From Bacteroidota bacterium (GTDB taxonomy: Bacteria > Bacteroidota > Bacteroidia > B-17B0 > Aurantibacillaceae): DNA of 64,000 nt. Position numbers and translations under genes: made by a program. How positions within the stretch are numbered: position 1 is the first letter of the stretch; each line of letters opens with the position of its first letter. Location of the stretch: positions 1 to 64,000 of the forward strand of contig JAHEYF010000009.1 in assembly GCA_023251755.1 (NCBI GenBank). Reading direction: 5' to 3'. Below, in pieces: positions 1-64,000 of the stretch. The notes beneath the pieces are model-generated. The model searched no databases, had not been told where the DNA came from, and saw only the letters and a list, made by a program, of their open reading frames with translations.

Positions 1-1
1 T

Positions 2-94
2 ACTTTACCGGAATCTAAACATACAAAAACGAAGCTTCTTAAAATGGATGATGAGCAAGCTCATTTATATCAAATTATTCAGAAAAATTTATAG
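2..94 (+). CDS. C-terminal end of an unidentified protein, cut by window edge
   Basis: A reading frame is open from the window edge to a TAG at 92-94 and gives 30 basic/polar residues ending in QIIQKNL. I do not recognise the family. It lies only 16 bases before a broken amidohydrolase fragment, so it may be the tail of an inserted transposase, but no inverted terminal repeat is visible because the left part is missing. A chance open frame is also possible. Confidence 0.25.
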   Translation, partial: TLPESKHTKTKLLKMDDEQAHLYQIIQKNL

Positions 95-110
95 GGTGTC
101 CCAACGCTGA

Positions 111-260
111 AAACAGGAAAAGGGAAGTCTGGAAAAAGGAAAATTGGCCGACTTTGTTATTTTAGATACTGATATGATGAAGTGTGAGGTAAAGGATGTT
201 CTTAAAACAAAGGTTATAGCCACTTATATTAATGGGGAAAAAGTGTTTTCAGTCAACTAA
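111..260 (+). pseudogene. C-terminal remnant of an amidohydrolase
   Basis: The frame reads KGSLEKGKLADFVILD near its start and ends VIATYINGEKVFSVN before TAA at 258-260. This is the classic tail of YtcJ-like and other metal-dependent amidohydrolases: the return to the small beta-sandwich (G-x-L-x-x-G-K-x-A-D-F-V-x-L-D) and the last strand (V-x-x-T-Y-x-x-G-x-x-V). A full family member has more than 400 residues. Here the frame meets a stop at 108-110, so only about 49 residues remain and the catalytic metal-binding part is gone. The break coincides with the end of the preceding unknown frame, which suggests insertion or deletion here. The family call is fairly safe; the subfamily is not. Confidence 0.6.
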
Positions 261-373
261 TCAGTTGCTTTTTATCCTATAAAAGTTCAATTGTAAATTT
301 CGGGTATAGCTTTAATCAGATTCAAATATAATTTTCAAAGCACTATTTTATTATGACCTTGCGAAAACAAGTA

Positions 374-445
374 GAGGGGCATAATCCCCTCCATCGTAAT
401 AGTATAGTATGACTAATTATAATAAAAGTAATGCTATACTATTAC
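374..445. repeat. two adjacent inverted repeats in the 336-base gap before the Fic gene
   Basis: The gap 261-596 holds no convincing gene. It contains a 6-bp stem GAGGGG/CCCCTC (374-379 and 386-391) and a perfect 12-bp inverted repeat GTAATAGTATAG/CTATACTATTAC (396-407 and 434-445, 26-base spacer). Neither is followed by a clear T-run on either strand, so a classical intrinsic terminator is not supported. They lie downstream of the minus-strand Fic gene and downstream of the plus-strand remnant, so a role at converging transcripts is possible. Confidence 0.4.
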
Positions 446-596
446 AAAACAATTGTTAATTTATTTATAATGAGATTTTTAAATTAAAAATTACACGTTA
501 TAAGTTGCTTATTGAAAGGGAATCACTTCACAAAATTTATCTTGTAAATGCGTGGGAATTTCCGAGGGAGGTATTACCGAAATATTACTACCCACC

Positions 597-1703
597 TCAT
601 TTTTTCAATAAATCAAACAGTTGCGTGTTTATGTAGAGTGTTTCTTTCCAAACCTGTCTCGATTGAAGTACTTTGATTTTTTCAAGTCCTTTCAAATATT
701 TAGATGCTGTAATACGGGAAATATCAAAGCGTTCAATCAGGTATTCAGCTTTACAGTAGGGATGTTCAAATAACAACTCAATTAATTCTTTGCTGTATGA
801 TTTGGGAGCTTTTTTCTTTACAAGCTCCTGTGTCTGAGTAAACAGTTGACTGATCTCCTTTACTTGTGAAATCGTTTCATTCGCCGTTTGCTCTATTCCT
901 TTTAAAATATACAATACCCAGTCTTCCCAATTATCTTTTGTCCGCACCTCCTGTAACAAGCGATAATAGTCCATTTTGTTATCAATAATGTAAGCACTTA
1001 AATACAATATAGGATTTTCAAGCAAACCATTCAGGATAAGGTAAAGCACATTTATAATCCTACCCGTACGCCCATTTCCATCATAAAAAGGGTGTATACT
1101 TTCAAATTGATAGTGCTGTATGGCCATTTTTATGAGTGGGGAAATCTCATCCTGTTCATTCAGGTACTTTTCGAGGTTTTTCATTAGAAGTTTTATGCTG
1201 TCTATACTATCAGGCGGCGTGTAAATTACTTTTCCGGTAGCGGCATTGCGAAGCGCTGTGCCGGGTAGTTTACGGATACCGGCTGCATTTTCTTCCAATA
1301 TTTTTTGGATTTCAATAATAGCATTGGTACTTAAAAAACCTTTCTCCTGAATAAAATGAAACCCATAGAGCATGGCTTCACGGTAACGTAATACTTCTTT
1401 TGTTGAACTATCTGCCTGCACACCTTTAGTGGATAGAGCCTGATACAATTTATCCTGTGTGGTTATTACATTCTCAATTTCAGAACTGGCGCGGGCTTCT
1501 TTCAGAATAACCGCATTCAGTAAAATGGTAGGATTTGGCAAAATCTTAGCTAAACCCTTGAGTTCGGCTAATGCTACCGATGATTTCACCAACTGACGAA
1601 GCACTTTTACCGTTTCAATTTTATCTCTTAGGGGGGACAAAAGAGGAAGGTCATTAAAAGGCTTTTCGTTGTTTATTTTTAGGGGTTGAGCTTTTTTTGT
1701 CAT
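597..1703 (-). CDS. Fic family protein (class II AMPylase) with C-terminal winged helix
   Basis: Fic enzymes transfer AMP, or another nucleotide monophosphate, from a nucleotide to a hydroxyl side chain of a target protein in the cytoplasm. The complete Fic motif HPFYDGNGRTGR begins at His204, so the catalytic His, the metal-binding Asp and the anion-binding Arg are all present. The N-terminal Fic_N region carries an inhibitory-helix motif of the form S-x-x-x-E-N (Ser73 to Asn78), which places the protein in class II: the Glu is expected to block productive ATP binding. The last ~80 residues look like a winged-helix DNA-binding domain (ISRITASKYLKGLEKI). Length (368 aa) is normal for this chromosomal architecture. 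The ATG at 1703 is 12 bases from a palindrome, which suggests autoregulation. It lies just outside the left end of the putative integrative element. Confidence 0.92.
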   Translation of the reverse strand: MTKKAQPLKINNEKPFNDLPLLSPLRDKIETVKVLRQLVKSSVALAELKGLAKILPNPTILLNAVILKEARASSEIENVITTQDKLYQALSTKGVQADSSTKEVLRYREAMLYGFHFIQEKGFLSTNAIIEIQKILEENAAGIRKLPGTALRNAATGKVIYTPPDSIDSIKLLMKNLEKYLNEQDEISPLIKMAIQHYQFESIHPFYDGNGRTGRIINVLYLILNGLLENPILYLSAYIIDNKMDYYRLLQEVRTKDNWEDWVLYILKGIEQTANETISQVKEISQLFTQTQELVKKKAPKSYSKELIELLFEHPYCKAEYLIERFDISRITASKYLKGLEKIKVLQSRQVWKETLYINTQLFDLLKK

Positions 1704-1715
1704 GTAAAAAAATTA

Positions 1716-1737
1716 TACCTGATTGTTTTATCAGGTA
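1716..1737. promoter_or_regulatory. palindromic putative operator of the Fic gene
   Basis: TACCTGAT, six bases, ATCAGGTA: a perfect 8-bp inverted repeat 12 bases upstream of the Fic ATG. On the minus strand it overlaps a TATAAT-like stretch. Two TATACATGA direct copies (1755-1763, 1786-1794) lie further upstream, 31 bp apart. Because the Fic protein has a C-terminal winged helix, I infer that it binds here and controls its own promoter. Confidence 0.45.
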
Positions 1738-1847
1738 AATATAATCATAAATTTTATACATGATAAGTTTCTCATATATAAAATCTATACATGACAGATT
1801 GCAAATTGGTTGTCTCTGAATTAAGGATTTGTATATCAGATTATCAG

Positions 1848-1862
1848 TTACTTTCCAATGCA
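1848..1862. other. left attachment site (attL core) of the integrative element
   Basis: The 15 bases TTACTTTCCAATGCA are identical to 35446-35460, where they encode, on the minus strand, Cys-Ile-Gly-Lys-stop at the end of mnmE. Here there is no mnmE; the copy stands in intergenic DNA. The flanking bases differ from the right copy on both sides, so the identity is exactly this core. An exact 15-mer match by chance in 64 kb is very unlikely. Confidence 0.75.
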
Positions 1863-1901
1863 TTAACTAAACAGGCTAATTATAAAAGGATGCATGGCTT
1901 T

Positions 1902-1928
1902 GAGGTACAAAAAAGGTACACATACCTC
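1902..1928. repeat. arm-type site near the left end of the element
   Basis: GAGGTACAAAAAAGGTACA at 1902-1920 matches 35304-35322 with one mismatch, in the same orientation. A TACCTC at 1923-1928 makes an inverted pair with the first GAGGTA. The sites lie 40 bases inside the left core and about 125 bases inside the right core, as expected for accessory binding sites of a tyrosine integrase. The rest of the gap 1929-2031 shows nothing clear. Confidence 0.5.
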
Positions 1929-2031
1929 ATCTTTTGATAAAATTATGGAAAAGTACAAGGTAAACTACATTAGAAAAAAGAAAAGCCTTCAAAAAAGCCT
2001 GATCGTATAACCTTTCAATTATTATGATGGT

Positions 2032-2256
2032 TTACTTTAGTATCGAATCAATTTCATCAGCTAATTGCTTAGTTTGGTGCTCGTACTTTTGTTTTGTTTC
2101 TATCACATCATTACAGCTGTTCATTAATTTTCCGGTTTCCACATACACTATTTTTCCATTATTTCCACGGGTATTGTTTCCACAACGAGATAATGTTATA
2201 ACACAAACAATAATCAGAAGGAATGCTTTAATTATTTTATTGGTATTTAATTTCAT
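2032..2256 (-). CDS. truncated OmpH/Skp-like exported protein
   Basis: The 74-residue product starts with a hydrophobic signal (residues 8-23) and a Cys at 25 whose -1 residue is Arg, so the lipobox is imperfect. The mature part, beginning KIVYVETGKLMN, resembles the first strand and start of the coiled coil of OmpH/Skp periplasmic chaperones ('IAYVNTD-x-L-L'), followed by a charged heptad-like stretch. Family members have about 160-200 residues, so roughly half is missing. No continuation is visible after the stop. It is separated by one base from the equally incomplete frame upstream (2258-2629). Probably a decayed gene; a genuine short protein cannot be excluded. Confidence 0.4.
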   Translation of the reverse strand: MKLNTNKIIKAFLLIIVCVITLSRCGNNTRGNNGKIVYVETGKLMNSCNDVIETKQKYEHQTKQLADEIDSILK

Positions 2257-2257
2257 T

Positions 2258-2629
2258 TTATTCTGTCCTAATATGATTAAATCTGTAGACTTTTGTTTTT
2301 ACGAAAGTATAGCTAATAGTAAACCATAATTCGGGAAGGGGTAGTATGTCCTTTGTATTAATTAAATCATACTTGTAGTTGATAGGGTTACTCTCACTAA
2401 GCAAAATATTTTTATACGCGTTTAAACTTAATGTATGATCAAATGCAATTTTTTTTTGTTTCCCTAAAAAATACTGATAACCTAATGATAGTCCAGCACC
2501 GTAACTAAATTTTTTATAACTTGATTCTATAGGAGTAGATTGGGAAGGTTGGTTAATTAATACCCCATTGAAATAAAAAGGAACTACATGATCTGTTAAT
2601 TTAAAACTCCCTGAGAAATAGCTTATCAC
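2258..2629 (-). pseudogene. C-terminal fragment of an outer-membrane beta-barrel protein
   Basis: The sequence shows alternating aromatic/polar strands typical of outer-membrane porin-like proteins (FSYGAGLSLGYQYFLG, LPELWFTISYTF). It has no signal peptide, and its frame can only start at a GTG at 2629, four codons after an in-frame stop. A barrel this short cannot close, so I read it as the last strands of a longer protein whose 5' part was lost. The gap 2630-2807 upstream holds nothing I can identify. Family not determined. Confidence 0.35.
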
Positions 2630-2807
2630 TATATTGGGTTATTATTTGCTTTCAAAAGGGCTATCAGAAAAGATACATTTGCTGCTCAGTAAGCCCCTCT
2701 GAGAGGCTATTCATTCAAGACTTTTGCATTCTTTCATCTGAAATATATTTCTGAATTTCAGATGCAACTAATGTCCTTACAATATTTTCAATTTCAACTA
2801 GCCTCAC

Positions 2808-3569
2808 TTAGTCACAATTTTTTTTCATTTGTTGTAAGTCGTCAGAAAGCGACATTATTTCATCTTTACCACCGTACAGTTTAAAATAGTGACAAGCATT
2901 TTCCTTATCACCAATTTTCCAATAAGCAACGCATAAATTAAAATATGCCGAAAATAAAACTTTATCTGATTTATTCAATGCCATTATATAATGGTTAATC
3001 GAGCTTTTATACATTTTTCTGGTAAATTCAGCTTCAGCTAATTCAATTAACAAAGGCGCAGGGTTATCCAACTTAGATAAAATAATATTAAAGTACTTAT
3101 ACCCGTTTAAAGTATCCTTCATTTTAAAATATGCTCTTCCGCCCCAAACATAAGCATCAATAAAAGAGGAGTCTTTTAAAATCACTTTATTGGCTTCATT
3201 TACCACTGCCTGATTATTTTCTGTCAAATAATAATAATGCAATCTGGATTTTAATGCTGGCAAATAATCCGGGACTAATTTGAAAGCTTCGTTATAATCG
3301 GCCAAAACTTTCTCCTCTCTTCCCTTTCTTGTTTCCCATCCAAAAAATCGCGCCTCAGCTTTGTTAATGTAATAATCAGGATTAGCAGAGTTTTTTCTTA
3401 TTGCTTTACAAAATAATCGGAAAGCTTTTTTAGGATATGACTTGTTTTGATAATCTAACCCTTTTTTAAAATACTCTTCTGATGTTTTATTATTACAATT
3501 ACAAAGTACCAGCATAATAATTAGGTAGCGGCTGAATTTGAAAATAAAAATCATCATTGGAAACTTCAT
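2808..3569 (-). CDS. TPR-containing lipoprotein
   Basis: The 253-residue protein has an N-terminal hydrophobic segment (about residues 13-23) ending in Cys23/Cys25, a plausible lipoprotein signal. After it come helical TPR-like pairs from residue ~30 to 240, for example EEYFKKGLDYQNKSYPKKAF and SSINHYIMALNKSDKVLFSA. TPR lipoproteins usually act as scaffolds in the periplasm or at the outer membrane; no specific partner can be read. Its ATG overlaps the TGA of the preceding paralogue by four bases (ATGA), so the two are translated together. It is a diverged duplicate of that gene: both share the pattern YYxNKAEARF and a final Cys-rich helix. Confidence 0.7.
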   Translation of the reverse strand: MKFPMMIFIFKFSRYLIIMLVLCNCNNKTSEEYFKKGLDYQNKSYPKKAFRLFCKAIRKNSANPDYYINKAEARFFGWETRKGREEKVLADYNEAFKLVPDYLPALKSRLHYYYLTENNQAVVNEANKVILKDSSFIDAYVWGGRAYFKMKDTLNGYKYFNIILSKLDNPAPLLIELAEAEFTRKMYKSSINHYIMALNKSDKVLFSAYFNLCVAYWKIGDKENACHYFKLYGGKDEIMSLSDDLQQMKKNCD

Positions 3570-4303
3570 TTATTGCAATAATTTTTCAAATTCTTCAATA
3601 AAAGACTATTTGGATTTGCGTTTCTGTAATAATAGCACGCACTATCTTGTTTTCCTAATTCCCAATAGGATAAACATAGCTGGCTAATCATAGGTTGCCC
3701 GCCTTCTCTTAAATACATCTGATAATTTTTTATTGCTTCGATATAATTTTTTTCAATAAATTCAAAATCTGCTATTTCTTTGAACATTTCAACTTTGGAT
3801 AAACCCAAACTCAGAGCTTTATACAAATATTTATTTGAGTTTACAGTATCATTTTTAAGGTAATACATTACTCCCTTAAATAAATAACCATTTGAATAAT
3901 TAGGGTGTTTACTAATACATGAATCAACTTCCCGAATAGATTCTGCATATCGATGCAATTTAAAAAAACACTTTGATGCAGAAATAATAGCCTCTTTACA
4001 ATTTGGTTCAATGGTAAATGCCTTATTATAATCATCAATTATAGAAGTGAAGGTGCTATTATTAATTTTATTTGACATTAAAAATCGCGCCTCAGCTTTT
4101 TTTACATAAAAAATCGAATTATTAGGGTCTTTTTTTGTTGCAAGAGAATAATACCTAAATGATTTTTTATAATTATTAATAGAATCAAAATGTGAACCCA
4201 TTTTAGAGTATTCTTCCGCTGATTTATTGCAGGAAAAGCAAGACAATAAAAAAACAGCCGATAAACTAATTTTTAATAATATTTGTAATATTACTTGCTT
4301 CAT
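3566..4303 (-). CDS. TPR-containing lipoprotein, paralogue of the next gene
   Basis: I chose the ATG at 4303 (245 aa) over the TTG at 4315. It gives a good signal with lipobox LLSC (Cys22). The mature protein is made of TPR-like helical pairs (YKKSFRYYSLATKKDPNNSI, YIEAIKNYQMYLREG). It ends with a Cys-containing helix as its neighbour does. The two genes overlap by four bases and form a small operon read on the minus strand. Function is unknown beyond a likely protein-binding role in the cell envelope. Confidence 0.7.
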   Translation of the reverse strand: MKQVILQILLKISLSAVFLLSCFSCNKSAEEYSKMGSHFDSINNYKKSFRYYSLATKKDPNNSIFYVKKAEARFLMSNKINNSTFTSIIDDYNKAFTIEPNCKEAIISASKCFFKLHRYAESIREVDSCISKHPNYSNGYLFKGVMYYLKNDTVNSNKYLYKALSLGLSKVEMFKEIADFEFIEKNYIEAIKNYQMYLREGGQPMISQLCLSYWELGKQDSACYYYRNANPNSLLLKNLKNYCNK

Positions 4304-4446
4304 TAGTATATTCAATGAATCTTCTGTTATTATTGGTTAGAATTAATTCCAACTATGGATATGAGTGCCTGCCTTTTGCACGAATCGTTGGCTTGAAAAT
4401 TCTTTCTGTGCTCTTCCCCAAAAAACCAAGCTGTCGGCACTAAATT

Positions 4447-5820
4447 TTATTCTTTTATTATTTTTCTCGCCTGCATTGAAATTCCATCAAACAGGCTCAA
4501 GGTATAACATCCGGCAGGTAAATTACTCACATCAATATGCTTAGTATAAAAAGGCGTTGAATACTCGTTTGTTGATTCATATACCTTTTGGCCTAAGAAG
4601 TTGCTGATAGAAAGCTGAATTTTTCGGCCATTAAGATTATTCAAGTAAACAGAAAGAAGATTGCTGGTTGGATTTGGATAAACTGATATTTCAATAGCAG
4701 GAAGGCTCTTATTTTCTACTCCGGCCATTGGAGTTACAGCACCTGACCATTTAAAAACACCCCCAACAGTTGAACTTTGATTTACACCACCACTCCAACC
4801 CAATGTGGAGTTTAAAAAGGCAACCGCTGTTCGTCTGGGGCAATTTGTTGTGTCTTCCAGCAATTGCCATGTGGAGCCGTCATCACTACTTATAGAAGAG
4901 CCTTTGAGATTATTTTCTGCCCCAACACAAACATAATTTCCTGTACCCGGAATCGCGCAAAAATCATTATTGAATGGTACGCCTGTGGAAGTAACAGCCG
5001 TCCAGGTTTGCCCTCCATTGGTTGTTTTTAAAAAAGAATAATGTTGACCGGGGCCACTTCCTGCATAAGAGTTTAAAGCAATTAATCCATTGGAAGCATC
5101 CCTGAAAGCAATTTTGGGGTTAATTACTGTTATTGTACCAGGTAATGAATATCTGCTCCAGGTTACTCCCCTATTTGTTGATCTTAGCACATGACCGCCT
5201 GAAGTAACTGTCCAGATTGTATTGCCGTTTACCGCAAAGCAATTGAGGTAACCATATTCACCAGCAGTAGCAACGAACTGTCCATTGGTATTTGGAACCG
5301 CTGACCATGTAACGCCCCCATTATTTGTAACAAATGCCTGAAATGGATTATTAAAGTTAGGATTTATAGTACTTGGGTCGCAAAAAAGAACACCGTTGCT
5401 GGCATCCCAGAAATGAATAAAGTCAGGGGAGCTATTTGCTAAATTTGAGACATTTTGGGTGACCCAATTTGAGCCTCCATTTGTTGTTTTATATATCTGA
5501 GTAGCAGAAGAAGATGGAAAATCACAGGTTGTGATCCATGCAGTGTTAGCATTTATTGCGGAAATTGTACCAATTTGATTATTGGGTGATTGTCCCGCTG
5601 TCCAAGTAGCGCCGCCATTAATGGTTTTGGAGTATAAGTTTGTCGCACTAACAAAATCAGGTGTTCCAACTGCCAATGCCCATAATGTGTTTGTATCAAC
5701 CAACGAAAAAGAACCAATTCCTACAATTGGTGTAAACCCCGAATTTTGTTGCAGCCATTGGGAGTATCCGCTAAATGAAGTGCTTAATGCAAGCAGTGTT
5801 ATATATTTTTTCAGATTCAT
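4447..5820 (-). CDS. secreted BNR/Ycf48-like propeller protein with T9SS sorting domain
   Basis: The 457-residue protein has a signal peptide (residues 1-20, ending SGYSQ). It contains repeated Asp-box-like motifs of the form KTTNGGxTW (e.g. KTINGGATWT, FVTNNGGVTW, LKTTNGGQTWT), the hallmark of BNR/sialidase-type or photosystem-assembly-type beta-propellers. From about residue 378 comes a type A T9SS C-terminal domain: ISVYPNPTSNLLSVYL at its start and a final strand ending RKIIKE. It should therefore cross the outer membrane through the T9SS and be anchored or released. No catalytic residues were identified, so a ligand-binding role is as likely as an enzymatic one. It is the only clear T9SS cargo within the putative element. 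Confidence 0.85.
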   Translation of the reverse strand: MNLKKYITLLALSTSFSGYSQWLQQNSGFTPIVGIGSFSLVDTNTLWALAVGTPDFVSATNLYSKTINGGATWTAGQSPNNQIGTISAINANTAWITTCDFPSSSATQIYKTTNGGSNWVTQNVSNLANSSPDFIHFWDASNGVLFCDPSTINPNFNNPFQAFVTNNGGVTWSAVPNTNGQFVATAGEYGYLNCFAVNGNTIWTVTSGGHVLRSTNRGVTWSRYSLPGTITVINPKIAFRDASNGLIALNSYAGSGPGQHYSFLKTTNGGQTWTAVTSTGVPFNNDFCAIPGTGNYVCVGAENNLKGSSISSDDGSTWQLLEDTTNCPRRTAVAFLNSTLGWSGGVNQSSTVGGVFKWSGAVTPMAGVENKSLPAIEISVYPNPTSNLLSVYLNNLNGRKIQLSISNFLGQKVYESTNEYSTPFYTKHIDVSNLPAGCYTLSLFDGISMQARKIIKE

Positions 5821-5928
5821 ACACCCGAATAAATTTAATTTTTAATAATTTTTTTCCTGTCTGTGTCAATATTCTCAAAAACATTTAAAGTATAAATCCG
5901 GTAAATAAAACTACTCTAACTTCATTAA

Positions 5929-6333
5929 CTACCAATAAGGTATTGGAAAACTATAAACGCCTGAATATTGAGAGTTATTTAACTTTTTGTTCCTGAGCGA
6001 AAAGCATACCGTGTACGTGGAACCTTTTAAAGCCATACCATCACCGAACCAGGTTCTTTGGGTGGGATTCAATTGCGCAAATGTCCCATTGTTTTTGTTG
6101 ATGGTGACGTTATTTATCTGGGAGGTATCTTTTATGTATTGATAGTTGATGTGAAAATAAACCTTTAATGCTTTGTAGGCTGATCCCATTCCGGGGTAGG
6201 TAGCGGAGCTATCAATTACAAATAATTCTTTGTCCAATACTTCAACCGCATCGTTGTAAATTGGGTCATGCAGTTTATCTTTTTCACAGGATAAAACAAT
6301 TGCCAATGCCATTATTGCTATTATTTTTTTCAT
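5929..6333 (-). CDS. small lipoprotein of unknown function
   Basis: 134 residues with a strong lipoprotein signal: lipobox VLSC with Cys16. The mature part has no recognised domain; it is rich in short strands and aromatic residues (FHINYQYI, GVYSFPIPYW) and could be a small immunoglobulin-like fold. Its ATG shares one base with the stop of the upstream PEGA-like gene (TAATG), so the two are co-translated and probably work together in the cell envelope. Confidence 0.6.
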   Translation of the reverse strand: MKKIIAIMALAIVLSCEKDKLHDPIYNDAVEVLDKELFVIDSSATYPGMGSAYKALKVYFHINYQYIKDTSQINNVTINKNNGTFAQLNPTQRTWFGDGMALKGSTYTVCFSLRNKKLNNSQYSGVYSFPIPYW

Positions 6334-7109
6334 TAAAAGTTACATTTTAAAGAGATTCCTGCATTCAGGACACCACGGCAAATACTTACATCATAATTTA
6401 CCTTTATATTGGTTAACAGAGGCTTTTCCTCATATACAGGTTTTACAAATTTTTTTCGAATAATTTTTTCTGAAATCACCGCCCATGCAATTGTGGCGGG
6501 GATGAGGACAGAGGATGTTACAGCAAGCGTGTTATTTATAGCCCGGTATTTTTCATACTTACTTTTAAAGTTGTCATAATTTAATTTGTATTCATCCAGT
6601 TCGGATGGAACAAAGGTAACCGTGTTTTCATATAAATTCTTTTGCTCGTTCGCTTGCAGGTAATTATCATTCATCAGTTTCCTGTTTTCTAAAAACCAGG
6701 CGGCCCCGACTGCAATAGTCAATAATCCTATATGATAGGGCATTCTCAAAAATTCCTTGTTTACCCGATACTGCCCCAGTTGCTCTCTGTATTGCAGGTA
6801 TTCATCGGAGTAGTTTAATCTTTTGGCATACAGGCTTAATTTATTTGTTGTGATTTTTAGTGTATCTATTGTTAATTTTCGTTTGGGAGCCCATACCTGC
6901 ACCATATGGTTTCCGGCCTTTAATTGCCGGGGCGTTTTTGAAGGAAGAATCTTTTGTGCATCAAGGTAAATTACAACACCTTTTTCCTCAAAATAAATTA
7001 AGGCTTTGCCTAAAGAATCATTTTTATCCTGAGAATAAGAGTAATAGGGTAAAATAAATAAGATGCCAAGTATAAATTTAAAAATCCAATTCAGAAATTT
7101 CTCTTTCAT
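6333..7109 (-). CDS. exported PEGA-like protein with two membrane segments
   Basis: 258 residues with an N-terminal signal (residues 8-27, ending SYSQ). Residues ~35-95 look like a PEGA-type beta domain (VVIYLDAQKILPSKTP..LKAGNHMVQVWAP), a surface-exposed carbohydrate- or protein-binding fold. Two hydrophobic stretches follow (about 118-131, IGLLTIAVGAAWFL, and 193-212), then a strand-rich tail ending in KCNF, which could reach the outer membrane. The gene lies just after the second Rhs-tail-like remnant and is translationally coupled with the lipoprotein gene downstream. The specific role is unknown. Confidence 0.55.
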   Translation of the reverse strand: MKEKFLNWIFKFILGILFILPYYSYSQDKNDSLGKALIYFEEKGVVIYLDAQKILPSKTPRQLKAGNHMVQVWAPKRKLTIDTLKITTNKLSLYAKRLNYSDEYLQYREQLGQYRVNKEFLRMPYHIGLLTIAVGAAWFLENRKLMNDNYLQANEQKNLYENTVTFVPSELDEYKLNYDNFKSKYEKYRAINNTLAVTSSVLIPATIAWAVISEKIIRKKFVKPVYEEKPLLTNIKVNYDVSICRGVLNAGISLKCNF

Positions 7110-7164
7110 AAAAATGGCATTTAGTTCTTAATAATCTTTGTGTTTGTATATTTATTTCTAAATT

Positions 7165-7244
7165 TAATTTTCTCTTAACCTCAACCTAACATTAGCTTCT
7201 TCAAACTATTTCCCCACAATTAAAATCATGGCTACTTATCAAGC
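7165..7244 (-). pseudogene. decayed copy of an Rhs-tail-like sequence
   Basis: On the minus strand this stretch aligns over about 70 bases with 8227-8300: both contain CATGATTT, GTGGGGAAAT and AATGTTAGGT in the same order and spacing (one small gap). Here the frame is interrupted. It begins immediately after the stop of the small lipoprotein gene at 7245, just as the other copy begins after the stop of the immunity candidate. Confidence 0.45.
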
Positions 7245-7673
7245 TTAATCAATTAATTTTTTTAACTCTATTTCCCCTTTAAATAAACCAATCATTTTTA
7301 GGTGAATATTTTTTTCAGACTCCTTTTCCATCACCATTTTAATAGTTGATTGGTCAGTAGTGAAATTTAAAGTATCTATATTAACTTGGGATGAAAAAAC
7401 GACTTTTTTAGAACGATCGCTGTTAAAAACAGTAATTCTATCATTACCTAATGATTCCCATATATTTAAGCCGTCTTCCAAAGCTGAAACTAATTTGTTT
7501 TTCTCAAAAGGTACAACGGCAGGATATGGATTTAAACTAAATTCCTCGACTTTCCATTGCTCTCCTTTACAAAAAGGGTTACATTCATTGCCTTTACTGC
7601 TTTCCTTTTCTTCACAGCCATAAACTGTAAAGATTGAAAAAATTAATACTGCATTTAATAATTGCTTACCCAT
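7245..7673 (-). CDS. small lipoprotein, possible orphan immunity-type gene
   Basis: 142 residues with a signal and Cys20 (VYGC). The mature protein starts with a Cys pair (CNPFCKGEQW) and then a run of short strands (KIVFSSQVNIDTLNFTTDQSTIKMV), compatible with a small lipocalin-like or beta-sandwich domain. No family was recognised. It lies in the array of small genes downstream of the Rhs gene and is followed directly by a decayed Rhs-tail-like copy. That position makes a role as a displaced immunity protein possible, but no sequence feature proves it. Confidence 0.55.
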   Translation of the reverse strand: MGKQLLNAVLIFSIFTVYGCEEKESSKGNECNPFCKGEQWKVEEFSLNPYPAVVPFEKNKLVSALEDGLNIWESLGNDRITVFNSDRSKKVVFSSQVNIDTLNFTTDQSTIKMVMEKESEKNIHLKMIGLFKGEIELKKLID

Positions 7674-7754
7674 TTTATCTTAGGCTTTAACAAAAGACCC
7701 TATGTTCAATCAAATCCCCTTCTTTTATCATATCTTTTTAAACAAAAACTACCC

Positions 7755-8204
7755 TTATTTCTTTTCATCAAGATTCAATAATAATTCTTTTCTTTTTGAC
7801 TGTGTATCATAATAATTTTTAGCCTGTAAAAAGACGAACTTATATCTTGAGTGAGGTTTAAAAAATCTATGATTTAAATTACTTACATACAAGAATATTG
7901 AATCGTTTTTAATCGTGTCTATTTTTAAAATACAGTCCGACATTAGCAAAGCGTTACTTGAGTCTATCTTGCTACTTTGATTTTCGATGGAAATAAAATC
8001 TCCAACATAACCAAGAACTCCTGTGTTATATTTAAACCAATAAATATTATCTTCATTATTAATTTTTAAAGAATCAATTAATATCCTGTGAAAGGTTTCA
8101 CTACCAAATGAAATATTTTCATCATAAGTTTTTTTCATCTTAAAATAGATGAAAATGGAAATAAGTAGAAGGATAGTAGCGGCAATTAAAATTTTATTTT
8201 TCAT
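7755..8204 (-). CDS. membrane-anchored small protein, possible orphan immunity gene
   Basis: 149 residues with one N-terminal hydrophobic helix (residues 5-22, ILIAATILLLISIFIYF) followed by a soluble, strand-rich part (LGYVGDFISIENQSSKI). No lipobox. I do not recognise the family. It starts 22 bases after the short Rhs-tail-like frame at 8227-8307, the position that an immunity gene takes after a toxin tip in Rhs and CDI loci. That is an inference from order only. Confidence 0.55.
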   Translation of the reverse strand: MKNKILIAATILLLISIFIYFKMKKTYDENISFGSETFHRILIDSLKINNEDNIYWFKYNTGVLGYVGDFISIENQSSKIDSSNALLMSDCILKIDTIKNDSIFLYVSNLNHRFFKPHSRYKFVFLQAKNYYDTQSKRKELLLNLDEKK

Positions 8205-8226
8205 TTAGTTAAAATAAAAATTTCCC

Positions 8227-8307
8227 TTAATCTCCACCTAACATTGCCTTTGTACCTTCCGACCATTTCCCCACGATTAAATCATGGGCTTGTTCTGTAA
8301 TCACCAT
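8227..8307 (-). pseudogene. remnant of a displaced Rhs-type C-terminal tip
   Basis: A short open frame encodes MVITEQAHDLIVGKWSEG followed by eight more residues ending GGD, then TAA at 8227-8229. It overlaps the last seven bases of the immunity candidate. The residues look like a genuine protein tail, not chance, and a decayed homologous copy exists at 7165-7244. Neither matches the tip of the intact Rhs gene. Orphan toxin-tip and immunity modules downstream of an intact Rhs gene are well known in other bacteria; that is my reading here. Confidence 0.45.
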
Positions 8308-8666
8308 TCGTTAGAAATAGTGCATGTATCTGGAATATACTTTTCTTTAAACCATTCGGGAATAAATATGTTTTTAGAAATTGTTCCATAATCAACTCCA
8401 TCAAATCCTTCGAATATCAAAACTCCCTTTTCTTTTATTTCAATTTTCTGTATATACATTCCAAAAAAAGTTTCCAATTCTTGTTCTATAAATTTGTCTT
8501 TATTTGTTTTATCAAGTTTCAAGAATTTATAATAATCATAATTGGAATCTTGAAGCATCTTTTCAATAATAATGTTGTCAAGACTTGGTGCTTGAATAAA
8601 ACATTCAATACCTTCTGGAAGAATGTTCAAAACATCTACTAAAAAATTATTTCCTGTCTGTGTCAT
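8301..8666 (-). CDS. candidate immunity protein for the Rhs toxin
   Basis: 121 residues, acidic, no signal peptide, so it acts in the cytoplasm. No family was recognised. Its ATG shares one base with the stop of the giant Rhs gene (TAATG), giving obligatory co-translation with the toxin tip. This arrangement, together with small size and acidity, is typical of immunity proteins in polymorphic toxin systems. The pairing is an inference from position; binding residues cannot be named. The gene is complete and its 3' end abuts a displaced-tip remnant, as in arrays where new tip-immunity cassettes push older ones downstream. Confidence 0.65.
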   Translation of the reverse strand: MTQTGNNFLVDVLNILPEGIECFIQAPSLDNIIIEKMLQDSNYDYYKFLKLDKTNKDKFIEQELETFFGMYIQKIEIKEKGVLIFEGFDGVDYGTISKNIFIPEWFKEKYIPDTCTISNEW

Positions 8667-11600
8667 TAGTCTAAAATTTTATGTCCGCTATTAGGTAATA
8701 CTTTTTTATTGGGATATAAATCAACGTTCATGTGTTTTTGCGGAGTAACTCCATCTCCTCCATATTTTATAGGAAGTGGATGTGTTTCTATTCTAAAATC
8801 TAATTTTTGATTTCCATTTTGAAAAGTCAGATTAACTTCTTGAGAAGGATTTAAAGGATTTACCTTGACCGTACCACCTTGACCTTTAAAATCATCAATC
8901 GCATTAAGTACTTTTTGTACATTGGGACTCACTCCTTTACCAGCAATAGCATCTACAGCACCAAGGCCTGCTATTGCCGATGTAACAACATGAGCCTTAT
9001 CACTCCATTGTCCTTTATATTCACCCCAAATGGCTCCTATATTATTGCTCAATGAAGGATCTTTAATCGATTGAATAAGACCAGCACGTGCTCCGTCAGA
9101 GTGTAATGAGCTTAATGTTCCTGCTGCTAAAGGGCTTAACATAATTGAACCATTCTCCATTAAATGGCTTCTCCATTGGTCATTGAACTCTTTGCCATTA
9201 ATATCCTTATCAGTATTATTAATAGCATCCGTAAAACCTTGTTCATCTTTTTTAGATACAACTATACCACCATCATGCCCATCATTCGTATTAGCTAATT
9301 CTTTTCCATCTTCACTAAAATAATGTGTTTCTGTATTTCCTAAAACATCATTAGATAAAATGGGGTTATTTCCCATACTTACATAAGGACTTTCGCTTTC
9401 ATGGAAAACAGGATCGACAGCTTTCCAACGAACAATGTCTACATCAAGTCCCCTGAAGTGAGTGTAATAATCATTATCGCCAAGCTCCCTGTTTTTCTCA
9501 CTTCCCTGATAGCCGAACATTTCAGATGAACTTCCTTCAAAGCTTCTTAATGTTTTACCTGATGCGTAGTAATCGAACGCTCCTTCTATGTTAAAGAGCA
9601 GACCTGACCTGGTGTTGTTGGTATTTGTAACGGAGTAGGTAACACGGGTGTTGCCCAAGTGGTCGTATTCGTAAAATTTATTTCCTGCACTACTAATTTC
9701 GACACTACGATTATTGGCATAAGCATACCACTTCCAGGTATTGTTAGTAATGTCAAATACACCTAATGTTTTTCCGGAATTGTCTACTAAATAATATTCC
9801 TCATTATTATTAGAGGTCAGGTTCTTTTTGTAAATCCGGTTGTCATTAGCATCGTATTCATATTCCCATTGTTTGCTATTTGAACCTGTTCCGACAGTTA
9901 CATTATATGGTAGGTTACTACGTGTGTATCGGCTCTGGCCTAATGATTTGTATGTATCTGTTCTTAAATTACCATTACCATCATAAGTATAAGTTCGTAA
10001 GGCAGTATTGGTACTGTCTATATGCAATAAGCGGTTATTTCCAGTTTGATAAGCATAGTTCCAGTTTTGTACCCAATTGGCCGGGCTTGTTATGCCGGGG
10101 TTATAATAAAGGCCACGCTGCAAATTGAGAATATTGCCAATTTTATCATACATATATTTTTCATCGCCATATTTGGTTTTGGCCGAACCGGGCTGTATAT
10201 CGCTGCTTAATACATTCATTACCGAAGCATCGGCATTGGTCAAACGGTTTAAACCATCGTAGGTATAACCGTAAACGGTTGCCCCGTCCATTAAGCCGTT
10301 TAAGGAAGATGCATTGGCCGATCTCGCCTCAAAATAACTGTGTTGCGTTCCGTTAATGTTGCCGTTATAGTTTTTGCCTGCCATTACCCTTGTTCCGTCA
10401 TTGGTGGAGCCTTGCGGGTGTTGCGCATCGTAATACAGTTTTTCGGTATACAGGTGGCTGCTCAGTTGGGTCAGCCTGTCGCGCACATCGTAAGCATAAC
10501 TTATGGTATCAATGGGCAGGGCTGTTCCGTCGTTTGCGGTGGTATAATACTTAATTTCCTGTATTAAACCCAGGGCATCGTTATAGGTATAGCCGGCTAT
10601 TTTATGCTGGTTCACCTGGCTTTCGGTGAGGCGACCCCAGCCATCGTACACATAATCGTAGCGGATGTCTGCCCCGTCAAATCCCGCGTCTACCTCTTGT
10701 GTTTTAAGGCCGTTGCGCAGGTTGTAATTTTTGTATTGTATAAGTGTAGCCAATTGGGTACTTCCGTTGTTAAACTGGGTAATTTCCCATTTGGGTAAAC
10801 CCTCATTGTTGTACGAATATACACAGATATTTTTTAATTGCCCGCTGTGATCATAACTGTAAGTCTGCGTCAGTTTACCCCGTGTATTGCTTTGCGCATT
10901 AAAGTGGGGGGCAGCTGTGTTCGCTCCTAAATACCCTACAATTTGGGAGGAATAAGTTGGTGTGGCAATGGCAGGCTGGTTAAAATCGTAATACCAGGCT
11001 TTTTCGGGAACAGTTGTTCCAAGTAGTGAGTAAGGGTTTACATTGGTTTTTACAGTAGTATTGCCCTGTGTGGTATAGGTGTACCAGTTAAAACGCCTGT
11101 CGATACTTGTAGCGTGGGTAAAAGGAGATTGGGTAGTGTAAGCCGACCATTCACCGTTTTTATACGCCAGGGGATTGGCCCCTGTTGTAACACTCACCCT
11201 GGTCTGTGTTAGCATACGCCCGTAATTATCGTACGTGTAACGGCGCAGGTAGGGGTTGTTATTATTGTCGGCACCTACAAGCGCGTTTGAATCCTGCTCC
11301 AGTACCAGTTGTCCCATACTGTTGTACATATAATTAACCTTACCGGCATCTGGTGTGTGTTTGCTGTACATCAAACCGGATATATTAAAACTGTAATTGC
11401 TTTCTTGCCCGGCAGGGTTTTTTATTTTTATCATGTTACCGTGACTATCATAATAAAAACGGGTCACTACAGCCTGGTTGTTTTTTATGTAAGCTTTGCT
11501 GGCTACTTTTTGTCCAACAGCATTGGTGTATGAAATTATCCTTTTCCCGTCTTCATCTATTAAAGCTGCTTTAAGAAATTTACTGGTGTTTAAATAGGAA

Positions 11601-14600
11601 CTATTACATACCAGTGACATATCAAGAGGTAAGCCTGGCTCTTTCAATTCGTTAATTAATTGTGTGCCTGTAATAATGTGGTAATTACTGTTAACAGTAT
11701 GGCCTGTTGTAATGTTTTCACCAAACTTGGCTGTGCGTAATACCCTTGAACGCTGATTATTTTCATATAACTGCTGGGAATAAGGATCGTTGACATTGTT
11801 GAACTGTGGCTGAAATACCGTTGGGCTGGTAGTGCTTTGTATAAAAGGTTTGTATTGTTTAATCACCCTGTCCCAGTTATCATAAATACTAAGCCCGGAA
11901 TGAACGGTAGATAAACCATACATCAGTGCTGGATCAAGGCTGTTATAATTGTTAGTTATTTGGGAGAGTATATCTAATTTACGTCCCAGGGGGTCTTCAT
12001 AAGCACGGCTGTGTTCAGCAATATTGGAAAGTGAGTTAGTGGTATCGAGCAAAATGAAGGATTCCACAAAATTCTCTGCTGCCCGGTCTTCAAAACTTAA
12101 ATTCAGGTTATTGGTAAACTGGCTGTATTTGTTAATAGTTAATAGTTGTCCGTTGCGGTAAGCCTTGGCAAGGCGGGAATAACTGTCATACTCATAATGC
12201 GTTACCATTCCGTTGGGGTCAATAATACTATCGACAGTAAAATCAGGGTTGTACAGGTAATTGGTTACCAATGAATCGGGTAAACCCTTACCTACTATAA
12301 TTTTAGTAGGTACACCTGCATTAAATATTTCGATATAACCAGTGTTGTTACAATAATGTACTGTATCGATTAAAAAATAAAGTTGTGGGCGGGTGTATTT
12401 ATATTCGGTAAACAAGTTGGTTGCATTGTGCGCCAACTCAATTAAACCATTGCTTTCGCGTTTATCAATATAGGTATTCAGCAATGTATCGTAAGGGAAC
12501 TCGGGTACAAATTTAATTGTAGTGTTGCCACTAACAATGGTACTTACAGGTTTAAAACGCAATACCTGATTGGTGGCATAACTGTGGTTGTAATTATTGT
12601 AAAGCCTTGTGTAGGCACTGTCTATACGCACCGTATCAATTTGCCGGGCGGTATAACGTAGCATTACTTTATCGACAATCTGGTTTAAAATATACCTGGC
12701 CGGGTCGGATGGAGGTAGGGGATTGCCGTCTGAAAATCCACAAGGGCACTGGTAATGGTCGTTGTTGTAATAAACATCCTCTGTACAGGGTTCGTTATAT
12801 CCTATATTTTTACCATTAATGGTTGATGAAACAAGCACACAGGGCCATTTAGGTTGTATATGCACAGTGGTATCCCCTTGTGACATCGTACAGGTAGTAT
12901 CAGGGCCGGAGAAATAAATCCGTTTAGTATAGTTCAGTAAATCTGTAAACACATAATCATAACTCCAGTTGTTATCGTACATATAATAGTCAGATACCCC
13001 AATGGGGTCTTGACAAGGCGCTTTAGAAGTCACCCGCTTTTCGTAAGGCACATCCCTTACCTTGTGTTTAGCCAAAAAGAAAAGCGTTGGGAAATTGGAG
13101 CTGGCAAATGTTCCGCCACTGCCCTGTCCAAATTTCAACAAATCATAATCGTCAAAATTAGCGAAGTCATTCAGCAGGTCGTAATAATAATAATAGTCTT
13201 CCTGTGTATAAGCATCCGGCATATCGGGCGAATAAGACTTTTTGCGGAACAATTGCCAGGAAGGCTCCCAACGAATTTTTCCGGTGTTCAATCCTAATAA
13301 ATTTTTATAGCCCTCTGATTTGGTAATTCCTTTGTAACCTGCATCCCAGTATTGGTATTCAGTAATATTGGTAAGGCTTTGGGTACTGAGCTGTACCGCT
13401 TGGTTTCCGCCAATGGTACGGGCATTGGAAGTATTGCCCGTTCCCTGTTGCGATGCAATAGCCGAAGAAGCCATGCGCATAGAACCATTGGAACCAGGTG
13501 ATACGTTGCTATTGGTTAAAGCTGTTGAGGAATTAGTGGTATAAATATCATAGTCTGTTTTAGTTTGTTTGCTTGGGGCAACAAAGTAAGAATTGAGGTA
13601 AGCCGTATCTAATGCCGAGAAAAGCGAAGGGGAAGTATTTTCGAGAAAATCATCCTGAAAAATAGCATCTTCAATGTCTAAGCGGCAATCCGTATTGTAA
13701 ATATTAACGCTGGGCACAGTTGTGTTCAATAGCGAATATTCAGAGGTATCCTCGTTGCGGTGAAATATCATCTCATCACGGTACATCCCATTGGCATAAG
13801 CTTTGCTGATGGCGTATTCGTCTGTTTCTTCGCTGAGTAAATTATTTCCGGCATCATAACTTTTACTACTTTTTAATTTACCCCACAATAAATAATCGTT
13901 CTGGGTCGAATAATGTTCATAGGCATCGTATACCCTGCTGGTCATATTGTCCATCAAAGGATGCGAAATCTTTGCATTAATAAATCCCTGTTCGGAGCTG
14001 GCATTGCTCACTTTGTAATGTGAACCAAAAGGATATACATCACCGGTAGATGAAACAATCCCTACTTTGCCTACAGGGTTGGTAAAATCATACAACCAGT
14101 CTTTTGCCAGTGTAGAACCTGTTGGAGAAGAAAGTACTTTTCTTTGAACGATTAATGAAACACGTATTACTCTTTGAACAGGCGAAGGATTGGCATAATT
14201 CGTCCCGCCAAAAGCAGTACTATAATTCAGGTTAATATCCCAATTGCTTAAACCGGCAACCCTCGTACGGCTGTCGGAAAGCGGGTAAAACTCATAAGAA
14301 GTTTCACCACCCATCTGGTCAATTATTTTAGTTAAACTGTAAAAGCCCTGAATACTGGTGTAAGCATTGTTGATAATGTTAAAGTTTTTGTATGTGTAAT
14401 TGAACTGTGTAGTGGGCAATATACTGGCATTGGTAATAGCTGTTGGATTATTTTGTGAACCATTGGTAGGTACCTGAATTATTTTTTTCAATAAAAAAAC
14501 ATTCCGCACCCAGTTTTTACTATTAGCCGGAAACACAAAAGCCCCGCTTGATATTACTGCGCGGTTATTGATTAAGGAATCCACCCGCACCTCGTATTCA

Positions 14601-17005
14601 AAATTCAACTGGTTCACCAAAACCCTGCCCGTCATGTTGCTTGAGTTGTTGTTTGCCCCGTTGGTTTTGTATTGTTTCACACTACTTAGCATAAAGGGGT
14701 TTTTGGAATAACGCACCAGTTCAATGGCAGCCAGTTTTACATTTTGATCGGCAGCGGTAGGAACATTGGGGTACATATTCGGATTTTGGGTACAGATAGT
14801 GGAAGTCTGGTCGAACCACCAGTATTTGTACCTGGCGCTATTTGGGCTTAAGCTATTGTCATCAAGTTTGCTCCACAACCAGTCTGTCATGTACCAGGGC
14901 ATACCAATGCCGAAGTTGTGGGGAATTTTATCGCAGGGCTCTATATCGCTTGTAATCATTGGAGTAAAATACTGTAGGTGGTCAAAAATGGTATTGTAGT
15001 AAGGTGATTTGGAATTACCCAATGGCATATAATCCGTATTGGTGTTGTAATCATAATCAAATTTGGTATCTGAATTTCCCGGCCCAACCTGTATATGAAA
15101 ACCCTGATACTCTTTAGGCAGGTTGGGCATTACAAACAAATTACTTGTTTTCATGTAAGCATCGTGACCATCCTGATTTGTTAAAGTTGCTTTACCCGCA
15201 GAGTTCCATTTAAGAGCCTGATTAAAGGTTGTAAATAGTGAGCGGTAACGGCGGGATTCATAATCGGCCTCGCAAACGGTATGAACATTACTGGAAGGAT
15301 TTTGCAAACCAATATCGTTTTGGGCAAACGCACTGGTGTTATCACCGCTTACTACATTTACATCAAAATTGCAAAAGGCTTTGGAGTACGAACCCTGACT
15401 ACCTGCATATTGGTTGTAGATAAGGCTTTTTACTTCGTAAATATCACCGGGAGGGCAGTCGGTACTACCTATACGTGGAGACTCAAGATAAGAATGGGTA
15501 AAGGGAATATCGGCAGAGGAACTGATCGGATTGCGGGTTAACAAATAATTCCATTCGTTTGAATTACCACAGCCTCCGGTTGGAACACTACTGGAAGCAA
15601 TTTTGTAAGGATTGTTCGGGTTAATAACTAAAGTTCCGCTGTTAAACCCTGTGTTTGCAACGGCCTGATCAGATTTGCCGTGGTTGTATCGCCACCAGTT
15701 TGCAAGGTTGTTGTTTGCTCGTTGGGTAGAAGAGTTGCCATTGTTATTGCATCCGTCCGTATTAGGCTGGTTGTAAAAATCACTGCCGAGTATGTCTGCT
15801 TCAGTTTGTGAATCAATTCCCTGTGTCCAGACTGTTTTGTAATTGTATAAAGAGTCGAGGCGATGTACCCCTGTTTCGCATATACGTAACATATCTTTGG
15901 TATCAGGAGAATTAATGGTTTTGTAGTCCAATACTAATTCTTCGAGGTAATTGACATCATCGGTTTGTGATTCGACTTTGGTTAAGAATATGTCTTTATA
16001 CACGCTAAAATCAGGTACTTTATGTGCAGGCGGAAAACCCAGGGTGTCCTGGTAAAAATTGAGTACTTCCTGTCCGATAACTGCACGAAGCCTTGACATT
16101 AAATTGGAGTATTCCTGAAAATAATTGAACTTACCAAAAGTCTGGTACTGGAATTGTATAGCAGCTGCATTGCGGTGATTAGGATTGGTAATGCTGTTGC
16201 AATAAAAACTCAAAAATTCTTCTTTGGGTAACAATACCTGGTCTAACACACGGGGTGTTCTTGTAAGGTTAACTTCTGGTGTGACATTGGTATCCACATA
16301 CACCCTTTGGTTGGAAGGGGAACGGTATCCTGTCATTCTTGTTGAGAAAAAATATTTAGTACCATCGTCGGTAATCACATCCCAACTTCCACCATTGTAA
16401 AATATGGCCTCTACATATTTATCGAATTTTGCCGGAACAAATACGTGTCCTGCTGTCTGTGGATCGGTATATTTATAAATAAAGCGTTCATTAATTACAC
16501 CCGGAATATTAATTTGTGGTTCGAACCATACTAAATCTCCTTCATGTTGGGCGTCGGCCTGATTAAAATAAAGGTAACTGTTATCATAAGTGAGCGCAGC
16601 AGCTGAGCCAACCTGCGAATCGTCGTATTTAGAAAACGATTCCGTAGTAATAGTAATAGAAGGAATATTCAGGTTCCAACCTTCCCCATAAGGAATACCG
16701 CTTGAAATCGTCGTTTCCCCACCCGAAGTAAAAGTACTCGAATAAGAGGAACTAAGCGTAAAACTTAATCCCGATGGCGTAGACACCGTTCCCAAAGTAT
16801 ACGAAGTATTCATCGTCCCTGTAAACAGGTTCACATCCGAAGTGGAAGCCCCTTTGCCCAAAGCGGAAGCCTTTACTTCTTTTACAGAAGGCTGGTTGTT
16901 TTCACGTCCGCCTATCATTTGTGCCTGCACCGAAACCTGTATCCCTAAAAGTACCGCTATCGTTTGCAGTGTTCTTTTAATTTTGTTGCTTACTATCCTA
17001 TTCAT
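8666..17005 (-). CDS. giant Rhs-repeat polymorphic toxin
   Basis: The ATG at 17005 (2779 aa) is preferred to the TTG at 17020. A signal peptide follows (residues ~12-30, ending VQAQ), so the protein is exported. The first ~1550 residues are a long N-terminal region without clear domains. YD/Rhs repeats run from about residue 1600 to 2520 (YEYDSYSRLAKAYRNGQ, YTYDGLNRLTNA, YDGNGNL). The Rhs-associated core lies at about 2515-2555 in a divergent form (FRGLDVDIVRWKAVDP). The last ~230 residues are the variable tip. Its final 70 residues contain RIETHPLPIKYGG, KHMNVDLY and GHKILD; the spaced Arg, Glu and three His suggest a nuclease-type active site, but I cannot assign a family. Rhs repeats form a shell that encloses the toxic tip. 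It is cotranscribed with the 1503-aa repeat protein upstream and coupled to the immunity candidate downstream. No T9SS sorting domain is present, so the export route from the cell is open. Confidence 0.88.
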   Translation of the reverse strand: MNRIVSNKIKRTLQTIAVLLGIQVSVQAQMIGGRENNQPSVKEVKASALGKGASTSDVNLFTGTMNTSYTLGTVSTPSGLSFTLSSSYSSTFTSGGETTISSGIPYGEGWNLNIPSITITTESFSKYDDSQVGSAAALTYDNSYLYFNQADAQHEGDLVWFEPQINIPGVINERFIYKYTDPQTAGHVFVPAKFDKYVEAIFYNGGSWDVITDDGTKYFFSTRMTGYRSPSNQRVYVDTNVTPEVNLTRTPRVLDQVLLPKEEFLSFYCNSITNPNHRNAAAIQFQYQTFGKFNYFQEYSNLMSRLRAVIGQEVLNFYQDTLGFPPAHKVPDFSVYKDIFLTKVESQTDDVNYLEELVLDYKTINSPDTKDMLRICETGVHRLDSLYNYKTVWTQGIDSQTEADILGSDFYNQPNTDGCNNNGNSSTQRANNNLANWWRYNHGKSDQAVANTGFNSGTLVINPNNPYKIASSSVPTGGCGNSNEWNYLLTRNPISSSADIPFTHSYLESPRIGSTDCPPGDIYEVKSLIYNQYAGSQGSYSKAFCNFDVNVVSGDNTSAFAQNDIGLQNPSSNVHTVCEADYESRRYRSLFTTFNQALKWNSAGKATLTNQDGHDAYMKTSNLFVMPNLPKEYQGFHIQVGPGNSDTKFDYDYNTNTDYMPLGNSKSPYYNTIFDHLQYFTPMITSDIEPCDKIPHNFGIGMPWYMTDWLWSKLDDNSLSPNSARYKYWWFDQTSTICTQNPNMYPNVPTAADQNVKLAAIELVRYSKNPFMLSSVKQYKTNGANNNSSNMTGRVLVNQLNFEYEVRVDSLINNRAVISSGAFVFPANSKNWVRNVFLLKKIIQVPTNGSQNNPTAITNASILPTTQFNYTYKNFNIINNAYTSIQGFYSLTKIIDQMGGETSYEFYPLSDSRTRVAGLSNWDINLNYSTAFGGTNYANPSPVQRVIRVSLIVQRKVLSSPTGSTLAKDWLYDFTNPVGKVGIVSSTGDVYPFGSHYKVSNASSEQGFINAKISHPLMDNMTSRVYDAYEHYSTQNDYLLWGKLKSSKSYDAGNNLLSEETDEYAISKAYANGMYRDEMIFHRNEDTSEYSLLNTTVPSVNIYNTDCRLDIEDAIFQDDFLENTSPSLFSALDTAYLNSYFVAPSKQTKTDYDIYTTNSSTALTNSNVSPGSNGSMRMASSAIASQQGTGNTSNARTIGGNQAVQLSTQSLTNITEYQYWDAGYKGITKSEGYKNLLGLNTGKIRWEPSWQLFRKKSYSPDMPDAYTQEDYYYYYDLLNDFANFDDYDLLKFGQGSGGTFASSNFPTLFFLAKHKVRDVPYEKRVTSKAPCQDPIGVSDYYMYDNNWSYDYVFTDLLNYTKRIYFSGPDTTCTMSQGDTTVHIQPKWPCVLVSSTINGKNIGYNEPCTEDVYYNNDHYQCPCGFSDGNPLPPSDPARYILNQIVDKVMLRYTARQIDTVRIDSAYTRLYNNYNHSYATNQVLRFKPVSTIVSGNTTIKFVPEFPYDTLLNTYIDKRESNGLIELAHNATNLFTEYKYTRPQLYFLIDTVHYCNNTGYIEIFNAGVPTKIIVGKGLPDSLVTNYLYNPDFTVDSIIDPNGMVTHYEYDSYSRLAKAYRNGQLLTINKYSQFTNNLNLSFEDRAAENFVESFILLDTTNSLSNIAEHSRAYEDPLGRKLDILSQITNNYNSLDPALMYGLSTVHSGLSIYDNWDRVIKQYKPFIQSTTSPTVFQPQFNNVNDPYSQQLYENNQRSRVLRTAKFGENITTGHTVNSNYHIITGTQLINELKEPGLPLDMSLVCNSSYLNTSKFLKAALIDEDGKRIISYTNAVGQKVASKAYIKNNQAVVTRFYYDSHGNMIKIKNPAGQESNYSFNISGLMYSKHTPDAGKVNYMYNSMGQLVLEQDSNALVGADNNNNPYLRRYTYDNYGRMLTQTRVSVTTGANPLAYKNGEWSAYTTQSPFTHATSIDRRFNWYTYTTQGNTTVKTNVNPYSLLGTTVPEKAWYYDFNQPAIATPTYSSQIVGYLGANTAAPHFNAQSNTRGKLTQTYSYDHSGQLKNICVYSYNNEGLPKWEITQFNNGSTQLATLIQYKNYNLRNGLKTQEVDAGFDGADIRYDYVYDGWGRLTESQVNQHKIAGYTYNDALGLIQEIKYYTTANDGTALPIDTISYAYDVRDRLTQLSSHLYTEKLYYDAQHPQGSTNDGTRVMAGKNYNGNINGTQHSYFEARSANASSLNGLMDGATVYGYTYDGLNRLTNADASVMNVLSSDIQPGSAKTKYGDEKYMYDKIGNILNLQRGLYYNPGITSPANWVQNWNYAYQTGNNRLLHIDSTNTALRTYTYDGNGNLRTDTYKSLGQSRYTRSNLPYNVTVGTGSNSKQWEYEYDANDNRIYKKNLTSNNNEEYYLVDNSGKTLGVFDITNNTWKWYAYANNRSVEISSAGNKFYEYDHLGNTRVTYSVTNTNNTRSGLLFNIEGAFDYYASGKTLRSFEGSSSEMFGYQGSEKNRELGDNDYYTHFRGLDVDIVRWKAVDPVFHESESPYVSMGNNPILSNDVLGNTETHYFSEDGKELANTNDGHDGGIVVSKKDEQGFTDAINNTDKDINGKEFNDQWRSHLMENGSIMLSPLAAGTLSSLHSDGARAGLIQSIKDPSLSNNIGAIWGEYKGQWSDKAHVVTSAIAGLGAVDAIAGKGVSPNVQKVLNAIDDFKGQGGTVKVNPLNPSQEVNLTFQNGNQKLDFRIETHPLPIKYGGDGVTPQKHMNVDLYPNKKVLPNSGHKILD

Positions 17006-17026
17006 AAAATTCTGTTTCAATAAAAA

Positions 17027-20000
17027 TTAATTTCCTTTTGAGCCCCTGATATTACTCACTCCATTGCCCGTGCTGTATATATCTGTTTCGTAAGCGAAGT
17101 TTACATCCGACTGCAAATTGCTCCGGTAAATAATCACGTTGTTTTTATAATACCTGATCTCCTCCGGGAAGATCGCCACCTTTATGCGGTCGTTCGGCTG
17201 CACAGCACTCACTAATTGTTTGTTGTAAAAACCATCGTTGTCTGTTTCTATAATATACAATTGCCCATAAGCAATAAACACCTTGTAATTCGCCTTGTCC
17301 GCATTTGAATTATCCACCGCGCCAAAACCCATCAACAGTTGTGAAGAAGTATCTTTCACATCAAAAGCCACCCAGATGCTGTCTTCCAGTGCAAGCGTAT
17401 CAGCAGAATAAGCCGTGCCATTGTCCCAGCCCATGCTTGCACCCGATTTTGTAATGTTTGTCCCGTCCGTATTAACAGTGAGAGTACTTACAGTGGGAAG
17501 CACCCAATTGATTTTTTTTCCTTTCAATAAGTTCGCATTGTAAAAACTACACCTCACATTTTTAAACTTCCCGTTGTGTTGTCCTATACTTGCTTTCACA
17601 AACAGTTCCCCTGTTAAGCAGTTGAGCGTACTATCGAAGGCAATTCCATTCTTTTTATAATACATTTTATTTCCTTTGCGTTCCATGCGGACAATGTCGC
17701 CCACATTCACCGTTACAAAGCTCCCGCCCGAATACCGGTATAAAAAATTACCGTACAGATAAAAATTATAATCGATGTCCTGGTACTGGTTATTGCCCGA
17801 AGAATGCGTGTTTTCGTCAAGCAAACCAATCATTTTATTGTTGTTGCCCACCTGGTCCACCGTGTATTCCAGCCAGCCGTCTGTACCAGCAGACAATTTA
17901 TTGTAGCTTACCGCACTACTGGCCCAGTCGTTATAACTATTGTTAATCAGGGTGTCCCCTGTTTGTGTTAGCGAACTAAAATCTTTCCAGAATAGTTTGT
18001 AACCAATACCGACTTCACGTACAATGCTTGTTTTCTGATCGCTGATTGTTACTGTATAGGTTCCGGTAGCTTTACTGCTGATGTCCTGTGTGGTTTCGTT
18101 TCCGCTTTGCCAGTTGTAGGTATAAGGGCTGTAACCATTGCTTACACTTAAATCAATGGCTCCGGCATTGCCGTCTTCGTTGGTAGTTAAATTAGTTACA
18201 AGGGTAAACGTATTCATTAAACTGTTGTATGGGGCTGCAAAACTGCAACGTACATTTTTAAAGGTTTCGTTGTGGCCGCCAATGCTTGCTTTCACAAAAA
18301 GTTCTCCGCTTAAGCAATTGAGGGTACTGTCGAAAGCTATCCCATTTTTTTTGTAATAGATTTTAGTGCCACTGCGTTCAAGCCTTACAACATCCCCGAT
18401 GTTTACTGTTACAGAACTTCCTCCGGGGTAACGGGAAACACTGTTGCCATAATGGTAAAGGTTATAATCAATATCCTGGTATTGGTTATCGCCTGCAAAA
18501 TTGATGTTCTTGTCTAACAAACCAATCATTTTGTTGCTGTTGTTTGTTTCGTCAATGGTGTATTCCATCCAGCCATTGCCGGTTAGTTTGTTGATGCTGA
18601 CGGCATTGCTTTCCCAGCTGTTGGAGGTGGGGTTGATGAGTGTGTCTGCTGTTTGAACAAGGGAATTAAAATCTTTCCAGAAGATTTTGTAACCGATACC
18701 GATTTCTCTTGTCACACTTGTTTTCTGGTCTGTGATGGTTACGGTATAGGTTCCTGGTGCTTTACCACTGATGTCCTGGGTAGTTTCTCCACCGGGAAGC
18801 CATTGGTAGGTGTATGGACTGTAACCACTGTTTACACTTAAATCAATTGCCCCTGCATTTTCATCCGCAGAAAGGCTATAGTTGGAGTTTACATTGTTAA
18901 AGCTCATTAAGCTGGTATAGGAAGCTTCGAAGCTGCAACGTACATTTTTAAAGGCTTCGTTGTGGCCCCCTATGCTGGCTTTGATAAAAAGTTCGCCGCT
19001 TAAACAGTTCAGGGTGCTGTCGAAAGCGACTCCGTTTTTTTTGTAATAAATTTTAGTTCCGTTTCGTTCAAGCCTTACAATATCTCCGAAGGCTACTGTT
19101 ACAGAATTTCCACCGGGGTAACGGGCAATACTGTTGCCCTGTTGGTAAAGAATGTAATCAATGTCCTGGTATTGGTTATTGCCCGCAAACAGGGTGTTGT
19201 TATCCAACAGGCCAATCATTTTGTTGCTGTTGGTGGTTTGGTCGATAGTGTATTCCATCCAGCCATTACCTGTTAATTTATTGATGCTGACCGCGCTGCT
19301 ATTCCAGCCGTTATAAGTGGGGTTAAGCAGGGTGTCGCCGGTCTGAACCAGACAATTAAAATCTTTCCAGTAGACTCCGTAACCCAATCCAATCACCTGT
19401 GTTTTGGTTCCACCTATTTGGTCGCTAACGGTAAGGGTATAGGTGTGTGGGTCTTTATCGGTAATATAGGGTTCGTTGCTGTTATAAGGTTCCCAGTGAT
19501 AGGTATAAGGTGTTTGCCCTCCGTTTACGCTAAGGTCAATCCTTCCGTCGGCATCATTGGGGATGCTGTTGATGCTGCGTACATGGGCTATAAAACCAAG
19601 TGAGGTGATGGGAGGGGCTGCAAAACTGCAACGTACATTTTTAAAGGCTTCGTTGTGCCCGCCAATACTGGCCTTTACAAAAAGCTCCCCGCTTAAACAG
19701 TTGAGGGTGCTGTCGAAAGCCACTCCGTTTTTTTTGTAATAGATTTTAGTACCACTGCGTTCTACGCGAACAACATCACCTGTGTTCACAGTAACGAAAC
19801 TTCCACCTGAATAATGGTAAAGCAGATTGCCATGCTGATAAAGGTTGTAATCAATGTCCTGGTACTGGTTATTGCCCGAAAAATTAGTGTTCTGATCCAA
19901 CAGACCAATCATTTTATTGCTGATGATAATTTCGTCAATGGTATATTCTATCCAGCCATTTCCTGTAAGTTTATTGTGCGTTACGGCACTGCTGGCCCAG

Positions 20001-21538
20001 CCCTGATATGTTGTGTTGATGAGTGTATCTGCCGTTTGTGTCAGGGAATTAAAATCTTTCCAGAAGCATTTGTAACCGATACCAATGACCCTTGTTACAC
20101 TTGTTTTTTGGTCGGTAATTGTTAGGGTGTAAGTTCCGGGGGCTTTGCCGCTGATGTCCTGGGTGGTTTCGTTACCGGGTTGCCAGTTGTAGGTGTATGG
20201 AGAATAACCATTGCTTACGCTTAAATCAATTGCCCCGGCATTTTCATCGGGGCTGTTTGTATAGTTGGAGTTGATGTTGTAAAAATTCATTAAACTGCTA
20301 TAGGGGGCTGCAAAACTGCAACGTACATTTTTAAAGGCTTCGTTGTGGCCGCCAATACTGGCTTTGATAAAAAGCTCTCCGCTTAAACAGTTAAGGGTGC
20401 TGTCGAAAGCCATGCCGTTTTTTTTGTAATAGATTTTAGTGCCGCTGCGTTCAATCCTTACAATATCCCCGATGTTTACTGTTACAGAACTTCCTCCGGG
20501 GTAACGGGAAACACTGTTGCCATAATGGTAAAGGCAATAGTCAATGTCCTGGTATTGGTTATCGCCTGCAAAGTTGATGTTCCTGTCTAACAAACCAATC
20601 ATTTTATTACTGTTGTTTGTTTCGTCAATGGTGTATTCCATCCAGGCATTGCCGGTTAGTTTGTTGATGCTGACGGCATTGCTTTCCCAGCTGTTGTAGG
20701 TGGGGTTGATGAGGGTGTCTGCCGTTTGTGCAAGGGAGTTAAAATCTTTCCAGAAGATTTTGTAACCAATACCTATTTCTCTGGTTACGCTTGTTTTCTG
20801 ATCGCTGATGGTTACGGTATAAGAACCGGGAGCTTTGCCGCTGATGTCCTGTGTTGTTTCCCCATCGGGCATCCAGATGTAGGTGTATGGATTGTAACCA
20901 CTACTTACACTTAAATCAATTGCCCCTGTATTGCCATCATCGGGGTTTGTAAGGCTGGTGTTTATATTGTTAAAGTTCATTAAGCTGGTATAAGCAGCTT
21001 CAAAGCTGCAACGTACATTTTTAAAGGCTTCGTTGTGGCCCCCTATGCTGGCTTTGATAAAAAGTTCGCCGCTTAAGCAATTGGCGGTGCTGTCGAAGGC
21101 TGTGCCGTTTTTTTTGTAATAGATTTTGGTTCCGCTGCGTTCAAGCCTTACAATATCTCCGGTGGACACTGTTACAGAATTTCCACCGGGGTAACGGGCA
21201 ATGGTGTTGCCCTGTTGGTATAGAATGTAATCAATGTCCTGGTATTGGTTGTTGCCTGCAAAGTTGATGTTTTTGTCCAATAAACCAATCATTTTATTGC
21301 TGTAGGGGCTTGGGTCAATGGTGTATTCCATCCAACCATTGCCGCTTAGTTTGTTGATGCTGACTGCGCTACCGGCCCAACCATTACCGGTGGGGTTAAG
21401 CAGGGTGTCGCCACTTTGTACTAAGCAGTTGAAGTCTTTCCAGTAAACGGGGTAAGGGCTTTGGGCAGTGCCGGTTTGCGCTATTATTGCCAGTAGCAGG
21501 AACGCAAGTTGGGTGTAAATTTTTTGTAATCTTTTCAT
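17027..21538 (-). CDS. giant secreted protein with six SPRY-like/SprB-type tandem repeats
   Basis: 1503 residues with a signal peptide (residues 1-25, ending TGTAQ). The body has six units of ~230 residues, starting near residues 34, 263, 493, 723, 953 and 1183. Each starts with a ~150-residue lectin- or SPRY-like domain (WKDFNxL.. to ..KIYYKKNG, FDSTLNCLSGELF, KNVRCSF). Units 1-5 are followed by a ~65-residue SprB-type repeat (GAIDLSVSxGYSPYTYxW.. ETTQDISGKAPGTYT). A seventh, divergent domain of the same kind (INWVLPTVSTLTV.. NNVIIYRSN) ends the protein at residues ~1341-1503. SprB repeats are known from gliding and adhesion proteins. No T9SS tail is seen. The stop lies 21 bases before the Rhs ATG, so the two form an operon. 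I infer a surface adhesin or delivery partner for the Rhs toxin. Confidence 0.8.
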   Translation of the reverse strand: MKRLQKIYTQLAFLLLAIIAQTGTAQSPYPVYWKDFNCLVQSGDTLLNPTGNGWAGSAVSINKLSGNGWMEYTIDPSPYSNKMIGLLDKNINFAGNNQYQDIDYILYQQGNTIARYPGGNSVTVSTGDIVRLERSGTKIYYKKNGTAFDSTANCLSGELFIKASIGGHNEAFKNVRCSFEAAYTSLMNFNNINTSLTNPDDGNTGAIDLSVSSGYNPYTYIWMPDGETTQDISGKAPGSYTVTISDQKTSVTREIGIGYKIFWKDFNSLAQTADTLINPTYNSWESNAVSINKLTGNAWMEYTIDETNNSNKMIGLLDRNINFAGDNQYQDIDYCLYHYGNSVSRYPGGSSVTVNIGDIVRIERSGTKIYYKKNGMAFDSTLNCLSGELFIKASIGGHNEAFKNVRCSFAAPYSSLMNFYNINSNYTNSPDENAGAIDLSVSNGYSPYTYNWQPGNETTQDISGKAPGTYTLTITDQKTSVTRVIGIGYKCFWKDFNSLTQTADTLINTTYQGWASSAVTHNKLTGNGWIEYTIDEIIISNKMIGLLDQNTNFSGNNQYQDIDYNLYQHGNLLYHYSGGSFVTVNTGDVVRVERSGTKIYYKKNGVAFDSTLNCLSGELFVKASIGGHNEAFKNVRCSFAAPPITSLGFIAHVRSINSIPNDADGRIDLSVNGGQTPYTYHWEPYNSNEPYITDKDPHTYTLTVSDQIGGTKTQVIGLGYGVYWKDFNCLVQTGDTLLNPTYNGWNSSAVSINKLTGNGWMEYTIDQTTNSNKMIGLLDNNTLFAGNNQYQDIDYILYQQGNSIARYPGGNSVTVAFGDIVRLERNGTKIYYKKNGVAFDSTLNCLSGELFIKASIGGHNEAFKNVRCSFEASYTSLMSFNNVNSNYSLSADENAGAIDLSVNSGYSPYTYQWLPGGETTQDISGKAPGTYTVTITDQKTSVTREIGIGYKIFWKDFNSLVQTADTLINPTSNSWESNAVSINKLTGNGWMEYTIDETNNSNKMIGLLDKNINFAGDNQYQDIDYNLYHYGNSVSRYPGGSSVTVNIGDVVRLERSGTKIYYKKNGIAFDSTLNCLSGELFVKASIGGHNETFKNVRCSFAAPYNSLMNTFTLVTNLTTNEDGNAGAIDLSVSNGYSPYTYNWQSGNETTQDISSKATGTYTVTISDQKTSIVREVGIGYKLFWKDFSSLTQTGDTLINNSYNDWASSAVSYNKLSAGTDGWLEYTVDQVGNNNKMIGLLDENTHSSGNNQYQDIDYNFYLYGNFLYRYSGGSFVTVNVGDIVRMERKGNKMYYKKNGIAFDSTLNCLTGELFVKASIGQHNGKFKNVRCSFYNANLLKGKKINWVLPTVSTLTVNTDGTNITKSGASMGWDNGTAYSADTLALEDSIWVAFDVKDTSSQLLMGFGAVDNSNADKANYKVFIAYGQLYIIETDNDGFYNKQLVSAVQPNDRIKVAIFPEEIRYYKNNVIIYRSNLQSDVNFAYETDIYSTGNGVSNIRGSKGN
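17500..21445 (-). repeat. six direct repeats of about 690 bp inside the giant gene
   Basis: The landmark AATCTTTCCAG recurs (once as AGTCTTTCCAG) near 21435, 20745, 20055, 19365, 18675 and 17985, a constant step of about 690 bases. Long blocks are nearly identical at DNA level, for example around AACGTACATTTTTAAAGG (18250, 18940, 19632, 20322, 21012). Such identity implies recent duplication or gene conversion and predicts copy-number variation between strains. Confidence 0.9.
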
Positions 21539-22503
21539 ACGTAAATAGTGTAAACTATATATCTTAATCGTGGGCTATCTGTCTTTAATCGTTGATGTTA
21601 GGTGGACGTCGTTTTTGGCTAAAAAATGTTAAAAATAAAGTATTTCAGCTTATGAAATTGCACGGCATGAAATTATTTTAGTCCATTATTCATTTTCGGG
21701 AGCCGCTTATTTATGTTTTGCGCTGTAAAATTTGTTAATTATTGGGTTATCTGAGCCATCTTACTCCCAAGATTGCTTTTAAATAAAATTAGCTTAAACC
21801 TTATTTTTTGTAGATGAATTTTAAAATTCTGATCACTGTTCTAAGGGTTTTTAATTTATAACGCCAAACGCTAAAAATAATTACAGTTTAAACCTGTTGT
21901 TTTGTAAGTGGTTGAAATTACTGAACAAGTGGCGGCTTATTAATCACCCTTTCGGATGCAATATTAGCAGAGCAAAAACACCCCTTTTTGGAAACATTTT
22001 CGATTCCGGGACACCATCCTGTCAAAAATCAAACAGCGTCTGTTTTAGTAATTATTAAATTACTCATATACAATTGTTTGAGAAAAAAGGTGGCTGCAAA
22101 ACCTGCATTTTTGCTTATGAAATGGCCTGAACTACCCATAAAAAAATGCTACCTTTTTCAAGTGGCAATAAGCGGGCTTTTTTCCATAAAACCCTTCGGA
22201 TTAGAATAATTATCCTGTGCCTTTTAATTACAAAGTCTTGTTTTTCAAATTATTATATTACTGAACAGCCTACATTTCCTCTTTTCGGATCGGGTCGTTT
22301 CAAAATACAATAATGTAGTATTTTGTCAGTTTAATTCAATTGGCATGGACAGTTTTTTTAAACAGGCTGCTTAAGCCGATGGGAGCTGCGTTGGGGGTTT
22401 TCAGGAAATGAAAAAATCAGCCTTAATAAGGGATGCAGACAATTCAGATACTTGAATAAATAATAGATAAAAGCAATGCTTTTCAAATTAAGCTTGTGCT
22501 TAA
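21539..22503. other. long gap upstream of the giant-repeat/Rhs operon
   Basis: 965 bases of AT-rich DNA. The only open frame of any length (21988-22209, plus strand) has no signal, domain or credible start context. I found no TAnnTTTG box on the minus strand close to the operon start, no hairpin with a T-run, and no tRNA. Such a gap before a toxin operon could hold an upstream regulatory region or a lost gene, but the sequence shows neither. Confidence 0.5.
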
Positions 22504-23034
22504 TTATTCAGGTATTTTAAAAGGAAGTACTTCGAGTATAAAGTTGAAGCGTTTTCTTTTCGCATAACGGTAGGTGAGATCAGTGCGGTCAAAATAAAAG
22601 TCGGCCCCCATGTTTTTAAATTCATACAGGGTATTTCCGCATTCACGGTTGTCCCTGAGTTTTAGTTTTTTATAGAAGCCTGTTGTCGGCCCTGAAGTTT
22701 TAGTAAAAATATATTCATCTATCTTGTTAAAGAGGATGATTTTTTTTAAGGTAATGTCTTTGATTTTTTTGTAGAGCTCCTTTGGTGCTTCAATTTGCGG
22801 GAAGGTATTTACCCTGATCTGAATCCGGAAATTTGTTTTATACTGAAGCCGGCGGTTTTCACGGTTATATTCTATCGGTGCTCCCAGGTCCTTGAGAATA
22901 GTAAAATAAGTATACAAGCGTCTTCTGGATATTTTAAATTTCCTGGCAACAACTGTAACCCCTCCTTCTTTTTGAAGCAGGATGTGCGTATCAATTTTCT
23001 GTAAGAGGTCAATGCGGTCGAGTAATTTATTCAT
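22504..23034 (-). CDS. DNA-binding protein with two HTH-like units
   Basis: 176 residues. Residues 5-65 look like an HTH_11/DeoR-type winged helix (RIDLLQKIDTHILLQKEGG, FKISRRRLYTYFTILKDLG, then a wing ending RRLQY). Residues ~100-155 repeat the same plan in weaker form (FNKIDEYIFTKTSGP, LRDNRECGNTLYEFKNMG, then YFDRTDLTYRY). This suggests an internal duplication, so one chain could bind DNA like a dimer. No sensor domain such as WYL is present. It lies between the toxin operon and the STAS pair on the same strand, but with 108 bases or more on each side, so it is probably a separate transcription unit. Target unknown. Confidence 0.6.
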   Translation of the reverse strand: MNKLLDRIDLLQKIDTHILLQKEGGVTVVARKFKISRRRLYTYFTILKDLGAPIEYNRENRRLQYKTNFRIQIRVNTFPQIEAPKELYKKIKDITLKKIILFNKIDEYIFTKTSGPTTGFYKKLKLRDNRECGNTLYEFKNMGADFYFDRTDLTYRYAKRKRFNFILEVLPFKIPE

Positions 23035-23142
23035 AGTGGTGAATCATTATGACATCTAATATAAAACATCTTTTATTTAAGTCCTTTACTCTTTTTAAGA
23101 AAAATGCAGAACCGAAAGCCATTAGGGGTCTCCAGAAAAAAA

Positions 23143-23526
23143 TTATTTATAGCCTTGCAGCCATTCAATAGCTGCCGGTTTATCAGTAAACAATTTTACG
23201 TTAATGAGGGGCTGGTTTACATCTATAAAAAAATTCCCGGCTAATTTAGCAATGGGAGTAGCTGTATAGATGGCTCCGGCGGTAATAAGTTGTGTGGCTT
23301 CTTCTTCCGAAAAATATTCCCTGGCCTCCTGGTCTATCGAGACAAGGTTGCTGATGTCAACAAACATGGGCCTGCTTTTTCCCTTCGCAATTCTTAATCG
23401 TTCGGCCACCAATAATTTAGCCACGGCAAGGTTTACGTTGAGTTCAGGCTTATACACCTGGTAAATAATGCCTTCCTCTTCCCACATTTCTGCGTAGTCA
23501 TTAGCAACTTTTTCAATCGTTTCCAT
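23143..23526 (-). CDS. STAS-like (DUF7793-type) protein, copy B
   Basis: I chose the ATG at 23526 (127 aa, METIEKV..), which shares one base with the stop of the upstream paralogue (TAATG), over the in-frame start at 23556. The protein has the alternating strand/helix order of small STAS-like/SpoIIAA-like domains found in Bacteroidota: VNLAVAKLLVAERLRIAKGK, then PMFVDISNLVSID, a helix EEATQLITAGAIYTATPIAKL, then strand and helix INVKLFTDKPAAIEWLQGYK. STAS domains bind nucleotides or partner proteins and often serve in signalling. There is no Ser/Thr in the usual phosphosite that I can assign with certainty. Confidence 0.65.
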   Translation of the reverse strand: METIEKVANDYAEMWEEEGIIYQVYKPELNVNLAVAKLLVAERLRIAKGKSRPMFVDISNLVSIDQEAREYFSEEEATQLITAGAIYTATPIAKLAGNFFIDVNQPLINVKLFTDKPAAIEWLQGYK

Positions 23527-23915
23527 TAGTTCATGTATTTGTAAGTTTCTAACCACTCCAGGGCTTTTGCCATATCCGTAAAACCTTTTACCGGAATATA
23601 GGGGCGGTCAATTTTCAACCAAAGGTTCATCAATAAGCGCTGGATTTCATTGTTGATGAGCAAAGCACCGGCACTTAAAAATTCCTGTGCCTCCTCACTT
23701 GCAAGGAAAGAACGTGAGCGGTTATCTGTTGCCACCATTTGGCGCAAATCAATGAATATAGGGCTTGTTTTTCCGGCTGAAACTGTCAATCGATCTTTCA
23801 CAATTCTTTCGGCAGCAGCAATATTAATAACGGTTCCGGGCTTAAACACCTCATACACCAGTCCATTTTCAAACCAGATTTCCACATATTCATTTTCTAT
23901 ATACCGGTCTTTCAT
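23526..23915 (-). CDS. STAS-like (DUF7793-type) protein, copy A
   Basis: 129 residues, same fold as its neighbour: INIAAAERIVKDRLTVSAGK, PIFIDLRQMVATD, EEAQEFLSAGALLINNEIQRL, YIPVKGFTDMAKALEWLETYK. About one third of positions are shared with copy B, so the pair arose by tandem duplication and probably forms a heterodimer. The gene starts 116 bases from the divergently transcribed synthase/acetyltransferase fusion, which implies a shared control region and possibly a joint function. Confidence 0.65.
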   Translation of the reverse strand: MKDRYIENEYVEIWFENGLVYEVFKPGTVINIAAAERIVKDRLTVSAGKTSPIFIDLRQMVATDNRSRSFLASEEAQEFLSAGALLINNEIQRLLMNLWLKIDRPYIPVKGFTDMAKALEWLETYKYMN

Positions 23916-24031
23916 GTGCAGATTATTTAAACTAAATTAAAAAATTAAGCTGACAAAGTACTGAATATCGCAAGCAACTTAAATACCTTTATTCTGCAAT
24001 TTAATTTTTACTTAATCAAAATTAATTAAAT

Positions 24032-26497
24032 ATGGGAACAAAAACTAAAACCGCCAACATTGTTGAAACTATCAATGACATGATTAATTTCGGCAGGGAA
24101 AAAGGAGTTCTTCACCATTATGCCGAAGGTGAATCCCACAACGGAAGGATTATTAAGGTCAATGGAAAAGAGCTTATTCATTTTGGTTCCTGTAGTTATA
24201 TGGGCTTGGATGTGGACGAGCGCTTAAAGGAAGGGGCCATCGGCGCCATCCGCAAACACGGGGTCCACTTTTCTACTTCCCGCACCTACATTTCTTCTAC
24301 GCTGTATACCGAATTCGAAAACCTGTTGCGCGAATTATTCGGTGCATCCATTATTTTAACCACTACCCTTTCATTGGGCCACCACGCCGTAATACCGGTG
24401 GTGGTGGAAGAAGGCGACGCACTCATTTTAGATCAGCAGGTTCATGCAAGTATACAGGAAGCGGCCCTTCGCATGGAGGCGCGCGGAGTGCCGCTTACAA
24501 AAATCAGGCACAACAATATGGAAGAATTAGAAACAAAAATTAATGAACTGAAAGTAAAACACGACCGGATATGGTATATGATTGACGGTGTTTATTCTAT
24601 GTACGGCGATTTCCCACCCCTGCAATACTTAGTTGGGCTGATGGAAAAACACAAACAATTTCATTTGTATGTAGACGATGCGCACGGCATGAGCATTGCC
24701 GGTAAACACGGGCGTGGCCTGGCTTTGAGCCGGATAACGCTGCACCCGAAAATGATTATGGCCACTTCGCTAAACAAGGCTTTTGCCGGTGGTGGTGGTG
24801 TGTTTATATTTCCCAATGCCGAAATTTGCAAGAAGGTGATGAATTGCGGAGGGCCGCTTATTTTCTCGGGACCCCTGCCAACCGCTACCATAGGGGCCGG
24901 TATCGCTTCGGCAAAAATTCACCTCTCGGACGAAATCATTCAACGACAAGCTGCGCTAAGGGAAAAGTTACGGTATTGCCATGAGTTGTTACTTGAAAAA
25001 AAACTTCCGGTTGTATCGCACCCCGAAGCCCCTATTAATTTTATTGGCCTGGGTTTAATAAAGGTGGGGGTCAATATGGTGAACAGAATTATTAATGATG
25101 GTTTTTACGTGAACCTGGCTATGTTTCCGGCTGTACCGGATATTTGTACAGGACTGCGTTTTACCATTACCCTTCACCATACAGAGGAGGACATAGACAA
25201 ATTGGTAAAAAAATTGGCCTATCATTATCCCAAAGCCCTGCGCGAAGAAGGAAGGACATTCGCCGATGTGCAGCGGGCCTTCCGGAAAGTAAGCAATTTT
25301 GAAACAGGCCCCCCTGACCTGCCCGAAACAGAAAGCCCCGCCTTTTTTCCAACAAGTGCTGAATATACTTTGCAACATGAAACTACTATACAAAACATCG
25401 ATAAGGAAACATGGAACAATTTGATGGGAAGCAAGGGGGCGAACGACTGGCATGAATTGTTGTTTTTTGAAGAAACTTTTTCGGGGCATGATTTGCCGGA
25501 ACACAACTGGAATTTTCATTATTACATCATCCGCGATAAAGAAAATATTCCGGTGCTGGCTACCTTTTTTACGGCCACTATTGCCAAAGACGATATGTTC
25601 TCTCCGGCAGCGGTATCAAAGCAATTGGAGCTTTTGCGCAAAAACAATCCCTATTATTTAAGCTCTACCATTTTTACAATGGGCTGTTTGTTATCGGTTG
25701 GGGAACACATTTACATTGACCGCAGCCACAAGGACTGGAAAAAAATAATGATGCTCCTGTTGGATGAAGTGTGGAAAGAACAGGACAGGCAAAAGGCTAC
25801 GGTGCTGAGCCTGCGCGATTTTGCAGCAGAAGACCAGGTGACGCACGATTTTTTCTTAGAGCAGAGTTTTATTAAAATTGATCTTCCCGATGGCCATGTG
25901 ATTGATTACTTAACATGGGACAGTGTAGATTCTTTATTGAATTGCCTGAAGGGAGACAAACGGCATTATATGCGAAAAAAAGTACTGGACTTTGAAAACC
26001 GTTATGAAACGAGGCTGGTGGGCTATGCAACTGAAGCAGAGCTGGAACATTATTACCACCTGTACAACAATGTGAGCGATAAGAGTTTTGAGATCATCGG
26101 CTTTAATTTGAACCGGAAGTTTTTTGAGAACGCCGTCAAACATCCGCAATGGGAATTAATAGAACTTAAATTAAAACCGGAATACGATCAAAGGCCGGAA
26201 CGAAAAGCAGTGGGAATTGCGATCAGTTACCGCACGAAGGACAATTATTGTTTTTTGGTAACGGGGCTTGATTACACCTACTTAGAAGAACATCATGTGT
26301 ATGCACAAACGCTCTGGCAAACTATTCTTCGTGCAAAACAACTGCATTCAAAAACAATTAACTTAGGTTTAACGGCTTCGCAAAACAAACGCAAGTTTGG
26401 AACGAAGGTGTTAAAGAATGTGGCCTATATACAGGTGAAGGACAACTTTAACGCGGACCTGGTGTCTTTGATAGCAAACAAGGAAATGAGTATTTAA
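24032..26497 (+). CDS. alpha-oxoamine synthase / GNAT-type acyltransferase fusion
   Basis: 821 residues in two parts. Residues ~1-400 are a fold-type I PLP enzyme of the alpha-oxoamine synthase family (like KBL, BioF and serine palmitoyltransferase), which joins an amino acid to an acyl-CoA with loss of CO2. The PLP-binding Lys is K249 in SLNKAFAGGGG, and the DDAHG motif (215-219) is present. Residues ~440-821 are a BioF2-like/GNAT-type acyltransferase (KSFEIIGFNLNRKFF, then AVGIAISYRTKDNYCFLVTG). This same two-part enzyme is found in other Bacteroidota. Known relatives make sphingolipid or sulfonolipid bases or biotin precursors. I infer a long-chain amino-ketone that is then N-acylated, but the substrates are not determined. 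It is divergent from the STAS pair and overlaps the PAS gene tail by four bases at its 3' end. Confidence 0.85.
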   Translation: MGTKTKTANIVETINDMINFGREKGVLHHYAEGESHNGRIIKVNGKELIHFGSCSYMGLDVDERLKEGAIGAIRKHGVHFSTSRTYISSTLYTEFENLLRELFGASIILTTTLSLGHHAVIPVVVEEGDALILDQQVHASIQEAALRMEARGVPLTKIRHNNMEELETKINELKVKHDRIWYMIDGVYSMYGDFPPLQYLVGLMEKHKQFHLYVDDAHGMSIAGKHGRGLALSRITLHPKMIMATSLNKAFAGGGGVFIFPNAEICKKVMNCGGPLIFSGPLPTATIGAGIASAKIHLSDEIIQRQAALREKLRYCHELLLEKKLPVVSHPEAPINFIGLGLIKVGVNMVNRIINDGFYVNLAMFPAVPDICTGLRFTITLHHTEEDIDKLVKKLAYHYPKALREEGRTFADVQRAFRKVSNFETGPPDLPETESPAFFPTSAEYTLQHETTIQNIDKETWNNLMGSKGANDWHELLFFEETFSGHDLPEHNWNFHYYIIRDKENIPVLATFFTATIAKDDMFSPAAVSKQLELLRKNNPYYLSSTIFTMGCLLSVGEHIYIDRSHKDWKKIMMLLLDEVWKEQDRQKATVLSLRDFAAEDQVTHDFFLEQSFIKIDLPDGHVIDYLTWDSVDSLLNCLKGDKRHYMRKKVLDFENRYETRLVGYATEAELEHYYHLYNNVSDKSFEIIGFNLNRKFFENAVKHPQWELIELKLKPEYDQRPERKAVGIAISYRTKDNYCFLVTGLDYTYLEEHHVYAQTLWQTILRAKQLHSKTINLGLTASQNKRKFGTKVLKNVAYIQVKDNFNADLVSLIANKEMSI

Positions 26498-27342
26498 GCG
26501 CCTTCCTCCAGCACTGTTTTATCAAAGCTGATGGAGTATACAATTTCTTCGATCTCTGTGCGGTCTTTGTATGGCTTAGGAACAGAGAGGAAAACAGGGA
26601 CTATTCTTTTTTCCTGCCCGGCTGTAAGCAAATTGGTCTGTCTGTTTTTTATTGTTCCTGTTTTACTTAATTCATCGGTGATTTGTGTGTAGTCTTCCAT
26701 TAATAAGTATATGGACTTGCCGATGAATTCATTTCGTTTTAAGTCCAGTACTTTTTCTCCCAGCTCACTCACAAAACGGATCACGCCTTTGTTATCGGTT
26801 ACAATCATAAAGGTTTCGGGCAGGGATGAAAGCATGGTGTTGACAGCTTTCATGGACACAACGGAGCTTTCCATTTTTTCAACAATGATGTTGAGGCACA
26901 TCACTGCGTAATTGAAGAGGTTGCGTTTATCTTTGGAGATTTCTGACAATGGCGCGCGTTTGGAAAAATCGAGCTGGGAAGCAGATTTGATTACATCTTC
27001 CATCATATCGAAAAATTCACGAAAAGTACTTTCCCTTGCTTTTAAAAAAATAACACGTTCTAAAAGGGAGTACAATTCTTCATCGTTGGAATCCCAGGCC
27101 TCTTCTTTCTGGTACAGGATTTCGTAAACCTGTTCCATCAGGGTTTTCATCTGGGCTTTGTAGCTTCGCTCAATGTCTTCTACCCATATTTTTTCTGATA
27201 AGTCAAGCCTCTCTGAACTCCGGTCTTTTAGGGCTGCATAGATCTGCTTTAATCTTTCGGTAGCCAGCGGATCGGACCCAAAGATGATGCTTTCGGGCCT
27301 GAATTTTAGCTGACTTTTATCTTTTTTTGGAGCTGTTTCCAT
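26494..27342 (-). CDS. PAS-domain signalling protein without an output domain
   Basis: 282 residues. The N-terminal ~165 residues are helical and charged (FRPESIIFGSDPLATERLKQ..), and a coiled coil is likely. Residues ~168-275 form a PAS domain (MIVTDNKGVIRFVSELGEKVL.. FIGKSIYLLMED), a small-molecule or redox sensor fold. No kinase, cyclase or DNA-binding domain follows, so it must act on a partner. It converges with the synthase/acyltransferase fusion (4-base overlap of ends). Its proximity to the STAS pair suggests a signalling group, but this is inference. Confidence 0.7.
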   Translation of the reverse strand: METAPKKDKSQLKFRPESIIFGSDPLATERLKQIYAALKDRSSERLDLSEKIWVEDIERSYKAQMKTLMEQVYEILYQKEEAWDSNDEELYSLLERVIFLKARESTFREFFDMMEDVIKSASQLDFSKRAPLSEISKDKRNLFNYAVMCLNIIVEKMESSVVSMKAVNTMLSSLPETFMIVTDNKGVIRFVSELGEKVLDLKRNEFIGKSIYLLMEDYTQITDELSKTGTIKNRQTNLLTAGQEKRIVPVFLSVPKPYKDRTEIEEIVYSISFDKTVLEEGA

Positions 27343-27431
27343 TGCGGTTTTGTGGGAATTATTTGGTAGGGCAAATTAGCACATTATTTACCAGAAGTCA
27401 AGAAAAATAAAGGAAATGTTTTAATGACGGG

Positions 27432-28103
27432 TTATTTCAGCAAGTGTAAACACTGGTGTTTTTTAAGAATAGCGCGCAGGTCTTTCTCTGCTTTTGCACC
27501 AAAATTTTTGTACTTGTACAAGTCGCTCACAGTTACTTTGTTTAAAATTTCGCCCATGTTTTTCCCTAAATGCAGCAAAACGGTGTATACCCTATGCGGG
27601 AATACATGGTGAAGGCCTTCTATGGGAAGTTCTAAAAAACCACTTGTACTTTGAGTGTTTAAGTGTTTAAAATCTTTCCATTGCTGAAACAGGTTAAGGG
27701 TTTCAGGGGTTTTAAGTTTTCGGAGGGCGTTTACAAATCCCGCAAGAACACTATCATAAGTGCTGTCCAATTGTCCGGCTATCCATTCGTAATTCTGTTT
27801 TTTGCGGTATAAATTAAGGATGGAAACTTCTAATGGACTAAGGTTGCAAAAGCTGCTGGCGGACCATTGTTCCCAGTAAATATTAAAGCGCAGCAACAAT
27901 GATTGCAGTTCTTTTAAGCGTTCAGGATGCCTGGGGATATAAACACGGTAATCCTTAATAAGCCTTTTAACATCTTTTTTGAGCAGGCCCATCAGGTTCT
28001 CAATACCGGTGTAGCCCTTGCATTCATCGGAATCTCTGTAAAGAATAAAATCTATTAGCTGAAGAGGGATGGTATGAGAAGGTGTATGAGCAGTGTACAT
28101 CAT
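27432..28103 (-). CDS. protein with RNA polymerase alpha-CTD-like tail
   Basis: I took the ATG at 28103 (223 aa); the GTG at 28121 is weaker. The first ~150 residues are helical and unrecognised. The last ~60 residues (MGEILNKVTVSDLYKYKNFGAKAEKDLRAILKK) have the order of the RNA polymerase alpha C-terminal domain: a helix, 'V-x-D-L', then a non-standard helix-hairpin 'N-F-G-x-K' and a closing helix. That domain binds DNA upstream elements and regulators. A stand-alone alpha-CTD-like unit could recruit or titrate transcription factors. It stands alone on the minus strand, with a strong inverted repeat 130-170 bases upstream of its start. Confidence 0.55.
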   Translation of the reverse strand: MMYTAHTPSHTIPLQLIDFILYRDSDECKGYTGIENLMGLLKKDVKRLIKDYRVYIPRHPERLKELQSLLLRFNIYWEQWSASSFCNLSPLEVSILNLYRKKQNYEWIAGQLDSTYDSVLAGFVNALRKLKTPETLNLFQQWKDFKHLNTQSTSGFLELPIEGLHHVFPHRVYTVLLHLGKNMGEILNKVTVSDLYKYKNFGAKAEKDLRAILKKHQCLHLLK

Positions 28104-28236
28104 GGTTGTTGTGTTAATCACTATTTTTGAATCGGATCAGCAGTGCATAAATTATTGTATTTGATTAAAACTCAATTTCGTTTTGTCCCATCAAATTATT
28201 TCAGCTTCGTGGCTAATATATTAAATGCGGGATTCA

Positions 28237-28274
28237 GATCAAAAACAAATAAGATGGTTCTTTTGTTTTTGATC
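28237..28274. repeat. perfect 13-bp inverted repeat between two gene blocks
   Basis: GATCAAAAACAAA (28237-28249) pairs with TTTGTTTTTGATC (28262-28274) across 12 bases. It sits between the end of the small membrane-protein operon (28396) and the start of the alpha-CTD-like gene (28103). It could end transcription of the first or act as an operator for the second. There is no T-run directly after either arm. Confidence 0.45.
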
Positions 28275-28395
28275 GAATTTTATAGACTTATGATTTAAGC
28301 GTGGCAGTAATAGTCATTGAGGGTGAATTATGCCGGATTCGAATAAGACCAGGCTCTACGAACACCATTATATTTAGAACTTTAGCAGCAGCCCA

Positions 28396-28653
28396 CTACT
28401 CATTCATCGCCCTCCTCACCTTCTTCACCGACCTAATCATCTCCGCAGAAACATCCAGAAAATACCTGGACACATATAACAGCCCGTATATTGATCCCGC
28501 AACAACTACGATTTTAGTAAGCGGAAATGCCCAGGCATCCTTCCAGCTGAGCGGCTCATGTTCCTGCGTTGCAATCACCTCTTTCACCTTCCGTACCACT
28601 TCCTGTTTAGTTTTTTCCGGTATTTTTTGTTCGTTCTTCATCGCGTTTCGCAT
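28396..28653 (-). CDS. small single-span membrane protein
   Basis: 85 residues: a charged helical N-terminus (EKTKQEVVRKVKEVIATQEH), one hydrophobic helix (residues ~45-65, LTKIVVVAGSIYGLLYVSRYF) and a basic tail. No family was recognised. Its start overlaps the end of the next gene upstream (28607-28825) by 47 bases, or 35 if the ATG at 28641 is used. Small membrane proteins in this position are common in Bacteroidota integrative elements. Confidence 0.5.
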   Translation of the reverse strand: MRNAMKNEQKIPEKTKQEVVRKVKEVIATQEHEPLSWKDAWAFPLTKIVVVAGSIYGLLYVSRYFLDVSAEMIRSVKKVRRAMNE

Positions 28654-28825
28654 TTATTAGTTGAATAACTATGATTACACCTACTCCTACAGTGCTGGCA
28701 ATAAGCAGGTGTTTTAAAAAGCGGTTGCTTTGCAGCAGCTCCGCGTTTTGTTGCTCCAATTTTAACATCTCCGCAGGGATATCCCTTACAATACCCAATT
28801 CTGCACATTCAATAAAATCATCCAT
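28607..28825 (-). CDS. small single-span membrane protein
   Basis: 72 residues: an amphipathic N-terminal half with leucine-rich helix (AEMLKLEQQNAELLQSNRFL, coiled-coil-like), one hydrophobic segment (LLIASTVGVGVIIVIQLI), and a basic tail. It overlaps the genes on both sides, so the three small genes form one tight operon. A holin-like or partner-docking role is possible; nothing in the sequence decides it. Confidence 0.55.
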   Translation of the reverse strand: MDDFIECAELGIVRDIPAEMLKLEQQNAELLQSNRFLKHLLIASTVGVGVIIVIQLINAKRDEERTKNTGKN

Positions 28826-29171
28826 GTTTAATTATTTTATACATTCCGTTTTCCATTTTTAAATAGCCGTAATCATATACGCAATAATATATACCGTTGT
28901 TTATTTGTTTACTATTCGTTTGAACACTAAAATTAAAACCGGCCCCCAATAAAAAATCCCTGCTTTTAATAACTTCTTTTTCGTTGCCAAGTAAGTTTTT
29001 TAAAATGTTCCGGTTCTTATCCAATGCTTTATCCAGGCCCGCTTTTATTTTTCGTTTCTCGTTAGCCAGCCTGTTGTTGTAATTGATTTGGTTTTTCCGG
29101 TTGGCGAACTTCTGGTTGTTTCTCTTTTTTATAAAGGACTCTTTTGTAAATAAGTCTATTGTTGTTTCCAT
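28818..29171 (-). CDS. basic small protein of a mobile-element operon
   Basis: I chose the ATG at 29171 (117 aa, METTIDLF..); the start at 29189 adds six residues with no support. The first ~70 residues are very rich in Lys, Arg and Asn (KKRNNQKFANRKNQINYNNR) and probably bind nucleic acid or form a coiled coil; the rest is a small strand-rich part ending KMENGMYKIIKHG. It overlaps the next gene by 8 bases. It is the first gene after the repeat-rich gap at 29190-29917, so transcription of the operon should start there. Confidence 0.55.
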   Translation of the reverse strand: METTIDLFTKESFIKKRNNQKFANRKNQINYNNRLANEKRKIKAGLDKALDKNRNILKNLLGNEKEVIKSRDFLLGAGFNFSVQTNSKQINNGIYYCVYDYGYLKMENGMYKIIKHG

Positions 29172-29357
29172 GATGTAAATTTTGAACAAATATACTGTGT
29201 CATTGCCCTAAAAACAAATATATTTAACTGTTTTTCAATTACTTAAATTAAGTTAAATTACGTTTATTTAAATTGATTTATTGGTGATTTATCCAAAAGT
29301 CTATTCGATTTATTTCTACTCGTATCAACATATATTTTATAGGCAGCCATACAATTG

Positions 29358-29578
29358 TATTCAAATTGATGCGCATTAATTTATTCAGGTGATACAGTTT
29401 TTGAAAAGTAAGTTCCTATATACAGCAGCGAATTGATTTGAATATCGTTCAAATCAATACACATTGCGATAAATTAAATCCGAATTAATTTGAACGGGTT
29501 TTTTAGCCGGTTATTTGTGTTGAAATAAATCTATCTATTGGAAAACGTATTCAACCTAAATTGATACGCATTAATTTA
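29358..29578. repeat. iteron-like array upstream of the small operon, downstream of the primase
   Basis: Two 21-bp copies with one mismatch (29363-29383 and 29558-29578, core AAATTGAT then CGCATTAATTTA) flank two looser copies in other orientation or form (29449-29475 and 29468-29495). A perfect 11-bp inverted repeat ATTGATTTGAA/TTCAAATCAAT lies at 29432-29458 with a 5-base loop. All share the TTCAAAT(T/C)-AT core. Such arrays are usual at plasmid and phage-satellite origins and at regulator-binding clusters. Confidence 0.5.
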
Positions 29579-29677
29579 GTTCCATTGGTGTGAACATAGA
29601 TTTATACAGGTATTTTTCTTTTTTGGTTCAATTCCTGGCTTGGTTCGGCGCATCTTCTACAACACTGGAAATAGGAA

Positions 29678-29885
29678 TACTTGTGTGAAAACTCACACAA
29701 GTAAGTTACTTAGCTTACTTACTTACTTTTTTAAAAAAAATGTGTCCATACTAATTTTTTCGAAAGCTATTATTGATGCGGATAAGTAACGAAGTAAGTA
29801 ACAAGTAAGTTCAAAAAAAAACAACTTACTTACCAATTTATATAGTAAAATCAATGCTTTTAAAAGAGCTAAGTAAGGAAGTAAG
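29678..29885. repeat. AGTAAGT/ACTTACT repeat cluster with two strong palindromes
   Basis: A perfect 11-bp inverted repeat with TACTTGTGTGA/TCACACAAGTA arms (29678-29703) is followed by about ten copies of GTAAGT or its complement up to 29885, including the inverted pair AAGTAAGTT/AACTTACTT at 29803-29831. The cluster lies just downstream of the primase stop. The rest of the gap 29190-29917 is AT-rich with no gene. Confidence 0.5.
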
Positions 29886-29917
29886 GGGATTCTTAAAAAT
29901 AAACGGGGAGGGATAAA

Positions 29918-31990
29918 TCAGGGATTAAAAAAATCAATGTAATAACCCTTTTCCTGGTACTTTCCATTTGATCGCTGATCTCTTGTGAAACCCAGAATTT
30001 TTAAAGCCTTCCCGATGGTGGTAGTATTTAATTTAGGATGCTCCGGGTATTTCTTGGCTAAATCGCCTTGGATATCGGAAGCTGTATAAAAAACACTGTG
30101 CTTTTCTTTAGTCGCCGGAATATAATTTTTCTGGATGAGTTCCATTTCAAGGGTACTCACCTGGTAATCTTTGTTGGCCTTTTCATTTTCTATAATTTCC
30201 TCCCTGCTGAGTTCATATTGAAAACCCGCTTTAAAGAGGGTATATGCCTGGGCCCAGACTTTATCAATGTCGACTTCTTTTTTATAATCCCAATTTATGC
30301 CGGTGATTTCAAAACAAAGCCAGCGGACGGAACCGGTTTCATCGGTGAGGAATTCTGTACGGTTGGTGGTGCCCACAAAATTGGCCCTGCGGGGCATGGT
30401 GGAAGCGGTCCTTTCGTAGGGCCTGCGTTGGCGTATGGTCTGCCTGCTGAAGGTGCTTTTTAAAACATCGATGTCCTGTTTACCAAACTTGGAGAGTTCA
30501 TCCAGGTTGATGATGAAGTTGTCGGACAGGCTCATCTCCCCGTCTTTACCAATAATAAAGGTTTCTGTGAAATATTTATGAAGGGCGGGTGGGCAAAGCC
30601 AGCGCAGGAAGGAAGTTTTTCCACTACCTTGCTTATCATGCACCAATACAAAGGCGTGTTTGTTAAATACCTGGTCAATCAATGCACAGGCAATGGAACG
30701 CACCAGCATCTTTTTAAAATGCAGGTTGAACCGTTCTTGTTCTTTTGCACTGATGTAGCTGCATAGTTTTCCGATGTAATCTTCATGTGTTGTTTCGTCC
30801 GGGGCGGGTAATTGTTCGAAATAGTCCCAGAAGGGATGGAAGCGGGGGACAAAATCGGAACGCATTAAAGCGGATATGTTGGAAAGGGAGAAATGAATAT
30901 GCTTGTATTGAAGCAGGCGGTATATGTTGTTTTCATTGAGTTGTTTGAATTCATTTTTCGTTTGTTGTTTTTCCCTGTATTCAATTTCGTTGGCCACTAT
31001 GTTGTAACGTATTTCAAAATGTTTGGTCAAAAATTTCTCTACTCTTTCGAAGGTGGAGATTTTCTTTGTACCGGTTTTTTTCAGGGGTTTTGCTTCGTTT
31101 GCGTCGTTTTCTTCCACTGCTTTAACTTCCGTTTCGTTTTCTATAATTCTATCGGGTTTAATTTCAGGGAGCAGGCCGTCAATAATCGCATCAGCCAAAT
31201 CATAACCATCTTTTTTATCAGGAAACAAATTTATTTTTTTGAAATTGATTTGATGGGCTGATAATTTATCAATGCTGCTGTTGTTGTTTCCGGCAGCATC
31301 CGCATCGCAGAGGTAATAAATTTCACGTTGGTAGAGTACAGGGATTTTTTCATCGGTAAGGCCGCTTTTCCCACCGGTGGCCAGCCAGTCGAAAGCCGGG
31401 TAAAAGAAACTGGCGATGAGGGCTGTTTTTTCGCTTTCTACGATGCATATAATTTTGTCTTCGCTCAAGAGCTGTTCTCCAAAAAGACAAGTGGAATATT
31501 TAGTGCCTTCTTTTGCTTTTAATGAATAGGGGGCTTTGTTTTTGTTTCTTTTGCAATTGTTGTTGTATTCTACATAACGGATGTTGAGAAAACGTTTTTC
31601 GCGGTCCTGGTATACAAAGGTGGTTTCAATTACAGTGGAATAATTGAGCCTGCTGCCGGTGTTCCACTTAATAAGGTGATCGGCTGTGATGCCTAATTTT
31701 TCTTTGCAAAAGAGATGAAAATTGGAACTTTGATCGGCAATGCTGTTGTTGCAGACTTCGACCTTGGGGTAGATGATGAGGGCTTCTTTTTTTTGAATGG
31801 GAAGGCTATCGGGCATGGAAAAATTTCCATCGGGCTTTTTATGGTAGCCGCAATTGTTTACCCGTTCGCATTTGCCATACTCCCTGGGCAAATCAACATA
31901 AAAACGGAACTGCCCCTGTTTGTTGCATTGGGGGCAGGTTCCTTTTTTTGCCGGGGATTTTTCGAATTGGTGTTTGTAGTGCTTTTCCAT
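29918..31990 (-). CDS. Toprim/VapE-type primase-helicase of the element
   Basis: 690 residues. A Cys/His zinc-ribbon (residues ~19-50, CPQC.. and NNCGYHKK) begins the protein, as in DUF6371-type primases. A Toprim-like region follows (ICIVESEKTALIA.. YYLCDADAAGNN, about 185-240). The second half is a VapE-type P-loop ATPase: Walker A GSGKTS at 455-460, Walker B FIINLDEL, then the sensor stretch ANFVGTTNRTEFL. VapE-like proteins replicate phage satellites and pathogenicity islands. The stop of the small HTH protein upstream shares one base with this ATG (TAATG). Together with the repeat-rich gap directly downstream, it probably forms the replication module of the element. Confidence 0.85.
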   Translation of the reverse strand: MEKHYKHQFEKSPAKKGTCPQCNKQGQFRFYVDLPREYGKCERVNNCGYHKKPDGNFSMPDSLPIQKKEALIIYPKVEVCNNSIADQSSNFHLFCKEKLGITADHLIKWNTGSRLNYSTVIETTFVYQDREKRFLNIRYVEYNNNCKRNKNKAPYSLKAKEGTKYSTCLFGEQLLSEDKIICIVESEKTALIASFFYPAFDWLATGGKSGLTDEKIPVLYQREIYYLCDADAAGNNNSSIDKLSAHQINFKKINLFPDKKDGYDLADAIIDGLLPEIKPDRIIENETEVKAVEENDANEAKPLKKTGTKKISTFERVEKFLTKHFEIRYNIVANEIEYREKQQTKNEFKQLNENNIYRLLQYKHIHFSLSNISALMRSDFVPRFHPFWDYFEQLPAPDETTHEDYIGKLCSYISAKEQERFNLHFKKMLVRSIACALIDQVFNKHAFVLVHDKQGSGKTSFLRWLCPPALHKYFTETFIIGKDGEMSLSDNFIINLDELSKFGKQDIDVLKSTFSRQTIRQRRPYERTASTMPRRANFVGTTNRTEFLTDETGSVRWLCFEITGINWDYKKEVDIDKVWAQAYTLFKAGFQYELSREEIIENEKANKDYQVSTLEMELIQKNYIPATKEKHSVFYTASDIQGDLAKKYPEHPKLNTTTIGKALKILGFTRDQRSNGKYQEKGYYIDFFNP

Positions 31991-32274
31991 TATTTCCTCC
32001 CGTATTTTTTTACTGAATGGTTAAGGGCCTGCATGACTTCGCTTTTTTTGAAGAAGATGCGGCTGTTGATGCGGTGGTAAATAATGCGTCCGTCACGCAT
32101 CCATTGGTTAAGGGTAACGTAGGATATTTTAAAGAGTCGGGCAACGTCAACACGTTTTAAGATGATTTCTTCTTCGGGTGCTGGAGGGGCTTTGCTTAAT
32201 GCGGTGCTGATGCTTTCGCTGATGATGGCTTTCAGCTCATCTACTTTGAGGGTAACGACTAATTGATCGCACAT
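31990..32274 (-). CDS. small HTH protein, excisionase type
   Basis: 94 residues. Residues ~42-88 form a MerR-like/excisionase-type winged helix: VDVARLFKISYVTLNQWMRD then HRINSRIFFKKSEVMQAL, the wing and last helix. Such proteins help the integrase to excise or bind the replication region. The N-terminal part is a short helix. It is coupled to the primase by a one-base overlap (TAATG). Confidence 0.8.
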   Translation of the reverse strand: MCDQLVVTLKVDELKAIISESISTALSKAPPAPEEEIILKRVDVARLFKISYVTLNQWMRDGRIIYHRINSRIFFKKSEVMQALNHSVKKYGRK

Positions 32275-32314
32275 GGGATTGTGTTTTTAGATTAATATTT
32301 GTTTGGGTGATTAA

Positions 32315-32674
32315 TTATCTTTTGAGGCGGCTTTTGTTCATTATATAGTCGTCAGCTTCATCGCAGATTTCCTGATTGGTCTTTCCTTTACGATTGGCGA
32401 TGTAATCCGCTAATTCTTGTTTTGAAAAAAGCAGTTTACGTTTTCCGCTCCGATAGTGAGGCAGATCACCCTTTTCAACTTTGGCGTAGATAGTGTTCAA
32501 CCTTACTTTTAGAAACTGTGCTGCCTGTTCTGCTGATAGAAAATCTTCATCCTTTATGGATGAGTCAGTAGTAGGATTTTGATGTTTCAATTGTTCAGCA
32601 ACTTCTTTAACTGCTGAACGTACAACCAACCTTATATGGTCGTAAACTTCTTGTGGGATTTGATTTGAGTCCAT
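32315..32674 (-). CDS. HTH DNA-binding protein, excisionase family
   Basis: 119 residues with the standard pattern of this family: LSAEQAAQFLKVRLNTIYAK, VEKGDLPHYRSGKRKLLFSK and KQELADYIANRKG (residues ~46-95). It is 40 bases upstream of the next HTH gene on the same strand and likely in the same transcript. One of the two is probably the excisionase, the other a regulator; sequence alone does not say which. Confidence 0.82.
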   Translation of the reverse strand: MDSNQIPQEVYDHIRLVVRSAVKEVAEQLKHQNPTTDSSIKDEDFLSAEQAAQFLKVRLNTIYAKVEKGDLPHYRSGKRKLLFSKQELADYIANRKGKTNQEICDEADDYIMNKSRLKR

Positions 32675-32769
32675 ATCATTGTTTTTAGATTAATATGGAG
32701 TAAAGGTGGTGTATATGAGATGTCCCTAACAATACCTTTTTGCCAGGGGTAGTAAAAGGGGGTACTTTT

Positions 32770-33744
32770 TTATTTTAAGGCTTCTTTTTTGTCTTTTCTT
32801 TGGCTGGGCGGTAAATATTCAGCCAAATCTTCCAGAATCCTTTTACCCTTAGGAGGTTCATTCTTTACTTTTTTCAGAACATTTAAAATCGTCTCATAAT
32901 TGAGGTGTTCTGTTTCATTGAGTTGATTTAGAACCACAAAATTCTCTGTGATCCATTTTGCCAGTATTTCATTCTTGGCTACCACAATCCTTTTATTATA
33001 CCTCAATCGCTTGAAGAATTCAGCCAGTGAATTCCGGTTTCCATTAAAACACAATCCACTTGACTTTTTATCTTTCATTATCAAATCAAAGAGCGGTTTA
33101 TGTTGCTCTTCTGCAAAATAAGGCTGCATTTTTTGATATAAAATATTTGCAAATTCAGCTTCCATAGAAATTACTCTAAGTTTAAGAGCCGGAACCTTTA
33201 TATTGTCTGAGTATGTTTTATTGAGTATAAATACTCTGTTACGTTCTACCCAATTCATTATTTTTTCAAACCGGATGTTTTCCTTCAGGTAATTTCTTGC
33301 GCGAACGAAACCATACACGAGGTATTCAACAAATCCAATGAAATTATCTTTGGGGGCGTAATGATTTCCCTGAAAAAGAGTTGACTGATACGATAATAGC
33401 GCCTCAATTTTATAAGGGTCAACACTTAGTATTTTCCAGCCTAAATAACTGAGATAAGAATAGGAAGAAGAGGGTATAATATAATGCCTGCATTTCTGAT
33501 TTTCTGATAAATCAATTCCATTCTGGTTCATTATTTTTACATAAATATTTTCTTCTTCCTCCAGACTCGCTAAAACATTATGTTTATCGACTATCTCCTT
33601 ATTATCAGGTAAGGAATAAATTTTTTTCAATTCATCATAAATTTGAAAAACATCGATGTCATACTCATGCCTAACTACAGTTGAATGTTCATTTATTTCA
33701 TCTTTACTGGCATCGGGAATATTTATTTTAATGGATTTTTTCAT
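32770..33744 (-). CDS. element-associated protein of unknown function
   Basis: 324 residues, largely helical, without signal peptide. No catalytic motif is visible. The C-terminal ~100 residues ([20 protein letters not shown], then [10 protein letters not shown]) resemble the tail of proteins often found next to integrases in Bacteroidota elements, but I cannot name a family. Its ATG overlaps the TGA of the integrase by four bases, so the two are made together; a role in integration or its control is likely. Confidence 0.6.
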
Positions 33745-34862
33745 ATTGAAATATCAATAAGATTAGCGGCATTCACTTTTTTCTCATCAAGTACTTTAGC
33801 GTAAATCATAGTGGTTTTAATATTTCTATGCCCCAACATTTTAGAAACTGTAAATATATCAACCCCTTTATTTAGTAATAGCGTAGCATAGGTATGTCTG
33901 AAATTATGTAATGTAATTTTCTTCCCTATCCCTGCTGCTGATACCCAGTCTTTGAGTTTATCATTGTTACAGTCAGAATATGCTAATCCACTGAAAACTC
34001 TTTCTTCTGATTTCTTGGCAAGACCAAGTATTTCTGCTGCTTTATTGTTTATAGGATGCATGATTGTATCCTGTGTTTTCTGTTGGGTAATATGCAAAAA
34101 ATATCCTTTTTCTTCGGTATACTGAATGTCTTTCCATTTCAAATTTTCAATATCAGACCACCTTAATCCTGTTAATGCAGAAAATAAAGCCGCTGTTTTC
34201 AATAGAGGAAGCCCGCATTTTGTTTGGGCCAGCTTTTGTAGCTCTTCCATTGTTAAAAATTCTCTTTTGGTCTCTTTCTGTTGAATCCCTTTAACATGCC
34301 TTAAAGGGTTATCATTCAAAAATCTTGATTCGTATGCAGCATTTACAGAAGCACGAAATTTATTAAAATAGCTTAAAGCTGAATTATGAGAAAGTTTAAG
34401 ATCATTAATGGTTTTTAATTTATTTGCGCTTAACAAATATATTTTAAACTTCTCACAAAAGTCTTCGTTGATCTCACCCATGCTACATTTCCCATTTGTG
34501 AAAGCTGACAGATAATAAAAGGCACTTGACCAATTATCATAATTACCTTTACTAAGTTTCCTTTTTTCCGATAGTTGTTTAAAATATTCAAGAAAATCCC
34601 GTTTTTTATTCATTGCATTAAAAATGCCCACTCCTTCACTTAAAAAATCCTTTTCGTACTTTAACTTTATTGTCTCGGCAGCAACAAGGGTTGTTTTATT
34701 TATTCTTTTCTCTTCATCATTTTTCGGTTTCTGATAGAGGTATTTTTTCAAAAACTCTCTACGGGTAAACCGGCCATCAGCTCCTTTGACAGGAGGATAG
34801 AAATCCAAATACAAACTCGTTTTACCATTTTTTATTTTCTTTTGTCTGAGATAAACATTCAT
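33741..34862 (-). CDS. tyrosine recombinase (site-specific integrase)
   Basis: 373 residues, normal length for Bacteroidota integrases. The N-terminal arm-binding part is followed by a SAM-like core-binding domain (residues ~90-190) and the catalytic domain. The catalytic residues are visible: Arg234 (TGLRWSD), Lys262, His319 and Arg322 (HNFRHTYA), His345 (LGHRN), and the nucleophile Tyr354 (TMIYAKV). It should cut and join DNA at the mnmE site, whose 15-bp core lies 0.6 kb away. It is translationally coupled to the unknown gene downstream and follows a HTH/zinc-finger gene by five bases. Confidence 0.95.
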
Positions 34863-34867
34863 GGCTT

Positions 34868-35221
34868 TTAGTAGATAAGGTTATTAATTGATTTTCTTTG
34901 AACAATTACTCTGCTTCCGAGTACAGTAGTTTTTATTACTCTTCTTTTAATATGCCGGTATAAAGTCATTCTACTTATCCCCAGCAACAAACATGCTTCT
35001 TTAATGCTAAGGAATTCTTTTGTTTGTATTGCCGTGTAATCAACACCAACTGACTTATTGTATTCCTGCTCTTGAGTCTTAACTACTTTTTCATTTCGCT
35101 TGTTTTGCTTGTATGCCTTTTGAGCACATTTATGAGAACAAAATTTTGTAACTGTGGTTTTTGCTATAAAACCATTGTTGCAGTGAATACATATTTTAGG
35201 AATGGTAATGTTGCTGCTCAT
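34868..35221 (-). CDS. zinc-finger plus HTH regulator next to the integrase
   Basis: 117 residues. An N-terminal Cys cluster (CIHCNNGF.. [13 protein letters not shown], Cys residues near 12, 15, 29, 33) resembles a small zinc finger. Residues ~68-115 form an excisionase-type HTH ([20 protein letters not shown] then [16 protein letters not shown]). It is the first gene of the integrase operon and lies between the arm-type sites and the integrase, so it is a likely controller of integrase expression. Confidence 0.75.
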
Positions 35222-35286
35222 TTTTAGATCATTTTGTATGTTGATGTAACATGTTGTAATATTTTGTAAACCACTTTAAGTGAAAT

Positions 35287-35322
35287 TTGTACCTCAAAAT
35301 ATCGAGGTACAACAAAGGTACA
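35287..35322. repeat. arm-type sites near the right end of the element
   Basis: TTGTACCTC (35287-35295) and GAGGTACAA (35304-35312) form a perfect 9-bp inverted repeat with 8 bases between. The second arm continues as GAGGTACAACAAAGGTACA (to 35322), which matches 1902-1920 with one mismatch. The position, between the first integrase-operon gene and the core site, suits integrase or excisionase binding and control of the operon promoter. Confidence 0.55.
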
Positions 35323-35445
35323 ATAATATAAAAGTCTCAGGGAATTAGTATGAGAAAAAAATAGTTCACAAATGACCTGGAACCTTTGTTAATAAAGGGA
35401 TTTGTCATATAAAAAATGATTAAGTCAGATTAACTAAAAGGGGGC

Positions 35446-35460
35446 TTACTTTCCAATGCA
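35446..35460. other. right attachment site (core) at the mnmE 3' end
   Basis: TTACTTTCCAATGCA encodes, on the minus strand, the mnmE ending Cys-Ile-Gly-Lys-stop. It is identical to 1848-1862. Because the element side (35445 and below) differs from the left junction, the coding end of mnmE is kept complete in the integrated state. Confidence 0.75.
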
Positions 35461-36846
35461 AAAGCGGGTAAAAATAGAATCCAGCAGGTGTTCATTCGTC
35501 ACTTCACCGGTAATGGTGCCCAGTGTATCTAAGGCATCGCGGATGTCGATGGCCAATAAATCGCCGGGGATGTTTTTGTTCAGGCCTTCCAGTACTTTGT
35601 ACAAGGAGACATTGGCTTTGCGCAGGGCATCGGCATGCCGCACATTGGTTACAACTGTTTCGGTAATACTTACAGTGCGGCTATCAAACAGGTGAACAAG
35701 CTTGGCCTTTAAATCTTCGATGTACAATTTTTCTTTGGCCGAAATATAGAGTATATCGTCAATGCCCTGGTATTCCTGTTGCAAGTAATTCAGGTCTTCC
35801 TTGTCTATTTTATTGGCGAGTACAATTAATTGAGAATCGCCCAGGTGTTCTTTGATGGAATCGAGCTCAATCATTAAATCTTTCCGGCTCAATTCATGGG
35901 TATCAAACAAATAAATTACAATGGAGGAATGTTTGATGGCTTCAAAAGCGCGGCTTACACCAAGGCTTTCAATTATATCACTGGTTTCGCGTATGCCTGC
36001 GGTATCAATAAAACGGAACAAGACCCCGTCTATTATTAATTCGTCTTCAATGGTATCCCTGGTGGTTCCCGGTATTTCCGAAACAATGGCCCTTTCCTCT
36101 TCGAGCAGGGCATTCAGCAAGGTAGACTTCCCTGCATTCGGTTTACCTACAATGGCAACCGGTATTCCGTTTTTAATTACATTGCCTATTTCAAATGAGT
36201 CTACCAGGCGTTCAATAATGCGTTGTATAGAAAGAATAAGGCTTTTCAGTTGTGTGCGGTCGGCGAACTCTACATCTTCTTCACTAAAGTCCAATTCTAA
36301 TTCAATTAAAGCGGCAAAGTCAATCAGGTTTTCACGCAGCACTTTTATTTTACCGGAGAAACCTCCACGCATTTGCTGCATAGCCACCTGGTGTGATATG
36401 GCAGAATTACTCGCAATCAAATCGGCAACGGCTTCAGCCTGCGACAAATCGAACTTACCGTTTAAAAAAGCCTTTAAGGTAAACTCCCCGGGATTAGCCA
36501 TTCTTGCCCCGTGTTTAATAAACAGCTGTAGCAATTGCTGCTGAATGTATTGTGAACCATGGCAGGAAACCTCCACACTGTTTTCGCCGGTATAAGAGTG
36601 CGGGGCTTTAAACAAAGTAACCAGTACTTCGTCCACAATAAATTCATCGTCTAAAATAAGCCCGAAATGAACGGTGTGCGAAGGTTTATCGTTGAGGGAT
36701 TTTTGTTTTTGTTTTTTATCGGTAAACAGTTTCTCAACAATGTAAATAGCTTCGGGGCCCGACAGGCGGATAAGGGCTATTGCACCAACCCCGTGCGGAG
36801 TGGCAAGGGCAACAATAGTATCGGTATTTAAAATATTTTTATGCAA
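35446..36846 (-). CDS. mnmE: tRNA modification GTPase MnmE
   Basis: MnmE works with MnmG to add the (carboxymethyl)aminomethyl group at C5 of the wobble uridine of several tRNAs, in the cytoplasm. The 466 residues show the N-terminal folate-binding domain (TIVALATPHGVGAIALIRLS), a helical part, and the inserted G domain: G1 GKPNAGKST, G2 GTTRDTIED, G3 DTAG, G4 NKID. It ends in the conserved FCIGK. No ATG is available in frame: the start must be the TTG at 36846 or another non-ATG codon. A TAAATTTG box lies 20 bases upstream. The gene end is the attachment site of the integrative element, and it is left intact. Confidence 0.97.
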   Translation of the reverse strand: MHKNILNTDTIVALATPHGVGAIALIRLSGPEAIYIVEKLFTDKKQKQKSLNDKPSHTVHFGLILDDEFIVDEVLVTLFKAPHSYTGENSVEVSCHGSQYIQQQLLQLFIKHGARMANPGEFTLKAFLNGKFDLSQAEAVADLIASNSAISHQVAMQQMRGGFSGKIKVLRENLIDFAALIELELDFSEEDVEFADRTQLKSLILSIQRIIERLVDSFEIGNVIKNGIPVAIVGKPNAGKSTLLNALLEEERAIVSEIPGTTRDTIEDELIIDGVLFRFIDTAGIRETSDIIESLGVSRAFEAIKHSSIVIYLFDTHELSRKDLMIELDSIKEHLGDSQLIVLANKIDKEDLNYLQQEYQGIDDILYISAKEKLYIEDLKAKLVHLFDSRTVSITETVVTNVRHADALRKANVSLYKVLEGLNKNIPGDLLAIDIRDALDTLGTITGEVTNEHLLDSIFTRFCIGK

Positions 36847-36866
36847 GGGCCTTATAGTGAGCTAAA

Positions 36867-36874
36867 CAAATTTA
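36867..36874 (-). promoter_or_regulatory. possible -7 box of the mnmE promoter
   Basis: TAAATTTG on the minus strand matches the TAnnTTTG box of Bacteroidota. It lies 20 bases before the TTG start. No good TTTG partner is found at the right distance, so this rests on one box only. Confidence 0.25.
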
Positions 36875-36938
36875 AGTATTTTTAGCACAATATGCACGAA
36901 TTACAGATCATTCACCTTGTTTTCAATCATTTTGTGAG

Positions 36939-38321
36939 ATGAAAAGCCGTTTCATTCAATTGTTTAAATCACCCTCGGTACTTGTTGTTATTGCCATTGC
37001 GGCTTTTGTACTGGGCGTACACAACAATCAAAACAGCTTAAAACCCCGAGATGTCATTAAATGGGATGTGGTGAGTTATTATACCTATTTGCCGGCAATT
37101 TTTGTGGAAAAAGATATTACCCTGGGTTTTATTACGGATGAAAACAGCAAGGCTTACAATGAAAAGCACATGTATGTGCCGCATAAAACAGCTGAAGGGA
37201 AATGGGTCATTAAAGCGGCTATGGGGATGGCGGTTTTGTACGCACCTTTTTTTTTAATTGCTCATTCCCTTGCTCATAGTATGGGTTATGAGGCCAATGG
37301 CTTTTCGGAAATTTACCAGCTGGCTGTTTTGCTTTCGGGGCTGTTTTATTTAATTATAGGATTGTTTTATTTGCGGAAGTGTCTGCTGCTTTTTTATTCC
37401 GAAAAAATCACCACCCTTACTTTACTCGCTGTTTATTTTGGAACCAATCTTTTATGTTATTCTACACTTGATCCGGCCATGAGCCATGAGTACAACTTCT
37501 GCCTGTTTGCGGTGTTTATCTATTATTCAATTCAATGGCTGAAGGGGCCAAAAATAAAATACAGCATTGTCCTGGGCCTGGTTTTGGGTTTAATGGTTTT
37601 GGTGAGGCCTTTAAATGGGATATTTTTACTTTTCCCTGTGCTGTATGGTGTTATCGACCTTCATACATTAAAACATAAAATAAACCTTTTCCGGAAGCAC
37701 CCTGGTCAATGCTTATCGATTGCTCTGCTTGCATTTTTAGTTGTTCTTCCACAGTTGATTTATTGGAAAACTGTAAGTGGTCAGTATTTTTTTAATTCCT
37801 ATATAGGTGAACGCTTTTATTTTTTACACCCGCATATTATGGATTGCCTGGTAGGTTTCAGAAAAGGCTGGCTGCTTTATACACCAATAATGATAATGGC
37901 TTTGGCCGGTATTTATTTTGTAGCGAAGTATCAGAAACAATTTTTTGTAGTTGCCGTCGTATTGGTTCCTCTTTATTTCTATGTGGTATCCAGCTGGTGG
38001 TGCTGGTGGTTTGGCGGCTCCTTTGGTTTAAGGGCCATGATTGATGTATATCCTTTATTGGCCATTGCTTTGGCTGCTTTTTTTTCTTCGCTGCTGTACA
38101 CCGGAAAAATTTCTTCAAAAATACTTTCAACCGGCATTGTTTTTTTTATCCTGCTTAATTTATTTCAAACCATACAATACCATTACAACATCATTCATTA
38201 CGACAGTATGACGATGAAGGCTTACACAGACCGCTTCGGAAAAATCAGCAAGGCCGATTGCGACAGCAGCTTGCTGTTGGCACCGGATTATGAAGGGGAA
38301 CGTTTGGAAAGAGGGGATTAA
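36939..38321 (+). CDS. multi-span membrane protein, GT-C glycosyltransferase-like
   Basis: 460 residues with about ten hydrophobic segments (from IAIAAFVLGV at ~20 to IVFFILLNLF near 410). The first extramembrane loop carries KWDVVSYYTYLPAIF, the Asp-containing loop pattern of GT-C enzymes that use polyprenyl-phosphate sugars. A later loop has SSWWCWWFGGSFG. It probably transfers sugars at the periplasmic face of the inner membrane; donor and acceptor are unknown. It is divergent from mnmE with 92 bases between. No other polysaccharide genes are near. Confidence 0.6.
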   Translation: MKSRFIQLFKSPSVLVVIAIAAFVLGVHNNQNSLKPRDVIKWDVVSYYTYLPAIFVEKDITLGFITDENSKAYNEKHMYVPHKTAEGKWVIKAAMGMAVLYAPFFLIAHSLAHSMGYEANGFSEIYQLAVLLSGLFYLIIGLFYLRKCLLLFYSEKITTLTLLAVYFGTNLLCYSTLDPAMSHEYNFCLFAVFIYYSIQWLKGPKIKYSIVLGLVLGLMVLVRPLNGIFLLFPVLYGVIDLHTLKHKINLFRKHPGQCLSIALLAFLVVLPQLIYWKTVSGQYFFNSYIGERFYFLHPHIMDCLVGFRKGWLLYTPIMIMALAGIYFVAKYQKQFFVVAVVLVPLYFYVVSSWWCWWFGGSFGLRAMIDVYPLLAIALAAFFSSLLYTGKISSKILSTGIVFFILLNLFQTIQYHYNIIHYDSMTMKAYTDRFGKISKADCDSSLLLAPDYEGERLERGD

Positions 38322-38340
38322 GGCTTAGTTGGGATAAAAA

Positions 38341-38362
38341 AAGCTTTTTGTATCAAAAGCTT
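38341..38362. terminator. possible bidirectional terminator hairpin
   Basis: AAGCTTTT, six bases, AAAAGCTT: a perfect 8-bp stem between the membrane protein gene and sucD, preceded by an A-run. The stem is AT-rich and no long T-run follows, so efficiency is doubtful. Confidence 0.3.
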
Positions 38363-38489
38363 ATTCCGCTAAGAAAATTCAACCGCATGCAAGGAGGAAT
38401 GTGTTTATTTTTTGGCCTGGCAATAAAAACCAAGTATAAAATCCTTAAATTAGCCCTGTTTAAAAAATCATAAATTATAAATTAAGGAT

Positions 38490-39380
38490 ATGAGCGTTTT
38501 AGTCAATAAAAATTCGAAAGTTATAGTGCAGGGATTTACCGGATCGGAAGGTACATTTCATGCTGAACAAATGATTGCTTACGGGACAAATGTAGTGGGT
38601 GGAGTAACGCCGGGCAAAGGTGGCAGCAGCCATCTGGAACGCCCTGTGTTTAATACAGTGTTGGATGCTGTTCAAAAAACAGGAGCAGATGTTTCCATTA
38701 TATTTGTGCCTGCAGGTTTTGCCGCAGATGCCATTATGGAAGCCGCAGATGCAGGAATAAAAGTGGTGGTGTGTATTACCGAAGGTATTCCGGTTAAAGA
38801 CATGATATCCGCGAAAGAATTTGTAAAAAGTAAAAATTGCCGTTTAATAGGTCCCAATTGCCCTGGTATTATTACCGCCGATGAAGCCAAAGTAGGTATT
38901 ATGCCGGGCTTTGTATTTAAAAAAGGCAAAATAGGCATTGTTTCCAAATCGGGTACATTAACGTATGAAGCAGCCGATCAGATTGTAAAAGCAGGTTTGG
39001 GTGTTACCACAGCCATTGGTATTGGCGGTGACCCGATTATAGGAACCACCACCAAAGAAGCAGTGGAACTGTTAATGAACGATCCTGAAACAGAAGGAAT
39101 TGTGATGATTGGTGAAATTGGTGGAAGCCTTGAAGCAGAAGCTGCCCGCTGGATTAAAGAAAACGGGAACAAAAAACCGGTTGTTGGTTTTATTGCCGGG
39201 CAAACAGCTCCTAAAGGCCGTACCATGGGTCACGCAGGTGCAATTGTGGGTGGTAAAGACGATACAGCGGAAGCTAAAATGGCCATTATGCGCGAGTGTG
39301 GTATCCATGTAGTGGAATCGCCGGCTATTATTGGTAAAACAATGGCGGCGGTGTTGAAGGGGGAAAAGGTTACAGCTTAG
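38490..39380 (+). CDS. sucD: succinate-CoA ligase, alpha subunit
   Basis: SucD forms with SucC the TCA-cycle enzyme that converts succinyl-CoA to succinate while making ATP or GTP. The 296 residues are full length. The CoA-binding Rossmann part ([20 protein letters not shown]), GPNCPGIIT, and the phospho-histidine loop [13 protein letters not shown] with active His248 are all present. sucC is not in the window, as in many Bacteroidota where the two are apart. The stop is followed at once by a block of short intergenic repeats. Confidence 0.97.
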
Positions 39381-39538
39381 TGATTAGCTAATTAGCTGAT
39401 GTGATGATATGCTGATTAGCTGATGGGAGTAATAGGTAAATGAAACGTGAATAGGTAATAATGATTAGCTGATGGGATGATTAGCTGATGGGAGATAGGT
39501 AAATGAAAAGCTTACCGGTGTTGATGATTAGCTGATGA
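39381..39538. repeat. GATTAGCTGATGGGA repeat block after sucD
   Basis: Five copies of GATTAGCTGATG (or GATTAGCTAATTAGCT) begin near 39382, 39413, 39463, 39478 and 39525, with two copies of an ATAGGTAAATGAAA-type unit between. The reverse complement of the same family is at 51005-51120; AATTAGCTGATGTGATGAT is shared exactly (39390-39408 and 51102-51120). Confidence 0.7.
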
Positions 39539-39588
39539 ATAGTCCCGAACGAATAAACAGATAAACAAGTAAACGATAAAAAACGGAG

Positions 39589-39852
39589 ATGAAAAAAATC
39601 ACAGTTGTATTGAGCCTTGTTTTGTTTGCGCTGGTTTCCTGTAACGAAGCAAAACATACCGAAGGGGAAGAAGAGTCGGTGCATACACCGGGTACGGCGG
39701 TGGTTGACGCGATTGAAGAATTATCCAAAGCGGATGAAGATTCAACAAAATCAAAATCAGACAGCACAAAATTTGTATGCAGTTGTGAACATAAATGCAG
39801 CACCAAAGAAATATGTGAAAAAACCTGCGGCCCCGAATGTTCTAAAAAATAA
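39589..39852 (+). CDS. small Cys-rich lipoprotein, possibly metal-binding
   Basis: 87 residues. A clear lipoprotein signal ends in LVSC (Cys18). A low-complexity acidic linker follows (EELSKADEDSTKSKSDS). The last 25 residues carry seven Cys and one His in a tight pattern (CSCEHKC, EICEKTCGPEC), which suggests a metal site or disulfide knot on the periplasmic side. No family was recognised. A dispersed repeat (ACAAGTAAACGATAAA, about 39565-39580) stands just before the start. A good terminator follows. Confidence 0.7.
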   Translation: MKKITVVLSLVLFALVSCNEAKHTEGEEESVHTPGTAVVDAIEELSKADEDSTKSKSDSTKFVCSCEHKCSTKEICEKTCGPECSKK

Positions 39853-39877
39853 ATTCAGCAGAATACAGCGTACTTTT

Positions 39878-39915
39878 AAAAACCGGTTGGCAATGATTGC
39901 TAATCGGTTTTTTTA
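39878..39915 (+). terminator. intrinsic terminator after the Cys-rich lipoprotein gene
   Basis: A stem AAAACCG..CGGTTTT with an inner GCAAT/ATTGC pairing around the loop (39883-39904) is followed by a run of seven T. It lies between this gene and the lipoprotein gene at 39942. Confidence 0.75.
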
Positions 39916-39941
39916 TTTATATTTCACCCCAAACGAAATAT

Positions 39942-40436
39942 ATGTCTGCCTGGCTTCATTTTAAAATTTTTGTAGCAGTGCTATTTTCTATGCTGTTTGC
40001 AGGCTGCACTCATCCTAAGCACACAACAAGTACTGATACCATAAACGTACAGGAACAAGCCAAAATCGCTTTTTTTGTATTTACAGCAAGCAAAGATTCG
40101 CTGAGCAATGTTCTTGATGTGACCCTAAAAGATAAAATTATTACGGAGGGAAAATTAAAGCCGCAGCAGGAAAACACCGCTAATTCCTTTCCGGATTGTC
40201 TGAAACTGGTGTTTAGTAATGGTACCACTGTATTAAAAGAAATTTATGTTGAACACCCTTTGTACAGAAGAATGGATGTGTTTAGTGAAAATGGTACTAT
40301 TGAATCAAAATCCCTTCATTTACCAAGTTCTGATTTTTCGCTTAGGATGAGTTGGATAAATAATGCAAATAAATTGTTAATTTATGAGTATATAAATTAT
40401 AAAAAAACCAATAATGTTGTTAAAATCGCTTTTTGA
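39942..40436 (+). CDS. lipoprotein of unknown function
   Basis: I chose the ATG at 39942 (164 aa), because it places a standard signal with lipobox FAGC (Cys22) right at the N-terminus; the earlier start at 39897 lies inside the upstream terminator. The mature protein is strand-rich (KIAFFVFTASKDSLSNVLDVTL, KLVFSNGTTVLKEIYVEHP). No domain was recognised. It is followed by a dispersed 28-bp repeat and then the M64-type peptidase gene. Confidence 0.6.
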   Translation: MSAWLHFKIFVAVLFSMLFAGCTHPKHTTSTDTINVQEQAKIAFFVFTASKDSLSNVLDVTLKDKIITEGKLKPQQENTANSFPDCLKLVFSNGTTVLKEIYVEHPLYRRMDVFSENGTIESKSLHLPSSDFSLRMSWINNANKLLIYEYINYKKTNNVVKIAF

Positions 40437-40472
40437 TTTATTTCTTGCAGAGGCGCAATTGTAATCGTTATT

Positions 40473-40500
40473 GTTCTTTTGACTCCCGGCTTTTAACTTT
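40473..40500. repeat. dispersed 28-bp intergenic repeat, copy 1
   Basis: GTTCTTTTGACTCCCGGC followed by TTTTAACTTT is found again at 63324-63351 with one mismatch. Both copies lie just after a gene end and before the next gene, and both are followed by degenerate TTTTAACTT-like units. Confidence 0.65.
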
Positions 40501-40525
40501 ATACTTCTAACTTAAATCCTCCCCC

Positions 40526-41923
40526 ATGAAAAAAATTCTGTTCTTTTTCAGCTTTGTACTGATTGCACTAATCAATAAAGCACAGGTGTTTGCGGTAGAT
40601 ACCTTGTTATACAACGGCAATGTAAACAAGCGGATCAACATGGTGTTATTAGCCGATGGTTATGCAGCTGCACAGCAAAGCCAATTCATTAGCAATGCTA
40701 CTACTATTTCTAATTACCTGTTAAACACAGCGCCTTTCAGCCAGTATAAATCGTATTTTAATGTATTTGCAGTAAAAGTAATTTCTTCCCAGTCGGGCGC
40801 AAAGCATCCGGGAACAGCCACCGATGTAAGCGAACCTGTTTTTCCGGTGGCTTCTGTAAACAACTACTTAGGCTCTGGTTTTGATTACGGGGGTATTCAC
40901 CGTCTTATTGTTGCCAATAATTCATCCGCTGTTACTTCAGTGCTCGCGGCCAATATGCCTGCGTATGATATGGTCATGGTGATTGCCAATTCTACTGAGT
41001 ACGGTGGATCGGGAGGGTCTTACGCAACGGTGTCTATTCATTCCTCTTCCAGCGAAATTGCGGCCCATGAATTTGGACATTCCTTTGCCGGCCTGGCCGA
41101 CGAGTACTGGGCCGGTACAAGTTATGCAGCCGAAAAACCGAACATGACCGCACAAAGCAGCTCTTCATCAGTTAAATGGAGTCCCTGGGTGGGATTAAAC
41201 TCCATCGGTGTTTTCCCTTACGGCTCATCGGCACCCCAATCGCAATGGTTCAGGCCCCATCAGAATTGTAAAATGCAGTTTCTGGGTTCCGCATTTTGTG
41301 CTGTATGCAAGGAAACCATCATCGAAAAAATACACAGCCTTACCAATCCCATTGATGCTTATTCACCTCCGAATACCGCCACCATCAATGCTCCTGCAAC
41401 AGCTTTGATGTTTAAAACTACTTTATTAAAACCGTTGCCCAATACCTTAAAGCGCACCTGGAAATTAAACAATTCAACCGTTGCTTACAACCTTGATTCC
41501 ACAAGTATCAATAATTCTGCTTTTGTGAGTGGTAACAACACGGTATCGGTAACGGTTATCGATACCAATACCTTGTCTAAGTCGGCTACACACCCGGGTT
41601 TACATACTTTTTCAGTGGTCTGGAATGTCAATAAATCCAACACCGGTATCAATGAAATAAATAATATTGTTGCTGTAACAAGCTTCCCCAATCCGGCCAA
41701 CGATAAACTCAACATTCAATATTCCCTTCAAAGCCCTTCTGCTGTTGGTTTTAACCTGATTAACACGGAGGGTAAACGGGTAAAAACAATCCGCTCCGAA
41801 CAAAAAGGGCTGGGTGAATATGAACAGCAAATTGATCTGAGTGATTTACCCGAAGGAATTTATTTTTTGCAGGTCCTAATGGATAAAAGAGTAATTTTAG
41901 ACAAAATTTTAGTTACCAGGTAA
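40526..41923 (+). CDS. secreted M64-type metallopeptidase with T9SS sorting domain
   Basis: 465 residues. A signal peptide (residues 1-20, ending INKAQ) is followed by the peptidase domain. The zinc site is AAHEFGHSFAGLADEYW: His181, Glu182, His185, with Asp192 and Glu193 in the conserved extension of family M64 (IgA-peptidase type). YNGNVNKRINMVLLADGYA near residue 29 is the typical start of this family. From about residue 385 comes a T9SS type A domain (TSFPNPANDKLNIQYSL.. final ILVTR). It should act outside the cell on proteins; the substrate cannot be read. Monocistronic. Confidence 0.88.
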   Translation: MKKILFFFSFVLIALINKAQVFAVDTLLYNGNVNKRINMVLLADGYAAAQQSQFISNATTISNYLLNTAPFSQYKSYFNVFAVKVISSQSGAKHPGTATDVSEPVFPVASVNNYLGSGFDYGGIHRLIVANNSSAVTSVLAANMPAYDMVMVIANSTEYGGSGGSYATVSIHSSSSEIAAHEFGHSFAGLADEYWAGTSYAAEKPNMTAQSSSSSVKWSPWVGLNSIGVFPYGSSAPQSQWFRPHQNCKMQFLGSAFCAVCKETIIEKIHSLTNPIDAYSPPNTATINAPATALMFKTTLLKPLPNTLKRTWKLNNSTVAYNLDSTSINNSAFVSGNNTVSVTVIDTNTLSKSATHPGLHTFSVVWNVNKSNTGINEINNIVAVTSFPNPANDKLNIQYSLQSPSAVGFNLINTEGKRVKTIRSEQKGLGEYEQQIDLSDLPEGIYFLQVLMDKRVILDKILVTR

Positions 41924-41958
41924 CAAAAACTGTTTAAAAATTATTCAATTATTTATTT

Positions 41959-43233
41959 ATGCTCCAGATTAGTTACATCCGCGAAAACAAGGATGAAGTA
42001 ATTAAACGCCTTGCTATTAAGAACTTTGCAGCAGCCGAAACCCTCATTAACCAGGTCATACAATTAGACGTTGAAAGACGCAATGCGCAAAAAGACGCTG
42101 ATGGTGTTAAAGCAGAAGCCAATCAGCTGGCCAGACAAATTGGTGATTTAATGAAAAGCGGTAAAAAAGAAGAAGCTGAAACCATTAAAGGGCAAACCGC
42201 TGAGTTAAAACAAAAGGAAAAACAATTCGACGATGTTCTTAAATCGAAAGAGGAAGAAATTCAACACATCCTTTTACAGGTTCCTAATTTGCCTGATACA
42301 ACAGTGCCTGCTGGTAAAACTCCTGAAGACAACGAAGTGGTATTTGAGTACGGCAACAAACCTGCCTTGCCCGAAAACGCCTTGCCGCACTGGGAATTGG
42401 CCGCTAAATACGATTTAATTGATTTTGAACTCGGCGTAAAATTGACGGGCGCAGGCTTTCCGGTGTACAAAGGCAAAGGGGCCAAACTGCAACGCGCTTT
42501 AATTAATTATTTTTTAGACCGGGCTGAAAAAGAAGGTTACAACGAAGTGCAGCCGCCCATCCTGGTGAACGAGGACAGTGCCTACGGAACCGGGCAATTA
42601 CCGGATAAAGAAGGGCAGATGTACCATGTGGGTGTTGATAACCTTTATATGATTCCAACTGCAGAGGTGCCCATTACCAATATTTACCGCGATGTTATTT
42701 TAAAGGAAAGTGAACTACCGGTAAAAAATTGTGGTTACACCCCTTGTTTCAGAAGGGAAGCAGGAAGTTATGGGAAAGATGTACGCGGTTTAAACCGTTT
42801 GCACCAGTTCGATAAAATAGAAATTGTACAGATCGCCCATCCCGAAAAATCGTACGCTACACTTGAAGGCATGCGCCAATATGTAGCGGCCCTGTTAACC
42901 GAATTGGAATTGCCCTTCCGTACCCTTAAACTATGCGGAGGCGATATGAGTTTTGCTTCGGCATTAACTTACGACATGGAAGTGTTTAGCGGGGCGCAAA
43001 AACGCTGGCTTGAAGTAAGTTCGGTATCCAATTTTGAAACGTTTCAAACCAACCGGTTAAAATGCCGCTTTAAAGATACAAATGGTAAAACACAATTGGC
43101 GCACAGTTTAAATGGGAGCGCCCTGGCTTTACCGCGGATTGTAGCTGCTTTGCTCGAAAACAATCAAACCCCCGAAGGGATTAAAATACCGAAAGTGTTG
43201 TTGCCGTATACAAGATTCGGGATCATTAACTAA
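41959..43233 (+). CDS. serS: seryl-tRNA synthetase
   Basis: SerS charges tRNA-Ser (and tRNA-Sec where present) with serine. The 424 residues show the N-terminal antiparallel coiled coil (~30-105, rich in Lys/Glu/Gln) that grips the long variable arm of tRNA-Ser. The class II catalytic core follows, with motif 2 (CFRREAGSYGKDVRGLNRLH) and motif 3 (NGSALALPRIVAALLENNQ). Normal length. It is followed by an intrinsic terminator. Confidence 0.97.
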   Translation: MLQISYIRENKDEVIKRLAIKNFAAAETLINQVIQLDVERRNAQKDADGVKAEANQLARQIGDLMKSGKKEEAETIKGQTAELKQKEKQFDDVLKSKEEEIQHILLQVPNLPDTTVPAGKTPEDNEVVFEYGNKPALPENALPHWELAAKYDLIDFELGVKLTGAGFPVYKGKGAKLQRALINYFLDRAEKEGYNEVQPPILVNEDSAYGTGQLPDKEGQMYHVGVDNLYMIPTAEVPITNIYRDVILKESELPVKNCGYTPCFRREAGSYGKDVRGLNRLHQFDKIEIVQIAHPEKSYATLEGMRQYVAALLTELELPFRTLKLCGGDMSFASALTYDMEVFSGAQKRWLEVSSVSNFETFQTNRLKCRFKDTNGKTQLAHSLNGSALALPRIVAALLENNQTPEGIKIPKVLLPYTRFGIIN

Positions 43234-43257
43234 TCTTAACACAAAAAGCTTATGAAT

Positions 43258-43287
43258 AAAACCTCCGTTGTTTCAGGGAGGTTTTTT
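43258..43287 (+). terminator. intrinsic terminator of serS
   Basis: AAAACCTCC pairs with GGAGGTTTT across about ten bases, and six T follow. The strong stem and T-run make this one of the best terminators in the window. Confidence 0.85.
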
Positions 43288-43315
43288 CTATTCTAAAAAT
43301 CGCTATTTTTAAACT

Positions 43316-43867
43316 ATGCAAAAAACAATTGGTATATTTTCAGCACTTCTCATTACTTTGTTGTTTTCATTTTGCGACCACCAGAAAAAATTCGAAAAAC
43401 AAATTCATGTACTCGACAGCCTTAAGCTGGAATTGGAAAAAGGAATTGCGGTTTATAAAACAATTGATACGGCAAGGCTAAGCAGGAGAATAAATGAATA
43501 CGAACAAAACTTCAACTTCATTTTGGAGCATGTAAAAGATACGCTCGAAAAAAAAGACGGGGAAGCGGTTAATGCCTACAAGGACCTTAAAAAACCTTTG
43601 GTTTACCTGTATTCCAAAAACAAAGATTTTATCATTGAACTGGAAACAAGCAAAAATCAATTGCGTGATCTGGCTGATGATTTAAAAAATAATAAAATTG
43701 AGGAAGCGAGGGCATTTGAGTATTTTCAGAATGAAAAAGCTTACACCCTCGACTTATTAAAACAATTGGACAAAGACATGAACCTGTCGAAAAATGAATT
43801 TCCGCGTTTTGATTCGCTGAACATTAAAATAAAAGAATTGATTGAACGTTATACCAACAAAAAGTGA
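43316..43867 (+). CDS. exported helical protein, possible lipoprotein
   Basis: 183 residues with a hydrophobic N-terminus ending near Cys20 (LLFSFCDHQ; the -1 Phe is unusual for a lipobox). The rest is almost wholly helical and charged (EKQIHVLDSLKLELEKGIAV, LKNNKIEEARAFEYFQNEK), with coiled coil likely. It overlaps the TPR gene downstream: the GTG of that gene is part of GTGA with this stop. So the two act together, probably at the cell envelope. Family not recognised. Confidence 0.6.
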   Translation: MQKTIGIFSALLITLLFSFCDHQKKFEKQIHVLDSLKLELEKGIAVYKTIDTARLSRRINEYEQNFNFILEHVKDTLEKKDGEAVNAYKDLKKPLVYLYSKNKDFIIELETSKNQLRDLADDLKNNKIEEARAFEYFQNEKAYTLDLLKQLDKDMNLSKNEFPRFDSLNIKIKELIERYTNKK

Positions 43868-45681
43868 AACAGGCACTGATTATCATATTTATTTTTTTTA
43901 CCTCAGTGTTGTTTGCTCAAAAAAACACCGATGAGCAATTGGCCCTTCAATTCTTTAACAACAAAGAATACGACAAAGCCATTGTGTATTATGAGAAATT
44001 ATACGACAAAAATCCCTATGGCTTTTATACCAATTATTTTAAATGTCTGCTCTTTATAAAAGAATATAAAAAGGCGGAGAAAATTGTAAAGAAACAATTG
44101 AAATACACTCCGCAGTATGTGTATTTGTACATCGACCTGGCTGATGTGTACAAGGCGGAGGGGGATGAGAAAAAAGAAATGGAGCAATACGACAAAGCGA
44201 TTAAAGAAATGCCCGACGATTACAACATTGTGAGTACCCTCGCCAATACTTTCCGCAACAATAAATTGTACGAGTACGCTATACAAACCTATACAAAGGC
44301 CGGAAAATTTAACGGGGCCATGTACCCTTACTTTTATGAAAAGGCGGAGATCTATAAGGAAAAAGGCGATATACGCGCTATGATTAATGAGTTGCTGGAT
44401 GCATTGGACTTTAGGGAAACAGAATTGCTGAATGTTCAGAACAACCTGCAAAGCAGCCTGGGTTACGACGATGATAAAGGTGGCTTTAACAATCCTATTT
44501 TAAAACAGGAACTTCAGAAACGCATACAGGCTGATCCTGAAAAAATTATTTTTTCGGAATTTTTGATTTTTATTTTAATGCAGCAGAAAGATTTTGATGC
44601 GGCCTATATCCAAAGCAAAGCCCTTGATAAACGCAAAAAAGAAGACGGCTACCGTTTAATGGACCTGGGAAGGATTTGTGTGAGCAATGAAAATTATGAG
44701 GTGGCTGCAAAATGTTTCGATTATATTATTTCCAAAGGGAAAGAAAATTTTTATTACAACCAGGCATACATTGAAGCAGCCAATGCACTGTACGAAAAAA
44801 TTGTGCGCACCCAAAATTATAACCCACAGGAATTACTTGACCTGGAAACAAAATTAAAAGGCACTATCCAGCAATTTGATATCTCTCAACTCACCATTCC
44901 TTTACTTCGCAAACTGGCTTCATTACAGGCCTATTACCTCAATAAAACACAGGATGCAATGGAACTGTTGAACAAAGCCATTGCCCTGCCCGGCCTCGAT
45001 AAAAATGCCCTGGCGGAATGTAAATTAGATTTAGGCGATGTATTGTTGGTGACCGGCGATATATGGGAAGCTTCTCTGCTTTATTCACAGGTAGAAAAAG
45101 CCTTTAAGTACGATGCGGTGGGCCAGGAAGCAAAATTCCGCAATGCAAAACTCGCTTTTTATGCCGGGGATTTTAAATGGTCAAAGGCACAATTAGACGT
45201 ATTAAAAGGCGCCACCGCCAAACTTATTTCCAACGATGCAATGGACCTTTCCTTAGTTATTGGAGATGCCATTAATGTAGACACCAATGAAGTGCCGCTG
45301 CAAATGTTCTCGTCGGCTGATTTGTTGATTGTGCAAAACAAAACAGCAGAAGCGCTGTCCCGATTGGATTCCATCAATATACTTTTTGAGAATCACAGTT
45401 TAGCAGATGATATTTATTTTAAGAAAGGAATTATTTTCGCCAAACAGGGAAAATACAAAGAAGCCCTTGAAGCCTACCAGCGTGTGGCAGACAATTATGG
45501 TGATGAAATATTCGGGGACGATGCACTTTTTAAAATTGCCGAGATCTACCAATTCAACCTCAAAGACCTTGAAAAAGCAAAAACACTGTACCAGGAATTT
45601 TTAACGAAGTACCCCGGAAGTGTATTCACCGTAGAGGCAAGGAAACGTTTCCGTAAGCTAAGGGGGGATGTAGTGAATTAA
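43864..45681 (+). CDS. exported TPR-repeat protein
   Basis: 605 residues, start GTG at 43864 in a GTGA overlap with the preceding stop. A signal peptide (residues 1-18, ending LFAQ) sends it to the periplasm. At least eight TPR-like units follow, for example YDKAIVYYEKLYDKNPYGFY, YVYLYIDLADVYKAEGDEKK, YKEALEAYQRVADNYGDEIF and LEKAKTLYQEFLTKYPGS near the end. The last units resemble YbgF/BamD-type TPRs. It is likely a scaffold of an envelope complex, with its coupled helical partner. Mechanism unknown. Confidence 0.75.
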   Translation: MKQALIIIFIFFTSVLFAQKNTDEQLALQFFNNKEYDKAIVYYEKLYDKNPYGFYTNYFKCLLFIKEYKKAEKIVKKQLKYTPQYVYLYIDLADVYKAEGDEKKEMEQYDKAIKEMPDDYNIVSTLANTFRNNKLYEYAIQTYTKAGKFNGAMYPYFYEKAEIYKEKGDIRAMINELLDALDFRETELLNVQNNLQSSLGYDDDKGGFNNPILKQELQKRIQADPEKIIFSEFLIFILMQQKDFDAAYIQSKALDKRKKEDGYRLMDLGRICVSNENYEVAAKCFDYIISKGKENFYYNQAYIEAANALYEKIVRTQNYNPQELLDLETKLKGTIQQFDISQLTIPLLRKLASLQAYYLNKTQDAMELLNKAIALPGLDKNALAECKLDLGDVLLVTGDIWEASLLYSQVEKAFKYDAVGQEAKFRNAKLAFYAGDFKWSKAQLDVLKGATAKLISNDAMDLSLVIGDAINVDTNEVPLQMFSSADLLIVQNKTAEALSRLDSINILFENHSLADDIYFKKGIIFAKQGKYKEALEAYQRVADNYGDEIFGDDALFKIAEIYQFNLKDLEKAKTLYQEFLTKYPGSVFTVEARKRFRKLRGDVVN

Positions 45682-45694
45682 TATCGTTCTTTTG

Positions 45695-45760
45695 TTTATT
45701 CGTTTACTTGTTCTTCAGTGCTGGACAACAAATGAACGGGTGAACAAGTAAACGAATAAA
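45695..45760. repeat. inverted pair of a dispersed 19-bp repeat
   Basis: TTTATTCGTTTACTTGTTC (45695-45713) and its exact reverse complement (45742-45760) flank 28 bases between the TPR and DUF4286 genes. Related units occur at 39546-39580 and 60802-60854. The pair could fold into a long hairpin and act as a terminator for the TPR gene, but no T-run follows. Confidence 0.65.
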
Positions 45761-45768
45761 ATAAAATT

Positions 45769-46065
45769 ATGTATATATATAACGTAACTGTAAATATCGA
45801 CGCCAGTGTTCACGAAGAATGGTACAGCTGGATGAAAGAAGTGCACATACAAGAGGTGATGAAAACAGGCTGTTTTATTGACCACCAGATGGTAAAAGTA
45901 TTAAGCGATGACGAAGGCCATACCTATTCGATGCAATACAAATTTTTGGAAATGGTAGACCTTGAAAAATACCAGACAGAATTTGCACCACGCCTTCAAA
46001 AGGATCACCGCACTAAGTATGAAGGAAAATTTGCGGCTTTCAGAACAATATTAAAAATTGTATAA
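45769..46065 (+). CDS. DUF4286 family protein
   Basis: 98 residues matching the small DUF4286 family of Bacteroidota: YIYNVTVNIDASVHEEWYSW at the start, then QEVMKTGCFIDHQMVKVL and a ferredoxin-like beta-alpha order. Its function is unknown. Its stop shares one base with the rsmA start (TAATG); the two are found together in many genomes of the phylum, which hints at a role in ribosome assembly or quality control. Confidence 0.85.
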   Translation: MYIYNVTVNIDASVHEEWYSWMKEVHIQEVMKTGCFIDHQMVKVLSDDEGHTYSMQYKFLEMVDLEKYQTEFAPRLQKDHRTKYEGKFAAFRTILKIV

Positions 46066-46841
46066 TGCAGGAACCTGTACGTGCGAAAAAACATTTGGGC
46101 CAGCATTTTTTAACTGATGAAAACATCGCCAGACGAATTGCAAACAGTTTATTAGAGTGCAACAAGGACGCAAGTATTGTTGAGATAGGACCCGGAACAG
46201 GCGTACTCACCAAATACCTGATCAACCAGCCCAATAAATTTTTTGCTTTGGATATCGATATGGAATCCATTGCCTATTTGCAGAAAAAATACCCTGAAAT
46301 AAAAGATAAAATTATTTTCTCCGATTTTTTGGAGCATGATCTTAATGCTTTGGTATCGGAGCATTTTAATATCATTGGTAATTTTCCTTACAACATCTCT
46401 TCACAAATTATGTTCAGGGTACTGGAGTTTCACAACAGGGTGGATGTAGTGGTGGGAATGTTTCAAAAGGAAGTGGCCGAACGCATAGCCGAAAAACCGG
46501 GTAGTAAAGCTTATGGCATACTCAGTGTATTGTTACAGGCTTATTACGATATTGAATACCTGTTTACAGTTCACGAAAATGTATTTAACCCCCCACCCAA
46601 AGTTAAATCGGCTGTTATCCGGCTTAAACGAAACAACACGGTAAAATTAGATTGTGATGAAGCGCTGTTTATTAAAGTGGTAAAAACAGCTTTTGGCCAG
46701 CGGAGAAAAATGTTACGAAACCCCTTAAAACCACTTATTACCAACAAAGAATTTTTACAACACGAAATATTAAACAAACGCGCGGAACAATTAAGCGTAA
46801 ATGATTTTGTATTTATTACCAATAATATTTACCTGCCCTAA
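46065..46841 (+). CDS. rsmA: 16S rRNA dimethyladenosine transferase RsmA (KsgA)
   Basis: RsmA dimethylates two adjacent adenosines (A1518 and A1519 in E. coli numbering) near the 3' end of 16S rRNA late in small-subunit assembly. The 258 residues show the family start KKHLGQHFLTDENIARRI, the SAM-binding loop EIGPGTGVLTKYL, and the catalytic N-x-P-Y motif NFPYNISSQI. The C-terminal helical domain is present (FGQRRKMLRNPLKPL). It is translationally coupled to DUF4286. No terminator was seen after it. Confidence 0.96.
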   Translation: MQEPVRAKKHLGQHFLTDENIARRIANSLLECNKDASIVEIGPGTGVLTKYLINQPNKFFALDIDMESIAYLQKKYPEIKDKIIFSDFLEHDLNALVSEHFNIIGNFPYNISSQIMFRVLEFHNRVDVVVGMFQKEVAERIAEKPGSKAYGILSVLLQAYYDIEYLFTVHENVFNPPPKVKSAVIRLKRNNTVKLDCDEALFIKVVKTAFGQRRKMLRNPLKPLITNKEFLQHEILNKRAEQLSVNDFVFITNNIYLP

Positions 46842-46964
46842 TAAAGATAAAGCCTTATGAACTGATTACGGAGACACCAATAAATCAGGTTCAAAAACTC
46901 CCGGAAGTGCTGCTGAAAATTTTAAGTTTTCTGCCAAAGAAAGAAGCTCAGTTGAAATAATTTT

Positions 46965-46993
46965 TTTGAAGCTCAAAAATTATTCTACATTTG
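46965..46993 (+). promoter_or_regulatory. Bacteroidota-type promoter of metE
   Basis: TTTG (46965-46968), 17 bases, then TACATTTG (46986-46993), which fits the TTTG / TAnnTTTG consensus of the main sigma factor in this phylum. Transcription would start near 47000, just before the riboswitch. Confidence 0.65.
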
Positions 46994-47024
46994 TTTTAAG
47001 TTCTTTAATTCCTTCTTCCCATTA

Positions 47025-47195
47025 TAAGTGAACAGGTAATGCTGTTCTTAAAAAGGAACCGTGTGTGAATCACGGGCTGTCGCGCAACTGTAAGTAACAA
47101 AAAAAGTTGTTGTCATTAAAAATTCCATTGTCCGCATTCGGCGGATGAGAAGGAAGACAACAATGTTACAAGCCAGGAGACTTGCTTATACTGAT
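47025..47195 (+). promoter_or_regulatory. cobalamin riboswitch upstream of metE
   Basis: The conserved elements are in the right order: AGGAACCGTGTGTGAATCAC.. CGCGCAACTGTAAG (about 47053-47093), variable stems, then the B12 box AGCCAGGAGACTTGC at 47171-47185. The peripheral stem around 47131-47148 (TCCGCATTCGGCGGA) is also visible. In this phylum, binding of adenosylcobalamin turns the downstream gene off. Controlling metE, the B12-independent methionine synthase, is a standard use. Confidence 0.95.
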
Positions 47196-47201
47196 AGATG
47201 A

Positions 47202-47305
47202 ATGCTTTCGCGGAATGAAGCAATAATCAGGAATATGTCGTATTACTACTGGCCAGGGTAATTGCGCATGTTTCTTTTCATTTCCATCCACTCTTCCGAA
47301 AGCAT
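47202..47305 (+). promoter_or_regulatory. possible expression platform of the riboswitch
   Basis: ATGCTTTCGCGGAA (47202-47215) can pair with TTCCGAAAGCAT (47294-47305), leaving a two-base bulge and a large loop, just before the metE start at 47350. The stem would lie between aptamer and gene. No T-run follows, so control of translation is more likely than termination. This is inferred from complementarity only. Confidence 0.35.
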
Positions 47306-47349
47306 ATTGAATTTTTAGAACATAGTATTCATGTCTAAAAAAATAAACT

Positions 47350-49656
47350 ATGCTAAAAAACAACCTGGGCTACCCGCGAGTAGGTGCCTACAGAGAACTT
47401 AAAAAAGCCTGCGAATCTTATTGGTCGGGCAAAATTACAAGGGAAGAACTTTTTGAAACAGGTAAAACAATTAAGGAACAAAACTGGAAAACACAGGCCC
47501 ATGAAGGCATTGACCTTATTCCCTGTAATGATTTCAGTTTTTACGATCAGGTGCTGGATCTGTCGTTAACAGTAGGAGCCATCCCTTCAAGGTACACACC
47601 GGTACTTACCGAGAATAAACAAAACAAGGAAATTGACCTGCTGTTTGCCATGGCACGCGGTTACCAAAAAGATGGTTTGGACATTACGGCCATGGAAATG
47701 ACCAAATGGTTTGATACCAATTACCATTACATTGTTCCGGAGTTTAGCAGGAGTCAGCGCTTTAACCTTTTTTCAAATAAAATTCTGAACGAATTTACTG
47801 AAGCCAAACAGGTATTGGGGAAAACACCCAAGCCCGTTATTATCGGCCCGGTATCTTACCTGTTGCTGGGAAAAGAAAAAGAAGAAGGTTTTAACCGGAT
47901 TGATTTATTAAAAGGGTTGCTGCCTGTTTACATTGAACTGTTCAATAAACTGGCACATGCCGGGGCCGAATGGATACAATTGGACGAACCCTTTCTGGCT
48001 CTTGACTTAAATGAAAACGAGAAACAGGCTTATACAGAAGCCTACACTACTTTAAGTAAAGAAACCAAAGGTTTAAAATTCCTGATTGCAACTTACTTTG
48101 ACGGGGTAGATGAAAACCTTCCCCTGGCTGTTTCACTTCCGGTATGCGCCTTGCACCTTGATTTGCGAAGGGCCCCTCAGCAATTAGATGCGGTGCTTGA
48201 AATTATTCCTGAGAAACTAACACTTTCATTAGGGGTGATAGACGGAAGAAATGTATGGAAAAATGATTACTCAGCCTCCTTAACTTTTATTGAAAAAGCA
48301 ATTGCAAAAATTGGCAAACATCGGGTAATGATTGCTCCAAGTTGTTCATTACTGCATACGCCCTATGACCTGGACATAGAAACAGGGATGAACCCGGCAA
48401 TAAAAAACTGGATGGCTTTTTCCAAACAAAAATTGAAAGAGGTAAATGACCTTTATCATATTGTAAATGGGGATAAGGAAAGTTTATCACAGAACCAAAA
48501 AACTATTCTTTCCCGCAAAACATCTGCCTTAACACACAACCCAGATGTAAGGCAGCGTTTGGATGCAATTACTGATAAGGATTCCCGGCGTAAAAGTGAA
48601 TTTAAAATCAGGCAAAAGATTCAACAGGCTAATTTTAAATTGCCACTGTTTCCTACCACGACTATCGGCTCCTTTCCGCAAACAGATGATATACGGCAAC
48701 TCAGGGCACGTTTGAAAAAAGGAGAATTAACAGAGCAACAGTATGAAAAGGAGATAGAAAAGGCCACCATTGAAGCGATTAAGTGGCAGGAAGGTATAGG
48801 CCTGGATGTATTGGTGCATGGTGAGTTTGAACGAAACGACATGGTAGAATATTTTGGGGAATTACTGGAAGGCTTTCTGTTTACAAAAAACGGATGGGTG
48901 CAAAGCTATGGTAGCCGTTGCGTTAAACCACCTGTAATTTATGGCGATGTAAGCCGGCCACAGGACATGACTGTCCGCTGGAGTAAGTTTGCACAGGCCC
49001 AAACCAATAAGCTGGTAAAAGGGATGCTGACAGGGCCGGTAACCATTCTGCAATGGTCCTTTGTACGTGATGATCAACCGCGTTCGCAGACTACCAATCA
49101 AATTGCATTGGCCATTCGTGATGAGGTAGATGCACTGGAACGGGCAGGAATAAAAGTAATTCAGATAGATGAACCAGCGATAAGGGAGGGATTGCCTTTG
49201 CGCAGAAAGAATTGGACAGACTATTTGAACTGGGCTGTAAAAGCATTTAAAATAGCCTCCTGCGGTGTGAAAGATGAAACGCAAGTTCATACGCACATGT
49301 GTTACAGTGAGTTTAACGATATCATTAAACACATCGCCGACATGGATGCAGATGTAATAACGATTGAAACATCGCGTTCGCAGATGGAGCTATTGGAGGC
49401 TTTTGCTGATTTTAAATACCCCAATGAAATTGGCCCGGGTGTATATGATATTCACTCTCCGCGCGTGCCTACAATAGAAGAAATGCAAAACCTGCTCGAA
49501 AGGGCCTCGTCGTTTTTACCCATAAGGAATTTATGGGTGAACCCCGATTGCGGATTAAAAACCCGTAAATGGCCGGAAACACAACTGGCACTTAAAAACA
49601 TGGTCACCGCTGCACAAAATGCAAGAGTTAAATTAGTTGATAAAGTGTTGATGTAA
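47350..49656 (+). CDS. metE: B12-independent methionine synthase MetE
   Basis: MetE (5-methyltetrahydropteroyltriglutamate-homocysteine methyltransferase) makes the last step of methionine synthesis without B12. The 768 residues are full length with both barrels: the N-terminal one starts LGYPRVGAYRELKKACESYW, the C-terminal catalytic one starts LPLFPTTTIGSFPQT. Zinc ligands are visible in THMCYSEF (His, Cys), an acidic residue in the TSRSQMELL region, and the last Cys in NPDCGLKTRKW. It is controlled by the cobalamin riboswitch. The presence of both metE and a B12 importer nearby shows a cell that takes up B12 and then saves the cost of MetE. Confidence 0.98.
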   Translation: MLKNNLGYPRVGAYRELKKACESYWSGKITREELFETGKTIKEQNWKTQAHEGIDLIPCNDFSFYDQVLDLSLTVGAIPSRYTPVLTENKQNKEIDLLFAMARGYQKDGLDITAMEMTKWFDTNYHYIVPEFSRSQRFNLFSNKILNEFTEAKQVLGKTPKPVIIGPVSYLLLGKEKEEGFNRIDLLKGLLPVYIELFNKLAHAGAEWIQLDEPFLALDLNENEKQAYTEAYTTLSKETKGLKFLIATYFDGVDENLPLAVSLPVCALHLDLRRAPQQLDAVLEIIPEKLTLSLGVIDGRNVWKNDYSASLTFIEKAIAKIGKHRVMIAPSCSLLHTPYDLDIETGMNPAIKNWMAFSKQKLKEVNDLYHIVNGDKESLSQNQKTILSRKTSALTHNPDVRQRLDAITDKDSRRKSEFKIRQKIQQANFKLPLFPTTTIGSFPQTDDIRQLRARLKKGELTEQQYEKEIEKATIEAIKWQEGIGLDVLVHGEFERNDMVEYFGELLEGFLFTKNGWVQSYGSRCVKPPVIYGDVSRPQDMTVRWSKFAQAQTNKLVKGMLTGPVTILQWSFVRDDQPRSQTTNQIALAIRDEVDALERAGIKVIQIDEPAIREGLPLRRKNWTDYLNWAVKAFKIASCGVKDETQVHTHMCYSEFNDIIKHIADMDADVITIETSRSQMELLEAFADFKYPNEIGPGVYDIHSPRVPTIEEMQNLLERASSFLPIRNLWVNPDCGLKTRKWPETQLALKNMVTAAQNARVKLVDKVLM

Positions 49657-49678
49657 AAATATAGAGGAGGTCTAACAA

Positions 49679-49710
49679 AGTTGTACAGGGTTTTCAAACT
49701 CTGTGCAACT
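49679..49710 (+). terminator. long hairpin after metE
   Basis: AGTTGTACAGGGTTT pairs with AAACTCTGTGCAACT through 15 bp (two G-U pairs) around a two-base loop. It starts 22 bases after the metE stop. The following CTGTTTCTC is only a weak T-run. It may be a terminator or an RNA-stabilising hairpin; the CTCTGTGCAACTCTG motif also looks like a common intergenic repeat of this phylum. Confidence 0.55.
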
Positions 49711-49751
49711 CTGTTTCTCAGTAAGCTCCGTATTAAAATAAAAATTGTTTT

Positions 49752-49994
49752 ATGCCCCATCACGAAATAAAAAAATGCCCCCGTTGCACCAATGCGTTCG
49801 AATGCAAGGTGGGCAACATTATACAGTGCCAGTGCTCGGAAGTGAAGCTGAACGATAAGGAAAGGGAATACATTGATGATAAATACATTGATTGCCTGTG
49901 TAAGTATTGCATGAAAGACATGAAGCGTGAAATGCACTACAACAATTTGAAAAATAAAATCAACAGCCTGTTGGGAATATTTAAATCAAAATAA
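49752..49994 (+). CDS. cysteine-rich CWC family protein
   Basis: 80 residues with seven Cys: KKCPRCTNAFECKVGN, QCQCSEVKL, CLCKYCMKDMK. This is the pattern of the small CWC (cysteine-rich) family in Bacteroidota and Proteobacteria, thought to bind zinc. No signal peptide. Function unknown. It stands alone after metE and converges with the WD40 gene. Confidence 0.85.
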   Translation: MPHHEIKKCPRCTNAFECKVGNIIQCQCSEVKLNDKEREYIDDKYIDCLCKYCMKDMKREMHYNNLKNKINSLLGIFKSK

Positions 49995-50012
49995 ACAATG
50001 AGATGAAATAGC

Positions 50013-50918
50013 TTAGCTGATCTTCCAAACAATTAAACTTCTGTCGTCGCTGGCCGAAACAAGAACCTGTTCTTCTTTGTTCCAGTGTAATTTGTTTACG
50101 GAATTGATGTGACCGTTGTAGGTTTCTTTATTGATGCGCAGGATGAAACTAAAATCGTCTGCGTTCCATAGCTTGATAGTTTTATCGCGGCTGGCTGTGG
50201 CAAACATGTTTTTGCCGTCTAAGTATTTTATATCGTAAATGGCGTAATTGTGTGCAGGAATGGATTGAACAAGTTGAAAATTATTTTCCCGGTCCCATAT
50301 ATTTAAGTGGGCATCGCGGCCACCGCTTAAGAGGTACTTGCCATCGGGATAGTAGAGGACACAGTTGCAGGAGAGCTCATGCGCTTTGAATGTTTTTTGA
50401 ATACTAAAATCAGGAAGGTTTAAAATATGGAGACAACCATTCCCATCGCAGAGCGCAAGCTCATTCTTTCCTTCATCAAGGGCAATGTTGCGGAGTTTGA
50501 GTTGGGAAATGGAAAAAGTATGCAGGTGTTTAAAATCATCCAGCTTGTATACGTTTAGCTTTCCATCGGCACCGGCACTAATTAATAAGCGGTGTTTAAA
50601 TGAAACCTGCATGTCGAATATTCCGGCTGTGTGGTATTGTAGTATTTTTACTTCTTCTTTTTTACTGAGATCAATCAGGTGAAGGCTACCTGTTGAGGTT
50701 CCCACACAAAGTATATTCATTTCGTAAATTGGAAAAACACAATAAACGGTAGAAGGAAACCTGGCTGAAAAATTATCGGGCTGTAATGTTGCTAAATTCC
50801 ACTGGGCAATAAAATGATCGGCACTTCCACTCAGCACCATTGCAGGCGATGTTCCCTGTGCAAGTGCATAAACGCTGCCGTTGTGGCCGGTGAACTGGTG
50901 TATTTTTGTTAGAGTCAA
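50013..50918 (-). CDS. WD40-repeat protein
   Basis: 301 residues made of about seven WD40 units: GHNGSVYALAQG..ADHFIAQWNL, ISAGADGKLNVYKL, LSGGRDAHLNIWDR, FATASRDKTIKLWN, and VSASDDRSLIVWKI at the end. A seven-bladed propeller is a protein-docking platform; no catalytic part. No signal peptide, so cytoplasmic. No ATG exists in frame before residue ~27: the start must be the TTG at 50918, because 21-bp tandem repeats occupy the upstream DNA. That loss of the original start may be recent. Confidence 0.85.
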   Translation of the reverse strand: MTLTKIHQFTGHNGSVYALAQGTSPAMVLSGSADHFIAQWNLATLQPDNFSARFPSTVYCVFPIYEMNILCVGTSTGSLHLIDLSKKEEVKILQYHTAGIFDMQVSFKHRLLISAGADGKLNVYKLDDFKHLHTFSISQLKLRNIALDEGKNELALCDGNGCLHILNLPDFSIQKTFKAHELSCNCVLYYPDGKYLLSGGRDAHLNIWDRENNFQLVQSIPAHNYAIYDIKYLDGKNMFATASRDKTIKLWNADDFSFILRINKETYNGHINSVNKLHWNKEEQVLVSASDDRSLIVWKIS

Positions 50919-50932
50919 GAGTTGAAAGTTTA

Positions 50933-50974
50933 GAGTATTGAGATGTTAGTATTGAGTATTGAGATGTTAGTATT
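50933..50974. repeat. two perfect 21-bp tandem copies before the WD40 gene
   Basis: The unit starts GAGTATTGAGATGTTAGTAT and is repeated exactly at 50933-50953 and 50954-50974; a degenerate third follows. It begins 15 bases upstream of the WD40 TTG start, so the normal leader and start of that gene may have been replaced. Confidence 0.7.
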
Positions 50975-51004
50975 GAGATAGTAGACATTGATCATCTCAA
51001 ATCT

Positions 51005-51120
51005 GGTTCTCCCATCAGCTAATTGGCTAATCATCACATCTGCTAATCCTCACCACCTGAAAGGTTTTTCTTACCTGTCTCTTCCATCAGCTAATCAGCT
51101 AATCATCACATCAGCTAATT
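51005..51120. repeat. reverse-oriented block of the GATTAGCTGATG repeat family
   Basis: Five copies of CATCAGCTAAT or close forms, the reverse complement of the block after sucD, with ACCTGAAAGGTTTTTCTTACCTGTCTCTT between them. The last copy forms the final two codons and stop of the PP-loop gene (Ile-Ser-TGA at 51111-51119). Confidence 0.7.
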
Positions 51121-51803
51121 ACTAAGTCCAGGTACCAAAAGCCAGTATCGTGACTGGGATCTTTGCTTTTGTATTCTTTGTAAACGGTTTCTCCTTCTTT
51201 GAATTCAATGGGATGCTTAAATACAGGCCCTTCGTAAACAAAGGTATGAAACTCCCCATTCTCTCCACAACAATCAACATCGGCAGGAAGATCACTGATA
51301 AATTGCTCATCAATAGTACGGCCCAAAAACGAACGGTCTAATTTTTTAGCGTTGATGCAAATTAATTTTGTTTTATAACCCAATGCAATAAATTCCCTTA
51401 ATAATTCTTTGGTATCCCTTTTCCACAAAGGGAACACGCCGTTCAATTCAACTTCGGCCAATTTTTCTTCCCGGTACTTTTTAAGGTCTTCCAAAAATAT
51501 ATCACCAAAAACAGCGTAATCAATCCCCCGTTGTTTCATCAGCAGCATTTCGTGCTTCATAAATTTGTTGTAGGTTTCCAGGGTGTGGTCCTGTGGCACA
51601 TATAACTTGCGCGACTTGATGCCCAAGGCAAAGCCCTGTCGCGTAATCAGTTCTTTACGTACACCGTGCATACTCACCCGGTTGTAATCGCGCGAGCAGG
51701 TGGTGAATAAAAACTCAGGTTTGAATTTTTTCTCTTCCAATATTTTATGCAAGGCAAAGGTGCAATCCTTCCCCCCACTCCAGTTGATAAAAGCACTTGT
51801 CAT
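51111..51803 (-). CDS. Dph6-like PP-loop ATP pyrophosphatase, copy 1
   Basis: I chose the ATG at 51803, which overlaps the TGA of the ABC ATPase (ATGA), rather than the start at 51848. The 230 residues begin with the PP-loop SGGKDCTFALHK and contain the family motif GENGEFHTFVYEGP. Dph6 in archaea and eukaryotes amidates diphthine on elongation factor 2, but bacteria lack diphthamide. Bacterial relatives must amidate something else. Its place in a BtuCD-like operon, opposite a second copy, suggests a substrate linked to the imported cofactor. Its 3' end lies in an intergenic repeat. Confidence 0.8.
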   Translation of the reverse strand: MTSAFINWSGGKDCTFALHKILEEKKFKPEFLFTTCSRDYNRVSMHGVRKELITRQGFALGIKSRKLYVPQDHTLETYNKFMKHEMLLMKQRGIDYAVFGDIFLEDLKKYREEKLAEVELNGVFPLWKRDTKELLREFIALGYKTKLICINAKKLDRSFLGRTIDEQFISDLPADVDCCGENGEFHTFVYEGPVFKHPIEFKEGETVYKEYKSKDPSHDTGFWYLDLVIS

Positions 51804-52519
51804 AAATAAAATTTTGCCCTCATATTTTCGGGCGATTCTAAAGTACATGTATTATTTTCCTCTATTAACAAAGCCTGGTCGGCGTAACGCAGCAGTATAT
51901 CCAGGTCGTGCGAGGAAAGTAAAATAATTTTATTTTCACGGTGGGCCATGTCTTTTAATAATTGTGTACTGTTTTTTTTAGAAGCATAATCCAGAAAAGC
52001 GGTTGGTTCATCCAGTAACATGACTGGTGTTTGTTGGGCCAGGGCCCTCGCAATGAGCGCTTTTTGCCTTTCCCCATCACTTATTTCGCTAATGCTTTTG
52101 TGTTGAATGTGTTCAATTCCGCATTGCGTAATATAATGTTGTGTGAGTTGAATATCTTTATCAGAAAGCTCACCGAAGTAACCGGTGTAAGGATACCGGC
52201 CGGTACTTACCACATCAAATACAGTTAAATTAAACCCTTCTATTTTATCCGTAAGTACCAGGCTGATGAGCCGGGCCAGTTCCTGTTGGGGGCAGTGTTG
52301 TATTTTTTTGGTTCCAATAAGCACTTCTCCCGATAAGGGGGGAATTAAACCACAAATGGTTTTTAAAAGGGTTGATTTACCAATGCCGTTGTTTCCGATC
52401 AAACCTGTAAAACTGCCCGGTTTGAGCTCAAGGTTGATTTCACTGAATACAGGTTTGCCTGCGGTATAACCTATTTGCAGGTTTTTAAGTACCAGTGTTA
52501 TGTTGTTTGTATCGTTCAA
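51800..52519 (-). CDS. ABC transporter ATPase, FecE/BtuD type
   Basis: 239 residues with Walker A GNNGIGKSTLLK, the signature ISDGERQKALIARAL (a variant of LSGGQ), Walker B VMLLDEPTAFLDY and the switch His in LLSSHD. It drives uptake of iron chelates or B12 through the permease encoded just upstream. The start is TTG at 52519 in a TTGA overlap with the permease stop; no ATG is possible near. With the permease, the two PP-loop genes and the nearby metE riboswitch, cobalamin is the best guess for the substrate; a siderophore is the alternative. Confidence 0.88.
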   Translation of the reverse strand: MNDTNNITLVLKNLQIGYTAGKPVFSEINLELKPGSFTGLIGNNGIGKSTLLKTICGLIPPLSGEVLIGTKKIQHCPQQELARLISLVLTDKIEGFNLTVFDVVSTGRYPYTGYFGELSDKDIQLTQHYITQCGIEHIQHKSISEISDGERQKALIARALAQQTPVMLLDEPTAFLDYASKKNSTQLLKDMAHRENKIILLSSHDLDILLRYADQALLIEENNTCTLESPENMRAKFYL

Positions 52520-53535
52520 CTGATTTGTTTTTGTTTTAAAATTAACCAGATCACAACAGGCGCACCAATTAAGGAGGTAATTACATTGATGGGCAACACA
52601 AAGCCTGTTCCGGGCAACTGGCAGATAATATCGCAGGTAATTAATGCAATAGCCCCGGTTAAAAAGTTAGCCAGTATCAGTATGCGGTGATTGGCTGTTT
52701 TAAATAACATACGACAGATATGCGGAATAGCAATGCCGATAAAAGCAATGGGACCGCAGAAAGCGGTGGTTAATCCGGCCAGGATACCGGTAATGATAAT
52801 AATTTTAAGGCGCGTTTTTTTTATGTTAATGCCTAATGAATGCGCATAATTTTCGCCCAGCAACAAAGCGTTTAAAGGTTTTATGAGTGTAAATGAAAAA
52901 AGGCAGGTGATAACAATGGCTGGAAAATAAATCAGCATCTCCTCCCAGGTAACATTTCCCAGGCTTCCGAGGCTCCATAAAATAAAACCTTTTATGCTTT
53001 CGGCATTGGCTACATATTCAAGTACCGATTGGATGGCTCCGGCAATATGCCCGATCATAATTCCAACAAGCAGCAGTGTAACATTGCTTTTAATTTTGCG
53101 GGCCACACCCAATACCATCAGTACACTTAAGAAGCCACCTACACAGGCGGCAAGGGCAATACTTAATTTTCCACCGAATGCGTTCATCTCAAAACCCAGC
53201 AAAGTACCACTCATCATTACAAGTGCCACACCCAGGCTGGCCCCCGAACTAATGCCCAATACATAAGGCCCTGCTAAAGGGTTGCGAAATAATGTTTGCA
53301 TCAGCATACCGCACAGGGATAAACTTATACCTGTAAGCACAGCGGTAATGGCTTTGGTTAAGCGAAAGTTGACAATGATTTTATGATAGGTGCTGTCTTC
53401 CCCCGAAAATAAACCGCTTATTACCTCCTTAGGAGAAATGAGTACAGAACCTGAAAATAAGTCTAATATAAATAACAGCACCAATAGTACTGATAAGGAT
53501 AAAAAGGTGAGGCGGTATTTAGCTGTTGTTTGCAA
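52516..53535 (-). CDS. ABC transporter permease, FecCD/BtuC type
   Basis: 339 residues with about ten membrane helices and the family stretches FRLTKAITAVLTGISLSLCG, NPLAGPYVLGISSGASLGVA and GPIAFIGIAIPHICR (the loop that contacts the ATPase). Full length for FecCD permeases. The start must be TTG at 53535; there is no in-frame ATG before the upstream stop. It is coupled to the ATPase. The substrate-binding partner is probably the lipoprotein at 58125-59288, now separated by a two-component system. Confidence 0.9.
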   Translation of the reverse strand: MQTTAKYRLTFLSLSVLLVLLFILDLFSGSVLISPKEVISGLFSGEDSTYHKIIVNFRLTKAITAVLTGISLSLCGMLMQTLFRNPLAGPYVLGISSGASLGVALVMMSGTLLGFEMNAFGGKLSIALAACVGGFLSVLMVLGVARKIKSNVTLLLVGIMIGHIAGAIQSVLEYVANAESIKGFILWSLGSLGNVTWEEMLIYFPAIVITCLFSFTLIKPLNALLLGENYAHSLGINIKKTRLKIIIITGILAGLTTAFCGPIAFIGIAIPHICRMLFKTANHRILILANFLTGAIALITCDIICQLPGTGFVLPINVITSLIGAPVVIWLILKQKQIS

Positions 53536-53556
53536 GAAATAAAAATACCCTCAAAT

Positions 53557-54249
53557 CTACGAAGGATAAGGGCATTTAGCAAAAAGTGAAACGGCAGCAA
53601 TATCCATATACATCAGGGCATCTTCTTTCCGGCTGATAAAAGAATCAATAGAAATACTTTTTTTATACAAAGGCCCGTCCAATACCAGGGTGTGGTACTC
53701 GCCTGCTTCGCCGCATATATCCATTCCATTTCGCAGGTGAAGTTCTTTTAACGCAAGAATAGACTCAGCATTCATTTCTTTTCCCAGCCAGTCGACAGAA
53801 AGCCAGGGTTCTTTTACACAGGAAAAAATAACTTTAAACCGAAGGGCGATCAATTTATTCAATACCTCTTCCCTGTTGAGGTGCCAGAGCGGAAGGAATA
53901 CATTCACACCTGCGGATATACTTCTATCGCTTATCCAGTTGGTATTGCCATGCACCCCGGCAATGTCGCCGGTAACAATGTTATCAATACCGTACTCTTC
54001 TTTTATTTTCAGAATGGCTGCTTCATAACTTTCTTTGTAGGGTTCGGATATAGGAATGATTGCATGAGGAATTTCAAGTGCATTGGCCTGCTGCTGCATC
54101 ATGCGAATAGGATGCGCTTTGAAATTGGGATAAAGAGGGACAAAGCTGAGTAAAGAAACTATTTCATAACCTTGTTGTATGGCTTCAAACAAAGCAAGGT
54201 TACAGTCTTTACCACCTGTCCATAAAACAACGGCACGTTTAGATAGCAT
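53557..54249 (-). CDS. Dph6-like PP-loop ATP pyrophosphatase, copy 2
   Basis: The ATG at 54249 (230 aa) is preferred to the TTG at 54273. The PP-loop is WTGGKDCNLALFEA and the family motif is CGEAGEYHTLVLDGP. It differs clearly from copy 1, but both keep the nucleotide and product motifs, so both should be active. It is the first gene of the operon and lies 21 bases before the permease start. A pair of amidating enzymes around a cofactor importer suggests processing of the imported compound; this is inference. Confidence 0.8.
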   Translation of the reverse strand: MLSKRAVVLWTGGKDCNLALFEAIQQGYEIVSLLSFVPLYPNFKAHPIRMMQQQANALEIPHAIIPISEPYKESYEAAILKIKEEYGIDNIVTGDIAGVHGNTNWISDRSISAGVNVFLPLWHLNREEVLNKLIALRFKVIFSCVKEPWLSVDWLGKEMNAESILALKELHLRNGMDICGEAGEYHTLVLDGPLYKKSISIDSFISRKEDALMYMDIAAVSLFAKCPYPS

Positions 54250-54374
54250 GATAGAAAATTTTACATCCTGCAAAGATATACGCTTTGGCTACCGCAAACT
54301 CAGTTTTTCTCACCAAACGATTTTATTTTCATAAACGGGAACAGGGTTTTTTAATAAACAATTATCTTCGTTAG

Positions 54375-57341
54375 ATGAGAATAAGTACTTACCTGTTCTT
54401 TTTTCTTTTTATTGGTATGGCCAACATGGTTGGCCAGCAGCTCATTTTTTACAGACCTGATAATTTAAAGAACCTCCCTTCTGCTGAATCCTACAATATT
54501 ATGCAGGACAGCAAAGGCTATATCTGGTTTAGTACCGATGCAGGCCTTTGCAGGTACAATGGCAAAACAATAAAGGTTTTTTCTAAAAACGAAGGACTAC
54601 CCGAAGAGTCTTGTTACGCTGTTACAGAAGATGCAAGCGGAACTATATGGATGATGACTTCCCAAAACAGGTTGCTGGTTTATAACAACGATACTTTAAA
54701 GGAGCACCCTTCGTCGAAAAAAATTGAAGCAGAACTTAATAGAGCACATTATATAACCAATTACCTTCAAAGAAATGATTCTGTTTTATGGTTGGGCACA
54801 CAGCGCACTACTTTTAAATTAAATCTTAAATCGGGGGATTTTAGAACGGTTTTAAAGGACACAAGTCAATTAATTTTAAAATTGAAAAAGGCAGGTAAAC
54901 TATTATTGCCTATACAGTCGCCAAATGCTGCAGAAGTCGGTAGAACTTATATTAAAAATAATAGTGAAATTACTTTTCTCTACGAAAATGGCCTTCAGCA
55001 AACAAAGATAATTGTCCCTAATATTTTTCATGCCTTTGTATTTGGCAGGACATTAACGGTGGTTAATTTAAAAGGGGAGGCTTTTTTTACCTGCCACAAT
55101 ATGCTTATTAAAATTAAACCCGATTTGACTTATGAAATATTTTATGTGAAAAATGAAATATTGAATTTGTATTGCGATGCCAGCAATGGTATTTGGTGCG
55201 GGGTAAGGCAGGGGGGGCTGTATTATTTTCCGGACTCTGAATTAAGTGAAAAGAATAAAATACAAAGCCTGGTTGATTTATCGGTGAGCGGGATTTGTGA
55301 AGATAAAGAAAAAGGGATGTGGTGCACTACACTGGAGGAGGGTGTTTTTTATTGTTCGAATAAAAACATTGTTTCTATATGGGATAATAAAGACAAACAT
55401 GAAAAAAATAATTTCCTTAAATGCATTGACAACAGGGTGTATTTTGATTCAAAGGAAAATTACCTGAATGAAGTATACAATGGTTTTTCGCTAAAGAGTT
55501 ACCGGGTTAAATCCTCCAGTGGTTTTTCAACAAGTATTTTCGATATACTCAGGGTAAAAGACGGATGGGTAATTGGCAGTAATAAATTTACCGTAAAAAG
55601 TGATGTGCAGTTTAACAAATTTGAGGATTTCGATTTTGAACACAGCCATAGTGTCGCTACAAGAAGTGTGGTTGAATACAGGAAAAGAATTTTCACTATC
55701 CACCCGACTGGAATTTATGAAAGGACTGGGAATTCAACGTATGAAAGAAACAACCACCTGGTGTCACTGGGAAAAAACCTTTTAATTACGCAGGATGGAA
55801 AACTAATAGCCGCCTGCAATGATGGTTTGTATGAAATGAACCTCAGCGATTATTCATTGAACAAAATACTCGGTATAAGCGGCATAACAAAAGCAATAGC
55901 CGCTTCGGATAACAGTATATGGGTACTCACAAAAAATTCCGGCATCTTCAGGTATGTGAACAATCACCTGCTGGGTTTTGAAAAGGAAGCAGAGCTCTCA
56001 TCCTTAAAGTTTAGAGACATTGTTGAGGATAAATTTCACAATATATGGTTGGCTACCAATGCGGGAGTAATAAAACTTAGCCAGGTGAATACTGTACTCA
56101 GGAAGGAAGCATTCAATATTTCATTCGGACTCCCTTCGGATGATATCACGCATATAAGTGTAAATGATAAGTATGTTTACTTCTCAACAAGTGAAGGGCT
56201 GTATAATTTTCCAATAGAAAGCAACAGTCGTTACAATATATATCCGCCAACGGTTTATATCAACACTGTTTGGGTAAATAAGAAAGAAGTTGAAAAAAGC
56301 AACACCCTGTTGTCTTTAAACTATAATGAGAACAATATAAAAATACTTGCAGATGTACTGGCGTTCAAAAACGATAAAACCGAAAAAAAAATAATTTACC
56401 AGCTTATCGGTCTCGATGCTGAGCCGCACACCATTGCGAATGCTGAAATCAGTTTAAACAACCTGCCCCCCGGCGAGTATGAATTGGAAGTTTACGCCCT
56501 CAACGAAAACAATATAAAAAGCGCCCGGCCCGCTCTTCTGAAAATAGTTGTTGACAAACCTTTCTGGTTTAAACTCCCGTTCATTGTTTTTGTGATACTT
56601 GCAATGACCTTACTAATATTATTGGTCGTGCAGCTTTACATTAAAAGAATCAGAAAAAAGGAAGCCGAAAAAACCCGCATGAATAAACTGATTGCTGATT
56701 ATCACATGTCGGCCCTGAGGGCGCAAATGAACCCGCACTTTATTTTTAACTGCATCAATTCCATTCAGCGGTATATCCTTACCAACAAAACAGACGACGC
56801 TTACACCTACCTGGCTAAATTCAGTAAGTTGATCCGGCTTGTTTTAAATTACTCCGAAGAAAACACCATTACCCTGGCCCAGGAATTAGAAATTGTTGAC
56901 CTGTATATGCAAATGGAACAACTTCGTTTTGAAAATGTTTTTCAATACGAAATAATTTGTGGGGAAGAGCTAAACAGTCACGAGTTGTATGTGCCGAGTA
57001 TGCTGATGCAACCCTATATTGAAAACGCAATATGGCATGGCATTATGCACCTGGACAAAGAAAAAAACGGATATATAAAAATTACACTTTCATTCATCGC
57101 GGATAAATTAATTGCAGTTATTGAAGACAATGGGGTTGGAAGAGAGCGGGCAGCTGCCTTATCGGCTAAAACCCACAAATCAAAAGCGCTGAGTTTAAAC
57201 AACAGGCGGATTGAAATATTAAATACCCTCAACAACAACCAGGCGGGAAATATTATTATTGAAGACATTACCGGAGCAGGCACCGGTGTTGAAGGTACCC
57301 GCGTAACCATTATCATCCCACAGCAAAACAACCATGAATAA
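54375..57341 (+). CDS. LytS-type sensor histidine kinase with periplasmic propeller
   Basis: 988 residues. Signal peptide (1-20), then ~700 residues of two-component propeller repeats (IMQDSKGYIWFSTDAGLCRY at the start, further units such as DIVEDKFHNIWLATNAGVIKL), a Y_Y_Y-like domain (LNNLPPGEYELEVYALNEN), one membrane helix (~735-757) and a cytoplasmic His_kinase/HATPase part. The phospho-acceptor is His788 in AQMNPHFIFNCINSIQRYI; the ATP-binding motifs PSMLMQPYIENAIWHG and VIEDNGVGRERA follow. It probably senses an extracellular molecule, often a glycan. Stop overlaps the response-regulator start by eight bases. It is divergent from the PP-loop/Btu operon. Confidence 0.93.
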   Translation: MRISTYLFFFLFIGMANMVGQQLIFYRPDNLKNLPSAESYNIMQDSKGYIWFSTDAGLCRYNGKTIKVFSKNEGLPEESCYAVTEDASGTIWMMTSQNRLLVYNNDTLKEHPSSKKIEAELNRAHYITNYLQRNDSVLWLGTQRTTFKLNLKSGDFRTVLKDTSQLILKLKKAGKLLLPIQSPNAAEVGRTYIKNNSEITFLYENGLQQTKIIVPNIFHAFVFGRTLTVVNLKGEAFFTCHNMLIKIKPDLTYEIFYVKNEILNLYCDASNGIWCGVRQGGLYYFPDSELSEKNKIQSLVDLSVSGICEDKEKGMWCTTLEEGVFYCSNKNIVSIWDNKDKHEKNNFLKCIDNRVYFDSKENYLNEVYNGFSLKSYRVKSSSGFSTSIFDILRVKDGWVIGSNKFTVKSDVQFNKFEDFDFEHSHSVATRSVVEYRKRIFTIHPTGIYERTGNSTYERNNHLVSLGKNLLITQDGKLIAACNDGLYEMNLSDYSLNKILGISGITKAIAASDNSIWVLTKNSGIFRYVNNHLLGFEKEAELSSLKFRDIVEDKFHNIWLATNAGVIKLSQVNTVLRKEAFNISFGLPSDDITHISVNDKYVYFSTSEGLYNFPIESNSRYNIYPPTVYINTVWVNKKEVEKSNTLLSLNYNENNIKILADVLAFKNDKTEKKIIYQLIGLDAEPHTIANAEISLNNLPPGEYELEVYALNENNIKSARPALLKIVVDKPFWFKLPFIVFVILAMTLLILLVVQLYIKRIRKKEAEKTRMNKLIADYHMSALRAQMNPHFIFNCINSIQRYILTNKTDDAYTYLAKFSKLIRLVLNYSEENTITLAQELEIVDLYMQMEQLRFENVFQYEIICGEELNSHELYVPSMLMQPYIENAIWHGIMHLDKEKNGYIKITLSFIADKLIAVIEDNGVGRERAAALSAKTHKSKALSLNNRRIEILNTLNNNQAGNIIIEDITGAGTGVEGTRVTIIIPQQNNHE

Positions 57342-58101
57342 ATTAAAATGTATACTTATTGATGATGAGCCGTCGGGCCGCATTGTGCTCAAAGAGCTCC
57401 TTACAAAGTATTGCCCCGGTGTACAAATAGCAGATGAAGCAGCTTCTGTTACAGAAGCCTATGAAAAAATAAGCAGCCTGCAGCCGGACTTTATTTTTTT
57501 GGACATACAGATGCCGGGCGGCAACGGTTTCGATTTATTAAAAAAGTTTGATGAAATTAATTTTGATACCATATTTGTAACCAGCTATGATAAATACGCC
57601 ATCACTGCTATAAAATTCAGCGCGCTGGATTATTTGCTTAAACCAGTTGATATAAGCGACCTGGTGAGCAGTGTTGAAAAGGTAAAAAGCAGAAAAAATT
57701 CAGCCGGACATCCCGGTAACCTTGTTGTTAATTTACTGAACAACATAGACGACACTGTAAACGAAAAAAAATTGGCCATTCACCATACTGATAAAGTTAA
57801 ATTTTTGAAGTTGAGTGATATTGTATGTTTTGAAGCGGCTAATAATTACACCTGTATTTTTACTGCTGATGATCAAAAATACACCGCGCCCCGTGTATTA
57901 AAAGATTTTGAAGACTTTTTGCCTGAACAAAAAAACTTTATACGTTTAAATAAAGGTGTTATTGTTAACGTAACCTATATTCAGCATTATTCAAAAGGAG
58001 AACCCTGTGTTATTTCCCTGAAAAATAAGCAGGAATATGAGATCAGCAGAAGAAGAAAAATCGAACTTAAAGAAGTGTTGCAGAAACTATTTCTTGAGTG
58101 A
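57334..58101 (+). CDS. LytTR-family response regulator
   Basis: 255 residues. The receiver domain (residues ~3-120) has the acidic pair DDE near residue 10, phospho-Asp57 in FIFLDIQMPGGNGFDLL and Lys in LKPVD. The C-terminal LytTR domain (from ~155) carries the usual KFLKLSDIVCFEAANNYTCIF and RLNKGVIVNVTYI. It is coupled to the kinase. Targets are unknown, but the genes on both sides (Btu-like importer and binding lipoprotein) are the closest candidates. Confidence 0.94.
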   Translation: MNKLKCILIDDEPSGRIVLKELLTKYCPGVQIADEAASVTEAYEKISSLQPDFIFLDIQMPGGNGFDLLKKFDEINFDTIFVTSYDKYAITAIKFSALDYLLKPVDISDLVSSVEKVKSRKNSAGHPGNLVVNLLNNIDDTVNEKKLAIHHTDKVKFLKLSDIVCFEAANNYTCIFTADDQKYTAPRVLKDFEDFLPEQKNFIRLNKGVIVNVTYIQHYSKGEPCVISLKNKQEYEISRRRKIELKEVLQKLFLE

Positions 58102-58124
58102 GTACTAAAATCCCAAAAGTTTTA

Positions 58125-59288
58125 TTAGTCTAATTTTTTATAATATTTAAGCCGGTGCCCGGGCAACAGGTCGGGATGAAAAATAAAGATCATATCCGCC
58201 AGCACTTCATCCGGAGACATCAATCCTTTTTCCCAGTAGGCATTTCCGCCTTTTTTGTTTACAAAAGCATTGTTGTTATACAGCTGGCCGGTTTTAAATG
58301 CTTTTATTTCCGTGTAACGTTTATCCTGGACAGCTATGTCTTTTTTACTTTTACAAAACAACAGGTTCAACCAGTAATCGGTGTTAATGGCTTTGTTGTA
58401 AACCTCTTCAAAATTCAACTGAAGGCTGCCGGATTTATCGTTCTCCTTCCATAAATAATCTGCACCGGCATCGTTCAGCAATTGGGCCATAAAACTCTTT
58501 CCGCCCGGTACAAACCAGGTATCACCATATTTCATTTCGGTTAATACACCTGGCTTTGTGGGTAAATTGGCTGTTAAATTTTTTAAATCCATGTAGCGTT
58601 TAGCAATGCCCTTAAAAATTGAATCCGCTTGTTTTTCTTCGTTAAAAAAACAGGCAATAAACTTAATCCATTCAGCACCTGCTAATGGCGAAGTTTCTAA
58701 ATGTTCCACACTAATGGCTACAGGGATCCCGGCTTTGGTAATTTTTTGGTTCATATCCTTTTCAGGGTTCCCCATGCCGTAGGTAATAATTAATTCCGGA
58801 TTGATCAGTAAAGCCTGTTCCACATTCATGCTACCGCTTCCTTTGCTGATTTCTTTTATTTCGCCCTTACTCACCTTTTTGAGTACAGCTGAATCGCAAA
58901 TAAAATCGGCATTATCTACAGCTACCAATTTATCGCGCAGGTTTAGTTTTTCGAGACAGCCGGTGTATAAAGAAGAAAGACTCGCTACACGGTTAACCGG
59001 CACCTGTATATATTGCGCTTTAAAATTTACCCGGGGTTGCACTGTTCCCCGTGGATACAACACATAACTAAAGGTAGTGTCTTTGCTGTTCCTGTCGCTG
59101 AACACATGAATAAGCTTGTAGCCTTTTTGATAAGATATAGTAAAACGCCGGGAATAGTTGACGGAAATGCTATCGTAAATAAAACCTGAACCTGCTTCTG
59201 TTGTTTGGTTTGTATCTGTGATCGGAGAAGAACAGGAAAGAAAAATGCCGCCGCCAATAACAAAAATTTTAAACAAGGACTTATACAT
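58125..59288 (-). CDS. ABC transporter substrate-binding lipoprotein, TroA/BtuF type
   Basis: 387 residues with lipobox FLSC (Cys19). The typical two-lobe family motifs are present: RVASLSSLYTGCLEKLNLRDKLVAVDN, then VEQALLINPELIITYGMG, and a long helix and second lobe (AQLLNDAGADYLWKENDKSG). It delivers B12 or an iron chelate to a BtuC-like permease; the best partner is the one at 52516-53535. The two-component system on the other strand separates them. The gene lies four bases after the T9SS choice-of-anchor protein and is cotranscribed with it. Confidence 0.85.
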   Translation of the reverse strand: MYKSLFKIFVIGGGIFLSCSSPITDTNQTTEAGSGFIYDSISVNYSRRFTISYQKGYKLIHVFSDRNSKDTTFSYVLYPRGTVQPRVNFKAQYIQVPVNRVASLSSLYTGCLEKLNLRDKLVAVDNADFICDSAVLKKVSKGEIKEISKGSGSMNVEQALLINPELIITYGMGNPEKDMNQKITKAGIPVAISVEHLETSPLAGAEWIKFIACFFNEEKQADSIFKGIAKRYMDLKNLTANLPTKPGVLTEMKYGDTWFVPGGKSFMAQLLNDAGADYLWKENDKSGSLQLNFEEVYNKAINTDYWLNLLFCKSKKDIAVQDKRYTEIKAFKTGQLYNNNAFVNKKGGNAYWEKGLMSPDEVLADMIFIFHPDLLPGHRLKYYKKLD

Positions 59289-59292
59289 AAAA

Positions 59293-60720
59293 TTAACGGC
59301 TTACATTTATTTTTTCGGTTTGCTGAAGGCTTAGCCCATTTATTTTTAAAATATAACAACCCACTGCAACATCACTTAAGTTAAGGTTGATTTTATTTAA
59401 GGAAGTATGTATTTTTTCAGTAACCATTTTAATTGTTCTTCCGCATACATCTACAAGCCTGATATCAAGATTATCTTCGCTATTACTATTTATCAGGATG
59501 TTTAAATTATCCTGCGAAGGGTTGGGAAATATTTTAACCGATGTTTGCGAAGGCTTGGTTTTTATTCCTATAGCTGAGGAAGGATCGAGTATAAATAAAC
59601 CGTTTTGCATATCGCTGGCTAATAATATACCACTGGGCAAAAAGGGGTAAGCCCCCCAGCAGCCCTGGTAAATATGGGCATCCGTAAAATTATCATTCAC
59701 CCCGTGGGCAGGGTCGGTATCAAAATAACCACTTACACTAACGTTGGAAGGATCGCTGATGTCGAACACAACAACTCCGTCCTGGTAATAGGACACGACT
59801 GCGTGCTTACCAATAATATAGGGGTTGTGTGGTGTTGCACCTTCGTTGGACTTGATGGTATCCATAAGCGTAAGGTTGTTCAAATCGCTTACATCTAAAA
59901 TCTTTACAACTGTATTGGCCGGAACTTCATCTGTAAACACCAGTGTTTTTCCGTCGGCGGTTAAATCGCTGCTGTGGTTGTAACCGGCCTGTACATAATT
60001 GGTATAAGCAGCGAGCTGGGTAAAATTATTATTGTTTGCATCGTACTTAAAAATATGCAGGCCCTCGTTCCCACAGGAAGCATATACGGTGTCGTTCCGC
60101 ACCAGCATATCGTGTACGTAGCCCGGTGAAGTGTAATCCTGGTTGAGAGAGCGCAGCAAAACAGGCTGGGCAGGATTTGAGAGGTCCAATACACATAAGG
60201 AATAATTTCCAAGCCCGTTGGCACGGGTAACCCCTCCACAATACAAATAATGCCCGTCAACAAAAATAGTGTGCGCCCGGGTAAAAAGGCTGTCCGATTC
60301 ATAAACAAGGTGTACTGAGTCGGGAAGAAAACTCATGTCGGCAATTTGTAGTTTACTATTGGCATCATCGCTTACAAAATAAGCGTAGTGCTGATAGGTT
60401 TTTAACTCGCGCCACAAACTGTTTTGGGCTGCCCCCGGAACAAAATCAACCACTACAGGGCTTGAAGGAATAGTAACATCAATAAAATAATTACCCCTGG
60501 TACCCCCCAGGATAGCGTACTCACGGTTGTCGGCAGGGTTGTGCCAGCCGTAGCAGCCGGCGTATTTACCATTGTTGCCATACCAGTTAACGGTGGTTTC
60601 GGGATCGATCTTCGCTAAAAAATTAATGTTAAGGCTTGGGTAGGCTTGCGAATATATTCTTACTGAAAAAAACACAAACAGTAAGAGAATGAATGGTTTA
60701 TTCAAGGGTGTAGAAAGCAT
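59293..60720 (-). CDS. choice-of-anchor B family protein with T9SS sorting domain
   Basis: 475 residues. Signal peptide (1-25), then a beta-propeller with LVIVD-type units: NREYAILGGTRGNYFIDVTI, SLCVLDLSNPAQPVLLRSL, VKILDVSDLNNLTLMDTI, VVFDISDPSNVSVSGYFDTD. This is the choice-of-anchor B architecture, where the anchor tail varies between phyla; here it is a T9SS type A domain (VKIFPNPSQDNLNILINSN to KINVSR). It lies on the cell surface. It is transcribed with the substrate-binding lipoprotein, so a role in capture of the same ligand at the surface is possible. Confidence 0.88.
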   Translation of the reverse strand: MLSTPLNKPFILLLFVFFSVRIYSQAYPSLNINFLAKIDPETTVNWYGNNGKYAGCYGWHNPADNREYAILGGTRGNYFIDVTIPSSPVVVDFVPGAAQNSLWRELKTYQHYAYFVSDDANSKLQIADMSFLPDSVHLVYESDSLFTRAHTIFVDGHYLYCGGVTRANGLGNYSLCVLDLSNPAQPVLLRSLNQDYTSPGYVHDMLVRNDTVYASCGNEGLHIFKYDANNNNFTQLAAYTNYVQAGYNHSSDLTADGKTLVFTDEVPANTVVKILDVSDLNNLTLMDTIKSNEGATPHNPYIIGKHAVVSYYQDGVVVFDISDPSNVSVSGYFDTDPAHGVNDNFTDAHIYQGCWGAYPFLPSGILLASDMQNGLFILDPSSAIGIKTKPSQTSVKIFPNPSQDNLNILINSNSEDNLDIRLVDVCGRTIKMVTEKIHTSLNKINLNLSDVAVGCYILKINGLSLQQTEKINVSR

Positions 60721-60801
60721 GGTGGAAGATTAGGTTCAAACCAAATATACAAAAAACACGGTTAATGCAAGGTTGAGGGTAGTTTAGTTGTTTTATAGTT
60801 T

Positions 60802-60854
60802 ATTCGTTCACAGGCTTTACAAAATGTATTGAACCGGAAAACGAATGAACGAAT
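60802..60854. repeat. inverted repeat of the TTTATTCGTT family
   Basis: ATTCGTTC (60802-60809) and GAACGAAT (60847-60854) form an inverted pair in the 299-base gap between two divergent T9SS genes. The surrounding TTTATTCGTTC and AACGAATGAACGAAT match the dispersed repeat at 45695-45760. The rest of the gap shows no further structure. Confidence 0.5.
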
Positions 60855-61019
60855 CTACAAACAATAATGTCTTTATTTGTCATAATCGTTACGCAGACAA
60901 AAATAGTTCAGTATTTCATTCGACTCCTAATATTAAACGTATTTTGTTCAAAACAATTTATTATGCCCTGTAATACTTGATAATATTGACTTAACTTATG
61001 TATAGCATATTTTAAAAAC

Positions 61020-63314
61020 ATGAGACTATACAAATTATTTTTAACAGGAACTTGTCTGTTTAATAATTTTTACTTAATGTCTGCTAACAGGTATTGGGTT
61101 GGAGGAACGGGCAATTGGGCGGAGGCTGTAAATCACTGGGCATCATCATCAGGTGGAAGTCCTGATGTTTTGAACGCCCCAACATCAGGTGACGATGTGA
61201 TTTTTGACGCCAATTCCGGAACAGGAACCGTCGCCATTAATTCCCCCATTGTGGTTAATACAATAACATTTTCCGCTGCCTGTAGTGTTATTACAGTGGA
61301 CATTAGCGCAGGTGCCACCGATGTACTTTCTGCGTCAGGTGGTATAGTTATGAATAGTAGCAGCAATGGAACTCTACGGGTTTCGGGGGGCAATTTAACG
61401 GTTACGGATGCAGTGCAGGTAAATGGTGGCGTATTGCAGTTAAATTCAGGTTCAATGACGATAAATGGCGTGGCCTCAACAGGGGCCGTTGGTTTGGGGA
61501 TAAACGGCGGAACGGTAAATTGTGCCGGTGCCACCTTAACTGTTGGAGACGGCACCAATGAAGTGATCGATTTAGAGTCGGGTACCTTTGAAATATCAGC
61601 AGGCACGGTTAACCTGCAAACTGAGTTTTTTAGTAACGGAGGTACTTTTAATATGAGCGGAGGCACCTTGAATTTAAACAACAGTGCAGCATCTGAACGC
61701 AGTTACTCCATGGATTTATTGGGTGCAAGTTATAATTTCACAGGCGGTGTAATTGACCTGAAAAATGTAAGCGGGAACAACGCCTTTGCCATCTGGATTG
61801 ATAAATCCACCACTCCCACAGGTGTCAGCGGGGGAACATTGCGCTTATCGGCTACAAATGCCAATTATTATATTCATGCCGAAGAAAGCGATTTATACAA
61901 CTTAGAAATAGCTGCTTCTGCTAAAACAGTTACTGTACATGGAAGTGATTTGTTACTGAATGGAAACCTGACACTTAGTTCAGGAACTTTAGATGCCGGT
62001 CTGTACGATGTTTATATTAAAGGGAACTGGGTTAATAATTCTGGAACATTTAATTACGGCACTCGTAATGTAATTTTTAACGGGTCTTCTGCCCAGCAAA
62101 TACTCGGTTCGGCTGCAAGTACATTTTACAACCTTACACTTGACAACACCAATGGTTTAACAGTAGCCCCGGGAACTGGTATTGCAACAAGCGTAAGAAA
62201 TACCTTTACCTTAAGCAACGGTAAAATAAGTCTGGGCGATCACGATCTGAATATTGGCGCTACTGCTGTTAGCGGCATCATCTCCGGGGCGGGTTCATCA
62301 AAATATATTGTTACAAACGGAACAGGGGTGCTAAAACAATACAATATCGGGACAGGGCAACGAACATCGGTTGATTATCCCATTGGCATCAGCTCAGCCA
62401 GTTATACACCAGTTACTTTAACAGTGGTAAATACAACAACGGTAGATAATTTTTCAGCAAAAGCTTCGCAGTCAGTACTGGTTGATGGAACAAGCGGGGC
62501 GGCTTATTCAGCCGATGTGGTGGATCGCACCTGGAATATTGCAGAAGGGACAACAGGAGGTTCGAATGTTACTTTAACAGTGCAATGGAATGCAGGTGAT
62601 GAACTCACTTCCTTCGACCGGACAGTTTGTTATGTGAGTCACTATACAGGTGGTGCCTGGGGAGCAACAAGTACCGATGCAGCTGCGGCCGGCTCTGGTC
62701 CCTACACAAGGGTTTCGGGAACACTCACTTCTTTTTCGCCTTTTGGTGTCGGGTCGCACACCGTATTGCCAATTAACCTATTAAATTTTATAGCAAGCCC
62801 TGATCAGGATAAAGTTGACCTGAACTGGTCAACAACAATGGAAACAAACAACGATTACTTTACTGTTGAACGTTCGGTGAACGGGAACTCTTTTGAAGTA
62901 CTAACAATTGTGGAGGGAGCAGGCAACAGCAATTCACTGCTTAATTATACAACAAGCGACCGGCAGCCTTTAAACGGAACATCCTATTACCGTTTAAAAC
63001 AAACGGACTTTGACGGAAAACACAGCTATTCAAAAATAATTGCAGTAACATTGGGTAAGCAAAGCAGAATGCAGGTGTTTCCCAACCCCTCTGAAAGCAT
63101 CGTGAATCTTTCTTTTTCAGCAAAAAAAGCAGGGGAACAAAATGTAATTAGTATTTGTGATGTAAATGGGGAGCTTGTGTATTCACAAAACTATACAAGC
63201 ATTGATGGTGTAAATAAAATCCCTTTAGATTTAACTTATCTGAGCGTCGGCATGTATTTTGTTACAGTCAGCAATGCACAGCAAACGACAATGTGCAAGA
63301 TCATCAGGAAATAA
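61020..63314 (+). CDS. secreted repetitive adhesin-like protein with T9SS sorting domain
   Basis: 764 residues. The N-terminal signal is followed by RYWVGGTGNWAEAVNHWASS and GDDVIFDANSG, the usual start of large Bacteroidota surface proteins. Then comes a long beta-helix-like region rich in Gly, Ser, Thr and Asn with units such as GGTVNCAGATLTVGDGTN and GGTFNMSGGTLNLNNS. A fibronectin-like part (LNWSTTMETNNDYFTVERS.. SYYRLKQTDFDGKHSYS) and a T9SS type A domain (MQVFPNPSESIVNLSFS to CKIIRK) end it. An adhesin or matrix protein is the most likely role. Confidence 0.87.
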   Translation: MRLYKLFLTGTCLFNNFYLMSANRYWVGGTGNWAEAVNHWASSSGGSPDVLNAPTSGDDVIFDANSGTGTVAINSPIVVNTITFSAACSVITVDISAGATDVLSASGGIVMNSSSNGTLRVSGGNLTVTDAVQVNGGVLQLNSGSMTINGVASTGAVGLGINGGTVNCAGATLTVGDGTNEVIDLESGTFEISAGTVNLQTEFFSNGGTFNMSGGTLNLNNSAASERSYSMDLLGASYNFTGGVIDLKNVSGNNAFAIWIDKSTTPTGVSGGTLRLSATNANYYIHAEESDLYNLEIAASAKTVTVHGSDLLLNGNLTLSSGTLDAGLYDVYIKGNWVNNSGTFNYGTRNVIFNGSSAQQILGSAASTFYNLTLDNTNGLTVAPGTGIATSVRNTFTLSNGKISLGDHDLNIGATAVSGIISGAGSSKYIVTNGTGVLKQYNIGTGQRTSVDYPIGISSASYTPVTLTVVNTTTVDNFSAKASQSVLVDGTSGAAYSADVVDRTWNIAEGTTGGSNVTLTVQWNAGDELTSFDRTVCYVSHYTGGAWGATSTDAAAAGSGPYTRVSGTLTSFSPFGVGSHTVLPINLLNFIASPDQDKVDLNWSTTMETNNDYFTVERSVNGNSFEVLTIVEGAGNSNSLLNYTTSDRQPLNGTSYYRLKQTDFDGKHSYSKIIAVTLGKQSRMQVFPNPSESIVNLSFSAKKAGEQNVISICDVNGELVYSQNYTSIDGVNKIPLDLTYLSVGMYFVTVSNAQQTTMCKIIRK

Positions 63315-63323
63315 AATTTGAAG

Positions 63324-63351
63324 GTTCTTTTGGCTCCCGGCTTTTAACTTT
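63324..63351. repeat. dispersed 28-bp intergenic repeat, copy 2
   Basis: One mismatch to 40473-40500 (GGCTCCCGG in place of GACTCCCGG). It begins ten bases after the adhesin stop and is followed by degenerate TTTTAACTT units up to the end of the DtxR gene. Confidence 0.65.
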
Positions 63352-63374
63352 TGACTTTTAATTTTTAACTTAAT

Positions 63375-64000
63375 CTAAACAGCCTCCACAATAATACACT
63401 CTGCCGCTTTTGCACTAATGCTCAGTTCTTTTTTCTGACAACTAAGAATAATGGAATTGTCAAAGTCCTCAATCGTTTTTATATTGATGAAGGCACCAAT
63501 AATTAAACGATGCTTTTCTAAGTATTTTAAGAATGAAGAGGAATGATCGGTAACCCCCATCACTTTGTAATTGTTCTTCACTTTTGTTTCCGACAATTTA
63601 ATGAAATTACTTTTAAGAATTTTCCCTTTGGCATCCGGAATAGGATCGCCATGCGGATCATAAATGGGGTTCCCTAAAATAGAAGCTAATTTATTAATCA
63701 GCTTGTCGTTTTTTATATGCTCCAGCTCTTCTGCAATTTCATGCACCTCGTCCCATCCAAAACCCAGCTCTTTGGTTAAATAGGTTTCCCAGATCCGGTG
63801 CCGCCGTACTATACTTAGGGCCAGTTTAGCTCCGGATGCAGTTAAGCGTGTGCCGTAAGATTTTTCATAAATAACATGTTTCAGGTCGTGCAACTTTCGT
63901 AAACCTTCGGTTACCGTTGCGGGCCTTAATCCTAATTTATCAGACAACTTCTGGTTGCCCACCAGCATGGTGTTGTTGGCCGACAGGTTGTAGATCGTTT
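63375..64000 (-). CDS. DtxR/MntR-family metal-dependent regulator, N-terminus beyond the window
   Basis: The frame is open to the window edge; the Met at 63968 is internal, because the preceding codons give TIYNLSANN, the normal sequence before the HTH in this family. The visible part has the winged helix (NQKLSDKLGLRPATVTEGLRKL), the metal-binding/dimer domain with the family residues in HRIWETYLTKELGFGWDEVH and AEELEHI, and a C-terminal SH3-like FeoA domain (KVMGVTDHSSSFLKYLEKHRL). Such proteins repress manganese or iron uptake when metal is bound. Its target may lie outside the window. Confidence 0.92.
   Translation of the reverse strand, partial: TIYNLSANNTMLVGNQKLSDKLGLRPATVTEGLRKLHDLKHVIYEKSYGTRLTASGAKLALSIVRRHRIWETYLTKELGFGWDEVHEIAEELEHIKNDKLINKLASILGNPIYDPHGDPIPDAKGKILKSNFIKLSETKVKNNYKVMGVTDHSSSFLKYLEKHRLIIGAFINIKTIEDFDNSIILSCQKKELSISAKAAECIIVEAV

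What the first reader, a model, noticed from the sequence alone, without database searches (positions are those of the whole stretch)
8301..17005. Rhs toxin with unassigned C-terminal tip, coupled to an unknown immunity candidate
A 2779-aa Rhs protein ends in a ~230-residue tip after a divergent core motif. The last 70 residues have spaced Arg, Glu and three His (RIETHP, KHMNV, GHKILD) but match no toxin family I know. The next gene overlaps the stop by one base and encodes a 121-aa acidic protein. This may be a new toxin/immunity pair.
Basis: partly seen in the sequence, partly recalled or inferred. Interest (0 to 1): 0.75.

Follow-up and report, generated by a model that had tools for sequence, protein, structure and literature searches.

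The report
New Rhs toxin tip with immunity
A giant secreted bacterial protein ends in an exchangeable ~80-residue toxin of a family missing from the public databases checked, encoded next to the gene for its own antidote protein; it is a new example of a well-known kind of bacterial weapon.

Summary
A 2779-aa YD/Rhs protein (8666-17005, minus strand) ends in a tip that matches nothing in Pfam, NCBIfam, PHROGs, the PDB, plasmids or phages. Its stop codon overlaps by one base (TAATG) the start of a 121-aa acidic protein (8301-8666, minus). The ~225-residue tip is a linker of about 140 residues plus an ~85-residue toxin module (2695-2779). Relatives turn the guess into a well-supported pair. Toxin and small protein occur together, in the same order, in four other Bacteroidota genomes: once on a different Rhs chassis (chassis 26-31% identical, toxin 58%), once as a displaced orphan cassette (66%), and twice as a truncated toxin stub next to an intact small gene. 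GC falls from 41% (chassis) to 31% (toxin) to 27% (small gene). AlphaFold gives a confident compact fold (pLDDT 89): a helix, then a four-strand meander, resembling the BECR RNase fold. Foldseek found no significant match, so RNase activity is inferred. The Rhs protein carries a Sec signal, lies beside an SprB-repeat gene, and the genome has SprA, which points to Sec/T9SS export. It is a new toxin/immunity family in a known class. Nothing was tested for toxicity or binding.

The parts
8666..17005 (-). Rhs/YD-repeat polymorphic toxin, 2779 aa, with an N-terminal Sec signal peptide (MNRIVSNKIKRTLQTIAVLLGIQVSVQAQ)
   Evidence: ORF; RHS_repeat PF05593 E=1.4e-11; YD_repeat TIGR01643 E=1.1e-5; signal peptide read from the sequence by eye
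9336..9520 (-). divergent Rhs core end (MFGYQGSEKNRELG...NDVLG), aa 2496-2556
   Evidence: aligns with the TIGR03696-positive core of L031
8924..9335 (-). linker / pre-toxin region, aa ~2557-2694, not clearly shared with the relatives
   Evidence: only weak, gapped alignment to the L031 pre-toxin region; GC 38%
8669..8923 (-). toxin module, aa 2695-2779; invariant R2738, E2740, H2742, H2758, N2760, D2762, H2775, K2776 among the intact homologues
   Evidence: alignment A4; AlphaFold2 pLDDT 89.4; pI about 9; GC 31%
8301..8666 (-). cognate immunity protein, 121 aa, acidic, no signal peptide; start overlaps the toxin stop by 1 nt
   Evidence: homologues always 3' of the toxin in four other genomes; alignment A5, 45-55% identity; GC 27%
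17027..21538 (-). 1503-aa secreted protein with SprB repeats immediately upstream, a possible T9SS-linked partner
   Evidence: SprB PF13573 E=3.6e-20; signal peptide by eye

Best explanation
This is a polymorphic Rhs toxin with its immunity gene. The large YD-repeat protein is exported through Sec and probably the type IX secretion system, and its repeat shell carries a C-terminal ~85-residue toxin to other bacteria. The toxin is most likely a small, metal-independent RNase with a BECR-like alpha + four-strand meander fold. Its active site would be R2738/E2740/H2742 on one strand, H2758/N2760/D2762 on the next, and H2775. It would act in the cytoplasm of the target cell. The acidic 121-aa protein, whose start overlaps the toxin stop, stays in the producer's cytoplasm and blocks the basic toxin. 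Shown here: genes, modularity, conserved pairing, horizontal cassette behaviour, confident toxin fold. Inferred: toxicity (about 0.9), neutralisation by the partner (about 0.9), action on nucleic acid (about 0.65), RNase of BECR type (about 0.5), T9SS export (about 0.5).
For: Relatives of the toxin: L006 (Chitinophagaceae UBA2793, 66% identity), L015/L031 (G1343, 58%), and stubs in L007 (Paenimyroides aquimaris) and L035 (G1839). Each is followed directly by a homologue of the 121-aa protein. L031 carries the same toxin on a different, 1178-aa Rhs chassis (26-31% identical). L006 is a displaced cassette downstream of another Rhs tip. L007 lies behind an Rhs protein with a different tip and its own small partner gene. 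GC step 41% to 31% to 27%. Toxin basic (pI 9.0-9.8), partner acidic (pI 4.1-4.4). AlphaFold model: helix 2-14, strands 18-21, 28-36, 39-49, 61-70 and a short final strand, pLDDT 89, which matches the published BECR description of an N-terminal helical segment and a four-strand meander, sometimes with a short fifth strand (PMC3482391). SprA present in the genome. SprB-repeat neighbour as reported for Bacteroidetes TANFOR polymorphic toxins (PMC7073777).
Against: No significant Foldseek match to any solved structure or viral model; the best hits are not BECR RNases. No sequence match to any BECR family in Pfam or NCBIfam. The S/T often found in the fourth strand of BECR RNases is absent there. 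The alignment behind the model has only four rows, one of them a stub, and two of the five models scored below 60. The Rhs protein has no recognised T9SS sorting domain at its C-terminus. No interaction was predicted or measured.
Confidence: 0.6

Rival explanations
1. The pair is a real toxin/immunity pair, but the toxin is not an RNase: it is a metal-dependent DNase, or an enzyme of another kind with a new fold.
For: Foldseek finds no known fold, no RNase family matches, and conserved H/N/H residues also occur in HNH nucleases.
Against: The model shows no beta-beta-alpha metal finger: H2758 and N2760 lie in a long strand. The domain is about 85 residues, small for PD-(D/E)xK or ADP-ribosyltransferase folds (general knowledge).
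Confidence: 0.35
2. The tip is a degenerate or non-toxic Rhs end and the 121-aa gene is an unrelated neighbour.
For: No toxicity data; the Rhs core end is divergent; two of the four relatives carry only toxin stubs.
Against: The two genes are paired in five genomes on different chassis, with conserved polar residues in the three intact toxins. Where the toxin is ruined, the small gene stays open: L007 against L035 shows 10 codon differences in 122, five of them synonymous, and no stops.
Confidence: 0.06
3. The protein is delivered by a type VI secretion system and not by Sec/T9SS.
For: Many Rhs effectors are T6SS cargo (PMC8636562, PMC10539506). The Bacteroidetes-type TssC search gave no verdict because its control was silent.
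Against: An N-terminal Sec signal peptide (sequence), no VipB in the genome while the control rang, SprA present, and an SprB neighbour.
Confidence: 0.1

Closest known systems
Rhs-CT/RhsI and CdiA-CT/CdiI modules (PMC3150448)
   Same: Large repeat chassis, exchangeable C-terminal toxin, adjacent immunity gene, orphan modules, exchange between systems.
   Different: The toxin and immunity sequences match no described family in the libraries searched here; the chassis has a Sec signal and no sign of T6SS.
TANFOR polymorphic toxins of Bacteroidetes, e.g. BaCT/BaCTic (PMC7073777)
   Same: Bacteroidetes, large Sec-signal protein, C-terminal toxin with downstream immunity gene, SprB-repeat gene immediately upstream, T9SS in the genome.
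   Different: YD/Rhs repeats and no TANFOR match; no sign of a PD-(D/E)xK toxin.
BECR-fold RNase toxins (barnase, colicin D/E5, Ntox50 such as YxiD; PMC3482391, PMC12700104)
   Same: Predicted N-terminal helix plus four-strand meander; basic toxin with acidic immunity protein; His-rich putative active site.
   Different: No significant sequence or fold match; smaller than YxiD (85 against 107 residues); no S/T in strand 4.

Membership tests
Rhs polymorphic toxin / Rhs-CT-RhsI module | YD/RHS repeats in a large chassis | tested here: met
   PF05593 E=1.4e-11, TIGR01643 E=1.1e-5
Rhs polymorphic toxin / Rhs-CT-RhsI module | Rhs-associated core domain before a variable tip | tested here: inconclusive
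   No TIGR03696 hit at E<=1, but aligned over the core to L031, which hits at 1.9e-11; the second DPxG of the classical motif reads DVLG
Rhs polymorphic toxin / Rhs-CT-RhsI module | The same tip found on a different chassis | tested here: met
   L031: chassis 26-31%, toxin 58% identical
Rhs polymorphic toxin / Rhs-CT-RhsI module | Conserved immunity gene directly 3' of the toxin, also in orphan modules | tested here: met
   Five of five loci
Rhs polymorphic toxin / Rhs-CT-RhsI module | Tip is toxic and specifically neutralised by the partner | not testable with these tools
   Needs experiment; no complex prediction was available
BECR-fold RNase | N-terminal helix followed by a four-strand meander | tested here: met
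   AlphaFold2 secondary structure, pLDDT 89.4, four-row alignment; order of elements only, coordinates and strand pairing not inspected
BECR-fold RNase | Significant fold or sequence match to a known BECR RNase | tested here: not met
   Foldseek PDB and BFVD: none at E<=0.001; no PDB sequence hits; no Pfam or NCBIfam hits
BECR-fold RNase | RNase activity | not testable with these tools
   Needs biochemistry
TANFOR polymorphic toxin | N-terminal TANFOR domain | tested here: not met
   NCBIfam and Pfam scans of the whole protein report no such domain
T6SS cargo | T6SS in the genome | tested here: inconclusive
   No VipB, control rang in E. coli; TssC PF17541 silent also in the controls; genome 93% complete
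T9SS substrate | T9SS in the genome | tested here: met
   SprA TIGR04189 at 2525 bits
T9SS substrate | C-terminal T9SS sorting domain on the protein itself | tested here: not met
   No Por_Secre_tail hit on P0001; the C-terminus is the toxin

The most novel reading that the evidence does not exclude
The ~85-residue toxin is a new catalytic fold, not a BECR RNase, with an R-x-E-x-H / H-x-N-x-D / GHK active site, delivered by Sec plus T9SS from a YD-repeat shell, which would make T9SS a route for interbacterial Rhs toxins.
Probability: 0.12. Interest if true: 0.7.

Novelty: new member of a known kind. Interest (0 to 1): 0.4.

Why it matters
It adds a toxin and an immunity family absent from the curated libraries, with clear candidate catalytic residues and a very small domain, so target and mechanism can be tested directly. 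The context (Sec signal, SprB neighbour, SprA present) bears on the open question, raised in PMC7073777, of whether T9SS exports polymorphic toxins. The stub-plus-intact-antidote loci look like natural examples of retained orphan immunity.

Tried and rejected
Searches of plasmids, phages and four viral-contig scans with toxin or partner gave nothing. The weak hits of the phylum scan (E 0.001-0.05) were not taken as relatives: L014, L018 and L020 were read and are ordinary unrelated genes; the others were not read, and most lie in long frames of 620-670 aa, which looks like one unrelated conserved protein. The two weak hits of the immunity profile (L011, L012) were left as chance without further reading. 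The idea that the other tip in L007 (YRLDPAHP...PHINWW) belongs to the same superfamily was tested by profile comparison and gave no support. Foldseek of toxin (PDB, BFVD) and partner (PDB) gave no classification. L036 is the same locus as L007 and was not counted twice. The GH49, cGAS and sigma-factor hits to partner homologues are above E=0.03 and single-member: chance.

Full report
Observation. The window holds on the minus strand a 2779-aa ORF (8666-17005) and, overlapping its stop by one base (TAATG), a 121-aa ORF (8301-8666). The large protein has RHS/YD repeats (PF05593 E=1.4e-11, TIGR01643 E=1.1e-5) and an N-terminal sequence that reads as a Sec signal peptide. Neither the tip nor the small protein has a significant match in Pfam, NCBIfam or the sequences of the PDB; the tip has no significant PHROGs match either. 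The quoted motifs are present.

Relatives. A scan of one genome for each of about 85,000 species with the 82-aa tip found two relatives. That scan uses exact peptide patterns from a single sequence, so more distant relatives would be missed. In L006 (Chitinophagaceae UBA2793) a stand-alone toxin cassette, 66% identical, lies downstream of an Rhs end with a different tip and is followed, again with TAATG overlap, by a 122-aa homologue of the small protein (45%). In L007 (Paenimyroides aquimaris) a toxin stub (the last ~20-27 residues) precedes a 122-aa homologue (55%), behind an Rhs protein with an unrelated tip and its own small partner gene. A profile search over 395 genomes of the phylum found a fourth locus, L015/L031 (G1343): an intact 1178-aa Rhs protein whose last ~81 residues are 58% identical to the toxin, followed by a homologue of the small protein (45%). 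A search of 290 genomes of that genus gave a fifth, L035 (G1839): a 42-residue frame holding the toxin end next to an intact 122-aa homologue, among repeats of ~40 nt and an ORF that resembles a REP-associated transposase. So the pair keeps order and near-overlap in five genomes. The family is rare: one further hit in 395 phylum genomes.

Modularity. The chassis of L031 and the window align at 26-31% identity, while the toxin module aligns at 58%. The window core end is too divergent for TIGR03696, but aligns with the L031 core, which hits it. The module therefore starts near residue 2695; residues ~2557-2694 are linker. GC falls from 41% (chassis) through 38% (linker) and 31% (toxin) to 27% (small gene), against 38.9% for the window. 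These are the marks of mobile CT/immunity modules described for CDI and Rhs systems (PMC3150448).

Selection. In L007 and L035 the toxin has lost the strand with R, E and the first His, yet the small gene is open over its full length; the two copies differ at 10 of 122 codons, five of them synonymous. This suits retained orphan immunity, though the numbers are too small for a test of selection.

Structure. From the four-row alignment AlphaFold2 gives a compact toxin model with mean pLDDT 89.4 (two of five models were poor): helix 2-14, strands 18-21, 28-36, 39-49, 61-70 and a short final helix/strand. Invariant polar residues alternate on strand 39-49 (R44, E46, H48 of the model = R2738, E2740, H2742) and strand 61-70 (H64, N66, D68 = H2758, N2760, D2762), with H81/K82 (H2775/K2776) in the last segment. 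Alternation would put each trio on one face, as expected of an active site on a sheet; the coordinates themselves could not be inspected. The order of elements equals the published description of the BECR core (PMC3482391). However, Foldseek found no match at E<=0.001 in the PDB or viral models and its best hits are not BECR RNases, and the S/T often present in strand 4 is absent. The RNase assignment is therefore an inference at about 0.5. The partner model (pLDDT 82.5) also matches no solved fold. Toxins are basic (pI 9.0-9.8) and partners acidic (pI 4.1-4.4); the partner has no evident signal peptide, so it should act in the cytoplasm, which suits a toxin with a cytoplasmic target.

Export. 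The gene directly upstream encodes a 1503-aa secreted protein with SprB repeats (E=3.6e-20), the genome has SprA of the T9SS (2525 bits), and VipB of the T6SS was not found while the control rang; the Bacteroidetes TssC search was uninformative. Jana and colleagues reported the same SprB-neighbour pattern for TANFOR toxins and proposed T9SS export (PMC7073777). The present protein has no TANFOR match and no T9SS sorting domain of its own, so the export route stays a proposal.

Verdict. This is a new toxin and immunity family in a well-known class of system: ordinary in kind, new in its parts, and readily testable.

Noticed in passing
G000 contig C149 (L032 1-15045; L033 7978-17141): A second Rhs locus in the same genome: a long Rhs plus further Rhs ends of 436 and 900 aa that share core sequence (GMPGRTFNSQEAR(H/Y)GFNGQEKDDEIA in the first two) but have different tips and are followed by different small ORFs, i.e. 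probable displaced tips.
   Followed up: partly
window 7245-8204 (-): Two small co-directional ORFs (142-aa putative lipoprotein, 149-aa single-pass protein) downstream of the immunity gene, very AT-rich (25-30% GC), no Pfam match; possibly further acquired immunity genes.
   Followed up: partly
L035 278-317, 1475-1514, 2301-2340, 2412-2451: Four copies of a ~40-nt repeat (with inverted copies) around the orphan immunity gene together with an ORF resembling a REP-associated tyrosine transposase, suggesting how the cassette was cut and moved.
   Followed up: partly
L007 3183-4489: Another unassigned Rhs tip (YRLDPAHPNAKPGSGEEYPHINWWDYTKGKRGKGG) followed by a 143-aa partner; the tip has 72% identical matches in three Leptospira noguchii plasmid records, two annotated as RHS core proteins, i.e. 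across phyla.
   Followed up: partly
window 597-1703 (-): Fic protein with SoFic-like C-terminal domain (Fic_N, Fic, SoFic-like_C in Pfam).
   Followed up: no
window 24032-26497 (+): 821-aa fusion of a class I/II aminotransferase with a GNAT-like (Acetyltransf_6) domain.
   Followed up: no
window 17027-21538 (-): 1503-aa protein built of about six similar repeats of roughly 200-240 residues (each with a KDFN...GLLD...IYYKKNG...ASIGGHNE domain, most followed by an SprB repeat).
   Followed up: partly

What the first reader, a model, noticed from the sequence alone, without database searches (positions are those of the whole stretch)
17027..21538. Six near-identical SPRY-like/SprB units in a giant protein made in one operon with the Rhs toxin
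Lectin-like and SprB-type domains alternate with a constant 690-bp DNA period, and the gene lies 21 bases before the Rhs ATG. Neither protein has a T9SS tail. A repetitive surface protein paired with an Rhs toxin could be its carrier, receptor-binding fibre or surface anchor: a possible contact-dependent toxin system particular to this phylum.
Basis: partly seen in the sequence, partly recalled or inferred. Interest (0 to 1): 0.72.

Follow-up and report, generated by a model that had tools for sequence, protein, structure and literature searches.

The report
Lectin-repeat partner of Tc-like Rhs toxin
A Bacteroidota genome pairs a surface protein made of six lectin-like repeats with a giant toxin resembling the capsule of insect Tc toxins, and related genomes show that such repeat proteins almost always sit beside, or are fused to, toxins of this kind.

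Summary
Observation: confirmed with corrections. 17027-21538(-) encodes 1503 aa with six 230-aa units (SPRY-like + SprB; 66-93% identical, not near-identical) plus a seventh degenerate SPRY-like terminal domain. The Rhs TTG/ATG starts 6/21 bp downstream. Neither protein has a T9SS tail.

Interpretation: partly supported. Of 59 decidable SPRY-unit genes in Bacteroidia, 52 adjoin an Rhs-type module, 14 of them fused to an RHS core in one polypeptide. The reverse fails for this Rhs subtype: only 3 of 40 relatives of the window Rhs carry the repeat neighbour.

What it is: the Rhs N-terminal 1100 residues fold like TcB (SpvB/RHS), followed by RHS repeats and a swappable toxin-immunity cassette, so it looks like a fused TcB-TcC cocoon. 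Related loci split this into A (adhesin), Skp chaperone, lipoprotein, B (TcB-like) and C (Rhs + toxin). Many A proteins share a new C-terminal domain that nearly always precedes B (81 of 87).

Most likely function: a surface-displayed lectin/SprB stalk that targets or tethers a Tc-like Rhs toxin. Linkage and folds are shown; export, complex formation and toxicity are inferred. T9SS cargo beside Rhs or TANFOR toxins was already reported, so this is a new variant of a known kind.

The parts
17027..21538 (-). A protein (P0001, 1503 aa): signal-peptide-like N-terminus, six SPRY-like/SprB units, terminal SPRY-like domain
21461..21538 (-). signal-peptide-like N-terminus MKRLQKIYTQLAFLLLAIIAQTGTAQ
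   Evidence: read from sequence; not run through a predictor
20759..21448 (-). unit 1 (SPRY-like + SprB), aa 31-260
20069..20758 (-). unit 2, aa 261-490
19376..20068 (-). unit 3, aa 491-721
18686..19375 (-). unit 4, aa 722-951
   Evidence: AlphaFold model
17996..18685 (-). unit 5, aa 952-1181
17543..17995 (-). unit 6 (SPRY-like part only), aa 1182-1332
17030..17542 (-). terminal degenerate SPRY-like domain (aa 1333-1503); same domain ends the protein just upstream of R-type Rhs in L048, L057, L068, L087
8666..17020 (-). R-type Rhs protein (P0002, 2784 aa; TTG 17020 or ATG 17005)
13619..16918 (-). TcB-like N-terminal half of the Rhs protein (SpvB/RHS fold; CBM-like insert at model residues about 350-740)
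9551..11500 (-). RHS/YD core, homologous to separate C proteins of related operons
8666..9352 (-). variable C-terminal toxin region, homologous (48%) to the tail of a different Rhs backbone
8301..8666 (-). P0010, 121 aa, probable immunity protein; a homologue (44%) follows the homologous toxin tail in G414

Best explanation
The locus encodes a polymorphic toxin of Tc-like build with a dedicated surface partner. The 2784-aa Rhs protein is a single-chain equivalent of TcB-TcC: an RHS cocoon holding a C-terminal toxin, with the next gene giving immunity (fold and cassette shown; cocoon and toxicity inferred). The 1503-aa neighbour is exported to the surface and forms a stalk of lectin-like and SprB domains that binds a target glycan or receptor. 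Its terminal SPRY-like domain docks onto the Rhs protein (in relatives it is continuous with it) and holds or presents it at the cell surface (inferred from fusions and conserved adjacency). In paralogous operons the same parts appear as A - Skp - lipoprotein - B - C, or as B plus an A-C fusion. The adhesin thus takes the place that TcA has in Tc toxins, without any sign of being related to TcA. [quoted passage not shown]
For: Linkage: 52 of 59 decidable SPRY-unit genes adjoin or are fused to Rhs-type modules; 14 are fused to an RHS core. The paralog at C1 is one 3039-aa chain with four units, a terminal SPRY-like domain and Rhs. The same terminal domain precedes R in four other loci. Fold: R residues 35-1134 match TcdB2-TccC3 (Foldseek E 1.8e-10; VIA Z 18.5 over 395 residues) and the SpvB N-terminal domain (Z 14.5). 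R also carries Pfam RHS_repeat, and its C half aligns to separate C proteins (hhalign E 3.9e-23). Toxin/immunity cassette: same tail (48%) plus following gene (44%) on another Rhs backbone. Other A proteins: the YLRF C-terminal domain precedes B in 81 of 87 cases. T9SS: SprA is in this genome, and one operonic A protein has a type B sorting domain over cut-off.
Against: Only 3 of 40 relatives of this Rhs subtype have the SPRY neighbour. Neither window protein has a recognisable T9SS signal. No Skp or lipoprotein gene lies between the window genes, unlike in the A-B-C operons. Seven SPRY-unit genes stand away from any Rhs module; two of them were shown to have a T9SS type A tail over cut-off. 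No experiment shows complex formation, secretion or toxicity. The toxin matches no known family.
Confidence: 0.55

Rival explanations
1. The A protein is the export carrier rather than the targeting part: a T9SS cargo to which the tailless toxin binds, so that both cross the outer membrane.
For: Operonic A proteins may end in a T9SS type B sorting domain (L091 over cut-off, L049 below). Skp-like genes sit directly after A in many operons, and SkpA is part of the F. johnsoniae T9SS translocon (PMC10994853). T9SS cargo lies upstream of Rhs in P. gingivalis 381 (PMC6775972).
Against: The window A protein itself has no T9SS tail. The YLRF domain is not detectably like a type A tail (hhalign probability 9%). 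Most R-type Rhs genes lack any such partner.
Confidence: 0.25
2. The A protein is an independent adhesin for gliding or biofilm that merely shares the transcript with the Rhs gene.
For: SprB repeats occur in many other proteins of this genome. Seven SPRY-unit genes are unlinked. Only 3 of 40 related Rhs loci have the partner.
Against: 88% linkage across many genera and 14 fusions to RHS cores are hard to explain by convenience.
Confidence: 0.15
3. The pair is not a weapon: the Rhs shell and lectin stalk bind or capture polysaccharide or another cargo.
For: CBM-like insert in the Rhs N-terminal half and lectin-like repeats in A.
Against: Hypervariable C-terminus and a toxin/immunity-like cassette that moves between Rhs backbones.
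Confidence: 0.05

Closest known systems
Tc (ABC) toxins, TcB-TcC cocoon (TcdB2-TccC3, YenB/RHS2)
   Same: SpvB-type N-terminal half followed by an RHS shell and a variable C-terminal toxin; in paralogous operons the cocoon is split into B and C genes as in TcB/TcC.
   Different: No TcA-like gene noticed beside the loci; its place is taken by a lectin/SprB protein. B and C are one chain in the window protein. A CBM-like insert was matched in the N-terminal half and no beta-propeller was seen. No detectable sequence match to Tc structures.
T9SS cargo plus Rhs locus of Porphyromonas gingivalis 381 (PGN_1817/PGN_1818; PMC6775972)
   Same: A T9SS-cargo protein lies directly upstream of a large Rhs/YD protein.
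   Different: SPRY repeats, a Skp gene, fusions or a TcB-like fold are not described in the passages read.
TANFOR polymorphic toxins of Bacteroidetes (PMC7073777)
   Same: The toxin gene is immediately downstream of a SprB-repeat protein; T9SS link proposed.
   Different: That toxin class is defined by the TANFOR domain; no such hit in the window proteins. The upstream protein there has a T9SS C-terminal domain, the window one has not.
SprB gliding adhesin
   Same: SprB repeats (PF13573).
   Different: SPRY-like domains alternate with them; no type B tail; Rhs partner.
Mosquito SGS1 (PDB 8fjp)
   Same: Protein whose structure matches both parts: the SPRY unit matches residues 1574-1716 (Z 9.6) and the R N-terminus matches 387-1303 (Z 13.8).
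   Different: Eukaryotic, single chain, no toxin/immunity cassette known to me.

Membership tests
Rhs polymorphic toxin | RHS/YD repeats | tested here: met
   PF05593 44.9 bits, over cut-off; core profile
Rhs polymorphic toxin | variable C-terminal domain behind a conserved core | tested here: met
   among four R proteins invariant columns fall to 0-2 per 100 at the C-terminus
Rhs polymorphic toxin | toxin/immunity cassette exchangeable between backbones | tested here: met
   same tail and following gene on a different Rhs
Rhs polymorphic toxin | toxicity and neutralisation | not testable with these tools
   needs expression
Tc toxin BC component | SpvB-type N-terminal domain and TcB-like RHS fold | tested here: met
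   Foldseek E 1.8e-10 to 6h6g; VIA Z 18.5 to 4o9x, Z 14.5 to SpvB
Tc toxin BC component | integrin-like beta-propeller gatekeeper | tested here: inconclusive
   a CBM-like fold was matched in model residues ~350-740 (Z 8.0); no propeller listed
Tc toxin | TcA translocator encoded nearby | not tested
   neighbouring ORFs were classified with session profiles only; Pfam on the nearest window ORFs gave no Tc family
T9SS substrate (A protein of the window) | type A or type B C-terminal sorting domain | tested here: not met
   only internal matches in SprB repeats
SprB-repeat protein | PF13573 over cut-off | tested here: met
   71.7 bits against 28
SPRY domain | SPRY sequence family (Pfam) | tested here: not met
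   no Pfam match; ConA-like/SPRY/galectin fold similarity only, so 'SPRY-like' describes the fold
TANFOR toxin | TANFOR domain | tested here: inconclusive
   no hit in NCBIfam for either window protein; whether that release holds a TANFOR model was not verified

The most novel reading that the evidence does not exclude
A widespread, largely unannotated three-part toxin system of Bacteroidota in which a T9SS-displayed adhesin, recognised by a new C-terminal domain or by a terminal SPRY-like domain, replaces TcA as the docking and delivery part of a TcB-TcC-like cocoon, with a dedicated Skp-like chaperone and lipoprotein.
Probability: 0.3. Interest if true: 0.85.

Novelty: new variant of a known kind. 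Interest (0 to 1): 0.66.

Why it matters
How Bacteroidota deliver Rhs/YD toxins is open; a 2019 study of P. gingivalis says their distribution, organisation and role in the phylum had not been studied (PMC6775972). The linkage, the fusions and the new C-terminal domain give a concrete, testable candidate: a surface adhesin coupled to a Tc-like cocoon. The module's core is common: B-type genes occur in 109 of 396 sampled Bacteroidia genomes. In a cultured strain, Aureibacter tunicatorum NBRC 107587, most of its genes are called hypothetical.

Tried and rejected
PF05593 alone is too insensitive here: it misses the window Rhs in a genome-wide search. Sequence searches of the PDB with the B profile, P0002, the SPRY profile and the YLRF profile gave nothing useful; the B profile has one weak CBM-like match, E 0.005. 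The idea that the YLRF domain is a T9SS type A tail was not supported (hhalign probability 9%). By sequence, R is not a simple head-to-tail fusion of B and C: only 67 columns of the N-terminus align to B (E 5.7e-5), while the C half aligns to C; the fold carries that argument. An early 'fused' call from profile F was rechecked because F contained SPRY-like sequence; L065 and L054 were removed from the fusion count. One 100-base region (L173) was fetched needlessly.

Full report
Check of the observation. The ORF at 17027-21538(-) encodes 1503 aa beginning with a signal-peptide-like stretch. Direct-repeat analysis finds six DNA copies spaced 690-696 bp. The six SPRY-like parts are 66-93% identical; units pair as 1/4, 2/5 and 3/6, pointing to duplication of a three-unit block. 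SprB repeats are above the Pfam cut-off. The last ~170 residues form a degenerate seventh SPRY-like domain that a broader profile recovers. The Rhs frame starts 6 bp (TTG) or 21 bp (ATG) after the stop codon. Neither protein has a C-terminal T9SS sorting domain; matches to such models lie inside SprB repeats.

Fold of the repeat. A profile of units finds no PDB sequence relatives. An AlphaFold model of unit 4 from seven sequences is weak overall (pLDDT 54, pTM 0.56; strands at residues ~35-125 mostly 60-90). Its ~150 N-terminal residues match galectin, SPRY, laminarinase and other ConA-like folds (Foldseek E 4e-4; VIA Z up to 9.8, 137 residues, rmsd 3.8). 'Lectin-like/SPRY-like' is a fair fold label; ligand binding is not shown.

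Own-genome paralogs. Besides the window there are two more places with these units. At C1 four units and a terminal SPRY-like domain are fused to an Rhs protein in one 3039-aa chain, and a B-type gene lies just upstream. At C87/C63 (probably one gene split at a contig end inside a repeat) the protein is followed by an OmpH/Skp gene, a lipoprotein and a 1864-aa protein that I call B. Another contig (C149) has Skp, B and Rhs behind a 958-aa protein without SPRY units.

Survey from the repeat side. A profile of SPRY-like units finds matches in 12 of 65 genomes of the family and 37 of 396 genomes of the class at E <= 1e-8. My count from those tables: 14 SPRY-unit proteins fused to a true RHS core, 33 beside B or Skp-B, 5 directly before an R-type Rhs like the window's, 7 unlinked, 6 undecidable at contig ends. 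That is 52 linked of 59 decidable (88%). Of the unlinked ones, two were shown to carry a T9SS type A tail over cut-off. The own genome has few B genes (profile hits at four contigs among the listed matches), so chance adjacency is negligible. Independence of the 14 fusions was not tested by phylogeny.

Survey from the Rhs side. A profile of the R N-terminus finds 40 loci in 84,980 species genomes, mostly Saprospiraceae, Crocinitomicaceae, Flavobacteriales and Chitinophagales MAGs. Only three (L110, L112, L119) have the SPRY-like protein directly upstream; four others are cut by a contig end within 1 kb. Upstream genes elsewhere are mostly unrelated, for example an acyl-CoA synthetase-like protein, a transposase and regulators; a few are other surface proteins with T9SS-like tails (by eye).

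The wider module. A proteins of A-Skp-lipoprotein-B-C operons often share a ~100-aa C-terminal domain with the motif LDGGYY...GDNR...LEVxNEKxEKWYLRF (alignment A5), which I call YLRF. All 20 fetched loci chosen by that domain have B downstream, mostly with Skp between A and B and a C gene after B. Over 396 genomes, 81 of 87 YLRF matches have a B N-terminus within 3 kb downstream on the same strand (median 1192 bp). Four of the six exceptions (G187:C2, G326:C116, G342, G316) have B in fetched loci and were missed only because the B list was cut. At least 81 of the 150 listed B matches have YLRF upstream. The gene after Skp encodes a ~190-220-aa protein with a lipobox-like N-terminus in 12 loci examined. 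A cultured example of Skp-lipoprotein-B-C is Aureibacter tunicatorum plasmid pAT2 (AABK36_RS23195-RS23220), annotated mainly as hypothetical proteins; its A gene has no YLRF match.

What the Rhs protein is. AlphaFold of R residues 35-1134 with 28 sequences gives pTM 0.75. The top matches are TcdB2-TccC3 and YenB/RHS2 (Foldseek E 1.8e-10 to 1.9e-9). VIA aligns about 395-413 residues to TcdB2-TccC3 (Z 18.5 to 4o9x, 16.0 to 6h6g) and 233 to the SpvB N-terminal domain (Z 14.5). A CBM-like stretch lies at model residues ~350-740. The C half is homologous to separate C proteins. R therefore resembles TcB and TcC in one chain, and B plus C a split version. The C-terminal ~150 residues recur (48%) on a different Rhs backbone in another family, again followed by a P0010-like gene (44%). 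This is the hallmark of an exchangeable toxin/immunity cassette. The toxin family is unknown.

Mechanism. Shown: linkage, fusions, TcB-like and lectin-like folds, cassette exchange, the T9SS core protein SprA in the genome, and a T9SS type B tail on one operonic A protein. Inferred: the adhesin is displayed on the surface, its terminal domain docks the Rhs cocoon, lectin units choose the target, and the toxin enters a neighbour. Skp as export helper is suggested by SkpA in the F. johnsoniae translocon, where it is needed for SprB export (PMC10994853).

Known context. T9SS cargo upstream of a large Rhs gene was reported for P. gingivalis 381 (PMC6775972), and SprB-repeat T9SS substrates directly upstream of TANFOR toxins in 2020 (PMC7073777). 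The TcdB/TcaC-like pathway in Bacteroidetes was noted by comparative genomics (PMC3482391). I found no paper describing the SPRY repeats, the A-Skp-lipoprotein-B-C operon, the A-C fusions or the YLRF domain; the library lacks most subscription papers. Hence: new variant of a known kind.

Noticed in passing
A5 alignment; L150-L169; G000:C149:11476-11793, C13:97964-98257, C63:63392-63682: A ~100-aa C-terminal domain (YLRF) with no Pfam family that nearly always precedes a TcB-like B gene; a good marker for finding these modules.
   Followed up: yes
window 5929-8204: Behind the immunity-like gene lie four short ORFs, two with lipobox-like N-termini (7245-7673, 5929-6333); possible further immunity genes or unrelated lipoproteins.
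   Followed up: no
L120, L128 (CP034120.1): Two R-type Rhs genes lie in a record titled Glaciecola amylolytica (Gammaproteobacteria); a mislabelled record or horizontal transfer are both possible.
   Followed up: no
G000:C87:1-4182 and C63:63386-66801: Probably one repeat gene broken by assembly inside near-identical units; copy number cannot be trusted in short-read assemblies.
   Followed up: partly
model of window 13619-16918: CBM-like insert in the TcB-like half; whether it stands where Tc toxins carry the beta-propeller gatekeeper was not tested.
   Followed up: partly
L093 6784-19773; L071; L088; L106; L075: SPRY-unit proteins not next to any Rhs module, up to 4329 aa with ten units; tails look like T9SS type A (over cut-off in L106 and L075).
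   Followed up: partly
window 39413-39537 and 50933-50977: Short tandem repeats (periods 63/16 and 21) outside the locus.
   Followed up: no
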